DNA of 64,000 nt from Acidithiobacillus thiooxidans ATCC 19377 (GTDB lineage Bacteria; Pseudomonadota; Gammaproteobacteria; Acidithiobacillales; Acidithiobacillaceae), in assembly GCF_009662475.1 (NCBI RefSeq), contig NZ_CP045571.1, forward strand, positions 1,858,501-1,922,500, in the 5' to 3' direction. Under the pieces are notes generated by a model. The model worked only from the letters and a program-made list of their open reading frames with translations, made no database searches and was not told the DNA's origin. How positions within the stretch are numbered: position 1 is the stretch's first letter; every line of letters starts with the position of its first letter. Shown here in pieces: positions 1 through 64,000 of the stretch. Both the position numbers and the translations under genes were made by a program.

Positions 1-1005
1 AAACGTCCCAATCTGCTCTTGAGTAATCCCGACAGACTGAGGCAATTACTGACCAATCCACATCGCCCGGTACAACTGCTCATTGCCGGAAAAGCTCATC
101 CTCGGGATGAAGCGGGCAAAAAAATGATTCAGCAGTGGACCTTGTTTATTCATCAACATCCCGAGCTGGCCAATCATATTGTCTTTATTGCCGATTACGA
201 CATGCTGGTGGCCGAGCATCTGGTTCAAGGCGTCGACTTATGGATTAATACGCCGCGTCGCCCCTGGGAAGCCAGCGGGACCAGTGGCATGAAAGTACTG
301 GTTAATGGCGGACTTAATTTATCCGAACTGGATGGCTGGTGGGCTGAAGCCTATTGTCCGGAAACGGGCTGGGCTATCGGTGATCGCGCCGAACATGATG
401 ATGATCCACAATGGGATATTCAGGAAGCAGAAACTCTCTATCATTTATTGGAAAACGAGATTGTGCCTCTTTTTTATCAGGATCGCGATGCCAGCGGCTG
501 TCCGCAGGCCTGGATTCAGAAAATTCGCGAAAGCATGAGTCGGCTTACGCCCTTATACAGCAGCAATCGAATGCTCCGCGATTATGTCTCGACCCTATAC
601 GAACCCGCTGGACGCCTCCTCGCCGATCGTAGCGAAAAAAGTCGAATTGAGGAAATCTGTAACTGGCAAAAAAATATTCGCCAACACTGGCCCCTTCTGC
701 ATTTTGGCGATCTCCATGTACGTACCGAAAATAATCGCCATTATTTTGAACTGCATGTTTATCTGGACGATCTGGATGCTGAATCTATCAGCGTGGAACT
801 ATTTGCCAACCAAAGTGACCAATATCCTTTAGAAGTGGTTCCCATGCAGCGTGGTGAAGCACTGAGTGGAGCAGTCAACAGTTACAATTACACGTTGGAC
901 ATCCCTGCTGATCGTGACTTGGCAGACTACACTCCGCGCATCATTCCTTGCCATCAAAATTGCCTGGTGCCCATGGAGAGTGCGGAAATACTCTGGTACC
1001 GTTAA
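1..1005 (+). CDS. glgP: Alpha-glucan (glycogen/maltodextrin) phosphorylase, C-terminal part
   Basis: The reading frame is open from base 1, so the gene enters from outside the window and only about the last 334 codons are present. The product phosphorolyses alpha-1,4-glucan to glucose-1-phosphate in the cytoplasm. The segment GKAHPRDEAGK and the block WEASGTSGMKVLVNGGLNLS are typical of the GT35 subfamily that carries an N-terminal DUF3417. The lysine in GTSGMK corresponds to the pyridoxal-phosphate lysine of the family. The TTG at 19 is an internal codon (AGT-AAT-CCC follows inside the conserved fold), not a start. The stop is 12 bases before the next gene, which may be co-transcribed. Confidence 0.9.
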   Translation, partial: KRPNLLLSNPDRLRQLLTNPHRPVQLLIAGKAHPRDEAGKKMIQQWTLFIHQHPELANHIVFIADYDMLVAEHLVQGVDLWINTPRRPWEASGTSGMKVLVNGGLNLSELDGWWAEAYCPETGWAIGDRAEHDDDPQWDIQEAETLYHLLENEIVPLFYQDRDASGCPQAWIQKIRESMSRLTPLYSSNRMLRDYVSTLYEPAGRLLADRSEKSRIEEICNWQKNIRQHWPLLHFGDLHVRTENNRHYFELHVYLDDLDAESISVELFANQSDQYPLEVVPMQRGEALSGAVNSYNYTLDIPADRDLADYTPRIIPCHQNCLVPMESAEILWYR

Positions 1006-1017
1006 AAGGAACAAAAA

Positions 1018-1566
1018 TTGAATCCCAACATTCCTGATCTACAAAATATTATGGAAACCGAAAAGAAAATGTTCGGTAAATATTTGGTTCCTGTAGCTAT
1101 CTTATTAATCATTATCGGGATATTTGGAATTTTAAGCCCAATTATTCTTTCTGCAGTCACCGATGGCATTATTGCAGCTATGCTGATTATTGCCGGATTC
1201 ACCTGGATTGCGCACAGCATCCAGATGCACCAGCATCAAATGGCTGACTGGCTGAAACCCTTACTGCTTTTTATCACTGGGGGCATCATGATTGCCTTAC
1301 CGAAAGCAGGAATTGCGGCAATTGGTTTGATGTTCGTTCTGTATTTCATCATTGATGCCTACCGAAATTTCACGCAAATGAAAATCTATCCGGGACATGG
1401 TCGGGGCTGGTCCATTTTTAGTGGTATTATCGACATTTTCATTGCCCTTCTCTTCGTGGTCACCTGGCCTCGGGGTTCATTGATCCTGGTCGGCATATTT
1501 GTCGGCGTCAACTTGATATTTGATGGGATCATCCTGCTGATGTTGCGCAATGTAAAACCCGGATAA
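1018..1566 (+). CDS. HdeD/DUF308-family membrane protein
   Basis: A 182-residue, very hydrophobic protein with about six predicted membrane helices in three hairpins (roughly residues 22-60, 75-110 and 125-175). The repeated pattern of a hydrophobic hairpin followed by a short charged loop fits the HdeD/DUF308 family. E. coli HdeD contributes to acid resistance at high cell density; this link is family knowledge and is not shown here. The start is TTG at 1018, preceded by AAGGA at 1006-1010 with 7 bases spacing; an ATG at 1051 is an alternative. It lies 12 bases after the phosphorylase stop. Confidence 0.75.
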   Translation: MNPNIPDLQNIMETEKKMFGKYLVPVAILLIIIGIFGILSPIILSAVTDGIIAAMLIIAGFTWIAHSIQMHQHQMADWLKPLLLFITGGIMIALPKAGIAAIGLMFVLYFIIDAYRNFTQMKIYPGHGRGWSIFSGIIDIFIALLFVVTWPRGSLILVGIFVGVNLIFDGIILLMLRNVKPG

Positions 1567-1616
1567 ACAGTATATTGCACAAATTTTAGGCAATCAGTAA
1601 TCTTTTTTTATTTTAT

Positions 1617-2459
1617 TCATTTGCGGAACGTCCAATATCCGTGGACTGGATTACGGAAAGTTTGTGCCCACAGATAACTCCGTGCGCAGAGACTTTCCCA
1701 GCCATTCCTGACCTCTCTTTGTAGACGTCGCCAGAATGGCCGCGATGATCGGTGCTCCGCAGACCAACCGCGCTCTTGAATAATGGATGGCAGCTTCACA
1801 TCAATAGAAACCAGAGCAGGTTCAAGAACCAACATGCGCAATCCATGCAACCAGTATTGATCCATCATCTTATCTACTGCGTCACGCATTTTTTCAGTAT
1901 GTTTAAGTAGTACCTTGGCGGCGTCTGGTCGTATCAGATAGGCAGCGGTTCCCTGTGGCTGTCGAACATAACGCATCAGTCGAAATTCATTATTCACGCG
2001 AAGATATAGCTTACCTTGCCGATCCCAACGTTCACTCATCAGACGCAAAATATCCCACTCCCCAGCAGTATCTATGGCGAGCGCAATTTTTTCAACAAAG
2101 TTGGGCCCTAGCACTACATCATCCTCAAGAATACACCAAGCCACATCATCTGATTGTGCGCATTGTTGCCACAATGAACGGTGACTCATAAAACACCCAA
2201 CTTCGCCCGGGGTCATTTCATATCCGAAATATTTTTTTCGGTACGTTTGATCATAAGAATTGGGGTAATCAGCAATGTGTCTAGGTGCACAAGCTTCAAA
2301 CAAATTTAAATGTACCTGCAAACGCCTGGCTTCTGCTGAAATATGATGACGGCGTTCAGGGTGACTCGCCATGGAAATCACATGAATGGGAGGCATACAT
2401 TTCTTCAAAGAAACGATCATTCCCCCAGTTTTGATGTTCATACTGTTATTCCTAACCAT
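1617..2459 (-). CDS. Glycosyltransferase family 25 (LPS-type sugar transferase)
   Basis: A 280-residue soluble protein of the GT25 family, which transfers galactose or glucose to lipopolysaccharide cores or surface glycans. Family features seen are an N-terminal IHVISMASHPERR strand, the GEVGCFMSHRSLW block near residues 84-96 and the acidic ILEDDVVL motif near residue 111 (DxD-like metal/nucleotide site). ATG at 2459 is preceded by AAGAGG seven bases upstream. It overlaps the stop of the sulfotransferase gene by 8 bases (ATGGTTAG), so the two are probably translated from one mRNA. An internal ATG at 2441 is a less likely start. The acceptor sugar cannot be told from sequence. Confidence 0.85.
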   Translation of the reverse strand: MVRNNSMNIKTGGMIVSLKKCMPPIHVISMASHPERRHHISAEARRLQVHLNLFEACAPRHIADYPNSYDQTYRKKYFGYEMTPGEVGCFMSHRSLWQQCAQSDDVAWCILEDDVVLGPNFVEKIALAIDTAGEWDILRLMSERWDRQGKLYLRVNNEFRLMRYVRQPQGTAAYLIRPDAAKVLLKHTEKMRDAVDKMMDQYWLHGLRMLVLEPALVSIDVKLPSIIQERGWSAEHRSSRPFWRRLQREVRNGWESLCARSYLWAQTFRNPVHGYWTFRK

Positions 2460-3393
2460 AAATCAACCTCTTCAGGAAGCTTCCTCGCCGTTTCCAGTGA
2501 TAATCGCTTTCTGCATCGAGCTCTTCAAGAATACTTTGGTAACGTTGGTATTCTTCATAACATTCCGCCCATAGTACCCACTGGGCGACACTTTCATTTT
2601 GTTTTATGGCAGTTAGAATATGATATATTTTATCGAGTAATGGTAGCATATTTTTGGCATATTCTTCATCATTAAGCGCAACGGAATGATGTCTTAGGGA
2701 TTGACTTAAAAACTGTTCAACATAAATTTTGAGTTTATTCTCGTCTATGGAACGTGCCAGATGTAAAGAGATTTTTTCCAGAACAAGTGCTGGCTGTTCC
2801 AACAAATCATCATATGAAATAAAAACGTGAGGATAATTTTTAATATGCGGTAAAAATGGTAAGGTATATGCCGCCCACATCAACTGGCCTCTCGTAAGGG
2901 AGATACCATTGCGCTTTTGCAGCGATAGCGCCACCGCATAAGGGTGTCGTAGGGCGACGACAAACTGAAGATTAACCCCTGACTGTTCTGCAGCATGCAG
3001 CCAGAAAGGCAAAACTCTTAAAGTTCTCGGATCTTTGAATCCCCACATGGTGTATTGATCCGCGCGATTGATCAATAACTTCTCAGCCTGATCATGGAGA
3101 TCTTTCAGCGCCGTACCTAAAAAAAGAGCTTCCGGAACAATCCGGGTGTCATTCCAGGCAATATTTAAACGTTCAAGAACTTCCTTGTTGATGCGCAAAA
3201 CCTCGGCATCTTCCCAGTAGCCTCTCGGATTATCTTCACCGGGCGCAATCAAAGCATCCCCCATATTGAGCCCCAAACACTCCAGACCTTTGGCAATAGC
3301 ACTTGTACCACTTCTATGCATGCCGATGACCGTTACGATACTTCTCTGAATTGGTTGGCCGCTGGGAGCATGCTCCAAAAACTCATCAATCAC
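2452..3393 (-). CDS. Sulfotransferase-family protein
   Basis: The product has a PAPS-dependent sulfotransferase fold. The 5'-phosphosulfate loop VIGMHRSGTSAIAKGL lies near the N-terminus, and the RHPYAVALSLQKRNG segment resembles the 3'-phosphate binding block. The reading frame opens at a TTG at 3441, but GTG at 3393 has AAGAGG seven bases upstream and starts just before the conserved fold, so I chose it (about 313 residues). The gene is the promoter-proximal partner of the GT25 gene, which suggests sulfation of a surface glycan or lipid. The pair is visibly more A+T-rich than the flanking core genes by eye (not computed), so transfer is possible. Substrate unknown. Confidence 0.8.
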   Translation of the reverse strand: MIDEFLEHAPSGQPIQRSIVTVIGMHRSGTSAIAKGLECLGLNMGDALIAPGEDNPRGYWEDAEVLRINKEVLERLNIAWNDTRIVPEALFLGTALKDLHDQAEKLLINRADQYTMWGFKDPRTLRVLPFWLHAAEQSGVNLQFVVALRHPYAVALSLQKRNGISLTRGQLMWAAYTLPFLPHIKNYPHVFISYDDLLEQPALVLEKISLHLARSIDENKLKIYVEQFLSQSLRHHSVALNDEEYAKNMLPLLDKIYHILTAIKQNESVAQWVLWAECYEEYQRYQSILEELDAESDYHWKRRGSFLKRLIYG

Positions 3394-3617
3394 TATATAA
3401 CCTCTTATATGCTGTAACGTTTTATATAAAAAGCTCCACAAACATATGGTCCACCTGAAAACAGGCTAAAGTCCCAGTTTTCAGCGCTCAGTGTAAGGTC
3501 TCAAGGCCTCTCCAGATAAGACATGGCCGTAATAAAAATTGTTAAGAAATATGAAAATCCATTTTTATAGAACAAACGAAGTTCGGTTTATAAAATATAA
3601 AAAAATTCGTATATGCT

Positions 3618-3623
3618 TATAAT
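3618..3623 (+). promoter_or_regulatory. Possible -10 element for the GlsB/YeaQ-type gene
   Basis: A perfect TATAAT lies 64 bases upstream of the ATG at 3687, within an A+T-rich 290-base divergent gap between the sulfotransferase and small membrane protein genes. No good -35 box sits 16-18 bases upstream (the sequence there is ATATAA). The call rests on the -10 match and context only. A TTGACA at 3650-3655 has no partner at the right distance. Confidence 0.3.
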
Positions 3624-3686
3624 GACCTGGAAACACGTTATGTGTTAGTTTGACAAGACGATATTACAAATAGAGAGGATTGAACC

Positions 3687-3944
3687 ATGTTAATGAACAT
3701 TATTGTTTTTCTCATCGTCGGCGGAATCGCTGGCTGGCTGGCTGGATTGCTCATCAAAGGCCGGGGGTTTGGCATTATCGGAGACATCATTGTCGGCATC
3801 ATCGGTGCTTTCATCGGTGGATTCGTCCTGACGACGATTGGCTTGATTGGTCTTTTTGGGGCGGGCATTATCGGTGCCATTATTGTTGCCTTTATTGGTG
3901 CCATTATTCTTTTGTTTATCGTCAAGCTCATCAAAAAACTCTAA
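3687..3944 (+). CDS. GlsB/YeaQ/YmgE-family small membrane protein
   Basis: An 85-residue, glycine- and isoleucine-rich protein with three membrane helices and the GGIAGWLAG start typical of 'transglycosylase-associated' (GlsB/YeaQ/YmgE) proteins. Members are often stress-induced (stationary phase, acid or general stress) but have no proven biochemical role. ATG at 3687 follows AGAGAGGA at 3672-3679 with good spacing. The antiporter gene starts only 13 bases after the stop, which suggests a two-gene transcript. Confidence 0.8.
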   Translation: MLMNIIVFLIVGGIAGWLAGLLIKGRGFGIIGDIIVGIIGAFIGGFVLTTIGLIGLFGAGIIGAIIVAFIGAIILLFIVKLIKKL

Positions 3945-3957
3945 AAAATAAAACGTT

Positions 3958-5772
3958 ATGAACATCATGCTGATTCTGGCTGGGCTGGTTATTTTGGGCG
4001 CGGCCAGCCAGTGGCTGGCATGGCGGGTCAAACTACCCGCCATTATATTTCTTCTGGGTATTGGCATTATTGCCGGCCCGGTCACCGGCTGGATTCAACC
4101 GGACCAGCTATTTGGCCCTCTCCTGTTTCCCGGTATTTCTTTAGCAGTAGCCGTAATACTGTTTGAGGGCGCGCTGAATTTACGCCTGCGAGAACTGGGC
4201 GGCCTCGCCTCGGTCATTCGCAGAATGGTCAGCCTGGGGGCCATCAGCAGTTGGCTGATACTGGCGGTAGCTACTCACTGGATTGCGGACTTTAACTGGA
4301 CCATGGCAATCCTCTTTGGTGCAGTTGTGGTGGTTTCCGGACCCACCGTCATCGGCCCGGTGTTAAGGGCAGCCAGACCCAATGCGCGTATCAGTAATGT
4401 ATTAATGTGGGAGAGCATACTCATTGATCCCATTGGGGCCTTGCTGGCCGTTCTGGTTTTCGAAGCTATTATTGCCCATCACGGCTCCACTGGACTCAAT
4501 TCTGCCGTTGAAGTTTTTCTAAAAATGCTTGGTGCAGGTGTTGTTTTAGGAATTTTAGCTGGTCAAAGCCTGGGATGGTTACTCAAAAAAAGAGCTATCC
4601 CCGATTATCTGCATGGCGTAGTGGCATTGGGTAGTGTTTTTATTATTTTTGCTGCAGCCAACCAAATCGCCCACGAATCCGGACTACTTGCTGTCACCCT
4701 GATGGGTGTATGGCTTGCTAATATGCGCGATATCCCCTTGGAAAATATTCTTAATTTCAAAGAAAGTCTCTCTATTTTATTAATCTCCATTCTTTTCATT
4801 CTCCTCGCTGCGCGCCTGAATCTGCTGGCCTTGAAAGAAGTCATCATCTCCGGCGTACTGCTCACGCTGGTTATTCAACTGATCGCCCAGCCTGTCAAAG
4901 TGTTACTGGCTTACGATGGCAAGGAACTGAACTGGAAAGAAAGATTCATGACCGGATGGATCGCCCCGCGCGGAATTGTCGCAGCAGCAGGCGCCCCCGT
5001 ATATGCCGGGCAACTGGAAGCACTGAATTATCCCAAGGCCCACTTGTTTGTGCCTCTGACTTTCGCATTGATCATTGTCACCGTACTCCTGGCCAGTTTT
5101 ACGGCGCGTCCCATGGCAAGGCTTCTGGGTGTCTCTGAAAAAGACCCTCGTGGCATTCTTATTGTGGGGGCCAACGCATTTGCCATCGCCGTTGCTGGAA
5201 AACTCAAGGAATGGGGGTTCCGGCCACTTTTGGTGGATGATGAATATCGACAAATCCAGGCGGCACGCATGGCAGGACTGGATACTTTTTTGGGTAGCCC
5301 GGTTTCAGAAGCCGCCGATCGTCAACTCAACCTGATTGGATTTGGTTATCTGCTGGCTCTATCCACCGATGCCGCCCGTAATCTGATCGCCTCACTGCGT
5401 TATGATCCCGAATTCGGTCATCGTTCTGTGTTTACCCTGGCCGATGGCAGCAGTCGCAAAACCAGTGCCCGCAACCGCACGGCAAAACAACATAGACGTC
5501 TTCATCTTTTCAGTGAAGACGCTACCGCTGGTTCTTTGCTGGATAAAATGGAAAAGGGCTGGACCCTGAAAGCAACCGGCCTGACTGAGCAGTTTGAATG
5601 GGTACAATACCAGCAACAATTTACTGCAGGCTTTCTGGCATTATTTGTACTGCATAAAAATGGAAAACTGCAAGTTATAAACAGTGACCAAAGCCAGCCT
5701 GAACCGCGTGCTGGCGATCAGATTCTGGCTCTGGTTGCACCTGACGTAGCTCCCACTGAAGATGCCCACTAA
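3958..5772 (+). CDS. CPA-type Na+(K+)/H+ antiporter with C-terminal TrkA-like nucleotide-binding domain
   Basis: A 604-residue inner-membrane cation/proton exchanger. Residues 1 to about 390 hold about 12 hydrophobic segments of the NhaP-like exchanger fold, with acidic residues in SILIDPIGALLAV as expected for transport. Residues about 396-515 form a Rossmann-like TrkA-N/RCK domain (GILIVGANAFAIAVAGKL) that binds nucleotide and gates the channel in relatives. A short TrkA-C-like tail (GDQILALVAPD) follows. The role is probably pH or cation homeostasis, which fits an acidophile but is inferred. The ATG is 13 bases after the upstream small membrane protein gene. Confidence 0.88.
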   Translation: MNIMLILAGLVILGAASQWLAWRVKLPAIIFLLGIGIIAGPVTGWIQPDQLFGPLLFPGISLAVAVILFEGALNLRLRELGGLASVIRRMVSLGAISSWLILAVATHWIADFNWTMAILFGAVVVVSGPTVIGPVLRAARPNARISNVLMWESILIDPIGALLAVLVFEAIIAHHGSTGLNSAVEVFLKMLGAGVVLGILAGQSLGWLLKKRAIPDYLHGVVALGSVFIIFAAANQIAHESGLLAVTLMGVWLANMRDIPLENILNFKESLSILLISILFILLAARLNLLALKEVIISGVLLTLVIQLIAQPVKVLLAYDGKELNWKERFMTGWIAPRGIVAAAGAPVYAGQLEALNYPKAHLFVPLTFALIIVTVLLASFTARPMARLLGVSEKDPRGILIVGANAFAIAVAGKLKEWGFRPLLVDDEYRQIQAARMAGLDTFLGSPVSEAADRQLNLIGFGYLLALSTDAARNLIASLRYDPEFGHRSVFTLADGSSRKTSARNRTAKQHRRLHLFSEDATAGSLLDKMEKGWTLKATGLTEQFEWVQYQQQFTAGFLALFVLHKNGKLQVINSDQSQPEPRAGDQILALVAPDVAPTEDAH

Positions 5773-5968
5773 CTCCTCACTACCTGATTCTCCATGCCTG
5801 GGATTTTGCACTACCGCTCTGGGCGATGACGTGTGTAAATCCTGCGGTCGAACTTTTGAAGAGGTTTGCCAGTGGATAACTATGACACCTGAACAGAAAG
5901 CGGCTACCTGGAACCGCATTCGCAAAAATGGCTGGTGGGATCAGCAGAGAAAAGCCAAGGATCTATAA
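5762..5968 (+). CDS. DUF1289-family small protein
   Basis: A 68-residue protein with the PCLGFC...CKSCGRTFEEVCQW pattern of DUF1289. The conserved cysteines suggest metal or Fe-S binding, but no function is established. The C-terminal MTPEQKAATWNRIR helix is typical of the family. The ATG lies inside the last codons of the antiporter gene (11-base overlap), so it is probably translationally coupled to it. Confidence 0.85.
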   Translation: MPTNSSLPDSPCLGFCTTALGDDVCKSCGRTFEEVCQWITMTPEQKAATWNRIRKNGWWDQQRKAKDL

Positions 5969-6064
5969 TCAGAGTGTTGGATGCATTAATATAATACATT
6001 ATTATCATTTACTTATAGTGACATTCCGCATTTCTCATGATAGTCTTTACTGATAGACCATGTA

Positions 6065-7399
6065 TTGACAAAAGCTTCCTATCCAAGCGGAGTCGAAAGT
6101 CCATTGAAATATCCAGAGAAGCCAGATGAATTGGACGCCCAGACTATACAGGAAATTTTAAACAGTTTCCCCGCATTGGAGTTATTACAGCAACATCCGA
6201 TACCCCATGCACTAACACACAACAGAAAGTTACTATTTGTCAATAAATCCGCTGTTAAACTTTTTGATGGAGATAATTCAGATTATTTTTTGGGCAAGGA
6301 TATCACTTCTTTTATTCATCCTCTAGATCATGGACGCATACTTAACCGTCTTGAGATACTCAACGATGAAAAAACTAAAAACAACCCTACAGAAGCACGT
6401 GTTTACACGCTCAATGGCAAAATCAAACACATCATATCTGTCAGTTCATTAATAGAAATTGCCGGGCATACTCTGGTTCTGGCGGCCGCTACCGAGCTCA
6501 GTGAAGAAATGGGACATGAAATCAGCCAATCTGAGCAGAATTTTCAGCGTCTTTTTGAAAATATGCTCGACGTTTTCTATCGAACGGACAGTGAGCAAAA
6601 CCTGACCTTGGTGGGTCCCGCAGCCTTAGGTGTTTTAGGTTATTTACCTGAAGAAGTTATTGGCCTCCCTGCTTCCAGCTTCTATTTTGATCCACAAGCA
6701 CGGGCAAATATCGTCACCGCCGTTAAGAAACATGGGAAAGTTCAAAACTTCCCGGCACGCCTGAAACATAAAGATGGGCATATTGTGGATGTCGAAATTA
6801 CCAGCAGCGCAATTTATAGTGAGGATAAGCAGTTTCTGGGTATGGAAGGCCTATTCAGAGATGTGAGCGAACAGGTCGTTATTAAGGAAAAGCTACATCG
6901 ACTCGCCACCATTGATGAATTGACCGGCATATTGAACCGTAGGGCCTTTCTGGAAAAAGCCAATCACCTGATCAAGCATTTGCGTAGACAGCCAGAATAT
7001 AGCCTGCTCGCCGTGATTGATCTGGATAAATTCAAACCCATCAATGACCGCTATGGACACTTAAGCGGAGATCGTGTTCTGAAAGTCTTTGTATCACTCT
7101 TTAAGGAGACCCTTCGGGAAACAGACGTTTTTGGTCGCCTGGGTGGAGATGAATTCGCGATCATTTTCAGAAAGTGTACGATGACAGAAGGCTTGGAAAT
7201 CCTGGAACGAATCCAGGAAAAAATGCAGAAAATCAGCATTAGACTCTCCGATAATGAAGTTTCCATCTCAGCCAGCATCGGCTTGACCGAATTGCATGAA
7301 GAAGACCTGCCATTTTCTCTGGCACTGGCCCGAGCAGATCGGGCTCTTTATCAGGCCAAACAGAATGGCGGCGCCCATGTCGCAATGCTTTTATCATGA
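6065..7399 (+). CDS. PAS-domain diguanylate cyclase (GGDEF)
   Basis: A cytoplasmic, 444-residue enzyme expected to make cyclic di-GMP from two GTP. Two PAS-like sensor regions (about residues 30-150 and 155-280) precede a GGDEF domain that opens with DELTGILNRRAFL. The catalytic GGDEF is at residues 360-364, and an intact RETD inhibitory site lies at 351-354, exactly five residues upstream, so product inhibition is expected. There is no EAL domain and no membrane helix, so the signal is probably cytoplasmic (ligand unknown). The TTG at 6065 has no clear ribosome binding site; a TTG 13 codons later is a possible alternative. Confidence 0.9.
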   Translation: MTKASYPSGVESPLKYPEKPDELDAQTIQEILNSFPALELLQQHPIPHALTHNRKLLFVNKSAVKLFDGDNSDYFLGKDITSFIHPLDHGRILNRLEILNDEKTKNNPTEARVYTLNGKIKHIISVSSLIEIAGHTLVLAAATELSEEMGHEISQSEQNFQRLFENMLDVFYRTDSEQNLTLVGPAALGVLGYLPEEVIGLPASSFYFDPQARANIVTAVKKHGKVQNFPARLKHKDGHIVDVEITSSAIYSEDKQFLGMEGLFRDVSEQVVIKEKLHRLATIDELTGILNRRAFLEKANHLIKHLRRQPEYSLLAVIDLDKFKPINDRYGHLSGDRVLKVFVSLFKETLRETDVFGRLGGDEFAIIFRKCTMTEGLEILERIQEKMQKISIRLSDNEVSISASIGLTELHEEDLPFSLALARADRALYQAKQNGGAHVAMLLS

Positions 7400-7538
7400 T
7401 CAGGATAATGAAAACACAACGGACTGGCTGGGTCTGATAATCGGATCCGCCCAAGCATATTAGCATCAGCTAAAACTTGCGTCCGCCAAAAAAAACCTGT
7501 ATAACCTATGGCCCTTGCAGCTATGTGGTTATTTTGAT

Positions 7539-8120
7539 TTGAAAAAACTTTTTGTGGTCGCAGTGACGGCCGGATTAAGCTTCTTGTTTATTATTGCCCC
7601 GCAGCCTTTGCAGCGCAGTATCTCCGGACTCCCTGCAAATATAGCTCTAATGAAACCAAGAATAACTTTAAGCAGTTCTCGAAGCTCACACAGTTCCCAA
7701 CCACAATCTTCTGCTGCTCTTGCCAACCCCCTGACGGGACGTGCATGGCAGAAGCTCGCTGGCGTCTACAGTAAAGATGTACTGTATGCTTCCAATCAAA
7801 CCGGAGTTTCCCGCAAATTGTTGGCCGCCGTGATTCATGTCGAAAGTCGTGCAAGTAACGTCGTCAGCTATGCTGGGGCAGTTGGTCCTATGCAGCTCAT
7901 GCCCGGCACTGCCTGGCGCATTCTCCATGTCAATCCGTGGAAGCCTCGCCAGAACATTGTGGGAGGGGCCCGCTATTTGCGTCGTCTGCTCGCGATTTTC
8001 CATGGACACCTGCGCCTGGCACTGGAAGCCTATAATGCCGGACCCACCACAGTGGCCCAAGGGAATATTCCAATGCCGGCAAAAGTTTATGCGCGTCAGG
8101 TGATGGCACTGGCGGCTTGA
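7539..8120 (+). CDS. Lytic transglycosylase (SLT domain)
   Basis: A periplasmic or lipid-facing muramidase that cleaves peptidoglycan to 1,6-anhydro-muropeptides. I chose TTG at 7539 because it begins MKKLFVVAVTAGLSFLFIIA, a clear export signal; a TTG at 7515 would add eight residues. After a serine-rich linker (residues 40-60), the SLT fold spans about residues 85-190. It has catalytic Glu102 in IHVESRA, GPMQLMP at 116-122 and AYNAGP at 164-169. It stands alone between a diguanylate cyclase and a YrhK-type gene. Exact signal peptidase type is unclear. Confidence 0.85.
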   Translation: MKKLFVVAVTAGLSFLFIIAPQPLQRSISGLPANIALMKPRITLSSSRSSHSSQPQSSAALANPLTGRAWQKLAGVYSKDVLYASNQTGVSRKLLAAVIHVESRASNVVSYAGAVGPMQLMPGTAWRILHVNPWKPRQNIVGGARYLRRLLAIFHGHLRLALEAYNAGPTTVAQGNIPMPAKVYARQVMALAA

Positions 8121-8185
8121 GATCGGTCTGTACGCCAGCCTATGTTAACATTAATACTTATTGTTAACTTAATTAGGAGAGGACC

Positions 8186-8464
8186 TTGCCAGAAAACAGT
8201 CAGTCAAACAGCAATTTCACTATCTGCATGGGTCACGATGAATTATTGATTCGTAACCGCTACGAAACCATCAGCATCGCCAATGATTTCATGATCGGCA
8301 TATTATTTCTGGTAGGCAGTTTCTTTTTCTTCTATCCTTCCATGGAAACGGCTGGCGTCTGGCTTTTTGTGATTGGCAGCGCCGAACTGTTAATAAGACC
8401 AGTGATCCGGCTCGCCCGCCATATTCACCTACAGAAACTACCCAGTGGTAGTTGGGATATGTAA
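8186..8464 (+). CDS. YrhK-domain membrane protein
   Basis: A 92-residue protein with two membrane helices (about residues 35-52 and 57-75) after a short polar start. The LLIRNRYETISIANDFMIG block matches the YrhK domain, a family without known function. The start is TTG at 8186, preceded by TAGGAGAGG at 8173-8182, which is a strong ribosome binding site. The gene ends 9 bases before a convergent gene. Confidence 0.75.
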   Translation: MPENSQSNSNFTICMGHDELLIRNRYETISIANDFMIGILFLVGSFFFFYPSMETAGVWLFVIGSAELLIRPVIRLARHIHLQKLPSGSWDM

Positions 8465-8472
8465 CTGCCCGT

Positions 8473-8997
8473 TCAGCGAGCGGGCCGCAAATATCGCGCA
8501 ATACTTTGCCGCGCAGTGGCTTGCGCGATCAGTTCGTCATAATTCTCAACCCGATCACGAGCCCATGCGCTGGCATGCTGCTCCGTTTGTTGAATGGTGT
8601 TTCGCGCGTATAAGCCTCTAAACTGCCAGATAGCCAACCAGAAACATAAGGTGGCAACTCCTGCGTCAAGCAGCCTGGGCATCATTGCCAGAGGAACCTG
8701 CATGAGCACAACATCCAGAATCACACAGAGAAGAAAAGCCGTAACTCCCAGACGCCATCTTCTGCTGCGCTTGGGAGCTGTAGCACGCCCCAGTTCTCTG
8801 GCCAGGAGCGCTTGCCTCCATTCCTGGGGCTGTTGAACCAGCGCCGGGGATAAAAATACCGCTCCGGTAATGGGGTCGTGCACAGCACTCACATTATCCG
8901 CCAGCGAGCTGTAAAAAACCGAGGTATGCTCGCCCCCCAAACTATCACGCAAGACGGACAACCGGGGATCACGGCGCAGCAAATCCTTTATAGACAT
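8473..8997 (-). CDS. Unrecognised membrane protein
   Basis: I do not recognise this 174-residue protein. A polar N-terminal third (with DPITGAVFLSPALVQQPQEW) is followed by a basic stretch KRSRRWR and two membrane helices at about residues 82-101 and 107-125. An amphipathic C-terminal tail contains RDRVENYDELIAQATAR. The reading frame extends upstream to 9123, but ATG at 8997 has TCAGGAG seven bases upstream and is the better start. A relation to peptidase-like membrane proteins that handle 'HPV...LARELGR' segments is conceivable, but no metal-binding HExxH is present. Confidence 0.6.
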   Translation of the reverse strand: MSIKDLLRRDPRLSVLRDSLGGEHTSVFYSSLADNVSAVHDPITGAVFLSPALVQQPQEWRQALLARELGRATAPKRSRRWRLGVTAFLLCVILDVVLMQVPLAMMPRLLDAGVATLCFWLAIWQFRGLYARNTIQQTEQHASAWARDRVENYDELIAQATARQSIARYLRPAR

Positions 8998-9163
8998 TAT
9001 CGACTCCTGATTCAGCAAAAAAACCTGCCGTTTATCGTCGGCATGCTGATACATCTGCAAGAAACATTCCAGACGGGACCGAGTGCATTTCCGACATCGT
9101 TTTCTATTAAGTTGCACCACCATAATGCAAATGCACTATATTGGTGCGCACGACTGCTCTTCA

Positions 9164-11485
9164 TTAGCGCAATGAACGCCCCTTGCCAGCCCGCTTACCG
9201 CGACAAATCTCCAGGCGATTTTTACGAATAGGGCGCGGCAAAGTCTGTCCCTCGGGATGAGTATAAAGGCTTTGCAAATGGGCTTGGGGCGCCAGCGCCA
9301 TCAGTTTCACCCCCTTCCCTTTCGGCAGGCTTTTGATTTCTGCCAGCGGAAATATCAATCCCGCATAATCTGAAGAAACGCACAATATTTCTGCAGACAG
9401 ATCAGAAACAGGAAGCAGCGGCAAAGGATACTCATCTTTAACCAGAGACAGGAAAGCTTTCCCGGCACGATTGCGCCCGGCCATGTTTTCCAGTGCAGTG
9501 ACAAAGCCATATGCACCACTGCTCGCTACCAGCCACAAACTGTCGGCCGGACCACAAGCCGCCGACTGAAGGGAAGCTCCGGGCTGAAAATCTACCTGAC
9601 TGGAGGCGGGGACCCCGTCCCCACGGCCACCGGGAATCTGACTGACTGGAACAGAATAAGCGCGACCGCTTTGATCCAGCAATACCAGATGGTCTACAGA
9701 GCGTACTTCAAAAACCTGCAGGAGCTGGTCGCCTTCCTTGAAGTTCAGACTCTCCGTGGCAATACCATGTCCGGCCCGACTGCGTAACCAGCCTTTGCGA
9801 GACACGATGACCGTCACTGGCTCATCGGTCACAGCGGCCACAATAGTCTGAGCAGATTTACTGGTTATGGCGACATCGGCTTCCAGCAAAGTGCGCCGGT
9901 CATCACCAAACTTCTGGGCATAGGCGTTGATTTCCTCAACCAGCAAGGCTCTCAGGCGATCTTCGTGCGCCAGCAGGCCAGCCAGATAATCGGCCACATC
10001 CCGCTTGTCCTTGAGTTCTTTTTCCAGTTCAATGCCAGCCAGTCTGGCCAATTGCCGCAAACGGATTTCAAGAATGTCTTCGGCCTGAATTTCTGTCAGA
10101 GCAAAGTGCTGGATGAGGTCGATTTTGGGATCATCGGACTCCCGAATAACCCGGATAACGGCATCAATATCCAGAAGAACCCGGAGTCGTCCTTCGAGAA
10201 TATGGATACGCGCCAAAGTCTTGTCCAGACGAAACTGGCTACGGCGGCGAACGGTGCGCAGACGATAAGTTACCCACTGCCGCAAAATGGCCGTTAGCGG
10301 CAGACAGGGTGCGCGGCCTTCCAGGTCCAGCACCGTCAAATTGACAGACTGATTGGATTCCAGCGAAGTGCGCGCCAATAAATAGGTCATCAGTTGCTGG
10401 GGGTCCTGATTCCGGGAACGGGGTTCCACCACAATACGCACTGCGTGATCCTTGCCGGACTCATCGCGCACCGTATCTATCTGGGAAAGCATGGCCGTTT
10501 TGGTGGACTGCTGCTCAGGCGTCAGGGCTTTTTTCTTGCCCTCACCCCTCGGCTGAGGATTGGAGAGATTTTCTATTTCCGAGAGCACCTGTGCCGTGGA
10601 AACGCCTGGAGGCAGTTCATGAATACTGATGCGCCACTCACCCCGCGCCAGCTTTTCCACTTCCCAGCGGGCCCGCACCCGAATACTGCCCCGCCCCGAC
10701 AGATAAGCTTCACGAATTTGTTCGGGTGGCGAAATAATTTGCCCTCCCCCGGGAAAATCCGGGCCGGGTATCTGCGCAAGAATAGCGTCATTCGACGTCT
10801 CCGGATTTGCTGCCAACTGCGCGCAAACGGCCGCCAGCTCGCGCAGATTATGGGGCGGAATTTCTGTAGCCATGCCGACAGCAATGCCGGAGGCACCATT
10901 CATCAACAAAAATGGCAGGCGCGCAGGGAGAGTCACCGGTTCTTCCAGGGTACCATCATAATTACTGCGGAAATCGACGGTGCCCTCATCAATCTCACCC
11001 AGCAACAACTCGGAGATGGGGGTCAGATTGGCTTCGGTATAGCGCATGGCTGCAGCAGAATCACCATCCAGAGAACCAAAATTACCCTGTCCATCCACCA
11101 CGGGATAACGCAAGGTAAAATGCTGCGCCATGCGCACCATGGCATCATATACAGAACTGTCCCCATGGGGATGCCACTTGCCGATCACCTCACCCACCAC
11201 CCGGGCAGATTTGACGTGTTTGGGAGAACGCTGCAGGCCCATATCGCGCATGGCATATAAAATGCGTCTTTGCACCGGCTTTTGTCCGTCGGCAAGTGCC
11301 GGAATGGCGCGCCCGGTCACGACGCTCATGGCGTATGCCAGATAGGCTTTGGCGGCATATTCCGCAAGAGGTGGCGAAGGGTCTTCGGGGTTCCCCCCCT
11401 CTGCAGTCGGCAGCGGGGGCTCGTTTGGCGGGCTGGATGCCTGCTCAGGACTCAAGCCATCAAACAAGTCCAGTGTATTACTCAT
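9164..11485 (-). CDS. parC: DNA topoisomerase IV subunit A
   Basis: The breakage-reunion subunit of topoisomerase IV, which unlinks replicated chromosomes together with ParE. It has 773 residues from ATG 11485, chosen because AGGAAGGA lies seven bases upstream; an in-frame ATG at 11506 lacks this. The catalytic tyrosine is Tyr149 in AMRYTEANL. The quinolone region reads [12 protein letters not shown], with Ser110 and Asp114 at the positions of E. coli ParC Ser80 and Glu84. The C-terminal quarter forms the beta-pinwheel domain, shorter than in GyrA and ending in a basic tail. parE is 38 bases upstream on the same strand. Confidence 0.93.
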
Positions 11486-11523
11486 GCGGGATTCCTTCCT
11501 GAACATCTACCACAGCTATCTCC

Positions 11524-13494
11524 TCAAATATCCAGATCGGCCGTCCAGCCATCTCTTTCCATCCATTCCCGACGCCCGCCCGCCGACTGTTTGCTCATGA
11601 GTAGACTGAAGCGTTCATGGAGAGCAGCCTGATCAGATAACGACATGGTCAAGGGCACCAGGGAGCGGGTGTCTGGACACATGGCCGTTTCCCAGAGTTG
11701 ATCTGGATTCATCTCTCCCAGGCCCTTGAAACGCTGAACCGAAATAGCCGAATCCTTGACGCCTTCAGCGCGAAGACGATCAATGGCTACATCCCGCTCG
11801 GATTCGGCTTCACAATAGATTTTGCGGGCCTTGCCGCGCCAGGTAGCATCTACCCGATACAAGGGTGGCTTCACCACAAATACATGATCACGTCTGAGCA
11901 ATGCCGGAAAATGGCGCAGAAACAGCGTTAAAATCAGCACCTGAATATGACTCCCATCCACATCAGCATCAGAGAGAATCATGATTTTGCCATAGCGCAA
12001 CCCCGCCAGCACCTGCTCAGGATCCGCCGCGACACCATGCGGCTCAATACCCAGTGCCACGGCCATATTGTGTACTTCCTGATTTTTGAAAATCAGGTCC
12101 GCATCCACCTCCCAGGTATTCAGCACCTTGCCCCGAAGCGGTAATAGCGCCTGATATTCTTTATCACGCGCCGCCTTGGCTGAGCCTCCCGCCGAATCCC
12201 CTTCTACCAGAAACAGTTCATTGCGTTGAATATCCTCACTTTCACAATCGGTCAGCTTGCCCGGCAAAGTCGCTAAGCCCGAGCCTTTCTTGCGTTCTAT
12301 TTTTTGCGCCGCGCGACTACGCAGTTGTGCGCTCTGAATAGCCTGCTCGACAATGGCCCTGCCCGCCTCGGGATGGCTGTTCAGCCATAAATCCAGAGGA
12401 TCGCGAATGGTCTGCACCATAAGCTTATAGGCTTCGCGACTGGTGAGTTTATCTTTGGTCTGACCCTGAAACTGGGGATCAAGAATCCGCCCGGAAAGCA
12501 CCAAAGCCATTTTACCGGTGACATCATCCTGCACCAGCTTCAGCTTGGCCGGCACCAGACTGTGGTGCTCCATAAAGCTGCGCACTGCTTCAAAAACACC
12601 GGCGCGGAAACCCGATTCATGGGTTCCACCATCGAGCGTGGGAATCAGATTGACGTAGGTTTCCGGACGTGGATTACCCTGGGCACTCCAACACAACGCC
12701 CAACTCGCCCCCTCTCCTTGAGCGAAACCATTACTATCATCATTTTGATACATTTCACCTGCAAAAACCGGGGTAATAGGCTCTGCTTCCGCAAGCATTT
12801 CTCCCAGATACTCCGCCAGGCCGGAATCATACTGCCAGACCAGCGCCTCCTGCTCCGGTAAATTCAGAATCACCTGCAAACCGGGCAGCAAAATAGCCTT
12901 GGCACGCAGTAAGTGCGTCAACTCCCGGATGTTGACTCGAGCAGAATCGAAATAGCGGGGATCCGGCCAAACCTGAACCCGAGTCCCATGACGGCGGGCC
13001 TGACTGTTTTCCACGCGGGTCAGGGCTTCCTGAAGCTTACTGTCCACAAAGCTCAAACGATAATGACCATACCCACCCCCTTGCGGATCCCGGGTATGAA
13101 TTTCCACCAACAAACGGTTGGACAGTGCATTGGTAACTGCCACACCCACCCCATGCAAACCGCCCGAAAAGCGGTAAGCCGAAGACTTGTCAGTCTTGTC
13201 GAATTTCCCCCCTGCATGCAGGGTAGTAAAGGCCAATTCTGCTGCAGGACGCGTCTCTCCTGGAGGAATTCCTACCGGAATCCCCCGACCATTGTCCTCG
13301 ACGACGACCGACCCATCACTGAGTACGGTGACTTCAATACGGGTCGCATGTCCGGCCAGCGCTTCATCCGCAGAGTTATCAATGAGCTCCTGAACCATAT
13401 GTGTCGGACAGGTGGTACGCGTGTACATACCCGGGCGCAAACGCACGGGCTCCAGTCCCTTAAGGACAGTGAATTGTTCAGCACTATAGTTCAA
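11524..13494 (-). CDS. parE: DNA topoisomerase IV subunit B
   Basis: The ATPase subunit of topoisomerase IV (656 residues). The GHKL ATP-binding region shows ELIDNSADEALAG near residues 37-49 and EDNGRGIPVGI. The TOPRIM part has EGDSAGGSAKAARD followed by LPLRGKVLNTWEVD, and the Mg-binding SDADVDGSHI is intact. The start is TTG at 13494 with AAGGAA about ten bases upstream; a stop codon just upstream excludes a longer form. Adjacent to parC, so the two subunits are made from one operon. A 203-base divergent gap separates it from a glycosyltransferase gene. Confidence 0.93.
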   Translation of the reverse strand: MNYSAEQFTVLKGLEPVRLRPGMYTRTTCPTHMVQELIDNSADEALAGHATRIEVTVLSDGSVVVEDNGRGIPVGIPPGETRPAAELAFTTLHAGGKFDKTDKSSAYRFSGGLHGVGVAVTNALSNRLLVEIHTRDPQGGGYGHYRLSFVDSKLQEALTRVENSQARRHGTRVQVWPDPRYFDSARVNIRELTHLLRAKAILLPGLQVILNLPEQEALVWQYDSGLAEYLGEMLAEAEPITPVFAGEMYQNDDSNGFAQGEGASWALCWSAQGNPRPETYVNLIPTLDGGTHESGFRAGVFEAVRSFMEHHSLVPAKLKLVQDDVTGKMALVLSGRILDPQFQGQTKDKLTSREAYKLMVQTIRDPLDLWLNSHPEAGRAIVEQAIQSAQLRSRAAQKIERKKGSGLATLPGKLTDCESEDIQRNELFLVEGDSAGGSAKAARDKEYQALLPLRGKVLNTWEVDADLIFKNQEVHNMAVALGIEPHGVAADPEQVLAGLRYGKIMILSDADVDGSHIQVLILTLFLRHFPALLRRDHVFVVKPPLYRVDATWRGKARKIYCEAESERDVAIDRLRAEGVKDSAISVQRFKGLGEMNPDQLWETAMCPDTRSLVPLTMSLSDQAALHERFSLLMSKQSAGGRREWMERDGWTADLDI

Positions 13495-13697
13495 AACAGT
13501 AGGGTTCCTTAATCATTGTATCCCAAATTCAGTTCGGGCTGACTACTGGGCCCATCATAAACGGATTAATGACTTTGAGCAGCATGTCAGCAGGATTCAT
13601 CAAATTGTCATATTTCTCCGTTATCATCATGTCGAGGTCGAGGGGATAAACTGCAGAGCATCTTCGCCCTGCAAGTCATTCAGCAAACGGTTAAGGC

Positions 13698-14822
13698 ATG
13701 ACAACAGGCAAACTCAGAATCGCACTGATCACCGAGACTTACCCTCCAGAAATCAATGGGGTGGCGCTTACCTTAGGAAAGACGGTTGAGGAACTCCGGT
13801 CACGCGGTCATGAAGTCCGGGTCATTCGGCCACGCCAATCTGATGAAAGTGCCCAGGAAGGGCTGGTGAAAGCATTTCCCTTGTTTTTCTATCCCCAGGT
13901 CAAATTAGGGTGGGCCAGTCCGGGCTATATTAACGATTGTCTGCAATCTTGGAGCAGTGAGGTGGTACACATTGCCACTGAAGGCCCACTGGGATACGCG
14001 GCCCTTATCGCCGCCCGCAAGCTCGGCTTACCCGTTGTGACCAGTTTTCACACCAATTTCGACCAATACTTCTCCTTATATGGAATTCCTGCTCTACATC
14101 ACCTAGCGCGTCTTTATTTACGTCATTTTCATAATGCTACCCGGCAAACGCTGGTACCCAGTCAGGGCACTTTGCGGCGACTCCATCAGCAGGGATTTCT
14201 GCATTTGCAGCAATGGGGGCGCGGAGTAGATACGCAGCGCTTCAATCCGCAATGGCGTGATGCCCAAATCCGCCAGGACCTGGGACTGAGTGACGAAGAT
14301 TTACTATTGCTTTATGTAGGACGCCTGGCGCGGGAAAAAAACCTGCCGCCCCTGATTGCAGCCTATCGCAAACTGAGCAGGAACCATCCCCGGGCTATCC
14401 TCGTTCTGGTCGGGGATGGCCCGTTACGCAGTGAAATTAACCAGTACACCAACGAACGGATTTATTGTGCAGGCATGCAAAGCGGCATGAATCTCGCCCG
14501 CTGGTACGCCAGCGCCGATTTATTCTGCTTTCCATCCTGTAGTGAAACCTTCGGTAATGTGGTACTTGAAGCACAAGCCAGCGCCTTACCCATCATTGCC
14601 TATGACTGTCCGGGCGTCTGCGAACAAGTCATTCATGGCGAACATGGTCTGCTGCTTCCGCGTGATAGCGATCTGGAAACAGCTATGCAAACACTCTATA
14701 GCAATCCCGCTGAACGCCAGCGCTTGGGCAAGGCCGGACGCCTGCGTGCGGAATCACAAAGCTGGACACGCAGCTTTGATATTCTCGAAGCCACCTATCA
14801 ACAACAATTTTCAGCCCGCTGA
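13698..14822 (+). CDS. GT4-family glycosyltransferase (first of a tandem pair)
   Basis: A 374-residue GT-B enzyme. The N-terminal donor-independent half begins LRIALITETYPPEINGVALT and the C-terminal half contains YVGRLAREKNLPPLI. The retaining-enzyme motif FPSCSETFGNVVLEAQA provides the E-x7-E pair that binds the nucleotide sugar. It most resembles MgtA/GtfA-like mannosyl- or glucosyltransferases acting on lipids, but donor and acceptor are not determinable. An in-frame stop just upstream fixes the ATG as the earliest start. The second GT4 gene follows after 15 bases, so they form an operon. Confidence 0.85.
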   Translation: MTTGKLRIALITETYPPEINGVALTLGKTVEELRSRGHEVRVIRPRQSDESAQEGLVKAFPLFFYPQVKLGWASPGYINDCLQSWSSEVVHIATEGPLGYAALIAARKLGLPVVTSFHTNFDQYFSLYGIPALHHLARLYLRHFHNATRQTLVPSQGTLRRLHQQGFLHLQQWGRGVDTQRFNPQWRDAQIRQDLGLSDEDLLLLYVGRLAREKNLPPLIAAYRKLSRNHPRAILVLVGDGPLRSEINQYTNERIYCAGMQSGMNLARWYASADLFCFPSCSETFGNVVLEAQASALPIIAYDCPGVCEQVIHGEHGLLLPRDSDLETAMQTLYSNPAERQRLGKAGRLRAESQSWTRSFDILEATYQQQFSAR

Positions 14823-14837
14823 ATTTTTGGATATTCC

Positions 14838-16016
14838 ATGCGCATTCTCATGATTTCTGATACTTATTTTCCACGCATCAGCGGTGTGGCCACTTCCATT
14901 CGCAGCTTTCGCCAAGGATTGGAGTTGCTGGGACACGAGGTCGATTTACTGATTCCGGATTATGGCTCCTGCACATCTGAGGAATACGGAATTTACCGTA
15001 TTCCGGCACGAAATATTCCTTTTTTCCCCGAAGAACGACTGATGCAACCGCGCGCATTATTGAAAATAAAAACCGGTCTCAAAGCTCGCCACTACGATAT
15101 CCTGCATATCCAGACACCCTTCGTTGCCCACTATCTGGGGAATCATCTGGCGCGGAGTTTGAAATTGCCAGTCATCAGTTCCTACCATACCTATTTTGAA
15201 GCGTATCTCGGCCACTACTACAGAAAAATCCCCGGTCCGCTGCGTAAAGCTATGGCGCGCATTCCATCGCGCCAGCAATGTGCAGCTATAAACGGATTAA
15301 TTGTTCCGTCCCAAGCCATGGCTGAAGTTCTCTGGGATTATGGTATCCGTACACCGACAAGAGTGATTCCCACCGGCATTCGCATCAATCATCAGACCCA
15401 TAATACAAGTCATCGCCAGGATTTTAGAACGCGCTATAATCTGGACCAAAATTGTCCTGTCCTGCTGTACGCAGGACGCATGGCTCCCGAAAAAAATATC
15501 GGACTGCTTCTGTCCATGTTAAAGCAGCTCAGACAACAATTTCCCGATATTCTGCTGCTACTTGTTGGTGATGGGCCAGCCAGATCAAACCTGGAAAACG
15601 AGGTGCAATCAAGCCAATTGGCGCAAAACGTCCGCTTTTTGGGTTACCTTGATCATGTTGCTGAATTACCTCAGGCGTATGCGGCTGCAGACCTGCTGGT
15701 TTTCGCATCGGAAACGGAAACACAGGGTATGGTATTACTGGAAGCCCTCGCCGCAGGACTGCCCATTGTTGCCGTTCCAGCCATGGGTGCGGCAGATGTT
15801 CTCCGCAGCAGTTTAGGCACCCGATCAGCACCTGCCGAAGCCAATACGTTCGCACGAACTTGCGCGGAACTTCTCGCCGATGAAAATTTACGTCAGCAAT
15901 TATCCGATGAGGCCCGAAAGCTCGCCCAGGATTGGGCAGAAAGCGCCATGGTGGCAAAACTGGCAGAATTTTACCGAGAGACCATTAACGAAAACAGAAC
16001 TAAGCAAAAATTATGA
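14838..16016 (+). CDS. GT4-family glycosyltransferase (second of a tandem pair)
   Basis: A 392-residue GT-B enzyme with the same architecture as its upstream neighbour: ILMISDTYFPRISGVATSI at the N-terminus, YAGRMAPEKNIGLLL at the start of the nucleotide-binding half, and FASETETQGMVLLEALA carrying the E-x7-E motif. The shared N-terminal pattern (TYFPRISGVATS versus TYPPEINGVALT) suggests an old duplication. The two may add successive sugars to one glycolipid. It converges on the PilZ gene with only 32 bases between the stops and no obvious terminator hairpin. Confidence 0.85.
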   Translation: MRILMISDTYFPRISGVATSIRSFRQGLELLGHEVDLLIPDYGSCTSEEYGIYRIPARNIPFFPEERLMQPRALLKIKTGLKARHYDILHIQTPFVAHYLGNHLARSLKLPVISSYHTYFEAYLGHYYRKIPGPLRKAMARIPSRQQCAAINGLIVPSQAMAEVLWDYGIRTPTRVIPTGIRINHQTHNTSHRQDFRTRYNLDQNCPVLLYAGRMAPEKNIGLLLSMLKQLRQQFPDILLLLVGDGPARSNLENEVQSSQLAQNVRFLGYLDHVAELPQAYAAADLLVFASETETQGMVLLEALAAGLPIVAVPAMGAADVLRSSLGTRSAPAEANTFARTCAELLADENLRQQLSDEARKLAQDWAESAMVAKLAEFYRETINENRTKQKL

Positions 16017-16048
16017 TATCTGCACATTCAACATGCACATACATTGCC

Positions 16049-16807
16049 TCAGTATTTCAATTGAGCGCTACCTGATTGCACCTTGCGGCAACACCAATAC
16101 ATATACTCCATTTTATTCTTCATCAACCCAGTCAATAACATACGCACAGCCACCTGACTGCGCACACCGGAAGAAAGCCTTTGACTGCGAGTCACCTGAA
16201 CAAGCGTCTCACAAGCCCCACAATCGCCCGATGCAAATTCGACTAACATGGTATCTCGCTTCATAACTTTGATAGTTGGCATAATAAAACGTATCCCGGT
16301 AGGGCTAAAATCTGCGATTTCCCCCTCAAGCTGCAGACCATCTTTACAAGATATTTTAAGCGGCTCTATTATATTAATTCGGGAATATTTTCGCACTGAT
16401 CGCTTATAAACAGCTAATGGCGCGGCAACTATCGCGAGGTTATCAGAATTGTATAAAAATTTCGCGAAAAAAGCATAAATATTGTTACCAGATCCAATAA
16501 TTACCATAATTCTCTCATTATAATTAACATGATTTAGCCTCTGGGAAACACTAAATTTTAGAGAAATAGTACTTGAACTCACGCTATAAAGACTACACAG
16601 CTGGCCGGAATCCGCTTCGGCGGATGAAAATACGATTACTTCACCCGTCTGCATGGCACTGAGAAGAGTAACTGGATCTTCTTGTACTATTTCCTGAAAA
16701 ATTTTCTCAATTACTTGCAGATACTCTCTAAATGTTTGTCCGGCACGGGGAGGTAAAATGAGACTCAGATCATTTGTAGCGCTCTCAGAGCTAGCCATAT
16801 GCTTCAT
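16049..16807 (-). CDS. PilZ-domain cyclic di-GMP receptor with YcgR-like N-terminal region
   Basis: A 252-residue cytoplasmic protein. Residues about 20-125 form a beta-rich region like the YcgR N-domain. Residues about 133-240 are a PilZ domain with both c-di-GMP motifs: R139-KYS-R143 (RxxxR) and DFSPTG at 166-171 (DxSxxG). It should therefore bind cyclic di-GMP. I chose ATG at 16807 because it forms an ATGA overlap with the galU stop; a TTG at 16816 and an ATG at 16798 are alternatives. Translational coupling to galU suggests control of sugar-nucleotide use or exopolysaccharide export. The coding sequence looks more A+T-rich than its neighbours. Confidence 0.8.
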   Translation of the reverse strand: MKHMASSESATNDLSLILPPRAGQTFREYLQVIEKIFQEIVQEDPVTLLSAMQTGEVIVFSSAEADSGQLCSLYSVSSSTISLKFSVSQRLNHVNYNERIMVIIGSGNNIYAFFAKFLYNSDNLAIVAAPLAVYKRSVRKYSRINIIEPLKISCKDGLQLEGEIADFSPTGIRFIMPTIKVMKRDTMLVEFASGDCGACETLVQVTRSQRLSSGVRSQVAVRMLLTGLMKNKMEYMYWCCRKVQSGSAQLKY

Positions 16808-17749
16808 CCAGCACAAGTGACTTTGGCAACTGACCTACTCTTTTTCCCTGCCTGAAGCATTCTTTTATCGAGATAAGCTTTGAACTCTTTACCAAATTCA
16901 GGATGCATGAGTGCAAACTCGACAATGGCCTGGAGGTAACCAAACTTATCGCCACAATCAAAGCGCTGTCCTTCAAATTCATAACCAAGCACCTGACGCT
17001 CAAGAGCCAAACGGGCAATGGCATCCGTCAATTGAATTTCACCTCCAGCGCCCGAAGGCAATTCTTCCAGAAGGTCAAAAATTCTTGCAGGAAGCACATA
17101 GCGGCCCACCACCCCTAAATTGGAAGGAGCTGACTCAGGCGCTGGTTTTTCGACGATTCCGCCGATACGCACAATTTGTTCTTCCTGACCCAATGAAGCG
17201 ATTATTCCATAACGACTGCATTCCTCCCTCAGAACCTGTTGAATTGCCAATATAGCCGTCTGATAACGGCTATACTGTTCTTTCATCTGTAAAAGCACCG
17301 GCTTTTCTGAAAGAATCAGATCATCCGCCAAGAGCACCCGCAAAGGGATTATCGCCAACCACATCACGAGCCATGAGCACCGCATGACCAAGGCCTAGAG
17401 CCCGAGGCTGGCGAATAAATGTCGTGGTCACACCACGCGGTACAATATTCTGAATTTCCTTCAGTAGAGCTGTTTTACCGCGCTTTTCAAGTTCTGTTTC
17501 CAGCTCATAGGCGACATCAAAATGGTCGGCAATAGCACGTTTACCCCGCCCCGTTATGAATACCAGACGATCACAACCTGCTGCCAAAGCCTCTTCTACG
17601 GCATATTGAATCAGCGGTTTATCCACCACGGGCATCATTTCCTTAGGAGTTGCTTTTGTAGCAGGAAGAAAACGGGTACCCATGCCTGCGACAGGAAAGA
17701 CTGCGGTCCGAACAGATTTTTTTGCCACATCCGGAGCATGTTTCTGCAT
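16804..17749 (-). pseudogene. galU: UTP-glucose-1-phosphate uridylyltransferase, split by a +1 frameshift
   Basis: GalU makes UDP-glucose for surface glycans. The first 137 codons, from ATG 17749 (GAGGT upstream), read [17 protein letters not shown] to GDNPFA, and then run into a stop after six foreign codons. In the +1 frame, translation resumes at GTG 17337 with VLLADDLI and continues through IVEKP, VVGRYV and DCGDKFGYL to the stop at 16804. Removing one G from the GGG at 17337-17339 restores a single reading frame of 314 codons, the normal family length. Both halves are otherwise intact. Either this is a sequencing error or a very recent inactivating mutation. Confidence 0.85.
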
Positions 17750-18097
17750 GACACACCTCATTTTTGCAGGGTCAAAATTTTAGTTACCAAGCATTAGCAA
17801 TTCTTATACCATGCAAAGCAAATGGTGTACTTCACCGTCCCTCCTTCTAAAAAATCTCCATAGACAGATGCCAGACGTAAAACATGTGATACATAATTTA
17901 TTCTCAAAAAAATATTTTTGATTAAAACCAAAACAGTAAATAAACCCAAAACTTTAACAAAATTGGAACACGCTATCCCTGTGAAACAGGTTTTGTCTGC
18001 TTTTCGTGCGCAAAACAGCAGGCTATACTGGGTGTGGAGGGCATGTGCTGTTGCCCCACAGGCAGCCAGTGGATCCAATCACTACCGGAGAATATAT
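17750..18097. other. 348-base A+T-rich divergent intergenic region
   Basis: This gap separates galU (leftward) from ydcH (rightward) and must hold both promoters. Reading frames within it have no protein-like composition. A TATACT at 18024-18029, 68 bases before the ydcH ATG, is a plausible -10 box, but no convincing -35 lies 16-18 bases upstream. I see no tRNA-like fold, repeat or clear hairpin. A small RNA cannot be excluded. Confidence 0.5.
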
Positions 18098-18337
18098 ATG
18101 AATACTGAACATCAAGACTTGAAAGCAGAGTTTCCTGAACTGGCTGGACAAATGGACCAACTCCTGGCAGAGCAAGGGCATTTTGCCCGGCGCTATGAAG
18201 AGTTCAATGAACTGACCGCCCACATTGAGCACATTGAGCGCAATGATGCGGCTAGCGGTTCACAAAGTCTGGAAGAAATGAAGAAAAAACGCCTGCTCCT
18301 GAAAGATGAAATATATCATATGCTCACTTCGGATTAA
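18098..18337 (+). CDS. YdcH/DUF465-family small helical protein
   Basis: A 79-residue, charged, almost wholly alpha-helical (coiled-coil) protein. The FARRYEEFNELTAHIEHIE centre and the ending MKKKRLLLKDEIYHML are typical of YdcH/DUF465. Function is unknown in the family. A longer open frame begins at 17918, but ATG 18098 with GGAG at 18086-18089 is clearly the start because the upstream codons lack family similarity. Confidence 0.85.
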   Translation: MNTEHQDLKAEFPELAGQMDQLLAEQGHFARRYEEFNELTAHIEHIERNDAASGSQSLEEMKKKRLLLKDEIYHMLTSD

Positions 18338-18397
18338 GCTTACACATACCCGAAGAAAGAATACCCGCCATCTTCACATGATTTTGGTTGATAAATC

Positions 18398-18424
18398 CTG
18401 GAAGCAGCCAACGGCCGTTTCCAG
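18398..18424. terminator. Inverted repeat between convergent genes, possible terminator
   Basis: CTGGAA at 18398-18403 pairs with TTCCAG at 18419-18424, and the inner GCC and GGC extend the stem around an AAC loop, with one mismatch. It sits directly downstream of cbbY on the minus strand and 60 bases after ydcH on the plus strand. No uridine run follows on either side, so intrinsic termination is uncertain. Confidence 0.35.
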
Positions 18425-18425
18425 A

Positions 18426-19190
18426 TTAATGCTGCGTTTTTTCTTCCCACCATTGGGTCAGCAGATCCACATCCACCACAACGCGCGCACCCGCTTCACG
18501 TCCTAGCAAAATCTGTGCAGGGGCCTGGGGCTCGCCGAGTTGATCAAGTACCCGTAGAGCCGATGAAAAATCCTGGTGTTGAGTATATTCCGTTTGCGTA
18601 ATCACCGTATCCAATCCGGCAGAAACGGCAGAACGCAAGCCATTTTCCGAGTCCTCCAAAGCTAGGCAGTCCGCAGCCGGAAAACCCAATTGCCGCAGTA
18701 CATACAAATAGATATCCGGAGCCGGCTTTTTGTGCGGCACAATATCGCCGGCGCCAATGGTCCGGAATCGGCCCGGTCCATCTTTACCCAGGGTGCTTTT
18801 CAGCAAGGACTCCACATTGGCCGGGGTAGTCGTGGTCGCTATGGCTATGGGTAGCCCGACCTCTCTGGCAACATTCAGCAGGCGTTCCACGCCGGGGCGC
18901 AAGGGTAAAAGACCGGCTTCCATCATCTCCACATAAAAACCCGTTTTCTGCTTGTGGATTCGGGCAATATCCACATCACCAAGCTGCGGATATTCAGGGT
19001 GATCATTCAAAAAGCTGCGCAAGCGCTCCTTGCCACCGGTCACCTTCAAATAATATCCGTAGGTAGGTACATCCCAGTCAAAGGGAAGATCTGCAGCAGC
19101 AAATGCCTGGTTGAAAGCCACACGGTGAGCATCCCGCTCGGTATCAGCAAGAGTTCCGTCCACATCAAAAATCAGGGCGCGCAAGGGCAT
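18426..19190 (-). CDS. cbbY: CbbY-type HAD sugar-phosphate phosphatase
   Basis: A 254-residue HAD-superfamily phosphatase of the CbbY/Gph group. The nucleophile motif FDVDGTLADTE has Asp9 and Asp11, and the cap domain spans about residues 18-90. Motif II is IATTTTP, the motif III lysine lies in VPHKKPAPDIY, and motif IV is LEDSENGL. CbbY of autotrophs removes xylulose-1,5-bisphosphate, a Rubisco inhibitor, and the length and cap sequence fit CbbY better than phosphoglycolate phosphatase. No Rubisco genes lie nearby, so the assignment rests on family resemblance. Confidence 0.75.
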   Translation of the reverse strand: MPLRALIFDVDGTLADTERDAHRVAFNQAFAAADLPFDWDVPTYGYYLKVTGGKERLRSFLNDHPEYPQLGDVDIARIHKQKTGFYVEMMEAGLLPLRPGVERLLNVAREVGLPIAIATTTTPANVESLLKSTLGKDGPGRFRTIGAGDIVPHKKPAPDIYLYVLRQLGFPAADCLALEDSENGLRSAVSAGLDTVITQTEYTQHQDFSSALRVLDQLGEPQAPAQILLGREAGARVVVDVDLLTQWWEEKTQH

Positions 19191-19310
19191 AAGCTTTATT
19201 CCTGGTACAGAGTTGAAGGAGCCGGCATTGTAAACGCAAGCTGCAAGATTGCCAAAATGGCTGATCTCTGTTAAACGTATGCGGATTTATTACAAGGACA
19301 GGAAGATCAC

Positions 19311-19775
19311 ATGGCAGACCAAGCCTCTCAAAATGCTGGCATCAGCCCCAAAAATGTTCAGCAATATACCGCATTTGTTCCATACGAACCGAAGCCTGAC
19401 GAAGAATACATGAACGACGCGCAAATCGCTCACTTCCAGAAAATTCTGGAAGACTGGCGCGGCGAACTCATGGCTGAGGTCGATCGTACTGTGCAACACA
19501 TGCAAATGGAAAACGTCAACTACTCGGATCCCAATGATCGCGCCAGTCTTGAAACCGACATGGGTCTGGAATTACGGGCAAGGGACCGCGAACGCAAACT
19601 GATTCGCAAAATTACCCAGGCTCTGGGTCGCATCAAGGAAAATGAATACGGCTATTGCGAATCCTGTGGTGTGGAAATTGGTCTGCGGCGTCTTGAAGCC
19701 AGACCAACGGCCACGCTTTGCATTGATTGCAAGACGCTTGAAGAAAAACGCGAAAAACAAATGGCGCAGGACTGA
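19311..19775 (+). CDS. dksA: RNA polymerase-binding transcription factor DksA
   Basis: A 154-residue DksA that binds in the RNA polymerase secondary channel and works with ppGpp. The coiled coil carries the two acidic tip residues in SDPNDRAS (Asp73 and Asp76). The zinc finger is CESC...CIDC (Cys116, Cys119, Cys137, Cys140), the classic four-cysteine form. ATG 19311 is preceded by ACAGGAAG. It is a single gene in a divergent arrangement with cbbY, and its stop lies 6 bases from the tilS stop. Confidence 0.95.
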   Translation: MADQASQNAGISPKNVQQYTAFVPYEPKPDEEYMNDAQIAHFQKILEDWRGELMAEVDRTVQHMQMENVNYSDPNDRASLETDMGLELRARDRERKLIRKITQALGRIKENEYGYCESCGVEIGLRRLEARPTATLCIDCKTLEEKREKQMAQD

Positions 19776-19781
19776 AAAGTT

Positions 19782-21125
19782 TTATTTTCGGAGTAAGCAG
19801 AGCGCAGCGCCCCCCATCGGGGCGCAAACCCACGGGGCCAGATAATAACCGGGAATGCACAACAAGTGCCCGGCTTCATCCCACAGCAGGGGAATATTTG
19901 CTCGCCATTCGGGTGGTATGCCAGCCTCCAGCATGATGTTTTTTACCGTTCGATGCTGTCCGTTAGCCATCCGTGACCGCTCACCGTTTTGACGGCGCCG
20001 CCAATATAAATTAGCCTCGGCACACTCCGCGAGCAAAGCATGACTGACTCCTTCCCCAGACCCTTGCGCCAGTAACCGGCATTCCCAGCCGCGAAAAGGA
20101 AGGGGCCGGGAAATATCCCAGCTACCCTCTTGCCAATTATCATCAAACTCCGGGGCACGACTTAAATAGAGGGTTTTCCCCTGAATCCTGCAGGCACCCC
20201 CCTCCCATTGAATGCTTTTAGCTGTAGCGGTCATCAGTGCGTCCTGAAGGACTTCCAGACGCGCCCGGGAGGGTAATGGACATTGAAGACGTTGCAGCCA
20301 GCCCCGCAAAAACATCCTTTGCCGGGTTGGAGACAGGCGCTGCAAAAAGCCCAGAGACAAAGCGTCTTCCTGCAAGCCAGGATGGTCTGACTGGTGCCGA
20401 TCCCAATACAAGGCAAACCAGTCATCGACGAGTTCGTGAACATCGCCCAGATTTTCTGCCGTTCTGGCCACAGTGGCCACAGCGTGCGGCCAGCCGAGAT
20501 TTTCGAGCAGCGGTAACAGCTGTTCGCGAACGCGCGTCCGGTCATAACGGGGATCCTGATTCGCAGGATCGGAAATATAGGGGATTTTCTTTTCCTGAAG
20601 GTAGTCCAGCAGTGCCTGTTTGGGAAACTGCAAAAATGGGCGAAGCAACACCCCTGCCCCCAAGGGTTTTTGCTGAGGCATGCCGGAGAGTCCGGCAATA
20701 CCCGTACCACGCAATAACTGCAGGAAAAAAGTCTCGGCCTGATCTTGCTGATGTTGAGCGGTCAGCAGATAGTCCCCGGCCTGTAACTGCGCCGCCAACA
20801 ACGCATAACGACCGCGACGGGCCCGATCTTCCGGACCTTCTCCTGAAGTTTCCGGAGGTAAATGCAGCACCATACAGGAGACACCCAGGGCGTTGGCCTG
20901 CGCGACGCAGAAACGCGCCCAGTCCGGGCTCTCAGCGTGCCAGCCATGATCTACATGCAAGGCTTGCACAGGACAGCCCAAGGCCACCAGAGCGACCAAC
21001 AAAGCGGTAGAATCTGATCCGCCACTATAGGCCACAAAAAACGGGCGCTCCCGGGGCAGGAGCTCCCACTTCTGGAGAATGTTCTGGAGCCTTAGCTCCA
21101 GATCAGGCCGCGCCGACCACTCCAT
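19782..21125 (-). CDS. tilS: tRNA(Ile)-lysidine synthase
   Basis: This enzyme converts the wobble cytidine of the CAU-anticodon tRNA(Ile) to lysidine, using ATP and lysine, so the tRNA reads AUA and not AUG. The 447-residue protein has the N-type ATP-pyrophosphatase loop [11 protein letters not shown] (residues 33-43) and [13 protein letters not shown]. The C-terminal part has the usual small domain with [20 protein letters not shown]. It is the last gene of the long minus-strand cluster and overlaps accA by 23 bases. Confidence 0.92.
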
Positions 21126-22053
21126 AATGCATCAGGCGTTCATAACGGGTGGTCAGTAATTTACTGGTATCCATCGCTTTCAGTTCATCCAGATGCTGGG
21201 TAAAACGTTCCCGGACCAAAGTGAAAACGGCTTCCGGATCACGATGAGCACCGCCCAGAGGTTCAACCAGGACTTCGTCTACCAGTCCGAGAGACTGTAA
21301 ACGGCGAGCCGTAATGCCAAGGGTTTCTGCCGCTTCCGCAGCCATTCCTGCATCTTTCCAGAGAATGGACGCACAGCCTTCCGGTGAAATAACGGAATAA
21401 ACACTGTATTCCAGCATCAGCATCCGATCACCCACGCCAATGGCGAGTGCGCCGCCAGACCCGCCTTCGCCAATGACGGTACAGATGATGGGAACGGCGA
21501 GATCGGACATAACCGCCAGATTCCGGGCAATGGCTTCACTTTGGCCGCGTTCCTCCGCACCGATTCCAGGATAGGCACCGGGCGTATCAATAAAAGTGAA
21601 TACCGGTAATTGAAAGCGTTCGGCCAAACGCAAGAGGCGCAGCGCCTTGCGATACCCCTCAGGGCGCGGCATACCAAAATTACGCTGGATTTTTTCCTTA
21701 GTGTCACGCCCTTTTTGATGTCCCATCCAGACAATCGGCTGATCATTGAAGCGGGCCAAACCGCCGATGATGGCCTGATCATCTGCAAAAGCGCGGTCTC
21801 CGGCCAGAATTTGCACTTCACTGAACAGAGCCTGCACATAATCGAGGGTATAGGGGCGCTGGGGATGGCGCGCCACCTGCACGGTCTGCCAGGCACCCAG
21901 CTTACTGTATATGCGCTGCAGCTCTTTGCGGGCCTTCACTTCAAGGCGCTTGATTTCATCGGCGATACCGGGCTGATTCAGAGCATGCAACTCTTCTACC
22001 TTGGCTTCCAGCTCTGCTACACCCTGTTCAAAATCCAGATAACTGATTTTCAT
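21103..22053 (-). CDS. accA: Acetyl-CoA carboxylase carboxyltransferase subunit alpha
   Basis: The alpha subunit of the carboxyltransferase that forms malonyl-CoA for fatty acid synthesis (316 residues; E. coli AccA has 319). Diagnostic blocks are [12 protein letters not shown] at the N-terminus, [20 protein letters not shown], the oxyanion-hole region [16 protein letters not shown], and [18 protein letters not shown] 22053 follows CAGGAG at normal spacing. It lies 30 bases after dnaE, as in enterobacteria and pseudomonads. Confidence 0.95.
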
Positions 22054-22083
22054 AGGTACTCCTGAACAATCTGAAAACTTGCC

Positions 22084-25000
22084 TCAGGCGGGACGCCGGG
22101 TCTTGCGCTGTCCACGTTCCAGAGGAATCACATTATTTACCAGCGAAGTGGCAGCACGGTACGTCCACTGCCATTGATATCCCTCGGGCATATGCGCCTG
22201 CAGTGCCGCCAGGGCTTCTTCACTCGCCACAAAACTTAAGCTTTCCGGAACTTTTAACAGCACCTGCAGGTCATTGTCCACCGGTAAACGCAGGAGCAGA
22301 CGCACAGAGCCCGGATATTGCTGAAGCCAGTCACGCAAAAGCTCGGGAGCCAGCGACTCACCCTGAGGAATTTCCACGGTCAATTGTGTTGCCAACTCAT
22401 CACGAGCCCGCTGGCGATCCAGCACCCGCAGGGCGCTGAGTCGCAGACCACCGGAATAGCTGTCTTCGCCGACCTCACCCAGGACCAGCACGGGTTCTTC
22501 CCCTTCTCCGATTTTTCCCGCCTGGGCCCAGACTTCGGCAAATACCACGACCTCCAGACGCCCTACACCATCATCCAGGGTCAGAAAATAAATACGATCG
22601 CCCCTTTTGGTACGGGTGCTGCGCCGCGCCACCACCAATCCGGCAACCAACATAACGGTTCCCACCACAATATTGCTCAACGGCTGCACACCCAGCTCGG
22701 CGAGTTCCACACGGAGATCATCCATGGGATGACCACTGAAATAAAAGCCCAGGGTTTCCCGTTCCTGACGCAGTATTTCTGTGGATGTCCACAGCTCAGC
22801 ATGACTAATAGGGGGGGCGACAGGTAATGCTTCCAGTCCGTCAAAAAGGGACTCCTGCAGACTGGCCTGGCTTTGCTGAAATTGGGCGGCTGCTTCAATG
22901 GCGCTTTCCAGAGAAGCCATCAGGTCCGCTCTGGACACCTGCCAGTCATCCATGGCGCCGGCCCGAATCAAGGCCTCCAGCGCGCGGCGATTGATTTTTT
23001 GGCTATCTACCCGACAAAGCAGGTCAAAGAGGCTCTGGAAAGGACCTTCTTTACGCGCTTCCAGAATACTATGAATCGCCGCCCGTCCCAGGCCCTTGAT
23101 CGCCCCCAGACCAAAACGGATATCCTGCCTGCCTTCGGGTTTAAACTCCAGACCACTGCATTGCACGCTGGGCGGGGCAATGCGCAGGCCCATGCGTTGA
23201 CATTCGGCGATCATCGCCACGACCTTGTCGGTATGGTCCATATCTGCAGTCAGAACCGCCGCCATGAAAAACTGGGGATAATGGGCCTTGAGATAAGCCG
23301 TCTGATAGGAAACCAGAGCGTAGGCCGCAGAATGGGATTTGTTGAAACCATATTCCGCAAATTTTTCCATCAGATCGAAGATAGCTCCTGCCTGATCGGG
23401 ATGCAGGCCATTTTTATGTGCGCCCTCCAGAAAAATACTGCGTTGTTTGGCCATTTCTTCGGGTTTTTTCTTGCCCATGGCGCGGCGCAGCAAATCGGCA
23501 CCCCCCAGGGAATAGCCTGCCAGGACCTGCGCCGATTGCATGACCTGCTCCTGATAAACAATAACGCCGTAGGTTTCCTTGAGGATGGGTTCGAGATTGG
23601 CGTGCAAATAACTGACCTGGGCCTTGCCATGCTTGCGAGCAATAAAATCGTCCACCATGCCCGACTGCAAAGGACCGGGACGAAACAGGGCCACCAGGGC
23701 GACAATATCCTCAAAAGTATCGGGTTGCAGACGCCGCACCAGATCACGCATGCCCGATGATTCCAGCTGAAACACGGCCACGGTTTCCGTGGATTTCAGC
23801 AGTGCAAAAGTGTCTGGATCATCGAGCGGGAGTTGCTGAATATCCAGGGGCGCAAGGTCCTCCGTGACGGCAGCGGCATTAATGAGTTTTACCGCCATAT
23901 CAATAATGGTCAGGGTGCGCAGACCCAAAAAGTCGAATTTGACCAGACCCATTTTTTCGACATCATCCTTGTCGAGCTGGGTCACATTACCACCACCACC
24001 AGAACTGTCCGTAAATAGCGGTAAACGATCCGCCAGCGGCTCTGGAGAGATGACAACCCCCCCCGCATGGGTGGAGGCATGGCGCGGCAACCCTTCCAGA
24101 CGCAAGGCAATATCCAGAAGATCGCGTACGTCGTCTTCTTCGGTCTGGCGGCGCCGCAACTCTTCGGATTCTTCCAGGGCTTTGGCCAGGGTCATGCCCA
24201 AATCACCGGGCACCAGCTTGGCGAGCTGGTCCACAAACCCGTAGGGCAGTCCCAGCACCCGGCCAACGTCCCGGACTACCGCCCGCGCCTTCATGGTTCC
24301 AAAGGTAATGATCTGACCAACCCGTTCGCGGCCATATTTTTCAGCGACATACTGAATGACCCGGTCGCGCTGATCCATACAGAAATCCACGTCAAAATCG
24401 GGCATGGAAACCCGTTCAGGATTCAGAAAGCGTTCAAAAAGCAGGCCATTGCTGATCGGATCGAGGTCGGTAATCCCCAGGGCATAGGCCACCAGAGAAC
24501 CGGCGCCCGAACCACGTCCGGGTCCGACTGGAACCCCGTTATTCTTGGCCCATTGGATAAAGTCCGCCACAATCAGAAAATAACCGGGGAAACCCATTTG
24601 CTGGATCACCCCCACTTCACGCAGCAGGCGTTCATGGTAAGGCAAGCTGCCTTCAGCCCGAATCCCCAGGGCATTCAGACGCACCTGCAACCCTTTCTGA
24701 GCCGCTTCATGCAGATATTCATCCACAGACTGACCCTCAGGAATGGGATAATCCGGCAAGGCGTATTGGCCCAGCACCAACTCCAGATTACAGCGTTTGG
24801 CAATTTCTACCGTGTTGTCACAAGCTTCGGGTAAATCCGCAAAAAGTGTCCGCATTTCCTCTGGATCCGGTAAACGGTGTTCGGCGGTAAATCGTCGCGG
24901 CCGACGTGGATCATCCAGGGTCAGCCCTGCAGAAATGCATTGACGGGCATCAAAAGCGGCAAAATCGGCGGCATCCAGAAAATGGGCATTATTGGTAGCC

Positions 25001-25590
25001 ACCACCGGCAAATCCAGCTTTTCGGCCAGCCCGAGGGTTGCTTGCAGCAGACTTTCCTGATCTTTTTCGCCATTCCGTTGCAGTTCCAGATAAAAGCGTT
25101 CGGGAAACCAGTCTGCATAGCGTTTTGCCAACAGTTCAGCCTGCGCATGATCGCGGCGCAGCAAAGCCCGACCGATTTCACCCTGCCCCGCTGCGGAAAG
25201 GGCAATTAATCCATCACTGGCCTGCTGCAACCATCCGGCGGCAATTTGCGGGCGGCCCTGCTGATGTCCCTCCAGATAGGCGCGACTCAACAGACGGCTG
25301 AGATTGGCGTAACCGGTTTTGTTCATGCACAACAAAATCAGGCTGGCGGGGCGATCTGCATCGCCCTCATCGTGGACCCAGATTTCACTCCCGATCAGTG
25401 GTTTCACGCCCTGACTGCGGGCGGCGTTATAAAACTTCACCAGAGCAAAAAGATTACCGTGATCCGTAATCGCCACTGCCGGCATATTTTTTTCGGCACA
25501 GCGCTTGGCCAGCGCCTTGACCGGAATAATGCCATCCTCCAGCGAATATTCGGAATGCACATGAAGATGGACAAAAGTCGGTTCACTCAC
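22084..25590 (-). CDS. dnaE: DNA polymerase III subunit alpha
   Basis: The replicative polymerase (1168 residues from GTG 25590). This start is chosen because GGGAGG lies seven bases upstream, the GTGA overlaps the rnhB stop, and the protein then begins SEPTFVHLHVHSEYSLEDG, the conserved PHP opening. The C-family catalytic motif PDFDVDF is at residues 397-403 and GPGRGSGAGS at 357-366. A helix-hairpin-helix region and an OB fold (around VLVAGLVVARRSTRTKRG) follow. The longer frame to 25647 is not needed. Confidence 0.96.
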   Translation of the reverse strand: MSEPTFVHLHVHSEYSLEDGIIPVKALAKRCAEKNMPAVAITDHGNLFALVKFYNAARSQGVKPLIGSEIWVHDEGDADRPASLILLCMNKTGYANLSRLLSRAYLEGHQQGRPQIAAGWLQQASDGLIALSAAGQGEIGRALLRRDHAQAELLAKRYADWFPERFYLELQRNGEKDQESLLQATLGLAEKLDLPVVATNNAHFLDAADFAAFDARQCISAGLTLDDPRRPRRFTAEHRLPDPEEMRTLFADLPEACDNTVEIAKRCNLELVLGQYALPDYPIPEGQSVDEYLHEAAQKGLQVRLNALGIRAEGSLPYHERLLREVGVIQQMGFPGYFLIVADFIQWAKNNGVPVGPGRGSGAGSLVAYALGITDLDPISNGLLFERFLNPERVSMPDFDVDFCMDQRDRVIQYVAEKYGRERVGQIITFGTMKARAVVRDVGRVLGLPYGFVDQLAKLVPGDLGMTLAKALEESEELRRRQTEEDDVRDLLDIALRLEGLPRHASTHAGGVVISPEPLADRLPLFTDSSGGGGNVTQLDKDDVEKMGLVKFDFLGLRTLTIIDMAVKLINAAAVTEDLAPLDIQQLPLDDPDTFALLKSTETVAVFQLESSGMRDLVRRLQPDTFEDIVALVALFRPGPLQSGMVDDFIARKHGKAQVSYLHANLEPILKETYGVIVYQEQVMQSAQVLAGYSLGGADLLRRAMGKKKPEEMAKQRSIFLEGAHKNGLHPDQAGAIFDLMEKFAEYGFNKSHSAAYALVSYQTAYLKAHYPQFFMAAVLTADMDHTDKVVAMIAECQRMGLRIAPPSVQCSGLEFKPEGRQDIRFGLGAIKGLGRAAIHSILEARKEGPFQSLFDLLCRVDSQKINRRALEALIRAGAMDDWQVSRADLMASLESAIEAAAQFQQSQASLQESLFDGLEALPVAPPISHAELWTSTEILRQERETLGFYFSGHPMDDLRVELAELGVQPLSNIVVGTVMLVAGLVVARRSTRTKRGDRIYFLTLDDGVGRLEVVVFAEVWAQAGKIGEGEEPVLVLGEVGEDSYSGGLRLSALRVLDRQRARDELATQLTVEIPQGESLAPELLRDWLQQYPGSVRLLLRLPVDNDLQVLLKVPESLSFVASEEALAALQAHMPEGYQWQWTYRAATSLVNNVIPLERGQRKTRRPA

Positions 25591-26189
25591 TGCTTTGCCT
25601 CCCAGGCTTGATCCACCGGACCAAAACCACGTCGATGCAGCGGACAAGGTCCATATCGCTGTAATGCCTGCATATGGACTGCGGTTCCATAACCCATGTG
25701 CCGGGCCAAGCCATAATGCGGATAATAAGCATCCAATACCTGCATGGTCTGATCTCTCGCCACCTTGGCGAGAATACTGGCCGCTGCAATAGCATCTACC
25801 CGACCATCACCGCCCACCAGAGTCTCAACCTGCCAGCCCGGCGGTGACTGGTTACCATCCACAACAACAAGCTCCGGACGCACTGGCAGGGCAGCAATAG
25901 CCCGGGACATGGCCCGTAAAGAGGCCTGTAAAATATTGTAGCGCTCAATTTCCCACACTGCCGCCCAGCTCAACGACCAGGCCCGCGCTTCCTGCCGAAT
26001 TCTGGCAGCCCATTGCAAGCGAGCCTTGGCGGTCATTTTCTTGGAGTCATTCAGGCCGTACAGAGGTTCACGCAAAATCACCACCGCCGCAATGACCGGC
26101 CCCGCCAGCGGACCACGACCGGCTTCATCCACACCCGCGCACGAGGGGCCCCAGTGTTCCAAAACCGGAGATCTTCTGGCTGTACTCAT
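25587..26189 (-). CDS. rnhB: Ribonuclease HII
   Basis: Ribonuclease HII removes ribonucleotides and RNA primers from DNA duplexes. It has about 200 residues with the catalytic pattern GVDEAGRGPLAGPV (Asp and Glu of the DEDD site), VDGNQ, and AAASILAKVARD further on. ATG 26189 is preferred over the TTG at 26195. It overlaps dnaE by four bases (GTGA), and 41 bases separate it from lpxB upstream. Confidence 0.94.
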   Translation of the reverse strand: MSTARRSPVLEHWGPSCAGVDEAGRGPLAGPVIAAVVILREPLYGLNDSKKMTAKARLQWAARIRQEARAWSLSWAAVWEIERYNILQASLRAMSRAIAALPVRPELVVVDGNQSPPGWQVETLVGGDGRVDAIAAASILAKVARDQTMQVLDAYYPHYGLARHMGYGTAVHMQALQRYGPCPLHRRGFGPVDQAWEAKQ

Positions 26190-26230
26190 TCTCAATTATT
26201 CATGCCACTTGCCATTTCTAGATTTACCAG

Positions 26231-27358
26231 TCATAAAAGCATTTTCCGCAAAACCTGTTGCAACGCCTCTGCGGAATCCCCCTGCAACAAGTCACGTATC
26301 TGCTTCAGGCGCTGAACTTGTTTATGACCGGCATCGGTAAACAAGGGTAACAGAGCTGCAGCGACTTGTCCGGGTTTAAAGGCATCCTGCAAAAACTCCG
26401 GATAAACAGACTCCTTGAGTAAAATATTGGGCATGGCCACAAAAGGGGTTTTAACCAGGCGCCGCGCAAAAGCGTAGGTCAGCGCATTCAGGGCATAAAC
26501 CACTACCGCCGGACGTTCCATCAGTGCGGTTTCCAGGGTCGCCGTTCCGGAAGCCACCAGTACCACATTGGCGGCTGACAGTACCGTGCGGGTTTGGGCA
26601 ATAACCACCAGAGCATCACAGGGGCCTGCTCCCTGTTCCCACTGATGCTTCCAGGCCGACGCCAGTTCATCACGAGCCAGAGCCACGACAATTTTCAACC
26701 GGGGCATCTGCTCGCGCAGCAAACTTGCGGTTTGCGCATAACGGCGGGAAAGTTTTTCCAGCTCACCACGCCGGCTGCCGGGCAGCAAGGCGAGCACCTG
26801 ATCATCCGCCGCGAACCCCAGAGCCGCCCGAGCAGTCAAACGATCAGGTGCAGCAGTAGTCTGTGCCAGCAAAGGATGGGCCAGAACCTGCACCGGAACA
26901 CCGGCTTCGGCATAAATGGGAACTTCGAAGGGAAAAAGCACCAGCATTTGATCAACAATCTGCTTGATTTGATGAATGCGCTGCCCGCGCCAGGCCCAAA
27001 TCTGCGGCCCCACCACATAAAGAACGCGAATGCCCAGTGCCTTGGCAGCCTTGGCAATGCGCATATTGAATGCTGGGTGATCAATCAGAATGACACAAGT
27101 GGGCCTTTCATTTTTCAGGTGCGATACAACCTGATGATACAGTCGGCGTAGCGCCCCATAATGGCGCAGCACCTCAACCAGACCGATGATGGCAAGTGGT
27201 TCCCCGTCGGCAATATTTTCAACGCCGGCGGTCTGCAAACGCGAACCCACTACTCCTGACCAATGTAAATCCAGACCAGCAGCAGTCGCATTTTCCATGA
27301 TTTCCAGTCCGAGATTTTCTCCGGAACGCTCTACAGCAAGGATAAATACCTTGCCCAA
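26231..27358 (-). CDS. lpxB: Lipid-A-disaccharide synthase
   Basis: A GT19 enzyme that joins UDP-diacyl sugar and lipid X to the lipid A disaccharide at the inner membrane. It has 375 residues (E. coli LpxB has 382). Family blocks include VGPQIWAWRGQRIHQIKQ, LPGSRRGELEKLSRRYAQ and LVASGTATLETALMERP. The usual N-terminal GExSGD motif reads ERSGEN here, and the loop IDHPAFN (Asp93) keeps the first aspartate of the E. coli IDAPDFN motif but not the second. TTG 27358 has AAGGA eight bases upstream. Its position right after gnnB suggests it may have adapted to amide-linked substrates. Confidence 0.88.
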   Translation of the reverse strand: MGKVFILAVERSGENLGLEIMENATAAGLDLHWSGVVGSRLQTAGVENIADGEPLAIIGLVEVLRHYGALRRLYHQVVSHLKNERPTCVILIDHPAFNMRIAKAAKALGIRVLYVVGPQIWAWRGQRIHQIKQIVDQMLVLFPFEVPIYAEAGVPVQVLAHPLLAQTTAAPDRLTARAALGFAADDQVLALLPGSRRGELEKLSRRYAQTASLLREQMPRLKIVVALARDELASAWKHQWEQGAGPCDALVVIAQTRTVLSAANVVLVASGTATLETALMERPAVVVYALNALTYAFARRLVKTPFVAMPNILLKESVYPEFLQDAFKPGQVAAALLPLFTDAGHKQVQRLKQIRDLLQGDSAEALQQVLRKMLL

Positions 27359-27362
27359 CGCT

Positions 27363-28472
27363 TTAATCCTTCAGCGTGCGGCGAATCACCTCTGCCACCC
27401 GGGCAACCTGCGCCTCTTGCAGCTCGGGAAACATGGGCAAGGACAAAACCCGCTCGGCCAGATTGTCCGCTACTGGACAATGGCCTTGAGGCTGATCACC
27501 AAACATTTTCTGGCGATGGCCGGGAATGGGGTAGTAAATGGCGCTGGCAATCTGCTCAGCCTGCAAGGCGGCTTTTACCGCATCCCGACCTTCCAGCTGA
27601 ATCGTATATTGGTGGTATACATGCTGATAAGCTTCTGGTGCATGGGGTAACTGCAGATCCAGGCCCGCCAGATGCTCGGCATACCAGGCAGCAGCCCGCT
27701 GACGACCCGCATTAAAAATAGAAAGATGCGGAAATTCCGTGCGCAAAATCAATGCCTGCATTTCATCCAGACGACTGTTATAACCCAGTACATCATGATG
27801 ATAAGTCTGCCATGAACCATGATTGCGCAAGCCCCTTAATTGTTTTTCCAGTTCCGGATCATTGGTCACCACCATGCCGCCATCACCAGCACCGCCAAGA
27901 TTTTTGCTGGGGAAAAAGGAAAAACAGCCGATATCACCAAAGCTTCCCACCGCACGCCCATGAATACTGGCCCCAATAGCCTGAGCACAATCTTCAATGA
28001 CCTTCAGATGATACTGTTGCGCCAAAGACATGATAGCGGGCATATCGGCAGGCAGGCCATAAAGATGCACTGGAATAATGGCTTTTGTGCGGTCGGTGAT
28101 GGCCGCTTCAACAAGTGACGCGGTCAGCACATAATTTTGCGGGTCCACGTCTACAAAGACCGGCTTTGCCCCCACGTAAAGGACCGCTTCTGCCGTAGCA
28201 ATAAAGGTGAAGGTAGGCACAATGACTTCATCCCCCGGCCCAATCCCCAAAGCACGCAGAGCCAGCAACAATGCATCTGTTCCCGACGCACAGCCTACCC
28301 CATGGGCTACGCCACAAAGTTGGGCCACATCTTGTTCCAGAGCACGACCGTGTTCACCGAGAATAAAACCCGCCTGATCCAGAATTTTTCCCAATCCGGC
28401 AAGAATTTCTTCACGCAGTGGCTGAAAATGCGCGCGCAAATCGACCATGGGAATGGCTGTACTATAACTCAT
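27363..28472 (-). CDS. gnnB: UDP-GlcNAc-3-ulose aminotransferase (DegT/DnrJ/EryC1/StrS family)
   Basis: A 369-residue PLP aminotransferase of the sugar-nucleotide type. The DegT fold shows GTDALLLALRALGIGPGDEV, the EDCAQAIGA motif, and FFPSKNLGGAGDGGM, where Lys190 is the PLP-binding residue. In A. ferrooxidans, GnnB aminates the 3-keto sugar made by GnnA to UDP-GlcNAc3N using glutamate. The assignment rests on family plus position: it lies between lpxA and lpxB beside a Gfo/Idh oxidoreductase. Without that context it would only be called a sugar aminotransferase. Its stop is 4 bases before the lpxB start. Confidence 0.85.
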   Translation of the reverse strand: MSYSTAIPMVDLRAHFQPLREEILAGLGKILDQAGFILGEHGRALEQDVAQLCGVAHGVGCASGTDALLLALRALGIGPGDEVIVPTFTFIATAEAVLYVGAKPVFVDVDPQNYVLTASLVEAAITDRTKAIIPVHLYGLPADMPAIMSLAQQYHLKVIEDCAQAIGASIHGRAVGSFGDIGCFSFFPSKNLGGAGDGGMVVTNDPELEKQLRGLRNHGSWQTYHHDVLGYNSRLDEMQALILRTEFPHLSIFNAGRQRAAAWYAEHLAGLDLQLPHAPEAYQHVYHQYTIQLEGRDAVKAALQAEQIASAIYYPIPGHRQKMFGDQPQGHCPVADNLAERVLSLPMFPELQEAQVARVAEVIRRTLKD

Positions 28473-28520
28473 GTATTGATATCCTGTTTAGAAATTCATT
28501 CACTGGGTCTGGCCCATCCC

Positions 28521-29462
28521 TCATCGGGAAAGAAAACCATCCACCGCCTTGCGTACTTGCAGTGCTGCCGCCAATACCCGGCGACCCGCCATACCATCAC
28601 AAAATACCGGAGATTGACGCAGCACCGCACCCAGAAAATCTTCAATTTCTGCGGCCAGGGCATCGGTTTTAGCCAAATTGACGGCTTCATCCCGAACACC
28701 GGGAATACCTGGCACGGCGCCTTCTCCGCGATGGTAAATGTGCAGGGTATTCTGGATAAAATCCACAGAAGCGTAACGGTCCTGCCAGAAAATCCGCAAG
28801 CGCCGGGCCGGTTCGCGAACCACCCGGGAGGCCGCAAGGTTCGCCACGGTACCGTTACTGAGAGTAATCCAGGCATTGGCCATGTCGGCCTTGTCGGTCA
28901 CCGCAGCAACGCCTACCGCGCGCACATCAACAGGTTCGGCCTCGGTCAACAATAAAGTCAGATCAAGATCATGAATCATGAGATCCATGATGACATCAAT
29001 ATCCAGAGAACGGGGCTTGAACGGTGCCAGACGCTCTGCCTCCAGGTAACGCGGGGCGCCATAACCCGCCTGACGCAAATAGCGAATGGCTGGATGCACT
29101 CTTTTGATATGCCCCACAGCCAGAACCAGTTGACGTTCCTGAGCCAGGGCAATCAGGGCGTCTGCTTCCGGAATATCCAGCGTGAACGGCTTTTCAACCA
29201 GGCAATGCACTCCCGCACGCAGTGCTTCTTCAGCAACCTCATGATGGGTTGAAGTTGGGGTCGCTATGGATATGGCCTCTACTGAAGCCAGCAGCTCAGG
29301 AATACTGGCAAAAGCCCGACAGCCCAGTTCCCGGGCCACTTCAGCAGCACGATCGGGATTGGCGTCATAAATGCCTTGCAGATCGGACAAATTGGCATAT
29401 TTCTGGGCATGAAAACGACCCAGATGACCCACACCGATCACGGCTGTTTTGAGATTTTTCAT
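28521..29462 (-). CDS. gnnA: UDP-GlcNAc 3-dehydrogenase (Gfo/Idh/MocA family)
   Basis: A 313-residue NAD-dependent sugar oxidoreductase. The Rossmann motif GVGHLG is at residues 10-15, and the family signature EKP is at 90-92 within CLVEKPFTLD. HDLDLTLLL provides the substrate-site histidine. GnnA oxidises the 3-OH of UDP-GlcNAc to a ketone, which GnnB then aminates, giving lipid A with amide-linked acyl chains at positions 3 and 3'. ATG 29462 overlaps the lpxA stop (ATGA), so production is coupled to LpxA. 48 bases separate it from gnnB. Confidence 0.85.
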   Translation of the reverse strand: MKNLKTAVIGVGHLGRFHAQKYANLSDLQGIYDANPDRAAEVARELGCRAFASIPELLASVEAISIATPTSTHHEVAEEALRAGVHCLVEKPFTLDIPEADALIALAQERQLVLAVGHIKRVHPAIRYLRQAGYGAPRYLEAERLAPFKPRSLDIDVIMDLMIHDLDLTLLLTEAEPVDVRAVGVAAVTDKADMANAWITLSNGTVANLAASRVVREPARRLRIFWQDRYASVDFIQNTLHIYHRGEGAVPGIPGVRDEAVNLAKTDALAAEIEDFLGAVLRQSPVFCDGMAGRRVLAAALQVRKAVDGFLSR

Positions 29463-30241
29463 GGTCGGGTAATTCCGCGCTTGCTGTTCTGGATGAAGTC
29501 CAGCAAATGGGCGATTTCCGGGGCATCAAGACCGCGCTGGCGCACCTCTTCCATAGCATCATCCAGTCGTTGCCCGGAACGGAACAAAATCCTGTAAGCG
29601 CGTTTGATTTGCAAAATGGTCTCGCGGGAAATGCCACGCCGAGCCAGACCACGCACATTAATTCCATGAAGACTGGCATGGTTCCCGGCAGCCATCATAT
29701 AAGGTGGAATATCCAAAGGTGCCATGGTCCCCCCACCCAAAATGGCATGTGAACCTATGCGTGCAAATTGATGTACGGCAGAAAGGCCGCCCAGAATGGC
29801 ATGATCTTCAATGCAGACATGTCCGGCCAGAGTCGCCGCATTGGCCATCACCACCTGATCGCCGATGCGGCAGTCATGCGCCACATGACAATAGGCCATG
29901 AGCAGATTATGGCTACCAATCCGCGTAACACCGCCCCCCTTTACCGTGCCGCGATTCACCGTCACGAATTCCCGCAAGGTATTGTGCGAACCGATTTCCA
30001 GTGCCGTAGGTTCGCCCTGGTAACCTAGATCCTGAGGAGCTGTCCCCACTGAAGCAAACTGAAAAATATGATTATGGCTGCCTATCCTGGTCGGACCTTC
30101 CAGTACCGCATGCGCACCGATCTGACAATGAGCGCCCAGCTCGACGTGAGCACCAATCACTGCGTAAGGACCAATTTTACAATCGGCACCCACAATAGCA
30201 CCTGAATCAACAATGGCCGTAGGGTGAATATCCCTAGTCAT
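29459..30241 (-). CDS. lpxA: UDP-N-acetylglucosamine (or GlcNAc3N) acyltransferase
   Basis: A left-handed beta-helix acyltransferase that starts lipid A synthesis (260 residues; E. coli 262). Hexapeptide repeats run from residue 5 to about 180 and a helical tail follows. The catalytic histidine is His122 in HVAHDC, matching E. coli His125. With gnnA/gnnB next door the acceptor is probably UDP-GlcNAc3N. Near residue 170 the sequence is LGGGTMAPLDIPPYM, unlike the VGGCSGVAQDVPPYV of E. coli (recalled), which may bear on acceptor choice. ATG overlaps the fabZ stop by four bases. Confidence 0.94.
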   Translation of the reverse strand: MTRDIHPTAIVDSGAIVGADCKIGPYAVIGAHVELGAHCQIGAHAVLEGPTRIGSHNHIFQFASVGTAPQDLGYQGEPTALEIGSHNTLREFVTVNRGTVKGGGVTRIGSHNLLMAYCHVAHDCRIGDQVVMANAATLAGHVCIEDHAILGGLSAVHQFARIGSHAILGGGTMAPLDIPPYMMAAGNHASLHGINVRGLARRGISRETILQIKRAYRILFRSGQRLDDAMEEVRQRGLDAPEIAHLLDFIQNSKRGITRP

Positions 30242-30687
30242 GGAGCGGTTTCCCGAAGTGTCGCCATCAACAGGGCCGAAGCCACCTCATGACCATCCAC
30301 CAATGCCTGGGTTTCCATTTGCCACATTCCCGAGCGACGCCGGCTGACGTTAGCCAGCAGTTCCAGGCGATCGCCTGGAGTGACCGGTTTGCGAAAGCGG
30401 GCTTTATCAATACCGGCAAAATACACAGCAGCATTTTCACCATATTTATCTTCCGAAACAAAAGCCAGTAGAGCAGCAGCCTGGGCCAGGGCTTCAATAA
30501 TCAAAACCCCTGGCATGACGGGCATAGCCGGAAAATGTCCCTGAAAAAAGGGCTCATTTATAGTGACATTTTTGATCGCACGCAATGATTTCCCTACTTC
30601 CACATGCAGCACACGGTCCACCAGCAAAAAAGGATAGCGATGCGGTAATCGCTTCATAATATCCTGAATATTCAGTTCACTCTCCAT
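30238..30687 (-). CDS. fabZ: 3-hydroxyacyl-ACP dehydratase
   Basis: A hot-dog-fold dehydratase of the fatty acid elongation cycle (149 residues). The catalytic pair is His51 in [14 protein letters not shown] and Glu65 in [11 protein letters not shown]. FabZ competes with LpxA/LpxD for 3-hydroxyacyl-ACP, so the shared operon balances phospholipid and lipid A synthesis. The ATG lies within the last codons of lpxD (11-base overlap). Confidence 0.96.
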
Positions 30688-31741
30688 GAAATGGCTCTCC
30701 GTCAGTTGATGCTTGGTGCGCAGAATTTTTTTCCAGATTTTTTACCCGCCGAAATAAGGTATCCAGCCCGTCAAAGCGGGCAACAATGCGCCGCCATCGC
30801 GTAATTTCATGGGCAGGGACCACTCCCGAATAAACCCCCGGGCTGCGTAACGAATGGGTAATAGCACTTTGTCCGGCAATCACGCAGTTATCCGCTATTT
30901 CAACATGGCCGGTAATGCCAACCTGCCCGCCAATCCGGCAATGGCTGCCAATACGGGTACTGCCTGCTATTCCCGTTTGGCCGGCAATAACGGTATGCGC
31001 GCCTATTTGTACATTATGGCCGATTTGTACCAGATTATCGATCTTGACCCCGTCGGCAAGGATCGTATCGGTCAGAACACCACGATCAATACAGGTATTG
31101 GCACCTATCTCCACATCATTGCCAATCAGTACCCCGCCTATCTGGGGAATTTTCAGATATTTTCCGTTTTCTTCCGCAAACCCAAAACCATCGGCACCAA
31201 TGACCGCACCCGCGTGGACAACACACCGTTCGCCAATGCGGCAACCAGAGTAGATTTTCGCACCCGGATAAACATGGGTGCCCGCCCCTATCTGAACGTC
31301 AGCGCCCACAAATACCCCTGCCTCAAGCCAAACTCGGGCCGCGATCTGTGCCCCCGCCTCCACCTTGACGAAAGCATCCATGCGTACCTCAGGATGGATC
31401 TGTACATTCCGATCCAGTTGAGCGCTGTGATGAATACCCGGTTCAGATCGGGCCACAGGAAACAGGTACTGCATGGTTTTAGCAAAAGCCGCATAGGGGT
31501 TTTTGACAACAATGCAGTGCCCAGAAAAATCATCAGCAAATTCAGAACTGAGGATAACAGCACCAGCCTGACTGGACTGCAAACAGCTGCGCAGGCTGCT
31601 CGCCTGGAAAAAAGTAATATCCCCAGCCTCGGCAGTATCCAGAGGTGCCATGCCGGTAATCAGATATTCCGCATCACCGCGTACTTCTCCAGCAATGTGT
31701 TGTGCCAGATCCTGAAGGCGATGTGCGCTGGCTGCCCTCAT
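30677..31741 (-). CDS. lpxD: UDP-3-O(N)-(3-hydroxyacyl)glucosamine N-acyltransferase
   Basis: The second acyltransferase of lipid A synthesis (354 residues). An N-terminal uridine-binding domain (residues 1-100) precedes hexapeptide repeats at about 105-310, with His242 in [12 protein letters not shown] as the catalytic base (E. coli His239). The C-terminal helix carries [23 protein letters not shown] 31741 overlaps the skp stop by one base (TAATG). If GnnA/B are active, its substrate is the 3-amide-linked monoacyl UDP-diamino sugar. Confidence 0.95.
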
Positions 31742-32277
31742 TATTTTTTACCTGTGGACTTTGCCGCACTTATCGTGCTGTTCATCGCTGCCACCACCTG
31801 CCCGGTTAAATCAATGGCACCACTGACATATAACACCGACTTGTCATTGAGAATGACCGTATAATGCCCGGCACGGCCAATTTGACTGACCACTTTGACC
31901 AGTTGGGTCTGAATATTCTTGAGGATCTGATTGCGTTGATAGTTGAGCGTATCCTGAGCCTGGCGCTGAAATTGCTGAAGACTGAGAATCATGCTTTGCA
32001 ATTGAGCTTCGCGATCCTGTCGCTGGGCATTACTCAAATGTGGAAAATCTTTTTCCAGCGATTTCTGAAAAGCATCTATCTGTTGGCGCTTTGCTTCTAT
32101 TTCCTTTTGCTTCGCCTCCACCTGCTTATTGAGGTTCGCCGCGCCAACCTGCGCTTCCGGAAGCTCGCGCAGGGCTTTATCAAGATCGACAAAGCCAATT
32201 TTCATGGGATCCGCCAAGGCTATCCCGGCAAACAGCAACAAACCCAGACCCAGAAGTAACTGACGCATCATACCCAT
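31741..32277 (-). CDS. skp: OmpH/Skp periplasmic chaperone
   Basis: A periplasmic holdase for outer-membrane proteins. The signal peptide is [19 protein letters not shown], cleaved before [14 protein letters not shown]. The body is a long charged coiled coil (about residues 55-125, rich in E, K and Q) that forms the tentacles of the trimer. Three ATG codons (32277, 32271, 32268) are possible; GGTGAG lies just upstream and its spacing favours the second or third. It lies 12 bases after bamA. Confidence 0.92.
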
Positions 32278-32289
32278 CTCACCGGGGCA

Positions 32290-34626
32290 TCAGAAGTTAT
32301 TACCCACAGTGAACTGCAGGGGTTGGGTAAGGTCTCCCGGCTTTTTGTCCAGAGGAATTGCCAGAGACAGACGCAGAGGCCCGAGAGGACTGATCCACAG
32401 AAAGCCTACGCCAGCTGTTGTCCGCATCTCACCCAGACTGGGGAAATAACTCGTACTGTTCGCACCGCCGAGATAAGACTGCACCCCATAAACCCAACCG
32501 CTGGCGGCAAACAGAGACATCCGGAAATTATGGTTATCTTCCAGACCTGGTAACGGAAAGTACAAACTGGCGTTAAACAATAATTCTCGTGTGCCTCCGA
32601 CGGGATAACCATCAATTTGTTCGCCCAGGGAATATGTCTGGTAACCCGGCAAGGTCGTGGGGCCACCCAAATAGTAGTTATTAAAGAAAGGAACTGGTTT
32701 GCCACCATAACCGTTTATGAAACCATATCGCCCGCTGAGCCCGCCGGTTAACCAGGAGGTAATGGGATGATAATAGTCAGCCTTGACTTCGGCCTTGTAC
32801 CATTTCAGTTTTCCCGGAGGAACAGCCGCTTTCAGATCCAGGCTGCCATAAAACCCCTTGGTCGGAAATATGGGCGAGTTGCGGCTGTCATAAACGAGGC
32901 TATTACCTACAGTGACAGCGCTGGCCGTATTCCCGAAAGTATTTACGTAAGAATTATAAATTTGCGTGCTGTCTGAAGTCAGATTAATAGTTGTATTACT
33001 GTAGCCCAAGGACATATAGTCATAGACATACTGCATGATGGGTATGCCCAGCGTACCCGTAGCGCCATAGTCAATTTCCTGATAGGGCGCAACAGCAAGG
33101 CTGGAAAGATTGGTATCATTCCGATAAAGATTAACACCCAGACTGATACCATCCGGAGTAAAATAAGGATCAGTATAAGATAGGTTGAATGCTGTGCCCA
33201 AACCGCCCACGTTGGCCGAAAAAGACAGCGCATTTCCAGTACCCATGAAATTGTTCTGGCTGATGGAACCATTGAACAAAATACCCTGCGCATTGGAGTA
33301 ACCCACACCCAGGCTAAAACTGCCAGTTGGCCGCTCACTGACATGCACATCCAGATTCATCTGATCAGGATGACCGGGAACCGGAACCGTTTTAGTATCG
33401 ATTTTATCGTAAAAACCGGTCTGCTGGAGCCGCTCCTTGGAACGCCTGATCTGCGCACCATTATAAAGAGATCCTTCCATCTGCCTGAACTGACGCCGGA
33501 CTACATAGTCACGACTGCGATCATTGCCGGTAATTTCAATGCGGCGAATGTATACTTTGCGCCCTGGGTCCACTTCAAAATTCAGTGCTACCTCGCGGGT
33601 TTTTTCATCTACCGTCGGCACCGGTGTGGTATTGGCAAAAGCATAGCCCAGATCACCCAGCTTGTTGGCAATGGCACTGTTAGTGTCGTTGATTTTTGCC
33701 CGGGAAAACACTTCGCCGGGATGGATTTCAACCAGTTTTTCCAGCTCTGGCTTGGGAATCACCAGATTCCCCGTCAAATTCACCGACTTCACATGATAAA
33801 CCGGTCCTTCATGCACATTGACCGTAATATAGACAAAACGACGATCTGGTGTGACCTGTACCTGATTGGATTCAATATCAAAATTCAGATAGCCGCGATC
33901 CAGATAGAAATTGTGCAGGGCTTCCAGGCCCTTCATCAATTTTTCCTGAGAGTAACGATCATTTTTAGTAAAAAATGAAAAGGCGTCAGGGGCACCAATA
34001 TCGAAAAGGCCACGCAAACGACTTTCACTGAAAGCGTGATTGCCGACTATGGTCACCTGCTTGATAGTAGCCTGCTCTCCCTCGTTGGCATCCAGATAAA
34101 TAGCTACGCGGTTACGTGGGAGTTTATCCACCTTGGCATGAATTTTCGCATTATAATAACCCATGCCCTCATACTGCTGCTGCAGCCCATGTACGACCTC
34201 GTCAAGCAGGGACTGATTGAAAATATGGCGGTCCACCAGACCGATGCCTTTCAGGGTTCCTTCCACTTCTTTTTTGGAAAAGGCCTTGATGCCGTGCGTC
34301 TTGATGCTGGCAATGATCGGACGTTCCTGGACGACCACCAGCAAATTGTCATCCGAGCGGGCGATAGTTACGTCCTTGAAAAAACCAGTAGAGTACAGAT
34401 CTTTAATCGCCTGCTGCGCTTTCTGGTCATCTACTTCTTCCCCGATATGGATGGGCAGGTAGTTATAGACCGTTCCAGGAGCAATGTGCTGCAATCCTCT
34501 TATCTCTATGTTTTTAACAGTGAAGGGTGTAAATGCCCAGGCTGGAGCCGTCCAAACGGCCGCCAAACAGGCAATACCCGAGGCAAGAACCAGAGGCGAA
34601 GGTGAAGTCAGGCTGAATTTTTTCAC
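32290..34626 (-). CDS. bamA: Outer membrane protein assembly factor BamA
   Basis: The central subunit of the BAM complex, which inserts beta-barrels into the outer membrane (778 residues). A signal peptide (residues 1-31, ending APAWA) is followed by five POTRA domains (about 33-435) and a 16-strand barrel. The protein ends TVGNNF with a terminal phenylalanine, as expected for a BAM substrate. ATG 34626 overlaps the rseP stop by four bases. The neighbours Skp and RseP act in the same pathway. Confidence 0.96.
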   Translation of the reverse strand: MKKFSLTSPSPLVLASGIACLAAVWTAPAWAFTPFTVKNIEIRGLQHIAPGTVYNYLPIHIGEEVDDQKAQQAIKDLYSTGFFKDVTIARSDDNLLVVVQERPIIASIKTHGIKAFSKKEVEGTLKGIGLVDRHIFNQSLLDEVVHGLQQQYEGMGYYNAKIHAKVDKLPRNRVAIYLDANEGEQATIKQVTIVGNHAFSESRLRGLFDIGAPDAFSFFTKNDRYSQEKLMKGLEALHNFYLDRGYLNFDIESNQVQVTPDRRFVYITVNVHEGPVYHVKSVNLTGNLVIPKPELEKLVEIHPGEVFSRAKINDTNSAIANKLGDLGYAFANTTPVPTVDEKTREVALNFEVDPGRKVYIRRIEITGNDRSRDYVVRRQFRQMEGSLYNGAQIRRSKERLQQTGFYDKIDTKTVPVPGHPDQMNLDVHVSERPTGSFSLGVGYSNAQGILFNGSISQNNFMGTGNALSFSANVGGLGTAFNLSYTDPYFTPDGISLGVNLYRNDTNLSSLAVAPYQEIDYGATGTLGIPIMQYVYDYMSLGYSNTTINLTSDSTQIYNSYVNTFGNTASAVTVGNSLVYDSRNSPIFPTKGFYGSLDLKAAVPPGKLKWYKAEVKADYYHPITSWLTGGLSGRYGFINGYGGKPVPFFNNYYLGGPTTLPGYQTYSLGEQIDGYPVGGTRELLFNASLYFPLPGLEDNHNFRMSLFAASGWVYGVQSYLGGANSTSYFPSLGEMRTTAGVGFLWISPLGPLRLSLAIPLDKKPGDLTQPLQFTVGNNF

Positions 34627-35978
34627 GGAGTCATCAATCTCGTAATATCGTTGTAGAAAGCGAAGGACATCAGCATCAGAAGCAGCACTATACCGATCTG
34701 TTGGGCTTTTTGCACCACCGCCGGCGAAAGCGGCTTACCTCGTACCATTTCCAGGGCGTAAAACACCAGATGACCACCATCGAGTATGGGAATAGGGAGC
34801 AAATTCAGGACCCCCAAACTGATGCTAACCAAAGCCAGAAAGGACAGAAAGGGCGCCACGCCCGCCTGAGCCGACTGCCCCGCATATTCGGCAATGCTAA
34901 TAGGCCCGCTGATATTATCCGGCGAAACAAAACCCTGCACCATCCGAACCATCATCTCCACCGTCATCCAGGACATCTGCCAGGTACTGTGCGCACCATA
35001 GATCAAGCCCTCAAGCGGCCCCCGCTGGCGTATAACGATGAGATCCTTGGGCAGGGGCGCCATGACAATACCGATCCTGCCAATCGCTTTACCCGCCTTG
35101 TCGAGAAACATTTGTGGTTTGATCTGAATGGTTTTACTGATCCCCGCAGCCGTCCGGTAAGTCATCTCCATCGTTTTGTCTGGATGCGATTCAATGTGAC
35201 GGGCCAGACTCTCCCAGCTCGGGACAGGATGATGATTAATGCCGGTAATACGATCACCGGCAACCAGTCCTGCCTGAGCGGCCGGACTTTTGGCTTCGAC
35301 CGCTCCCACAGTTGCTGGCAGGTAAGGCTCCATTCCGATGATCTTACCAACAAAGTCCGGCCCCACCGAATCTGCCTTCAGGCTTTGCAAAGGCAGAGTA
35401 TGTGTTGACAACCTGCCCTGCTCGGTAGTCTCAAGGTGTGCGGGCACCCGGGCAATGGCCGCCGACAACAAACCCATACGCATGTCTTCCCAGGTATATA
35501 CCTGCTGACCGTTCAGGGAGGTAATGCGTTGACCCGGCTGCAAATGGGCCTGAGCGGCCAGAGAATGATCATTCACCAGACCAACAATGGGAGCCAGCCC
35601 GGGAATGCCAATCCAGGCAACTCCGGCATAAGCAATGATGGCGAAAAGGAGATTGGCAGCAGGGCCAGCCAGGGCAATGAGAAAGCGTTTACCGGGAGCC
35701 AGTTGCTCAAAAGTCCGGGTACGGTCTTCAGGCATTACTTCTTCACCGGCCTGTTCACCGAGCATTTTGACGTAACCACCCAAAGGTAACGCAGCGATGA
35801 CATATTCGGTGCGATCCTTGCCCCAGCGCCGACTGATCAAAGCAGGACCAAAGCCGATGCTGAATTTCAGCACCTTCACGCCCATGAATTTGGCGACCCA
35901 GAAATGTCCGGATTCATGAATCAGCACCAGAATGCCAATTGCGAGAATAAAAGCGCCTATGGTTTCGAGTATGTGCAC
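34623..35978 (-). CDS. rseP: Site-2 zinc metalloprotease RseP
   Basis: An intramembrane protease that releases sigma-E by cutting anti-sigma factor RseA (451 residues). The zinc site HESGH is at residues 21-25 in the first membrane helix, and NLLPIPILDGGHL supplies the third ligand. Two PDZ domains lie between about residues 115 and 315. The start is GTG 35978, 12 bases after dxr; no earlier in-frame start is evident. Confidence 0.95.
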   Translation of the reverse strand: MHILETIGAFILAIGILVLIHESGHFWVAKFMGVKVLKFSIGFGPALISRRWGKDRTEYVIAALPLGGYVKMLGEQAGEEVMPEDRTRTFEQLAPGKRFLIALAGPAANLLFAIIAYAGVAWIGIPGLAPIVGLVNDHSLAAQAHLQPGQRITSLNGQQVYTWEDMRMGLLSAAIARVPAHLETTEQGRLSTHTLPLQSLKADSVGPDFVGKIIGMEPYLPATVGAVEAKSPAAQAGLVAGDRITGINHHPVPSWESLARHIESHPDKTMEMTYRTAAGISKTIQIKPQMFLDKAGKAIGRIGIVMAPLPKDLIVIRQRGPLEGLIYGAHSTWQMSWMTVEMMVRMVQGFVSPDNISGPISIAEYAGQSAQAGVAPFLSFLALVSISLGVLNLLPIPILDGGHLVFYALEMVRGKPLSPAVVQKAQQIGIVLLLMLMSFAFYNDITRLMTP

Positions 35979-35990
35979 AGTAGCCCGAAA

Positions 35991-37169
35991 TCAGGCCAAA
36001 GCAGATTCAGCGTAACGGCGCAGATGCTTGCCAGCTATCACTCTGGCCTGCTGATCAATCGCCAGAACGGCTTCCAGTTCATCCGGTGCGGCAGGTTGCA
36101 AATCGGCCAGGGTACTTTCCACAACAGCAGCAATCCGGGCAAAAGGTAAAGCCTCGTCCAGAAAAGCCTGAACCGCTACTTCATTGGCAGCATTGAGGAC
36201 AGTAGCTGCAGCACCACCCGCTTTAAGGGCAGAAAAAGCCAAAGCCAGACAAGGGAAGCGTTGCAGGTCAGGGACTTCAAATTGCAAATCTGCGGTCTTG
36301 GCCAGATCCAGTGAGGACACCCCACTTTCGATGCGCTCCGGGTAAGCCAGGGCATGAGCAATGGGCGTACGCATGTCCGGATTGCCCAGCTGGGCCAACA
36401 CCGACCCGTCTACGTACTCTACCATGGAATGGATAATACTTTGGGGGTGGATGAGTACATCAATTTGTTCTGCCGGAAGATTAAACAACCAATGGGCTTC
36501 AATCACTTCGAGCCCCTTGTTCATCATCGTCGCAGAATCTACAGAAATTTTCCGGCCCATCACCCAGTTAGGGTGCGCACAGGCCTGATCTGGAGTCACT
36601 CCCGCGAGACGCTCCAAAGGCCAGGTCCGGAAAGGACCGCCAGAAGCCGTCAAGAGGATGCGGCGCACCCCTCGGCCATCGGCAAAGCACTGGAAAACGG
36701 CATTATGCTCACTATCAATAGGCAGCAGGGTCACCTGACACGCCCGCACCCGGTCCATAAACAGCTTGCCCGCCATCACCAGACATTCCTTGTTGGCCAG
36801 GTATACCTTTTTGCCGGCTTCCACCGCAGCCAGAGTAGGCAAAAGACCAGCTGCTCCGACTATTGCGGCCATTACCTCGTCAACACCGTCCATACGGGCA
36901 ACGGCTGCCAATGCCTCGGGACCACTTTCCACATTTATTTGTTTTAGACCGGCATCACGTAACAGCACCCGGAGTTCTTGCGCTGCTTCGGGTGCTGCCA
37001 TGACGACCTGCTCAGGTTGATGGATTTTGCAGAGTGCCAGCATCTCCGCAACACGATAATTACCCGTTAAGGCCACCACCCGGAATACATCGGAATGGCG
37101 TGAAAGCACGTCCAGGGTGCTTTTCCCAATGGAGCCCGTGGCTCCGAGTATGCAGATGCCTCTTGTCAT
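35991..37169 (-). CDS. dxr: 1-deoxy-D-xylulose-5-phosphate reductoisomerase
   Basis: The second step of the MEP isoprenoid pathway (392 residues). The NADPH loop GATGSIG is at residues 9-15, and TASGGPFR and [17 protein letters not shown] form the substrate and metal site. ATG 37169 forms an ATGA overlap with cdsA; the TTG at 37178 is rejected on that basis. It is grouped with uppS, which uses isoprenoid product. Confidence 0.95.
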
Positions 37170-37984
37170 TTCCACCAACCCAGATAGTAAATCCCGGCTA
37201 CAAAAACCGGGATACCCGCGCTGATACTGTCCAGACGGTCAAGCAAACCACCGTGCCCCGGCAGTAATTGACCGCTATCCTTACGATCTGCGCGGCGTTT
37301 GAGATAACTTTCTGCCAGGTCACCAATGACTGCAAATATTGCTGTCACCACTCCCAGCAAAGCCCCTGAGCATAATACGAGAGGGTGAGCCCCCAGCCAG
37401 ATCCATGCGCCCAGTGTGCCCACAATGGCGCTGGCAAGCAAGCCACCCAGGAGGCCTTCCCAGGTTTTGCCCGGACTGACCCGTGGGATCAGCCGCCGCC
37501 GGCCCCATAGTTTCCCAAAAGTCATGGCACCTACATCTCCTGCGCTGATTATCAAAATCACCCACAAAAGTTGATGGGGGGACTGACGCTGAAGTTGCGA
37601 GGCAAACCAGAAAGCTGGCAAAAAAGCTGGCAAAAGCATAAAACCCGTAAACGGACGCTGCCAAATTGAAGCTCTATCTAGCATGCTGGGTGACACAGCA
37701 AGCATCAGCACCGCCCATAATAACCATGCGGCTACCGAAATATCTGCCAACATGGGGCCGATCAGATTATTCAACCAGAGCGGCAACAGCAAAAGAACCG
37801 CCAGTACCAGCCCCAGCAGTAAGGCAAATGGCCTGGAGAACAGGCTGAGACGACCCCATTCCTGTCCGGCAAACAGGGCGAGCAGCATTAAAAAAACCAG
37901 AAAAACCGGAGAGGAAGCCTGAAAAATCAGGACAAAAACCAGCAGCAACAAAAAGGCGGCGGTGATCAGTCGCTGACGGAGCAA
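37166..37984 (-). CDS. cdsA: Phosphatidate cytidylyltransferase
   Basis: A multi-pass inner-membrane enzyme that makes CDP-diacylglycerol (272 residues). About eight hydrophobic segments are visible, and the C-terminal signature [20 protein letters not shown] followed by GLLDRLDS is intact. The start is TTG 37984 with GGAGGG close upstream, overlapping uppS by 19 bases. The TTG start and overlap may limit its expression. Confidence 0.94.
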
Positions 37985-38730
37985 TCGCCCTCCAGAACCT
38001 GATCACCAGTACGTCCAAAACGTCTTTGCCGATGTGCAAAAGAATGTAGTGCATGTTCCAGGGAAGCGCGATCGAAATCCGGCCAGAGCGTATCAGTAAA
38101 ATAGAATTCTGTGTACGCCAGTTGCCAGATCAGAAAATTACTGATGCGTTCTTCCCCACCCGTACGAATCAACAAATCCGGCTCGGGGCCATCGGCAAGG
38201 CTTAAATGCCGGGCAATATCCTGCTCGTCGAGCTCTTGCAGATTCAAATCTGCAGACTGAAGCGCAGCAATTGCCGCGCGTGTAGCCTGGGCAATATCCC
38301 AACGTCCACCGTAATTCACTGCGAGGTTGAGTTGCAAACGGGTATTATTTTGGGTGAGACTTTCTGCTTCTTCAATGAGCTGAAGAATATCCCGCTCCAG
38401 CGCGCTGCGATCACCGATAATTCGTAAACGCACACCGTTTTCATGCAACTTGCGGGCTTCCCGCTTCAGGAGCAAGCGGAACAGATTCATGAGCAGACGC
38501 ACCTCCAAAGGAGGCCGCCGCCAATTTTCAGTGCTAAACGCAAAGAGAGTAAGATGGGGAATATTCAAGTCTACACACGACTGAACCATCTCCCGGACGA
38601 CTTCCGCTCCTCGTCGATGACCGGCTACACGGGGTAAATGTTGCCGATACGCCCAGCGGCCATTGCCATCCATAATGACTGCGACATGCTGCGGAAGCGA
38701 ACGCGCTCCTGATCCATATGCTGCCATCAT
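37966..38730 (-). CDS. uppS: Undecaprenyl diphosphate synthase
   Basis: A cis-prenyltransferase that builds the C55 carrier lipid for peptidoglycan and O-antigen (254 residues). The catalytic aspartate lies in VAVIMDGNGRWA, and LTLFAFSTENWRRP and RTGGEERISNFLIWQLAYTE are the other family blocks. Two adjacent ATG codons (38730, 38727) could start; AGCAGG upstream slightly favours the second. The frr stop is 5 bases upstream. Confidence 0.95.
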   Translation of the reverse strand: MMAAYGSGARSLPQHVAVIMDGNGRWAYRQHLPRVAGHRRGAEVVREMVQSCVDLNIPHLTLFAFSTENWRRPPLEVRLLMNLFRLLLKREARKLHENGVRLRIIGDRSALERDILQLIEEAESLTQNNTRLQLNLAVNYGGRWDIAQATRAAIAALQSADLNLQELDEQDIARHLSLADGPEPDLLIRTGGEERISNFLIWQLAYTEFYFTDTLWPDFDRASLEHALHSFAHRQRRFGRTGDQVLEGDCSVSD

Positions 38731-38735
38731 CCTGC

Positions 38736-40018
<1,283 letters not shown>

Positions 40019-40897
40019 TCAGGACCCCCGGACTTGCGCCATTACTTCGCTGGCGAAGTCTGCCGTGGGTGCTTTTTCGATACCTTCACCCACCTCAAAA
40101 CGGATGAATTCGACGACTTCCACTCCCGGAAAGCCCTTGACCAACTGCCCTACGCTTTTATCCGGATCTTTCACAAAAGGCTGCCCGGTCAGCGCAATTT
40201 CGTTGACCAGCTTGTTAAGCCGGCCGGATATCATTTTTTCGACGATATCAGCAGGCTTTCCACTATCAGCGGCCTGGGCGACCAGAATATCCTTTTCCCG
40301 GGCCAGACGTTCTGCAGAGACCTGATCAGGACGAACCACTTCCGGCCGGGCTGCAGCCACATGCATGGCCACATCCTTACCGAGTTCTTCTGTAGCCGCC
40401 TGACCTTCCAGCGCCACTATCACCCCGATGCGGCTGCCATGTATATAGGCTCCAACCACGCCTTCCTTAACCTGCAAGTGCTGCAAACGCCGCAAACTGA
40501 TGTTTTCACCCAGCTTGCTGACCAGGGTCTTGCGCCGCTCTTCAATGGTCGCATCCGCCACCAGCGCCTCTATTTGTTTCAGACCCTGTTGCAGAGCCTG
40601 CCCGGCACAATCCTTGGCCAAGGCCAGAAAATCCTCATTCTTGGCCACAAAATCGGTCTCGCAGTTCACTTCCAGCACCACGCCCTGCTTCTGGTCTGCA
40701 CTCAGCGCAGTAACAATGACGCCCTCCGCCGCTACCCGGCTGGCCTTCTTGTCGGCCTTGGCCAGACCACGGGTGCGCAGCAGATCAATGGCCGCTTCCA
40801 TATCTCCGTCCGCTTCCGTCAGAACGGTTTTGCATTCCATCATGCCAGCGCCGGTGCGCTCACGCAGTTCTTTAACCTGTTGTGCACTGATAGCCAT
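40019..40897 (-). CDS. tsf: Elongation factor Ts
   Basis: The guanine nucleotide exchange factor for EF-Tu (292 residues). An N-terminal UBA-like domain (LRERTGAGMMECKTVL) precedes the core with the EF-Tu contact motif TDFVAKNEDF. ATG 40897 has AAGGAG at normal distance. It sits 29 bases after rpsB, the usual order. Confidence 0.97.
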   Translation of the reverse strand: MAISAQQVKELRERTGAGMMECKTVLTEADGDMEAAIDLLRTRGLAKADKKASRVAAEGVIVTALSADQKQGVVLEVNCETDFVAKNEDFLALAKDCAGQALQQGLKQIEALVADATIEERRKTLVSKLGENISLRRLQHLQVKEGVVGAYIHGSRIGVIVALEGQAATEELGKDVAMHVAAARPEVVRPDQVSAERLAREKDILVAQAADSGKPADIVEKMISGRLNKLVNEIALTGQPFVKDPDKSVGQLVKGFPGVEVVEFIRFEVGEGIEKAPTADFASEVMAQVRGS

Positions 40898-40926
40898 GTA
40901 AACTCCTTGGTTATGTGGTGAATGCG

Positions 40927-41679
40927 TTAATCGGCGTCAATTTCAATGGTTTCTTCGTCCACTTCGACGAATTCATCCAGCAAATCCGCTGCACCACCCT
41001 GCCGACCGGCCAAAATGGCATCGGCCACCAGCGAAGCATAAAGTCGGATAGCACGGGTAGCATCGTCATTACCCGGAATAGGATAATCAATCAGCAATGG
41101 ATCACAATTACTATCGACCACACCAATAACCGGAATGCCCAACTTGCGCGCTTCCAGCACCGCAATATTTTCATGACCCACATCAATCACAAAAATAGCA
41201 TCGGGCAGACCATTCATTTCCTTGATGCCACCAAGACTGCGCTCCAGTTTGTCACGCTCACGCGACAGAGTCAGACCTTCTTTTTTGGTCAGCTTTTCGA
41301 GAGTGCCATCGGCTGTCATCTGGTCCAACTCGTCCAGACGACGAATAGACTGACGAATGGTTTTAAAGTTGGTCAGGGTCCCACCAAGCCAGCGTTGATT
41401 GACAAAAAAAGCGCCACAACGACGGGCTTCCTGCTCTACAGCTTCACGCGCCTGGCGTTTGGTTCCCACAAAAAGAACCCGACCGTGTTTGCGCGACACC
41501 TGCTCAATAAAAGCCAGCGCGCTACGCAGCATGGGTAAAGTATGTTCAAGATTGATAATGTGAATGCGGTTGCGCTCACCAAACAGGTAAGGGGCCATTT
41601 TGGGATGCCAGTAACGGGCTTGATGACCAAAGTGCACGCCGGCTTCCAGCAGGGCACGCATGCTTACATTGCTGCTCAT
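40927..41679 (-). CDS. rpsB: 30S ribosomal protein S2
   Basis: Ribosomal protein S2 (250 residues from ATG 41679; E. coli 241). The start [20 protein letters not shown] matches the family, and TGGAGAA lies upstream, so the 13 extra codons up to 41718 are untranslated leader. The C-terminus is acidic and slightly longer than in E. coli. It is the first gene of the 22 kb minus-strand cluster. The 190-base leader upstream may hold an S2 autoregulatory element; I could not identify a fold. Confidence 0.96.
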
Positions 41680-41870
41680 AGAGATTTCTCCAGTTTTCAT
41701 AGGGTTAAGATCCACCACGCGGCCGAGAATTCCATCCTTGCGGACACCCGGAAATCCTCTCAGGCTACGTGTGCGTATTAGGGCAAAGCCCAGCGCGTTT
41801 TACCACAGGTTACCCCACTAGAGCAAGACTGGAACGCGCACTGGGGCCAGGTCGGCTGCAAGCAGTCGTG

Positions 41871-42473
41871 CTAAGTACCGGTTTTGGATTTATTCCCGCG
41901 ATGCCAAAACCAGTAAAGCAAAGCACCCACAAACAGCAGCAGCAACAAAATGATTTGCACTTGACGTACACCATTCAGCAGGCCTTGCAATGAAGCCCCG
42001 AGAACATAACCGATACCGGCGATGACGCCGGCCCAGACAGCAGCAGCCAGTGGATTCATGACTAGATAGCGCCGGGGTGGATAATGATGCACACCCAGGA
42101 GTATCGGGGTAATGGTTCGGGTCCCATAAATAAAGCGAAACAGCAGCGTCACCCAATCGCCGAAGCGCCTAATCAATCCCTCTGCCTGAGCAACATGGCG
42201 CTTGAGAAAATTGGGAAGCCAGTCGAGAATCCGTTCTCCATAGCGCGAACCTACCTGATACAGAACCTGATCATTAATCGTGCTACCCAGCCAGGAAACG
42301 GCAATGACCACGGGTAAATCCAGCACGCCGGCATGGGCAAGGGCCCCGGCAACAATGACTACCGCCTCACCTTCCAGCAGGGTCCCGATAAACAGTATCC
42401 AGTACCCATACTGGCGGAGAAATTCCTTGATAACGCTCAGAGTAACCGGTTGCAGATGCAGCCAGTGCAACAA
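41871..42473 (-). CDS. DedA-family membrane protein
   Basis: A 200-residue inner-membrane protein with the DedA/VTT fold. Hydrophobic segments surround the GTLLEGEAVVIVAGALA motif (with the conserved glutamates) and the RFGDWVTLLFRFIYGTRTI block with conserved arginines. DedA proteins are thought to be lipid scramblases or flippases for polyprenyl or phospholipids. The start is TTG 42473 with a weak ribosome site; a CTG further upstream is possible. Confidence 0.85.
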   Translation of the reverse strand: MLHWLHLQPVTLSVIKEFLRQYGYWILFIGTLLEGEAVVIVAGALAHAGVLDLPVVIAVSWLGSTINDQVLYQVGSRYGERILDWLPNFLKRHVAQAEGLIRRFGDWVTLLFRFIYGTRTITPILLGVHHYPPRRYLVMNPLAAAVWAGVIAGIGYVLGASLQGLLNGVRQVQIILLLLLFVGALLYWFWHRGNKSKTGT

Positions 42474-42503
42474 CGGATTCAGAAATTCGATGGGAACGCC
42501 CTC

Positions 42504-44015
42504 TTACCAATGGAGATGAAAATCAGGAGCCGTATTTTCCTGTTCCTGCTCAAGATCCGCAAAAAGCAGGGGCATTTTATCCTTGTAATGATCAGGCAGT
42601 GACAGACGCAGGACTTTGTCCTCCACTTGCAAGGCGGGTGCAGTACCCGAAATTTGTGCGCCGCGATGGAAAACAATAGCAAGTCGCAGTAGCACAGCCA
42701 AACGCTGAACAGCGAGCAAATCTTCAGCCGCAATACCCAAGGTAGAATAGAACTGCAGATGCGGAAGCCGTTTGCGCTGGGTGCGCAGCAATGCTGCCAC
42801 AACGCCCTGCTCCCTGCGGGAAAATCCCGCCAAATCGGCATTGCGCCAGATATATTCGCCATGCTTGTGAAAGCCGGAATGGGCAATATCCAGCCCAATA
42901 TCATGGGTTAACGCCGCCCACTGCAGCCATTGCCGATGAGCACCATGCAAAGACCAGTTGGCCATCGCTGCCGTAAAAAACTGATCCGCCCAGGCTGCCA
43001 CCCCACGATTGCGCCTGGTTTGACTGTGAAAGCGTTCCTGGAGACTGTGAATACTGAGTTCGCGGGTATCTTCCTGGTGAATCCGGCCGAGCAGGTCATA
43101 AATGGCACCTTCCCGCAACGCCCCCTCTGAAAAACGCATTTCCTGAATATTCAAGGCTTCGAACAAGGCGTAAAGAATCATGAATCCACCCGCAAATACA
43201 GCGGCACGATCCGACTTCAAACCTTTCAGACGGGACAAGGCCCGCACCGATCCCAACTGCAGGATTTGCTCCCGCAACCAGTACATCCCGTTGCGGGTAA
43301 TACGACTACCCTGACCATTCTCGACCAGAATCCGGTTTATGGCTTTGACTGTCCCTGAAGAACCTACTGCCTGATCCCAGCCATGGCCGGTAAATTCATC
43401 CAGCATTGGCTCTACCGCCATGCGCACTTTTTTTTCAAGCCGTTCGCAGGACTCAGTGGTGATCAGATCATCCGGGAAAAAGGCGCGGCTGGAACCTACG
43501 CATCCAAAGTGAAGGCTCTCACGATTATTCGGTACAAATCCCTGACCCACAATAAGTTCGGTACTGCCACCCCCAATATCAATCACCAGGCGGCGTTCAT
43601 CCGCATCTACCGCCAGGCTGTGGGCGACCCCCAGATAGACCAGTCGCGCTTCTTCCCGACCGGCAACAATTTCCAGAGGAAAACCCAGAGTGGATTCAAT
43701 AGCCTGCACAAACCCCTCGGCGGCACTAGCCTGGCGCAACGTGTTGGTACCAATAATGCGGACCCGCTCGGGACGAATACCACGAAGGCGCTGACCAAAA
43801 CGTGCCAGACAATCCAGTGCGCGCTTCTCGACGGCCGGATCCAGAGTGGCATCCTCGCGCAAACCTTCGGCAAGACGCACGCCTTCTCGCAGGCGGTCGA
43901 GCAAGCGAATTTCTGAACCCAGCTCTTCCGCCACTACCATATGAAAAGAATTGGAACCGAGATCCACTGCTGCCAAATAATTTTCCAATACTGCAGTGGT
44001 CACGGGTTCCGACAT
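42504..44015 (-). CDS. ppx: Exopolyphosphatase, Ppx/GppA family
   Basis: A 503-residue phosphatase that shortens polyphosphate or cleaves pppGpp. The actin-like ATPase fold begins AAVDLGSNSFHMVVAEE and includes VIDIGGGSTELIVG. The C-terminal third is an HD-type domain (LTHDIGLDIAHSGFHKHGEY). Its place after phoU favours polyphosphate; Ppx versus GppA cannot be separated by eye. ATG 44015 follows AGGGGA, and the phoU stop is 2 bases away. Confidence 0.88.
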   Translation of the reverse strand: MSEPVTTAVLENYLAAVDLGSNSFHMVVAEELGSEIRLLDRLREGVRLAEGLREDATLDPAVEKRALDCLARFGQRLRGIRPERVRIIGTNTLRQASAAEGFVQAIESTLGFPLEIVAGREEARLVYLGVAHSLAVDADERRLVIDIGGGSTELIVGQGFVPNNRESLHFGCVGSSRAFFPDDLITTESCERLEKKVRMAVEPMLDEFTGHGWDQAVGSSGTVKAINRILVENGQGSRITRNGMYWLREQILQLGSVRALSRLKGLKSDRAAVFAGGFMILYALFEALNIQEMRFSEGALREGAIYDLLGRIHQEDTRELSIHSLQERFHSQTRRNRGVAAWADQFFTAAMANWSLHGAHRQWLQWAALTHDIGLDIAHSGFHKHGEYIWRNADLAGFSRREQGVVAALLRTQRKRLPHLQFYSTLGIAAEDLLAVQRLAVLLRLAIVFHRGAQISGTAPALQVEDKVLRLSLPDHYKDKMPLLFADLEQEQENTAPDFHLHW

Positions 44016-44017
44016 GA

Positions 44018-44731
44018 TTATTTCCCCTGAAGGCTTTGCTCTACCTGATCCAGGGGAAGATGCCGGACATTTTTGCCCTTGGCAAGATAAATCACATACT
44101 CACAAATATTGCGGGCATGGTCGCCAATACGCTCTATGGCTTTAGCAATAAACAGGGCATCAATGGCTGGAGTGATGGTGCGTGGATCTTCCATCATGTA
44201 GGTAATCAGACGACGCAGCGCAGACCGGTACTCCTGATTGAGAATCTCGTCCCCCTTGGCAATGGCAATGGCCTGTTCAGCGTCTGCCCGAGCCAGGGCA
44301 TCCATGGCGCGCCGCAGCATATTCAGCGCATAGTCTGCCATGACGCCCACATCACGTAAAAAGGCCGGGTTGGAATTACGCGTCCCATGCCCCATGGCCA
44401 ACACCATATCCGCAATCTTGCTGGCCTTGTCACCCATGCGCTCGAGATCGGCAATACTTTTGATGAGCGTCATGACCAGACGTAAGTCCGAGGCCGCCGG
44501 CTGGCGCATTGCGAGGATATTGATACATTCCTCTTCAATCCGTACTTCATAACCATTGACTTCATGATCCCGGGCTACCACTTCGCGGGCCAGGTCATTG
44601 TCACCAGTCTGCAGCGCGCGAATGGCATTGCTGATTTGTTCTTCAACCACCCCACCCATCGCCAGAACCAGCTCATGAACTTCGTTCAAATCATCATTGA
44701 AGCGCTGGGAAATATGCTGATCTTTATCCAT
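44018..44731 (-). CDS. phoU: Phosphate signalling protein PhoU
   Basis: A 237-residue all-helical protein of two similar three-helix bundles, with acidic metal-binding motifs (ERMGDKASKIAD and ERIGDHARNICEY). PhoU links the Pst transporter to PhoR and prevents excess phosphate uptake. AAGGAG lies upstream and overlaps the pstB stop. It is retained although pstSC are missing here. Confidence 0.94.
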   Translation of the reverse strand: MDKDQHISQRFNDDLNEVHELVLAMGGVVEEQISNAIRALQTGDNDLAREVVARDHEVNGYEVRIEEECINILAMRQPAASDLRLVMTLIKSIADLERMGDKASKIADMVLAMGHGTRNSNPAFLRDVGVMADYALNMLRRAMDALARADAEQAIAIAKGDEILNQEYRSALRRLITYMMEDPRTITPAIDALFIAKAIERIGDHARNICEYVIYLAKGKNVRHLPLDQVEQSLQGK

Positions 44732-44743
44732 GTTCAGTTCTCC

Positions 44744-45511
44744 TTAACCATAACGACCCGTGATGTAATCTTCCGTCTGCTTCTTGGCCGGATTGGTAAA
44801 TAATTGGTTGGTCTGACCAAATTCTACCATTTCACCAATATACATAAAGGCGGTGTAATCAGACACGCGCGCGGCCTGTTGCATATTGTGGGTCACAATG
44901 AGAATGGTGAACTGATTGCGCAATTCGCTGACCAGTTCCTCAATTTTCAGGGTAGCTATCGGGTCGAGAGCAGAAGTCGGTTCGTCCAGCAAAATCACTT
45001 CGGGTTTTACCGCAACGGCGCGGGCAATACACAAACGTTGCTGTTGTCCTCCGGAAAGACCCAAACCACTGGTCTTGAGTTTATCTTTGACCTCATCCCA
45101 GAGAGCGGCCTGACGCAGGGCTTCTTCCACGCGCTCATCCATTTCCACCTTGCGAAGTTTTTCATAGAGCTTGATGCCAAAGGCGATATTATCGTATATC
45201 GACATCGGGAAAGGCGTCGGCTTTTGAAACACCATGCCAATTTTGGCACGCAACATATTGACGTCCATATTGGGGGAAAGAATATTTTCGCCATCCAGCA
45301 ACACCTCACCGGTAGCGCGTTGCCCGGGATAAAGTGAATACATGCGGTTAAATACCCGTAGCAAGGTCGACTTGCCACAACCCGAAGGGCCGATAAACGC
45401 GGTGACCTGTTTCTCCGGCATCTCCAGATTGATATCCTTGAGGGATTTATTGCTGCCATAGTAAAAATCCAGGTGGCGAACAGCAATTTTGGTATTATGA
45501 AGTTCCGACAT
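44744..45511 (-). CDS. pstB: Phosphate ABC transporter ATP-binding protein
   Basis: The ATPase subunit of the Pst phosphate importer (255 residues). Walker [10 protein letters not shown] is at residues 41-49, the signature is [14 protein letters not shown], and Walker B is [13 protein letters not shown]. All catalytic residues are present. The ATG overlaps the stop of a remnant of pstA by one base (TAATG). Its membrane partners are not encoded next to it. Confidence 0.95.
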
Positions 45512-45654
45512 TAACGCGGGCTCCTGTCTTTAATAAGAAAACGTGATCCAAGGCTCAAAACCAACACGGCTAGGGTCGCCATTAACGCACCCGCCGGGGC
45601 AAGATTTTGCCACTCATGATAAGGCCTCATGGCAAACTTAAATATTTTCGGCAG
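45511..45654 (-). pseudogene. pstA: Remnant of phosphate ABC permease PstA (C-terminal 46 codons)
   Basis: The sequence IFKFAMRPYHEWQNLAPAGA and the following hydrophobic helix closely match the C-terminus of PstA (E. coli [20 protein letters not shown], recalled). A full PstA is about 280-300 residues; here the upstream 18 codons of the open frame (45655-45708) are unrelated. The stop and the TAATG junction with pstB are preserved, so the deletion joined phoR-proximal DNA to the pstA 3' end. A 65-codon ORF may still be translated and couple pstB translation. Confidence 0.85.
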
Positions 45655-45767
45655 CACACTGAGCCGACGTGTCTTGTATGCATTTTTAATTTTCATATTG
45701 GTGCGCAACCTTCCGGTATGAAGCCTACAGCATAGACAACCTACAATAGCAGAGTTTTATTACCGTT

Positions 45768-47096
45768 TTATGACACATTTTCACCGCTGACAGCACTACG
45801 CGCTAGAGACAAGGGAAACAGTGCGGTAAATACCGCTCCCTGACCAATTTCGCTATGTACTTCCAAATGTCCCTGATAGCGTTCTACTGCATGGCGAACA
45901 ATGGCAAGTCCCAGACCTGTACCTCCCATCCTCCGGGATCTTCCCTTATCCACCCGATAAAAACGTTCCGTAATTCTTTGCAGATGTTCGGTAGCAATCC
46001 CATCTCCGGTATCCTGCACCGTCAGCCTGAGACCATCGGGACCACGGCCCCAGCTTATGCTGATGCTGCGCCCGGCGGGGGTGTACTTGATTGCATTTTC
46101 TAGGAGATTACGGACGATACTGGTCAAGTCTACCTGCTCCGCAAAAATACCCAGAGTCTCGTCCAGGTGCTTGTGAATTTTCAGTCTTTTTTCGGATATA
46201 TTGGGCTTGAGCGTGTCCAGCACGCCCTCGATCAATGCACTGAAAATGATCGTATCACAGCGCTCTGGTTCGGCTTCGGCCGCCTCCATACGCGCCAGAG
46301 AGAGCAAATCCTCCACCAGGGATTGCATCCGCAGGGTTTGCTGCTCCATCAAATGCAACTGGCTGCCTACTTCTTCGTCTTCGGCCAGCGGACCATCCAG
46401 CAGGTTTTCCAGGAAGCCCCGCACAACAGTCAACGGACTGCGCAGCTCGTGGGAGACGTTGGCCACAAAATCCTGGCGTACCTGCTCCAGTTGGCGAATA
46501 CGGGTCACATCCCGAAAAATCACCAAGGCTCCGGCATCAGCCAAAGGATAACGCACGCCCTCCAAAAACAACTGGGCATCTGATGGAGCAGCCAGTTGCA
46601 AACTTGAAGGGCCCTCACCGCTTAAAAATGCCCGCAGATTGGGGGTACGCAACCAGAAGGCCAGGGGTTTGCCAACATCATCCGGCCATTGCAGTTGCAA
46701 GAGGCGAATACCTGAAGGATTCACCCAGACCAACTGACCGCGCTCATCCATGAGCACTACCACGTCTGGCATTGCCTGGAGCGCATCGCGCAGCTGAAGA
46801 ATCTGGGCACTTAACTGACGTTGTCGGGCCTCCTGGTCCCGCCGCCAGTGATAACCGTCGGCAAACGTTTCCTCCCAGAGCCCTCCAGCGAGGGGGGGAA
46901 GATGAGTATCGGGATTACGGAACCAGGCACTGAAACTTTGGGATTGTTGCCGATGCCAGGCAACCCAGATCGCCAGAATCAAGGCGATGATCACGGGAGG
47001 TAAATAAGACCAGGCACGTAAACTGTCTGCGGCCAGAAAAAGGGGTATCAGGGCCCATACGGCCAGCGGATAAAACCAGGCGCGTAAGGTTTTCAC
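45768..47096 (-). CDS. phoR: Phosphate regulon sensor histidine kinase PhoR
   Basis: A 442-residue membrane-anchored kinase. Two N-terminal hydrophobic segments (residues about 5-24 and 30-48) are followed by a PAS domain (about 105-195), a DHp domain with His216 in VSHELRSPLT, and an HATPase domain (NLLENAIKYTP, DTGDGIA, GGTGLGLAIV). The start GTG 47096 has only an A+T-rich upstream tract and no good ribosome site. It follows phoB by 43 bases. Confidence 0.92.
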   Translation of the reverse strand: MKTLRAWFYPLAVWALIPLFLAADSLRAWSYLPPVIIALILAIWVAWHRQQSQSFSAWFRNPDTHLPPLAGGLWEETFADGYHWRRDQEARQRQLSAQILQLRDALQAMPDVVVLMDERGQLVWVNPSGIRLLQLQWPDDVGKPLAFWLRTPNLRAFLSGEGPSSLQLAAPSDAQLFLEGVRYPLADAGALVIFRDVTRIRQLEQVRQDFVANVSHELRSPLTVVRGFLENLLDGPLAEDEEVGSQLHLMEQQTLRMQSLVEDLLSLARMEAAEAEPERCDTIIFSALIEGVLDTLKPNISEKRLKIHKHLDETLGIFAEQVDLTSIVRNLLENAIKYTPAGRSISISWGRGPDGLRLTVQDTGDGIATEHLQRITERFYRVDKGRSRRMGGTGLGLAIVRHAVERYQGHLEVHSEIGQGAVFTALFPLSLARSAVSGENVS

Positions 47097-47139
47097 AAAA
47101 ATAAAAATATATTCTTCAAAAAGTTAGGCGATGCCATGT

Positions 47140-47856
47140 TCATACGTCACTGACCACTGCACTACATCTGTAACCTTCACCACGAACTGTCTCAATCAAG
47201 GGCGCGTGACCGTATTCGTCAAGAACCCGCCGTAAACGGCGGATATGGACATCGACCGTGCGTTCTTCGATAAAACTTTGTCGGCCCCAAATCTGATCCA
47301 GCAACATATCGCGAGAAAAAACCCGATCTGGATTGGTCACAAACAGGCGCAGCAAACGGAATTCTGTGGGTCCCAGATGCAACTGGACATCTTTGACATA
47401 AACCCGATGCGCGCGCAGGTCTACATGCAACTCACCCAGCTTCACCACACCGGCAGAATTATTACCATAACTGCGGCGCAACAAGGCATTGACGCGGGCC
47501 ACCAGCTCACGTGGTGAAAAGGGCTTGGCCAGATAATCATCTGCCCCCGATTCCAGGCCATGCACCCTATCCCCTTCCTCACCTCGGGCAGTCAGAAGAA
47601 TGATCGGCAGTTTTTGGGTTTCTTCACAACGCCGCAAGGCCCGACACCAGGCGAGACCATTTTCACCCGGTAGCATCCAGTCCAGAATAACAAGCTGAGG
47701 TGCCCAACTCTGTAGTGCCGGCTCAGCGGATTCTACACTGCTTTCACAACACACCTCAAAACCCTGACGCTTCAGGGCAACCCGCAACAATTCCTGAATA
47801 CCCTCTTCATCCTCAACAACCAGAATGCGTGCAGATGAAATCTTCTCTTCTTCCAT
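47140..47856 (-). CDS. phoB: Phosphate regulon response regulator PhoB
   Basis: An OmpR-family activator (238 residues). The receiver has phosphoacceptor Asp59 in VILDWMLPG and lysine in LAKPFSP. The winged helix ends RTVDVHIRRLRRVLD and VRGEGYRC. ATG 47856 with AAAGG upstream is chosen over the open-frame start at 47895. I looked for Pho boxes in the gap up to 47969 and found no convincing match. Confidence 0.93.
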   Translation of the reverse strand: MEEEKISSARILVVEDEEGIQELLRVALKRQGFEVCCESSVESAEPALQSWAPQLVILDWMLPGENGLAWCRALRRCEETQKLPIILLTARGEEGDRVHGLESGADDYLAKPFSPRELVARVNALLRRSYGNNSAGVVKLGELHVDLRAHRVYVKDVQLHLGPTEFRLLRLFVTNPDRVFSRDMLLDQIWGRQSFIEERTVDVHIRRLRRVLDEYGHAPLIETVRGEGYRCSAVVSDV

Positions 47857-47969
47857 GTCTGCCTTTTCTCGGATTGACGCCCCTTCTCGCAGCATTGTGA
47901 CTGATCAGCGGGGGGTCTGCCAAGCCAAAAACCAGACAAATAATGTCCAGCAAAATTTATAAGCGGATT

Positions 47970-49232
47970 TTATCGATCCCGAAACCGATTCCCGCCACCA
48001 GTCGAACGTGAAGGCGCCCGGCGCTGAGCGCCGGGCGCGGCCGGACGACGCGTATGCGGCGCATGCGGCTGACTGGAAAAGCTTTGCTTGGGCTCGAAAC
48101 CCACAATGGTTTCTTTGGTAAAGGAGCGCTTCAGAAGTTTCTCTACGTCCGATAACTGTTTACGTTCATCGACGCTGACCAGAGAAACCGCCTGACCATT
48201 ATTACCGGCGCGGCCGGTACGCCCAATACGGTGCACATAGTCCTCCGGCACATGCGGCAGTTCATAGTTCACCACATGAGGTAATTCATTGATATCAATG
48301 CCTCGTGCTGCAATGTCCGTAGCCACCAACACCCGCACCTTACCTTCCTTGAATTCAGCCAGCGCACGGGTACGGGCACCCTGGCTTTTATCACCGTGAA
48401 TGGCCATGGCCTGCATGCCCCCCTGGGAGAGATGTTTCGCCAGTCGATCCGCACCATGCTTGGTACGCGTAAACACCAGCACCTGATGCCATTGCTGTTC
48501 ACCAATAAGATGGGTCAGGAGTTCTCTTTTACGATCCTGATCTACCGCCAAAAAGCGCTGGGAAACCGTATCGGCAGTGGCGTTACGACTGGCCACTTCG
48601 ACACTGACCGGATTATTCAGGAGGCCGTCTGCCAGTGTTCTGATTTCCGGAGAAAAAGTTGCAGAAAACAACAAGTTCTGACGTTTTTTAGGCAACACTG
48701 CTAGAATCCGGCGAATATCCCGGATAAACCCCATATCCAGCATACGATCCGCTTCATCCAGGACCAGAATTTCAACATGCGACAAATCCACACTGCGTTG
48801 CTGAATATGATCCAGAAGGCGCCCTGGCGTCGCCACCAGCACATCCACACTGCGTCGCAGCTTCTGCATTTGGGGATTGATTTTGACGCCACCGATCAGA
48901 ATCAGGGAGCGCAAAGACAAATTCTTTCCGTAAAGCTGCACGCTTTCTTCTACCTGGGCAGCCAGTTCCCGGGTAGGGACCAACACCAGGGCGCGCACGC
49001 TGGAAGGACCATGAAACGCAGTTTCCGACGTGGCGGCCAGTTTGTGGAGAATCGGCATGGCAAAAGCAGCCGTTTTGCCCGTTCCGGTTTGCGCACCAGC
49101 CAGCAAATCCACGCCTGACATGACCACCGGTATGGCTTGTTCCTGAATAGGTGTGGGGGTGGTATAACCGCGTTCCGCTGCAGCACGCCAAATGGGCTCG
49201 GAAAGACCGAGAGATGCAAAATCAGACGACAT
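47970..49232 (-). CDS. rhlE: DEAD-box RNA helicase, RhlE type
   Basis: A 420-residue RNA helicase. The Q motif ([12 protein letters not shown]), Walker [13 protein letters not shown] in [16 protein letters not shown] in [10 protein letters not shown] and [10 protein letters not shown] are all present. A basic, proline/arginine-rich C-terminal tail (about residues 375-420) resembles RhlE. In the 160-base leader, CGGC-GAG-GCCG followed by a run of seven U lies just before the ribosome site. Confidence 0.88.
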
Positions 49233-49392
49233 GGGATTTACTCCAAAAAAACACCGGCCTCGCCGCTAGGGCGTCAGTCTGGGCAGACGCTTCTCAAGGT
49301 GGGGACCAATGCAAAGGGCCATCATATAGACTGTATCATGTTGGCGAACGGACTTTATCAGAATATAAACATAAATACGAGAATAAAATGAG

Positions 49393-50409
49393 TTAATCGG
49401 CAAATTTCGCCGTCAAACCTTCAATCTTATCCACCGTTTCCGGATTCAGCTTCTTCAGAACATCCAACGCAGCAAGATTTTCTTGTAATTGTTCAGGACG
49501 AGATGCTCCAAGAATAACTGTACTGACTCTGGGATTATGAGCCACCCAGGCTAAAGCCAATTGTGCGACACTACAATCCAATGAGTGCGCAATTTCCTGC
49601 AATTGAGCTACAGCATGATTTTTTTGCTGATCCAGTAATTCTTCCTGTAAAAATGACATATTTTGCATGGCACCACGACTACCATCAGGAATTCCTTCAA
49701 TATATTTACCTGTCAAAAGTCCTGAGGCCAGCGGACTCCAGGTGGTCAAACCAAGACCTATGTCTTTGTACAATCTGGCATATTCCTTTTCTACACGCTG
49801 ACGATGGAACAAATGGTACTGTGGCTGCTCCATCACCGGTTTATGCAAATGATGACGCTCGGCGACTTCCCAGGCAGCACGAATTTCATCAGCACTCCAC
49901 TCACTGGTTCCCCAGTAAAGTGCCTTGCCCTGTTCGATAATGTTATGCATCGCCCAAACTGTTTCCTCAACAGGGGTATGAGGATCAGCGCGATGGCAGA
50001 ATATAAGATCCAGATAATCCAGTTTCAGACGCTGCAGACTGCCATCAATAGCCTGCATTAAATATTTCCGGTTGAGCGTATTTTGACTGTTGGTCCTGGA
50101 CTGTTTTCCACCAACCGGCTTCAACCCCCAAAAAAACTTACTGGAAATCACAAAATCAAGACGATTCCAGGCTAGTTCTTTCAAAGCCTTACCCATTAAC
50201 AGCTCACTTTCACCGTTGGCATATACTTCTGCGTTATCGAAAAAATTGACCCCGGCATCCCAGGCCATAGCCATCATTTCGCGAACGCCTGAAGCATCTA
50301 CCTGGTTATGGAAGGTGACCCAGGAGCCCAAAGAAAACAGACTAACCTGTAAACCGCTGCGGCCGAGATGACGATAAATCATCGAATTGCTTTTTGAATC
50401 TGCAGACAT
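49393..50409 (-). CDS. Aldo/keto reductase, potassium-channel beta-subunit-like
   Basis: A 338-residue NADPH-dependent TIM-barrel oxidoreductase. The catalytic tetrad is visible: Asp58 and Tyr63 in FFDNAEVY, Lys91 in ISSKFF and His139 in [20 protein letters not shown] near the C-terminus binds the cofactor. The KCNAB/YghZ subgroup is suggested by [21 protein letters not shown] 50409 has AAGGAG. The gene appears more A+T-rich than its neighbours (by eye). Substrate unknown. Confidence 0.85.
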
Positions 50410-50429
50410 CTATTGACTCTCCTTATCAA

Positions 50430-51494
50430 TCAAACACCATGGGCGCTACTGATCCAGCCACCACCAATCAGACGCTCGCCCTGATAACACACCGCCGCCT
50501 GACCGGGAGTAATGGCCCGTTGTGCTTCATGAAAGCGGATTTCGGCACGACCATCTTCCTTCAGGAGCAACAGTCCCGGCTCCGGGCGCGAGCGATACCG
50601 CAACTTGACGGTCACAGGGTGTTCATCAGAAGCAGACAGGGGCGTCAGCCAGTTGCAGTCCTGCAAATAGGCCTGAGGCTGATACAACTCATTTTCACTA
50701 CCGACGCGCACCTGATTACGAACCGGGTCCAGGGCCAGCACGTAGCGCGGCTGGCCATTGCCGCCACCCAGACCTTTGCGCTGTCCTACGGTAAAATTCA
50801 GGGTTCCGGAATGATGCCCGATCACTTGACCGCTGCTATCGACCATCTCCCCTTCCTGCTCCATATCAAGGCCGGCATAATCCGCCAGGAAACGCCGATA
50901 GTCCCCGTCCGGAACAAAGCAGATATCCTGAGAGTCCTGTTTAGCTGCCACCGGCAAACCGTGCCGCCGGGCGATGGCCCGAACCGCGTCCTTATTCATT
51001 TCACCCACCGGAAAACACAACTGTGGCAGCAGACCAGCATTCAGAGCAAACAGAAAATAGGACTGATCTTTGGCTGCGTCCTCACCCCGCAGCAAAGACA
51101 TCCCGGAAGGGGTTTCCTGAAGACGGGCATAATGACCCGTACCGAGAATCGTCGCCCCCAGCTTTTTCCCTTCTTCCAACAGGGCATCGAACTTGAGAAA
51201 CTGATTGCAGCGGGCACAGGGATTGGGCGTTCGCCCCGCCTGATATTCTGCCACAAACACATCCACAACCTGCTGGCGAAAAGCCTCGCGATAATCCAGA
51301 ACCTGATAAGGGATATTGAGCCGGGCACAGACTTCGGCTGCGTCTTCAATATCTTTCTCGTCGCAACAACGACTTTTCGGCCACAGGCGCATGGTAACAC
51401 CGATCAGGTCATAGCCCTGTTCCTGCATGAGAATCGCAGCTACCGCTGAATCCACACCGCCGGAAAGTGCCACCAATGCCTTGGGCGCCGCCAT
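50430..51494 (-). CDS. mnmA: tRNA-specific 2-thiouridylase
   Basis: MnmA thiolates U34 of Lys, Glu and Gln tRNAs with sulfur relayed from IscS. The 354-residue protein has the PP-loop SGGVDS at residues 11-16. The catalytic cysteines are Cys93 in NPCARC and Cys192 in SQDICFVPDG. ATG 51494 follows AAGGA. Its place next to the isc operon matches its need for IscS-derived sulfur. Confidence 0.95.
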   Translation of the reverse strand: MAAPKALVALSGGVDSAVAAILMQEQGYDLIGVTMRLWPKSRCCDEKDIEDAAEVCARLNIPYQVLDYREAFRQQVVDVFVAEYQAGRTPNPCARCNQFLKFDALLEEGKKLGATILGTGHYARLQETPSGMSLLRGEDAAKDQSYFLFALNAGLLPQLCFPVGEMNKDAVRAIARRHGLPVAAKQDSQDICFVPDGDYRRFLADYAGLDMEQEGEMVDSSGQVIGHHSGTLNFTVGQRKGLGGGNGQPRYVLALDPVRNQVRVGSENELYQPQAYLQDCNWLTPLSASDEHPVTVKLRYRSRPEPGLLLLKEDGRAEIRFHEAQRAITPGQAAVCYQGERLIGGGWISSAHGV

Positions 51495-51506
51495 GTTAAT
51501 CTGTCC

Positions 51507-51701
51507 TTAGTCCCGCTCTGCCAGCCAGGCCATCTGGATGGCTTCGAGAACCCCTTCACTGGACTTTTCAGGATCATCATCAAAATCTGCAAGCTCCACA
51601 ATCCAGCGATGCAAATCCGTGAACCGGAGTAACTGCACATCTGCATCGGGGTGTGCTTCATCCAGTGCGAAAACAATGTCCATGGTATCGCCCCAATGCA
51701 T
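51507..51701 (-). CDS. iscX: Fe-S assembly protein IscX
   Basis: A 64-residue acidic protein (IscX/YfhJ). It has the family pattern with an N-terminal helix-turn-helix-like fold and the block FTDLHRWIVELADFDDDPE. IscX binds IscS and modulates its activity, possibly as an iron sensor or donor. Its ATG overlaps the fdx stop (TGATG), and it closes the isc operon. Confidence 0.93.
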   Translation of the reverse strand: MHWGDTMDIVFALDEAHPDADVQLLRFTDLHRWIVELADFDDDPEKSSEGVLEAIQMAWLAERD

Positions 51702-52039
51702 CAGTGCCGCTCCTTTTCCAGATTGATGGTGTACTTGGGTATTTCAATGACGAGAGGGGTTTCCGCCACTTTGGCCTGACAACTCAGGCGCGAAGTGGGC
51801 TCCAGACCCCAGGCCTTGTCAAGAAGATCCTCCTCTTTTTCTTCGGCTGCTTTGAGGCTGTCAAAACCTTTACGCAAAATGACATGACAGGTCGTACAGG
51901 CACAGGACATTTCACAGGCATGTTCAATCGCTATATGGTTGCGCATGGCCGCAGCAATGATGGTTTCCCCCGGCTCCGCCTCAAACTCCGCCCCTTCGGG
52001 GCAAAGTTCAGCATTGGGTAGTACTTGTATTTTAGTCAT
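51701..52039 (-). CDS. fdx: ISC-type [2Fe-2S] ferredoxin
   Basis: A 112-residue adrenodoxin-like ferredoxin that gives electrons for Fe-S cluster assembly. The cluster cysteines are in CEMSCACTTCH plus the distal one in RLSCQAKV. ATG 52039 lies one base from the hscA stop and GGGAGAG precedes it. Confidence 0.95.
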   Translation of the reverse strand: MTKIQVLPNAELCPEGAEFEAEPGETIIAAAMRNHIAIEHACEMSCACTTCHVILRKGFDSLKAAEEKEEDLLDKAWGLEPTSRLSCQAKVAETPLVIEIPKYTINLEKERH

Positions 52040-53905
52040 TCACTCTCCCAGATCATCTATGGAACGGCCGGCAATAGCCCGCCGCAAGGCACTATCCATG
52101 CGTCGCTGCACCAGAGGTTCGGCTGCAGCTTCCACAGCCTCGGCGGCTTTACTGATGGCATCTGCATCACTGCCTGCCAGACACTGCTCTAAATGCTGAC
52201 TGGCGGCATCCAATCGGGCTTTTTCGTCCGCTTGCAGCAAGGCAGCATCTGTCGATAAGGCACCTTGCAAGGCTTCGCGCACCCGTTCCCCTTCTACCCG
52301 TGCTTCAGAAAGACGCCGATGCGCTATGTCTTCAGCCCCATGCGCAAAAGAATCCTGGAGCATGCGGGCAATTTCATCGTCATTCAGACCAAAACTGGGT
52401 TTGACCAGCACCTCAGAACGCACACCTGTACTCGTTTCTTCTGCAGATACCGTTAACAGTCCATCAGCATCCACTTGAAAAGTCACGCGGATGCGGGCAG
52501 CTCCGGCTACCATTGGGGGAATCCCGCGCAAGCTGAAACGCGCCAGAGAACGACAATCCTGCACCAGGTCCCGCTCCCCCTGGAGCACATGAATACTCAT
52601 AGCCGTCTGGCCGTCCTTGAAAGTCGTGAACTCCTGGGCCTTGGCAGCGGGGATAGGGGTATTCCGGGAAATAATTTTTTCCACCAGCCCGCCCATGGTC
52701 TCCAGACCCAAAGAAAGGGGCAGAACATCCATCAACAGTAAATCTTCGCGCTGATTGCCCACCAACGCATCGGCCTGAATGGCCGCACCCAAAGCCACCA
52801 CCTGATCAGGATCAATATCAGTCAATACGGGCTGCTGAAAAAATTCGGCCACCAGACGACGCAGGGCCGGAACCCGGGTTGCCCCTCCTACCAGCACCAC
52901 CCCATCCACATCCGCCACTTTCAGACCTGCATCACGCAGGGCGCGCCGGCAGGCTGGAAGGGTGCGCTGTAAAACAGGCTGAATGAGGGTTTCAAGCTGC
53001 TTTCGCGTCAATTGGATGATGCGGGGAGCACCCTGCCCGGAGTCCAGCGTCAGCTCAACCTGCTCCTGATCTGTTAAGGCTTCCTTGGCCTGCCGCGCCT
53101 GTTGCAGAACTTGACGACGCCAGAGTGGATCATCCAGATGGATACCACTCTCCGCCATCAACCATTCAGCGATGGCATGGTCCATGTCATCGCCACCCAG
53201 GGCCGTATCACCGGCAGTTGCCAGCACTTCAAACACTCCCGCCTGCAGGCGTAAAATGGAGATATCAAAAGTGCCGCCGCCGAGGTCATAAATGGCAAAA
53301 AGACCTTCACTTTTTTTATCCAGTCCATACGCCACTGCCGCTGCCGTTGGCTCGGCCAGCAGGCGCAAAACATTCAAGCCAGCAAGACGGGCAGCATCTT
53401 TGGTCGCCTGCCGCTGCGCCTCATCAAAATAGGCGGGCACGGTAATCACGACACCCTCGGGCTCAGACCCCAGCGTTTCCTCTGCGAGATTTTTCAGAAC
53501 CTTAAGAATTTCTGCAGAAACCTCAACGGGAGACTTTTCACCCGCACGCGTACGCAGGCGAATCATGCCTTCAGCGGGCACCAGATCATAGGGTAAGTGC
53601 CCGGCCAAAAGCTGGACGTCTTCATGACCACGACCCATAAAACGCTTGACCGAAGCAATAGTGTTATGGGGATCCTGTCCCGCTGCCGCCTGTGCCGGAT
53701 AACCCACAACCACCTTGTCGTCTTCGCAGTAACGCACCACCGAGGGTAACAAATATTGCCCGTCATGGTTGCGCATGACCGTCGGCAGCGCAGACAAAAC
53801 AGAAGCTACTAGAGAATGGGTAGTTCCCAGATCAATCCCAATAGCCAGCCGCCGCTGATGCGGATCAGCAGTCATGCCCGGTTCTGCAATTTGCATTAAA
53901 GCCAT
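52040..53905 (-). CDS. hscA: Fe-S protein assembly chaperone HscA
   Basis: A specialised Hsp70 (621 residues; E. coli 616) that helps release clusters from IscU by binding its LPPVK loop. The nucleotide domain has [18 protein letters not shown]-type and [12 protein letters not shown] motifs; the substrate domain and a helical lid (C-terminal, about 505-600) follow. ATG 53905 has AAGGTG upstream. A 105-base gap separates it from hscB. Confidence 0.95.
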
Positions 53906-54010
53906 GCTATAGCACCTTGTTTATTCATGATAAAAAAGCTCTGAGTATGGTTCCTGCAAAGCAACTACGCCAGGCTTTATCTTAAAAGTTCGTGTGATGC
54001 ATCCAAAAAA

Positions 54011-54628
54011 CTACAGGTTTTGCAAGGACTCTTCGCCACGCTCAATTTCACCCAGGAGTTTGTCCAGAAACTGTAACTCACGCAGCACAGATCCAGCCTC
54101 GTCAACCTGTTCGCAGGGCAGATTTTTCAAGAGGATGTGAAGCTTATTTACCGCTTTGGATGAAGCGTCTTCCACTTCTCCACGCAATTGATCCAACCCG
54201 TTCTGGTCCCTGGCTGCAAGCAGATCTTCCAGACGCTCACGATACACCATCTGGGTCATCAGCAGTGACGGATCAGCCACCTTGACCTGTTCACCCAGGG
54301 CATCAATTCCCTGACGTTGCAACAAATAGTCCGCACGCTTCAGGGGATCACGCAGTACCGCCAGCGCTTCATTCAGCCGCGTACTCCACTCCAGGGAAAA
54401 GCGCCGGGTCGTCGCTTCTGCCTGGGCAAAGCGGTCGGGATGCAGGACTTTCTGCAACTGCAATACCTGACTCCGTAATGCCTGCAGATTCAGATCATAG
54501 CTTTCCGGCAACCCGACCACATCGAACAGGGACAGCTCCGCACGAAAAGGCTGAATAGCTCCACAAGAATGACAAAGTGCGGGGGGAGCATTGAGCTCCG
54601 CCCCGCACTGAATGCATACTCCTGCCAT
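54011..54628 (-). CDS. hscB: Co-chaperone HscB with N-terminal zinc-finger-like extension
   Basis: A J-domain co-chaperone (205 residues) that recruits IscU to HscA. The HPD motif is at residues 63-65 in VLHPDRFA, and a C-terminal three-helix IscU-binding domain follows. Unusually for bacteria, residues 1-25 hold two CxxC pairs (Cys5, Cys8, Cys19, Cys22), as in eukaryotic HSC20. E. coli HscB lacks this. The ATG overlaps the iscA stop (TGATG). Confidence 0.93.
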   Translation of the reverse strand: MAGVCIQCGAELNAPPALCHSCGAIQPFRAELSLFDVVGLPESYDLNLQALRSQVLQLQKVLHPDRFAQAEATTRRFSLEWSTRLNEALAVLRDPLKRADYLLQRQGIDALGEQVKVADPSLLMTQMVYRERLEDLLAARDQNGLDQLRGEVEDASSKAVNKLHILLKNLPCEQVDEAGSVLRELQFLDKLLGEIERGEESLQNL

Positions 54629-54951
54629 CAGGTCGTGAAGCTCTCGCCGCAGCCGCAGGAGTCCTTCACATTGGGGTTGTTGAAGCGAAACCCTTCATTC
54701 AGGCCTTCACGGGTAAAATCCAGCTCCGTCCCGTCCAGATAAATAAGGCTTTTAGGATCCACGAACAGACTCACGTCGTCATGGGGAAAAACCATATCCT
54801 CGGGGTTGGGCGTATCGACAAATTCCATTACATAGGACAGCCCGGAACAGCCGCTGGTTTTGACCCCGATACGAATTCCCAAGCCCTTGCCACGTTTGGC
54901 AATGCTTTTTCGTACCTGCTGGACCGCACTTTCCGATAAAGTCAAAGCCAT
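54628..54951 (-). CDS. iscA: Fe-S cluster carrier IscA
   Basis: An A-type carrier (107 residues). The three cluster cysteines are in [10 protein letters not shown] and [12 protein letters not shown] 54951 has AAGGA at seven bases. It could be IscA or ErpA by sequence; operon position decides for IscA. Confidence 0.93.
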
Positions 54952-54961
54952 GACCGTATCC

Positions 54962-55390
54962 TTAATGTGCCACCTGGGCGGCAGCTACTTCAGTTTGACT
55001 GGCCTGCCCGGCACCCCGCTTGCTGCGATAGTCTTCCACAGCCGCCTTGATGGCATCTTCCGCCAACACGGAGCAATGGATTTTGACGGGCGGCAGTTCC
55101 AGCTCTTCGGCAATATGACTGTTTTTGATCGTCATGGCCTCGTCCAGAGTTTTACCCTTGACCCACTCGGTAACCAGTGAGCTGGAGGCAATGGCCGAAC
55201 CGCAACCATAGGTCTTGAACTTGGCATCTTCGATAATGCCCTGCTCGTTCACCTTGATCTGCAGACGCATGACGTCTCCACATGCGGGCGCGCCTACCAT
55301 GCCGGTGCCAACCCCACTATCATCCTTGTCCATCGCCCCGACATTCCGGGGATTTTCATAATGATCAATCACTTTTTCGCTGTATGCCAT
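54962..55390 (-). CDS. iscU: Fe-S cluster scaffold IscU
   Basis: The scaffold on which clusters are built (142 residues). Cluster ligands are Cys37 in PACGDV, Cys63 in YGCGSA and Cys106 in KIHCSVL, and the HscA recognition motif LPPVK is at 99-103. The C-terminus is about 14 residues longer than E. coli's. ATG 55390 follows AAGGAG. Confidence 0.96.
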
Positions 55391-55414
55391 GACTATTCTC
55401 CTTGCTTGAGGGCC

Positions 55415-56680
55415 TTAATGTGCGGCCCACTGAATACTGTTAAGATCTATGCCTTCAAGATGCATTTCCCAAAGCGGTGACAACTCCCGCAATTTGCCCA
55501 CTTTGCCCGCTATCAACTCGATGGTGGCATCAATTTCTGCCTCGGTCGTAAAGCGCCCAATACCGAAACGAATGGAACTATGGGCTAATTCGTCGGATTT
55601 ACCCAATGCCCGAAGCACGTAAGACGGCTCCAGACTGGCTGAAGTACAGGCTGAACCGCTGGAAACCGCAATTTCCTTCAGGGCCATGATCAAAGATTCG
55701 CCTTCGACAAAGGCAAAACTGATGTTCAGGTTATGCGGAACCCGATGTTCCATGCTGCCATTAATATAGGTTTCCTCAACACGATCCTGAATGCCTTTGA
55801 GCAGACGATCGCGCAATTTACCAATTCTTTGGGCATCAGCATCCATCAACTGAACGGCTAGTTCCGCAGCTGCTCCCATACCGACAATCTGGTGCGTGGG
55901 CAAAGTACCTGAACGCATACCCCGTTCGTGACCACCACCATGCACCTGAGCTTCCACGCGCACCCGGGGCTTACGCCGGACATATAGTGCACCGATGCCT
56001 TTGGGGCCATAAATCTTGTGTCCGGACAGGCTCATCATGTCCGCCTGAATGGCTTCTACATCTACTGGTATCTTACCCAGCGCCTGCACCGCATCCACAT
56101 GAAAAAGGACCTTGTGCGTCCGCAAAATCCGGCCAATTTCTTCCATGGGCTGGATGACGCCGATTTCATTATTTACGAACAGCACCGAGGCGATGATGGT
56201 GTCCGGACGAATGGCGGCTTCGAAAGCCTTCAGATCGACCAGACCATCTTCCTGAACCTCCAGATAAGTGACCTCAAAACCTTCCCGCTCCAACTGACGG
56301 CAGGTGTCCAGAGTTGCCTTATGCTCGGTGCGCAGGGTGATAATGTGCTTGCCTTTACCGGAATAAAAATGCGCCGCACCTTTCAAGGCCAGATTAGTGG
56401 CCTCTGTTGCGCCGGAGGTCCAGACAATTTCCCGGGGATCCGCATGAAGCGCATCCGCCACCTGCTGACGGGCTTTTTCGACGGCTTTTTCTGCTGTCCA
56501 GCCATAAGCATGGGAACGGCTCGCTGCATTGCCAAAATCATGGGTCAAATAAGGCAGCATCTGTTCCAACACCTGTGGGTCTACCGGCGTAGTCGCCTGA
56601 TAATCCAGATAAATGGGACGATCCGGGTTAATCAGCAAGGGTTTCTTGCTTTCCAGGTCGATAATTTGGGGTTGATTCAT
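55415..56680 (-). CDS. iscS: Cysteine desulfurase IscS
   Basis: The PLP enzyme that supplies sulfur for Fe-S clusters and tRNA thiolation (421 residues). The PLP lysine is Lys222 in [10 protein letters not shown] and the persulfide cysteine is Cys345 in [12 protein letters not shown] 56680 is chosen over GTG 56689 because GAGGTG lies six bases upstream. About 15 extra N-terminal residues relative to E. coli precede [14 protein letters not shown]. Confidence 0.96.
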
Positions 56681-56698
56681 TTTCTGCACCTCACGGTA

Positions 56699-57190
56699 TC
56701 AAGCGGTATCATGTGTTGCCGCATGCAACGCATGGCGATTTTGCATACGAATCGGCACACCCTGCGCCGATTCTTTTTGTAAATGTCGGGCAACCAGATC
56801 ACCCAAGGTGATATTCCCGAGAAAACTGGCGATGCGCTCGCCCAATTCTTCCCACAAATCATGAGTCAGGCATTGCTGGCCATCACCCTTGCAGCAGTTT
56901 TGCGGTTCGCCACCGCACTGGGTTGTACTGATGGACTCATTAACCGCTTCGACAATCCTGGTCAGGGGAATTTCTGAATCCGGTACAGCCAGCCGATAAC
57001 CTCCACCTGGCCCACGTACACTTTCAATCAGTCCGAAGCGCCGCATACGTCCAAACAACTGCTCCAGATAAGCCACAGATATTTGCTGACGTTGGCAAAC
57101 ATCCGCCACCGTCACCACGCCATCACTCTGGTGCAGGGCCAAATCCAGCATGGCTGTTACGGCATAGCGGCCTTTCGTCGTCAATTTCAT
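56699..57190 (-). CDS. iscR: Fe-S cluster-sensing regulator IscR
   Basis: An Rrf2-family repressor that holds a [2Fe-2S] cluster and shuts off isc when clusters are plentiful (164 residues). The winged helix (MKLTTKGRYAV start) has VRGPGGGYRLA as the wing. The cluster cysteines are Cys92, Cys99/Cys100 and Cys107, with the next ligand in CLTHDLW (His110). In E. coli the spacing is C-x5-C-x5-C; here it is C-x6-CC-x6-C. ATG 57190 is chosen over the open-frame start at 57211. Confidence 0.94.
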   Translation of the reverse strand: MKLTTKGRYAVTAMLDLALHQSDGVVTVADVCQRQQISVAYLEQLFGRMRRFGLIESVRGPGGGYRLAVPDSEIPLTRIVEAVNESISTTQCGGEPQNCCKGDGQQCLTHDLWEELGERIASFLGNITLGDLVARHLQKESAQGVPIRMQNRHALHAATHDTA

Positions 57191-57218
57191 ATCAGGTAAC
57201 CTCTGCTGCACATCCTAC

Positions 57219-57243
57219 TATCTGTACTAATTTAGTCAAGTAT
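57219..57243 (-). promoter_or_regulatory. IscR type-1 operator overlapping the isc promoter
   Basis: Reading on the minus strand, the core TTGACTAAATTAGT fits the E. coli type-1 IscR consensus (recalled). By my alignment about 20 of 25 positions agree, with the left half and centre perfect. TTGACT (57234-57239) can also serve as the -35 box, with TAGGAT (57212-57217) as the -10 box 16 bases away. The site begins at the cysE stop codon and ends 28 bases before the iscR ATG. This would give autoregulation by IscR. Confidence 0.75.
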
Positions 57244-57991
57244 TCTGTTTTGAAGTTCCCTGTTCGGCAGAATCCGGCCCTGCTTCCAGAGAACAAGCGA
57301 TTTCCTCGACCGGCATCAAGGCTTCACGCGGTTGTAATTGTTGTAATCCGGATCTGATCTGGGTGATCTCGGCATCCTGGCGATGCATGTGTTCAAGCAT
57401 GCATTCTATCGCTCGCGCTACCGGGTCAGGCATCTGCCCAGTCAGTCCATAGGCTTCAAAATTATCCGGGTGTTGTTCCCCTTTATTTACGACCCGGCCG
57501 GGAATACCCACCACTGTCGCCCCTGCCGGAACCGATTTGACCACGACCGCATTGGAACCAACCCGAGCCTGATCGCCAACCATAATGGGTCCCAGCACTT
57601 TGGCCCCCGCGCCGACAATCACGCCATTACCCAATGTGGGATGACGCTTGCCCGGTTGCCAGGACGTTCCACCTAGGGTAACGCCATGATAAAGCGTACA
57701 ATCGTCACCAATTTCTGCCGTCTCACCGATCACTACACCCATGCCATGATCAATAAAAAAGCGCTGCCCAATGCAGGCACCAGGATGAATTTCAATGCCC
57801 GTCCAAAAACGAGAAAAAGCCGCAAGACTGCGGGCCAGCAAGCGCCAGCGCCGTTTCCATAGCCCATGGGCAAGACGGTGCATAAACAGGGCATGCACAC
57901 CGGGATAGGTCAGCAGAACCTCAAGACGATTGCGGGCGGCAGGATCACGGGCAAATACGGCATCCAGGTCAGCACGCCAATGACCAGCCAT
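57236..57991 (-). CDS. cysE: Serine O-acetyltransferase
   Basis: CysE makes O-acetylserine, the cysteine precursor (251 residues). The N-terminal helical domain is shorter than in E. coli, as in pseudomonads. The left-handed helix has [17 protein letters not shown] and [16 protein letters not shown] lies nine bases before ATG 57991. Placement before iscR links cysteine supply to Fe-S assembly. Confidence 0.93.
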
Positions 57992-58041
57992 TCGTTATGT
58001 TCCTCCAGGTTTTACGAGCCCTTGCCAGACCGCATTAAAGA

Positions 58042-58809
58042 CTATCCCGACCCTTTTTGTCTACTATTCGTCGCCCAGCGCTGTATTTCGGTAAGTATGC
58101 CACGCAGAATGTTGACTTCATTAACCGTAGGCCGGGCCCGGTCATAGAGACGACGCAATCGACGCATCATCCGGATGGCACGAATTTCCTGTAAAAAACC
58201 ACTTTGCCGCAGAACCTGCTCCAGATGATCATAAAAACCTTCCATGTCCTCCATAGGCGCTGCCAGTTCTACGCTGGTTACATCGGGATCAGGGTGCGGC
58301 TCCAGATTTGCCTGAAGAGTCGCCATGTGCAGTTCGTATGCCAGAACCTGCACCGCCTGACCAAGATTCAGGGAATGATATAATTCCGCCGTGGGAATAT
58401 TCACCAGAACCTGACAGTGATCCAGCTCCTCATTGCTGAGCCCCGTGCGCTCACGGCCAAAAACCAGCGCACAATTTCCGTCAGCAAGTTCCGCAACCAT
58501 TTCCACAGCCGCCTCGCGGGCATCCAATACGGGCCACTGAATGCGGCGATCCCGGGCACTGGTTCCATAGACCTTGTGGCAGCCCTGCAAGGCTGCAGCC
58601 AGATCTGCTGTGACTTGCGCCCGTTCAAGAATATCCTCGGCACCTGATGCCAGTGCTGTCGCTTCAGGATGAGGAAAAAAACGTGGATTCACCAGGACCA
58701 GATGTTGCAGTCCCATCACTTTCATGGCGCGGGCAGTAGCGCCAATATTGCCCGGATGGCTGGTTTCCACCAGAACCACCCGCAGCCTCTCCAGAAATTT
58801 TGTACTCAA
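58042..58809 (-). CDS. trmJ: tRNA (cytidine/uridine-2'-O-)-methyltransferase TrmJ
   Basis: A SPOUT-family methyltransferase (255 residues) that methylates position 32 of tRNA. It has VVLVETSHPGNIGATARAMK at the N-terminus, FGRERTGLSNEEL, and IPTAELYHSLNLGQAVQVL in the knot. The start is TTG 58809 with AGGAG eight bases upstream. trmJ-cysE-iscR is also the pseudomonad order. Confidence 0.9.
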   Translation of the reverse strand: MSTKFLERLRVVLVETSHPGNIGATARAMKVMGLQHLVLVNPRFFPHPEATALASGAEDILERAQVTADLAAALQGCHKVYGTSARDRRIQWPVLDAREAAVEMVAELADGNCALVFGRERTGLSNEELDHCQVLVNIPTAELYHSLNLGQAVQVLAYELHMATLQANLEPHPDPDVTSVELAAPMEDMEGFYDHLEQVLRQSGFLQEIRAIRMMRRLRRLYDRARPTVNEVNILRGILTEIQRWATNSRQKGSG

Positions 58810-58919
58810 GCTAGCTTGCTCCTGATAACGCGCTGTTTAGTTTGATGCGCAGCGCTATTCGTGCGCTCATTGCCGTTCTCCCTTATACTGCGTCCAATTT
58901 GTTTTGCCAAAGGGTTCCC

Positions 58920-59717
58920 ATGCAGCATCCCATATTAGTTACCGCTATCCGTGCCGCCCGCAAAGCCGGCGATATCATCAATCGCAGTTTTGCCCGGGTC
59001 AATGAAATCACCATCACCAGCAAAGCGCACAATGACTTTGTGACCGACGTGGATCAACGCGCCGAGGCCGCCATTGTCGAAATCATCCGCCGCGCCTACC
59101 CGGATCATGGCATTCTGGCCGAAGAAGGCAACCGGATTCCCGACAAGGATTTTGAATGGATTATCGATCCTCTCGACGGCACCACCAATTTCATTCATGG
59201 CATGCCACAGCTCTGTGTTTCCATTGGCATTAAACATTTTGACCGACTGGAACATGCAGTTATTTACAATCCCATCCACGATGAGCTGTTTACCGCCACG
59301 CGCGGCGGCGGCGCCCATCTCAATGATCGCCGCCTGCGCATTGCCCAACGCAAAGATCTGGATGGTGCGCTTCTGGGTACCGGATTTCCTTTTCGGGATT
59401 TTTCCTATCTGGATACCTATCTTGCCACCTTCAAGGCCTTCATGCTGAAAACTGCAGGGATTCGTCGTCCAGGTTCCGCCGCTCTGGATCTGGCTTATGT
59501 GGCCGCCGGCCGTTATGATGGATTCTGGGAATTCAACCTCAAACCCTGGGATCTGGCAGCGGGCGCACTGCTGGTTCAGGAGGCCGGTGGGGTCGCCACC
59601 GACTTCACGGGGGACCAGGGATTTCTGGAAAATGGCAACATCGTGGCTGGCAATCTGCGCGTCCATGCGCAGATGCTCCACATCATCAGCCAGGAAATCA
59701 ACAAGCCCAAGGCCTGA
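58920..59717 (+). CDS. suhB: Inositol-1-monophosphatase family protein SuhB
   Basis: A 265-residue inositol-phosphatase. The metal site is in ILAEEGN (Glu68/69) and IIDPLDGTTNFIHG (residues 81-94), and WDLAAGALLVQEAGG completes it. SuhB also joins rRNA antitermination complexes in E. coli. ATG 58920 with AAAGGG is chosen over the frame start at 58842. A possible -10 TATACT lies at 58884. Confidence 0.93.
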   Translation: MQHPILVTAIRAARKAGDIINRSFARVNEITITSKAHNDFVTDVDQRAEAAIVEIIRRAYPDHGILAEEGNRIPDKDFEWIIDPLDGTTNFIHGMPQLCVSIGIKHFDRLEHAVIYNPIHDELFTATRGGGAHLNDRRLRIAQRKDLDGALLGTGFPFRDFSYLDTYLATFKAFMLKTAGIRRPGSAALDLAYVAAGRYDGFWEFNLKPWDLAAGALLVQEAGGVATDFTGDQGFLENGNIVAGNLRVHAQMLHIISQEINKPKA

Positions 59718-59741
59718 AACCCGCAGCCCGGGCGCGGTGTT

Positions 59742-60605
59742 TTACTGTCCTGCCAGTGACTTTGATCCGGCCCAGTGCCGGGCAAACTGGCGGGCTACCC
59801 GCCCGCTGCGGGAGCCACGCTGCAGTGCCCAGCGCAAGGCTTCCTCCTGCCATTGTTCAGGATCCGCCGGCATATTCAGACGCCGCAAATGGATGGCACA
59901 AATATCCAGATACATGGTCTGATCAAAGGGGTAAAAACCCAACCACAAACCGAAGCGCTCAGATAAACTGATTTTTTCCTCAGCCGTTTCTCCCGCAATA
60001 ATCTCATCACCATGACGGTGATATTCTTCATTGTCGGAAAAATGCCGGGGCATGAGATGACGCCTGTTACTGGTGGCATACAAAAGCACATTATCGGGCC
60101 GCGCCTCCACACCGCCATCGAGCAGTGATTTGAGGGCCTTATAGCCAGGATCGTCAGAACCAAAAGACAAATCATCACAAAACAGGGCAAAGTGATAACG
60201 CTGTACGGGATCAGCAGCCTGCAGGGCGGCCAGTATTTCCGGCAAATCGAGAATGCCATCCGCGTCTATTTCAATCAGACGAAAGCCCTGATCCGCATAA
60301 CGACGTAGCAAGGCTTTGACCAGGGAAGACTTTCCCGTTCCCCTTCCGCCCCAGAGCAGGGCGTCATTGGCCGGGAATCCGGCCACAAACTGCCGGGTAT
60401 TCAGTTCCAGGGCCGCCTTGGTTTCGTCAATACCCAACAACTCCTCCATATCCGGCAAATCCACCCGGCTGACGGCCTCCAGACGCCCACCCAGTGGCAA
60501 ATGTCGCCAACGCGCAGCCTTGATGCTGGCGAAATCCGGCAAGGGATGATCACTGCTATCCCCCAGCAGCGCTGCTAAACTTTGAAGCAAATGCTGACGT
60601 ACCAC
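59742..60605 (-). CDS. DUF815-family AAA ATPase
   Basis: A P-loop ATPase with Walker A GGRGTGKSSLVK (residues about 86-97) and Walker B FALFCDDLSF. The DNVLLYATSNRRHLMPRHF block and an arginine-rich C-terminal region fit the DUF815 family, whose cellular role is unknown. GTG 60605 has AGGAG ten bases upstream; the frame extends to GTG 60647 (301 residues) without a ribosome site. Divergent from yciB. Confidence 0.82.
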   Translation of the reverse strand: MVRQHLLQSLAALLGDSSDHPLPDFASIKAARWRHLPLGGRLEAVSRVDLPDMEELLGIDETKAALELNTRQFVAGFPANDALLWGGRGTGKSSLVKALLRRYADQGFRLIEIDADGILDLPEILAALQAADPVQRYHFALFCDDLSFGSDDPGYKALKSLLDGGVEARPDNVLLYATSNRRHLMPRHFSDNEEYHRHGDEIIAGETAEEKISLSERFGLWLGFYPFDQTMYLDICAIHLRRLNMPADPEQWQEEALRWALQRGSRSGRVARQFARHWAGSKSLAGQ

Positions 60606-60668
60606 TGTCCATAAACTCCTTTCTGTGATTAGATAGCCAAGTTCCACTCTATATTACTGCGTCCCGTC

Positions 60669-61220
60669 ATGAAACTGCTTACCGACTTTCTGCCCATTAT
60701 CCTCTTTTTTGTAGCGTATAAGATTCATGGTATTTATACGGCTACAGAAGTGCTGATTGTTGCCGCCATTGTGCTCATGGCCTGGCAGTGGTGGCGCCGT
60801 GGTCGTATTGAGACAATGACCTGGGTCTCTACGCTGCTGATTCTGATTTTCGGTGGCCTGACTCTCTATTTTCATAATGACACCTTCATCAAGGTCAAAC
60901 CCAGCATCCTCTATCTGCTTTTTGCCGGAGTCCTGTTGTTTACCCATTGGCGGGATCAGCCACTGCTCGAGCGCCTGATGGGTAGTCAACTGCCGGCTAC
61001 CCTACCGCAGTCTTTCTGGAAACGCCTCAATATCTACTGGATCACGTTTTTTATTTTTGGCGCGGTCCTGAATCTGGTGGTGGCCTACAGTTTTTCGACG
61101 GGTATCTGGGTAGACTTCAAGCTTTTCGGTATGCTCGGCATTACCATCATTTTTGTGCTGTTCCAGGCCGTGGTCATTTCCCGGGCACTTCCCCAGGAAA
61201 TTAAAGGCAGTGACTCGTGA
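60669..61220 (+). CDS. yciB: Intracellular septation protein A (YciB)
   Basis: A 183-residue inner-membrane protein with about five helices, linked in other bacteria to cell division and envelope integrity. The start MKLLTDFLPIILFFVAYK and the FWKRLNIYWITFFI motif are diagnostic. No clear ribosome site precedes ATG 60669. Confidence 0.9.
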   Translation: MKLLTDFLPIILFFVAYKIHGIYTATEVLIVAAIVLMAWQWWRRGRIETMTWVSTLLILIFGGLTLYFHNDTFIKVKPSILYLLFAGVLLFTHWRDQPLLERLMGSQLPATLPQSFWKRLNIYWITFFIFGAVLNLVVAYSFSTGIWVDFKLFGMLGITIIFVLFQAVVISRALPQEIKGSDS

Positions 61221-61271
61221 ACGCCGATGCTGGAAACACCGATACCGCTCATTCATTGACAGGACAAGCTT

Positions 61272-61574
61272 ATGTATTACTGCATCATTGGCACTGATAA
61301 TCCGAATTCCCTGAGCAAGCGACAAAACGCCCGGGGTGATCATCTGGCGCGCCTGCATCAGTTGCAATCCGAAGGGCGACTGCTGACAGCGGGCCCTTTC
61401 CCGGCTGCTGATACGGAAGAACCCGGCGAAGCGGGATTTACCGGTAGCCTGATTATCGCCCGTTTTAATTCTCTGGAAGAAGCGCATGCCTGGGCGGCCG
61501 CCGAACCCTATCTCAGTGCTGGCGTCTACGCAGATGTCAGTGTTCGTCCCTACAAAGGAGTGTTTTTACCATGA
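61272..61574 (+). CDS. yciI: YciI-family protein
   Basis: A 100-residue ferredoxin-like-fold protein with the YciI pattern, including [20 protein letters not shown] and [19 protein letters not shown]. Some YciI homologues are dehalogenase-like; function here unknown. AGGA precedes ATG 61272, and the gene overlaps bolA by four bases (ATGA). Confidence 0.88.
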
Positions 61575-61882
61575 ACAAGCAAGTGCTTGAACAACTCATT
61601 GAAGATGCCCTTCATCCCGAATTTCTGGAAATCAAGGATCGTAGTGAGGCCCACAGTTCCCACGAGCAGTCCGATGGTGGTGGTCACTACGAGTTGCGTA
61701 TTGTCTGCCATCAGTTCGAAGGTATGACCCCGCTCGCCCGTCACCGGCTGGTCAACGCGGCAACAGAGTCAGTACGGGAAAAAATTCATGCCCTGGCCGT
61801 CAAGGCTTATACTCCCGAAGAATTTGCCGCGCTGAACAAACCCAAAACCCGGCGCCCGACCATCTCACTGAATACCCAGTAA
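61571..61882 (+). CDS. bolA: BolA-family protein
   Basis: A 103-residue BolA-type protein that, with a monothiol glutaredoxin, handles [2Fe-2S] clusters or iron regulation. [13 protein letters not shown] and [12 protein letters not shown] are the core family blocks, and a lysine/arginine-rich tail follows. AAGGAG precedes the ATG. It may connect to the isc genes 4 kb away only functionally. Confidence 0.88.
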
Positions 61883-61948
61883 CGTACGGGCAGCCATCAT
61901 TGCTGACTGACAATAACTGCTTTGCGTTCGATATTGCAGGGACAAAAC

Positions 61949-63256
61949 ATGCCTGCTGATAGTTTCGTCCGCAGTTTTCGCGAATCTTCTCCCTATATCC
62001 ACCGCTTCCGGGGGCAGACTTTCGTCATCAACTTCGGTGGTAATGCCATTGCCGATGGCAGCATTCGCGGTCTGGCCCATGACATTGCTCTGCTCAACAG
62101 CCTGGGGATTAACGTGGTGCTGGTTCATGGCGCCGGACCGCAAATTGATGCGGCTCTGCAGGTTCATGGCTTACAAACGCAACGCGTCAATGGTAAGCGC
62201 ATTACCAGCCCCGAAGCCATGCAGGTACTGCGGGAAGCGGTAGGCGGCGCACGCCTGGTGGTGGAAGCAGCTTTGTCTGAAGGACAAATGGGCTCACCCA
62301 TGGCACATGCCGGACTTCAGGTGGTCAGCGGTAATTTCATCATTGCCCAGCCTTTGGGTATTCTCGACGGGGTGGATTACCAAAGTACCGGGCAAGTACG
62401 GCGGGTGGCCAATGAGGCCATGGAACGGCATCTGGCAGGTGACGAAATTGTCCTGCTTTCACCCATCGGTGTTTCTCCTACCGGAACCCTGTTCAATATC
62501 CGTGCTGAAGAAGTAGCCGTCGCTGCAGCCATTGCTTTGGGTGCCGCAAAACTGGTTTTTTACATGGACGAGGACGGCGTTCTGGATGGAAATGGACAGC
62601 TCCTGCGACAACTGACCTCATCAGAAATTCCGGGCTTGCTGGAACGTCAAAATATTTCGGCAGATGCCCGCGAGCATCTGCTGAGTGCCGGAGCAGCCTG
62701 TGCCAGGGGCGTAGAACGTGTTCATCTGATTTCCCGGCATGTGGATGGTGCCCTGCTCCGCGAACTGTTTACCCGTGATGGCCTGGGCACGCTGATATCC
62801 AGGGATTCCTTTGAACATATGCGGATGGCCACGGTCGCCGACATTCCCGGCATTCTCGCTTTGATCCGGCCTCTGGAAGAAAAAGGGATTCTGGTCAAAC
62901 GCAGTCGTGAGCGCCTGGAAATGGAAGCAGATCATTTTGTGGTGATGGAACGGGACGGCAAGATTATTGGCTGCGCGGCCGTGTATCCTTATCCCGATCA
63001 GGGCATGGCGGAGGTCGCCTGTCTGGCAGTGGACAACCGTTATCGTCGTCAGGGACGCGGTGAGCGGCTGATGGCGTTTTGTGAGAACTGGGCCAGAGAA
63101 CGGCAATTGTCACAGATTTTTGTGTTGAGCACCCAAACTACCCACTGGTTTCTGGAGCGTAAATTCCGCCAGGGAAGCCTGGAGGAACTTCCTGTTCCAC
63201 GGCAGCAGCTCTATAATTTTCAACGGCGCAGTCAGGTTTTTTTTCAGATTCTCTGA
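61949..63256 (+). CDS. argA: N-acetylglutamate synthase
   Basis: The first enzyme of arginine biosynthesis (435 residues). The N-terminal two thirds are an amino-acid-kinase fold (VINFGGNAIADG, VLVHGAGPQI) that binds arginine, and the C-terminal GNAT domain (about residues 290-430) has the acetyl-CoA loop RYRRQGRGERLM. ATG 61949 with AGGGA is preferred over the TTG frame start at 61922. Feedback inhibition by arginine is expected from the family. Confidence 0.92.
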   Translation: MPADSFVRSFRESSPYIHRFRGQTFVINFGGNAIADGSIRGLAHDIALLNSLGINVVLVHGAGPQIDAALQVHGLQTQRVNGKRITSPEAMQVLREAVGGARLVVEAALSEGQMGSPMAHAGLQVVSGNFIIAQPLGILDGVDYQSTGQVRRVANEAMERHLAGDEIVLLSPIGVSPTGTLFNIRAEEVAVAAAIALGAAKLVFYMDEDGVLDGNGQLLRQLTSSEIPGLLERQNISADAREHLLSAGAACARGVERVHLISRHVDGALLRELFTRDGLGTLISRDSFEHMRMATVADIPGILALIRPLEEKGILVKRSRERLEMEADHFVVMERDGKIIGCAAVYPYPDQGMAEVACLAVDNRYRRQGRGERLMAFCENWARERQLSQIFVLSTQTTHWFLERKFRQGSLEELPVPRQQLYNFQRRSQVFFQIL

Positions 63257-63266
63257 GAAAACTGAT

Positions 63267-64000
63267 TTAAGGCGTGGTCTCCTCCAGAACTTCTGGTTCG
63301 ACTGCTTCCTCCGCTTCCCGAGTCTCTGCAAAATGCAGTTCTTCGCCGCGATCCAGGCTGTGTCGTTCGGGTTGTTTGCTCATGCCGCCACTACGTCCAT
63401 CATAGCGATTGACCACCGTACAGCGTCGGGCAATGAACCCGCCTTTTTCGGTTTCACTGGGCTCAATGTCAAATTCCAGAATAATATCCCGACTGGGGAG
63501 TTCGTCCGTATCCAGCTCGCGGGGCAAGTCGGAAATATGCACAAAAGCCGATTCGTAGGGAGAGTCCTCATGACGCGTATCAGTCACCCAGAGTCGGGCG
63601 GAGATATTGGTCAGAAAACGGATAAAACCAAAACCGCGCTCGGCTTCCCAACGAATACAAATACCACGAATACGCGAGCCCATTTCTCCCCATGGGACGC
63701 GCACATCGCCCCGGGTCGGGAGCAAACCAGGCACCAGATAGCCCGAATAAAAAGCATCAGCCTCGTGCTGCAATTCTCTGGAAACATTGCGAAATGCCAA
63801 CACTTCCACACGGCAACCCTTGTTTTGCAGTGCCCTGACTACCTGTAGAAAATCACCATCTCCGGTCACCAGCAACAACTGATCCAGTCGTTCGGACTGA
63901 AGCATGACATCCACCGCCAGATCCAGGTCGGCATTAGCTTTTGAAACCCGATTACCCTCATCATCCACAAACCAACGCACGGGCTTTTCAATGATTTTCC
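63267..64000 (-). CDS. NYN-domain (LabA/DUF88) protein with C-terminal cold-shock-like domain, N-terminus outside window
   Basis: The frame is still open at the right edge, so the N-terminus is missing. The visible NYN nuclease-like domain includes KANADLDLAVDVM and LLVTGDGDF, the acidic motifs of the PIN-like fold. It is followed by GICIRWEAERGFGFIRFL and AFVHISDLP, the shape of a cold-shock OB fold, and an acidic tail. This pairing suggests an RNA-cleaving or RNA-binding protein. GTG 63980 is only an internal codon. Confidence 0.8.
   Translation of the reverse strand, partial: KIIEKPVRWFVDDEGNRVSKANADLDLAVDVMLQSERLDQLLLVTGDGDFLQVVRALQNKGCRVEVLAFRNVSRELQHEADAFYSGYLVPGLLPTRGDVRVPWGEMGSRIRGICIRWEAERGFGFIRFLTNISARLWVTDTRHEDSPYESAFVHISDLPRELDTDELPSRDIILEFDIEPSETEKGGFIARRCTVVNRYDGRSGGMSKQPERHSLDRGEELHFAETREAEEAVEPEVLEETTP

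Follow-up and report, generated by a model that had tools for sequence, protein, structure and literature searches.

A predicted GnnA/GnnB branch of lipid A synthesis in the lpx operon of Acidithiobacillus thiooxidans

Why do genes for an oxidoreductase and an aminotransferase lie between lpxA and lpxB in Acidithiobacillus thiooxidans, and what do they imply for its lipid A? The window, the whole 64,000-nucleotide stretch of strain ATCC 19377 DNA analyzed here, contains an lpxA-gnnA-gnnB-lpxB block at positions 26231-30241 on the minus strand, flanked by fabZ and rnhB. This block is almost certainly the GnnA/GnnB branch of lipid A synthesis, the known A. ferrooxidans pathway to UDP-GlcNAc3N. 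It is an already known and explained case, the pathway having been worked out in the same genus and being found here in a sister species. The features of the locus are as follows.

bamA, 32290..34626, minus strand: operon context (NCBIfam TIGR03303, 844 bits).
skp, 31741-32277, minus strand: weak match (E=1.2e-6), under the NCBIfam cut-off.
lpxD, 30677..31741, minus strand: second acyltransferase, operon context (NCBIfam TIGR01853, 365.9 bits, cut-off 242.5).
fabZ, 30238..30687, minus strand: operon context (above the NCBIfam NF000582 cut-off).
lpxA, 29459..30241, minus strand: predicted UDP-GlcNAc3N N-acylating first acyltransferase (NCBIfam TIGR01852, 350.9 bits, cut-off 231).
gnnA, 28521..29462, minus strand: 313 aa, predicted UDP-GlcNAc 3-dehydrogenase, Gfo/Idh/MocA (PF01408; PDB 7bvj/7bvk, E=5e-166).
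gnnB, 27363..28472, minus strand: 369 aa, predicted UDP-GlcNAc3N-making PLP aminotransferase, DegT family (PF01041, 408.6 bits).
lpxB, 26231..27358, minus strand, TTG start: lipid-A-disaccharide synthase (NCBIfam TIGR00215, 265.5 bits, cut-off 190).
rnhB, 25587..26195, minus strand: operon context (above the NCBIfam NF000595 cut-off).
dnaE, 22084-25647, downstream of rnhB: Pfam DNA_pol3_alpha and PHP.

The products of lpxA, lpxB, fabZ, lpxD, bamA, and rnhB each exceed their NCBIfam equivalog cut-offs. By coordinates, fabZ overlaps lpxA by 4 nt; read from the bases, lpxA overlaps gnnA by 4 nt (ATGA), 48 nt separate gnnA from gnnB, and 4 nt separate gnnB from lpxB. Coordinates and bases thus agree with a preliminary description of this DNA that had placed the two genes between lpxA and lpxB with overlapping or tight junctions, and the Pfam families GFO_IDH_MocA for gnnA and DegT_DnrJ_EryC1 for gnnB bear out its family assignments.

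GnnA matches the NAD-binding domain PF01408 at E=2.3e-28, carries the EKP motif of its family at residues 90-92, and has one match in the whole genome at E<=1e-3. The same description had proposed an A. ferrooxidans-type enzyme and a direct comparison with it; that comparison gives 81% identity over 311 aa to PDB 7bvj, which we take to be the A. ferrooxidans GnnA structure of Manissorn 2020. This reading of 7bvj is supported by the reference list of PMC10509195, seen in excerpt, which includes a paper on the A. ferrooxidans GnnA structure, and by the 100% identity over 311 aa between 7bvj and the GnnA of a genome of the same genus, Acidithiobacillus (G007). A literature search on this PDB entry yielded nothing of use. 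The archaeal UDP-GlcNAc 3-dehydrogenase model of NCBIfam scores GnnA at 160.6 bits, under its cut-off of 450, and none of the matching NCBIfam models names bacterial GnnA or GnnB.

GnnB, the sole full-length DegT match in the genome, has the PLP lysine of its family, K190, within the motif PSKNLGG. It falls short of the NCBIfam cut-offs for PseC (247 bits against 423.5), the ArnB type (220 against 631), and WecE (187.5 against 434.9). Since its best solved match, 7b0d (E=6.8e-109), is labelled a glutamine--scyllo-inositol transaminase, the substrate assignment of GnnB rests on context.

Could the pair instead feed a 3-amino sugar nucleotide to the core, O-antigen, or capsule, its position in the lpx operon being incidental? 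WbpB and WbpE belong to the same two enzyme superfamilies and carry out 3-oxidation and 3-transamination on a uronic acid, in the UDP-GlcNAc3NA branch for O-antigen. The WbpE and QdtB structures match GnnB well (3nyu, E=1.3e-88; 3frk, E=4.4e-89), and in 26 of the 73 GnnA-positive genomes sampled from the class, gnnA has no lpxA, lpxB, rnhB, or fabZ within 2.6 kb (16 of these genomes with gnnB and 10 without, some of the stretches being cut by contig ends). We nonetheless regard such a role as very improbable here, because among solved Gfo/Idh chains 7bvj is by far the best match to GnnA (E=5e-166), the next in a PDB search following at 1.7e-17; because the genome lacks a second full-length DegT match; and because the position of gnnA directly after lpxA is invariant across the order Acidithiobacillales.

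That invariance is extensive. All but one of the 31 genomes examined from the order have a GnnA match, the exception being a genome that is 71% complete. The gene follows lpxA at all 30 loci and is followed by gnnB at 29 and then by lpxB at 27, the absent neighbors tracing to loci cut by contig ends (L090, L097, and L110). Within Acidithiobacillus, gnnA follows lpxA in 17/17 genomes searched, A. ferrooxidans belonging to the same genus as the window. Conservation across the order shows that the arrangement is no chance grouping. Divergence from A. ferrooxidans is at the species level only, with no functional difference visible in sequence.

The enzymology of GnnA and GnnB is established in A. 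ferrooxidans. Excerpts of PMC8036547 and PMC3342949 state the role of the two A. ferrooxidans proteins, and an excerpt of PMC5644692 gives both reactions. On this pathway, GnnA would oxidize C3 of UDP-GlcNAc with NAD+, and GnnB would transaminate the resulting ketone to yield UDP-GlcNAc3N, whose new amine would receive a 3-hydroxyacyl chain from the adjoining LpxA. Through this N-acylation, the primary chains at positions 3 and 3' would become amides, and the later steps (LpxC, LpxD, LpxB, and LpxK) would proceed unchanged. Elsewhere the genome encodes one LpxC, one LpxK, and two LpxL/LpxM-type proteins.

Because the genes are of the A. ferrooxidans type and the genus is the same, the organism should make UDP-GlcNAc3N and a lipid A that is 2,3-diamino at least in part, as had been proposed. 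The accompanying claim of four amide-linked chains was too strong: the two LpxL/LpxM-type proteins point to secondary chains, which are normally ester-linked, and Sweet, Ribeiro, and Raetz reportedly found in 2004 that A. ferrooxidans lipid A is a mixture, ester- and amide-linked. Given that mixture and these proteins, ester-linked 3-hydroxyacyl chains are compatible with the pathway, contrary to the preliminary description, which had counted them against it. The diamino form probably predominates in the lipid A of this species without being its sole form, and the secondary chains are probably esters. A refinement of the GnnA/GnnB explanation, which can hold together with it, is that a large share of the position-3 chains are ester-linked, LpxA also using UDP-GlcNAc. 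We consider this possible, while leaning against it: A. ferrooxidans is said to make both kinds, its LpxA reportedly accepting UDP-GlcNAc slowly (the same 2004 work), and the single LpxA found in the window genome at E<=1e-25 has to handle any leftover UDP-GlcNAc, but that LpxA is without K76 and E200.

In E. coli numbering, the window LpxA has L75, G76, L116, and R200 and keeps G173. It has L75-G76 in common with PDB 3hsq (L75, G76, V200), which we take to be the UDP-GlcNAc3N-selective LpxA of Leptospira. The loss of K76 and E200 suggests that the window enzyme would prefer the amine substrate. Across the class, K76 or E200 is lost in 33 of 42 single LpxAs of GnnA-positive genomes (read from 49 such genomes), and both are kept in 47 of 52 LpxAs of GnnA-negative genomes, a nonrandom set chosen among the higher-scoring matches, 107 GnnA-negative genomes having LpxA. 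The association is strong by counts and weak in a phylogenetically paired test (5 versus 0 pairs, p=0.06). The residue argument for UDP-GlcNAc3N use is post hoc, positions 76 and 200 having been chosen from the same data on which they were scored. Of the 16 single-LpxA genomes that have gnnAB at the lpx locus, 11 retain K76, and both genomes from the second family of the order are among them. Among single GnnA-positive LpxAs, the residue is kept in 12% at positions 116 and 104, 24% at 200, and 50% at 76, so that 116 and 104 split the groups more sharply than 76. Position 116 was set aside as a clean marker because E. coli LpxA itself has L116. Two further candidates were rejected: Asn in place of His99 is usual in GnnA-negative LpxAs too (38/52), and Y120, where E. 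coli has N120, occurs in 51/52 of them.

A different configuration is found elsewhere. A second LpxA at E<=1e-25, a cut-off of our own choosing, occurs in 24 of 73 GnnA-positive and 0 of 112 GnnA-negative genomes, 20 of the latter being listed individually and 92 known by count. The second copies form one clade, with 3hsq as the nearest PDB entry. In a few genomes part of the candidates were scored; for the three GnnA-negative ones among these, G113, G191, and G200, a repeat search gave no second LpxA at that cut-off, the 24% match in G200 (2.4e-9) being weaker. G149 (6% contamination, two lpx operons, and the weakest GnnA match) stands within the 24/73 and outside the residue and clade counts, and the operon LpxA of G099 was reassigned by hand from the second to the operon class. 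G123, counted as single-LpxA, has a contig-cut second-LpxA fragment adjoining gnnA-gnnB; K76 and E200 are both retained in its operon LpxA. According to an excerpt of PMC3342949, Capnocytophaga canimorsus has gnnA and gnnB, GlcN3N in its lipid A, two lpxA genes (lpxA/lpxA'), and a GlcN3N-GlcN hybrid backbone, whereas in the window genome LpxA is single and gnnAB lies within the lpx operon. A literature search on lpxA2 with Legionella returned nothing useful.

GnnA itself is widespread, occurring in 73 of 185 sampled gammaproteobacterial genomes. Four loci of uncultured Gammaproteobacteria (L034, L048, L053, and L058) have gnnA-gnnB-lpxB at the lpx locus, and Endozoicomonas has gnnA-gnnB without adjoining lpx genes in the stretches examined. 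In 27 of the 73, including 17 with gnnA at the lpx locus, gnnA carries no gnnB label, a class that takes in contig-end cuts and a distant gnnB (L153). A partnerless enzyme was considered and is not claimed: 20 of the 22 searched among these 27 carry a DegT protein elsewhere at E<=1e-20; none was found at that threshold in G160 and G122.

This spread bears on the suggestion that the gene pair is an adaptation to acid, selection having favored amide linkages for their resistance to acid hydrolysis. The order's members are mostly acidophilic, and the cluster's presence in 30 of its 31 genomes is in keeping with that idea. However, the 73 GnnA-positive genomes include named genera known as marine, and GnnA is also present in the order's second family (G029 and G030), presumably Thermithiobacillaceae, a neutrophilic family. 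Acid stability as the cause, raised in the preliminary description, is unsupported in view of this distribution, uncultured loci and Endozoicomonas included, and we judge it unlikely. A literature search on acidophiles with amide-linked lipid A yielded nothing useful.

For the window, the gain is a firm annotation and the correction of two over-readings, the four amide chains and acid adaptation. More broadly, the species studied so far may understate how frequent 2,3-diamino lipid A is among Gammaproteobacteria. It is plausible, though we stop just short of favoring it, that diamino lipid A is common in the class and that the acyltransferase problem has been solved in two ways, by adding a dedicated second LpxA, giving a hybrid, or by retuning a single LpxA. 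If so, an added LpxA2 beside an ordinary operon LpxA would give a controllable hybrid lipid A, retuning of the single LpxA, as in the window genome, would be visible at position 200 and partly at 76, and the route taken would set the amide-linked share of the lipid A. The residue signature and the second LpxA clade would then serve as testable predictors of pure versus hybrid lipid A.

Within the window, gnnA and gnnB, predicted to encode the UDP-GlcNAc 3-dehydrogenase and PLP aminotransferase that yield UDP-GlcNAc3N and a GlcN3N (2,3-diamino) lipid A, are extra genes placed exactly between lpxA and lpxB.

Window, minus strand: dxr-rseP-bamA-skp-lpxD-fabZ-lpxA-gnnA-gnnB-lpxB-rnhB-dnaE-accA-tilS, order from gene coordinates
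28521-29462, minus strand: gnnA, between lpxA and lpxB
27363-28472, minus strand: gnnB, between gnnA and lpxB

Each of lpxB, lpxA, fabZ, lpxD, bamA, and rnhB exceeded its NCBIfam equivalog cut-off; dxr, rseP, dnaE, accA, and tilS were assigned from Pfam, and skp gave only a weak match in the NCBIfam search. Read from the bases, the end of lpxA and the start of gnnA overlap in a common ATGA, 48 nt separate gnnA from gnnB, and 4 nt separate gnnB from lpxB. The gnnA-gnnB observation is confirmed, and the gene coordinates and these junctions bear out the positions and gene order of the preliminary description. Elsewhere in the window, most 4-kb windows have a GC content of 0.51-0.55, but positions 1-4000 reach only 0.444; this low-GC stretch contains a family 25 LPS glycosyltransferase (1617-2459). 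A plus-strand 328-aa ORF at 19-1005, matching only positions 482-579 of a 713-position carbohydrate phosphorylase model, is perhaps a fragment.

The host genome comprises 3,415,726 bases in one contig. The nearest named relatives of its GnnA are those of Acidithiobacillus sp. HP-2 (98% identity), A. concretivorus and A. sulfurivorans (97%), and a bin labelled A. ferrivorans (96%), which places the window in Acidithiobacillus. A PDB search matched the solved GnnA 7bvj/7bvk at E=5e-166, against 1.7e-17 for the next solved chain, with 81% identity to 7bvj over 311 aa; 7bvj, which we take to be the A. ferrooxidans enzyme, is 100% identical to the GnnA of G007, a genome of the same genus (3.0 Mb, one contig). 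GnnB is a full DegT aminotransferase by Pfam and retains the PLP lysine motif. No other DegT match in the genome is full-length: three partial ones, above the Pfam cut-off of 19.8 bits, span 56 to 125 of the profile's 360 positions at 28 to 34 bits. The best solved match of GnnB is 7b0d, labelled glutamine--scyllo-inositol transaminase, and the WbpE structure was matched at E=1.3e-88. According to PMC8036547 and PMC3342949, A. ferrooxidans makes GlcN3N with GnnA and GnnB; the two reactions are set out in PMC5644692. The earlier interpretation, a lipid A probably built on a 2,3-diamino sugar, is right in substance, but two of its details were overstated.

The first was the rationale that the pathway suits an acidophile. 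GnnA was found in all but one of the 31 genomes from the order Acidithiobacillales, the exception being 71% complete; gnnA directly follows lpxA at all 30 loci, gnnB then follows at 29 and lpxB at 27, the remainder being interrupted by contig ends. Two of the 30 (G029 and G030) come from another family within the order, presumably Thermithiobacillaceae, which the taxonomy lists there and which we take to be neutrophilic. Across the 185 genomes sampled from the Gammaproteobacteria, GnnA was found at E<=1e-25 in 73, and 72 of these matches have E-values no higher than 1.3e-52. Endozoicomonas, Aliikangiella coralliicola, and Salinisphaera sp. G21_0 are among the named relatives, each with adjacent gnnA-gnnB; the Aliikangiella pair sits at the lpx locus, and no lpx gene was seen within the stretches read around the other two. 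When the lpx locus is defined by lpxA, lpxB, rnhB, or fabZ at <=2.6 kb, a count in which contig ends may hide neighbours, the 73 genomes divide into gnnA-gnnB at the locus (30), gnnA there without adjacent gnnB (17), gnnA-gnnB elsewhere (16), and gnnA alone elsewhere (10). Among 70 stretches read outside the order, genome G131 has the same direct gene order as the window, G150 shares that order with ~0.87 kb extra separating lpxA from gnnA, and 10 stretches have the whole gnnA-gnnB-lpxB block inverted between lpxA and rnhB (loci L148, L152, L155, L169, L172, L174, L177, L195, L198, and L211). Given this distribution, the GnnA/GnnB pathway is a general lipid A variant and not an acidophile signature. 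At four loci from Deltaproteobacteria and Proteobacteria bins (L037, L038, L039, and L044), lpxA is followed by a gene of ~0.85 kb, a gnnA-like gene, and lpxB, with no gnnB detected in these stretches; the middle gene of L037, between lpxA and the gnnA-like gene, is LpxI (PF06230 and PF17930).

The second detail was a lipid A carrying four amide-linked chains. The genome encodes one LpxC, one LpxK, one LpxA (E<=1e-25), and two LpxL/LpxM-family proteins, which score 207 bits (strong) and 44.5 bits (weak, though over the cut-off). Because this family normally attaches ester-linked secondary chains, an all-amide lipid A is unlikely in this organism.

A pair of LpxAs at E<=1e-25 occurs in 24 of the 73 GnnA-positive genomes and in 0 of the 112 GnnA-negative ones (Fisher p=1.4e-11, relatedness not controlled; five of the 112 are without any LpxA match, and a repeat search of three with unscored LpxA candidates gave no second LpxA at this cut-off). 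Beyond the 24, the GnnA-positive genome G123 carries a contig-cut LpxA fragment beside gnnA-gnnB; this sequence (G123:C73:11779-11991, directly after the pair; 42% identity, E=3.3e-15, ended by the contig edge) is probably the start of a second LpxA. In a midpoint-rooted tree, with the contaminated G149 removed and the G099 operon copy reassigned by hand, 23 second copies and L025 formed one clade (FastTree support 0.96). A profile of 20 second-type LpxAs (19 of the 23 plus L025) had as its best PDB match 3hsq, which we take to be the UDP-GlcNAc3N-selective LpxA of Leptospira interrogans (334 bits; next, 309), although 3hsq ranked only seventh when a single second copy was the query. Since all 20 scanned second copies match NCBIfam LpxA models (E<=1e-20), and the one compared with the cut-offs is above both, present annotation would probably call them plain LpxA.

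At L166 (genome G057) and L192 (G202), a single operon, lpxA-gnnA-lpxA2-lpxB, has a different LpxA on each side of gnnA, with no gnnB detected beside them; DegT proteins (E<=1e-20) occur elsewhere in both genomes. The A. coralliicola locus L026 (9300-10940) has a tandem lpxA pair beside an inverted gnnA-gnnB-lpxB block, both copies falling outside the second-LpxA clade, and at L333 (3523-6226, G153) a second LpxA immediately precedes a FabA-like dehydratase and a beta-ketoacyl synthase. A precedent for the two-LpxA idea is Capnocytophaga canimorsus, in which, according to PMC3342949, lpxA and lpxA' occur with gnnA and gnnB and the backbone is a GlcN3N-GlcN hybrid. Literature searches on GnnA/GnnB, GnnA in Acidithiobacillus, Leptospira LpxA with diamino lipid A, and Legionella lpxA2 listed no survey of gammaproteobacterial second LpxAs, most subscription papers being outside their scope.

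Residues 76 and 200 (E. coli LpxA numbering), positions picked from the same data as tested, differ among these groups. The combination of K76 with E200 is retained by 47 of 52 LpxAs of GnnA-negative genomes, 17/23 operon LpxAs of two-LpxA genomes, 1/23 second LpxAs, and 9/42 single LpxAs of GnnA-positive genomes (singly, K76 in 21 and E200 in 10 of the 42). The window LpxA has G76 and R200, and 3hsq has G76 and V200. Against such a signature, 11 of the 16 genomes that have a single LpxA and carry gnnA-gnnB at the lpx locus retain K76, including both second-family genomes of the order. In 15 phylogenetically independent pairs, loss was confined to the GnnA-positive member in 5 and the reverse occurred in 0 (p=0.06), with both kept in 6 and both lost in 4. 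The gnnA-gnnB feature of the window is already known, and the residue signature of GnnA-associated LpxAs is a lead and not proof.
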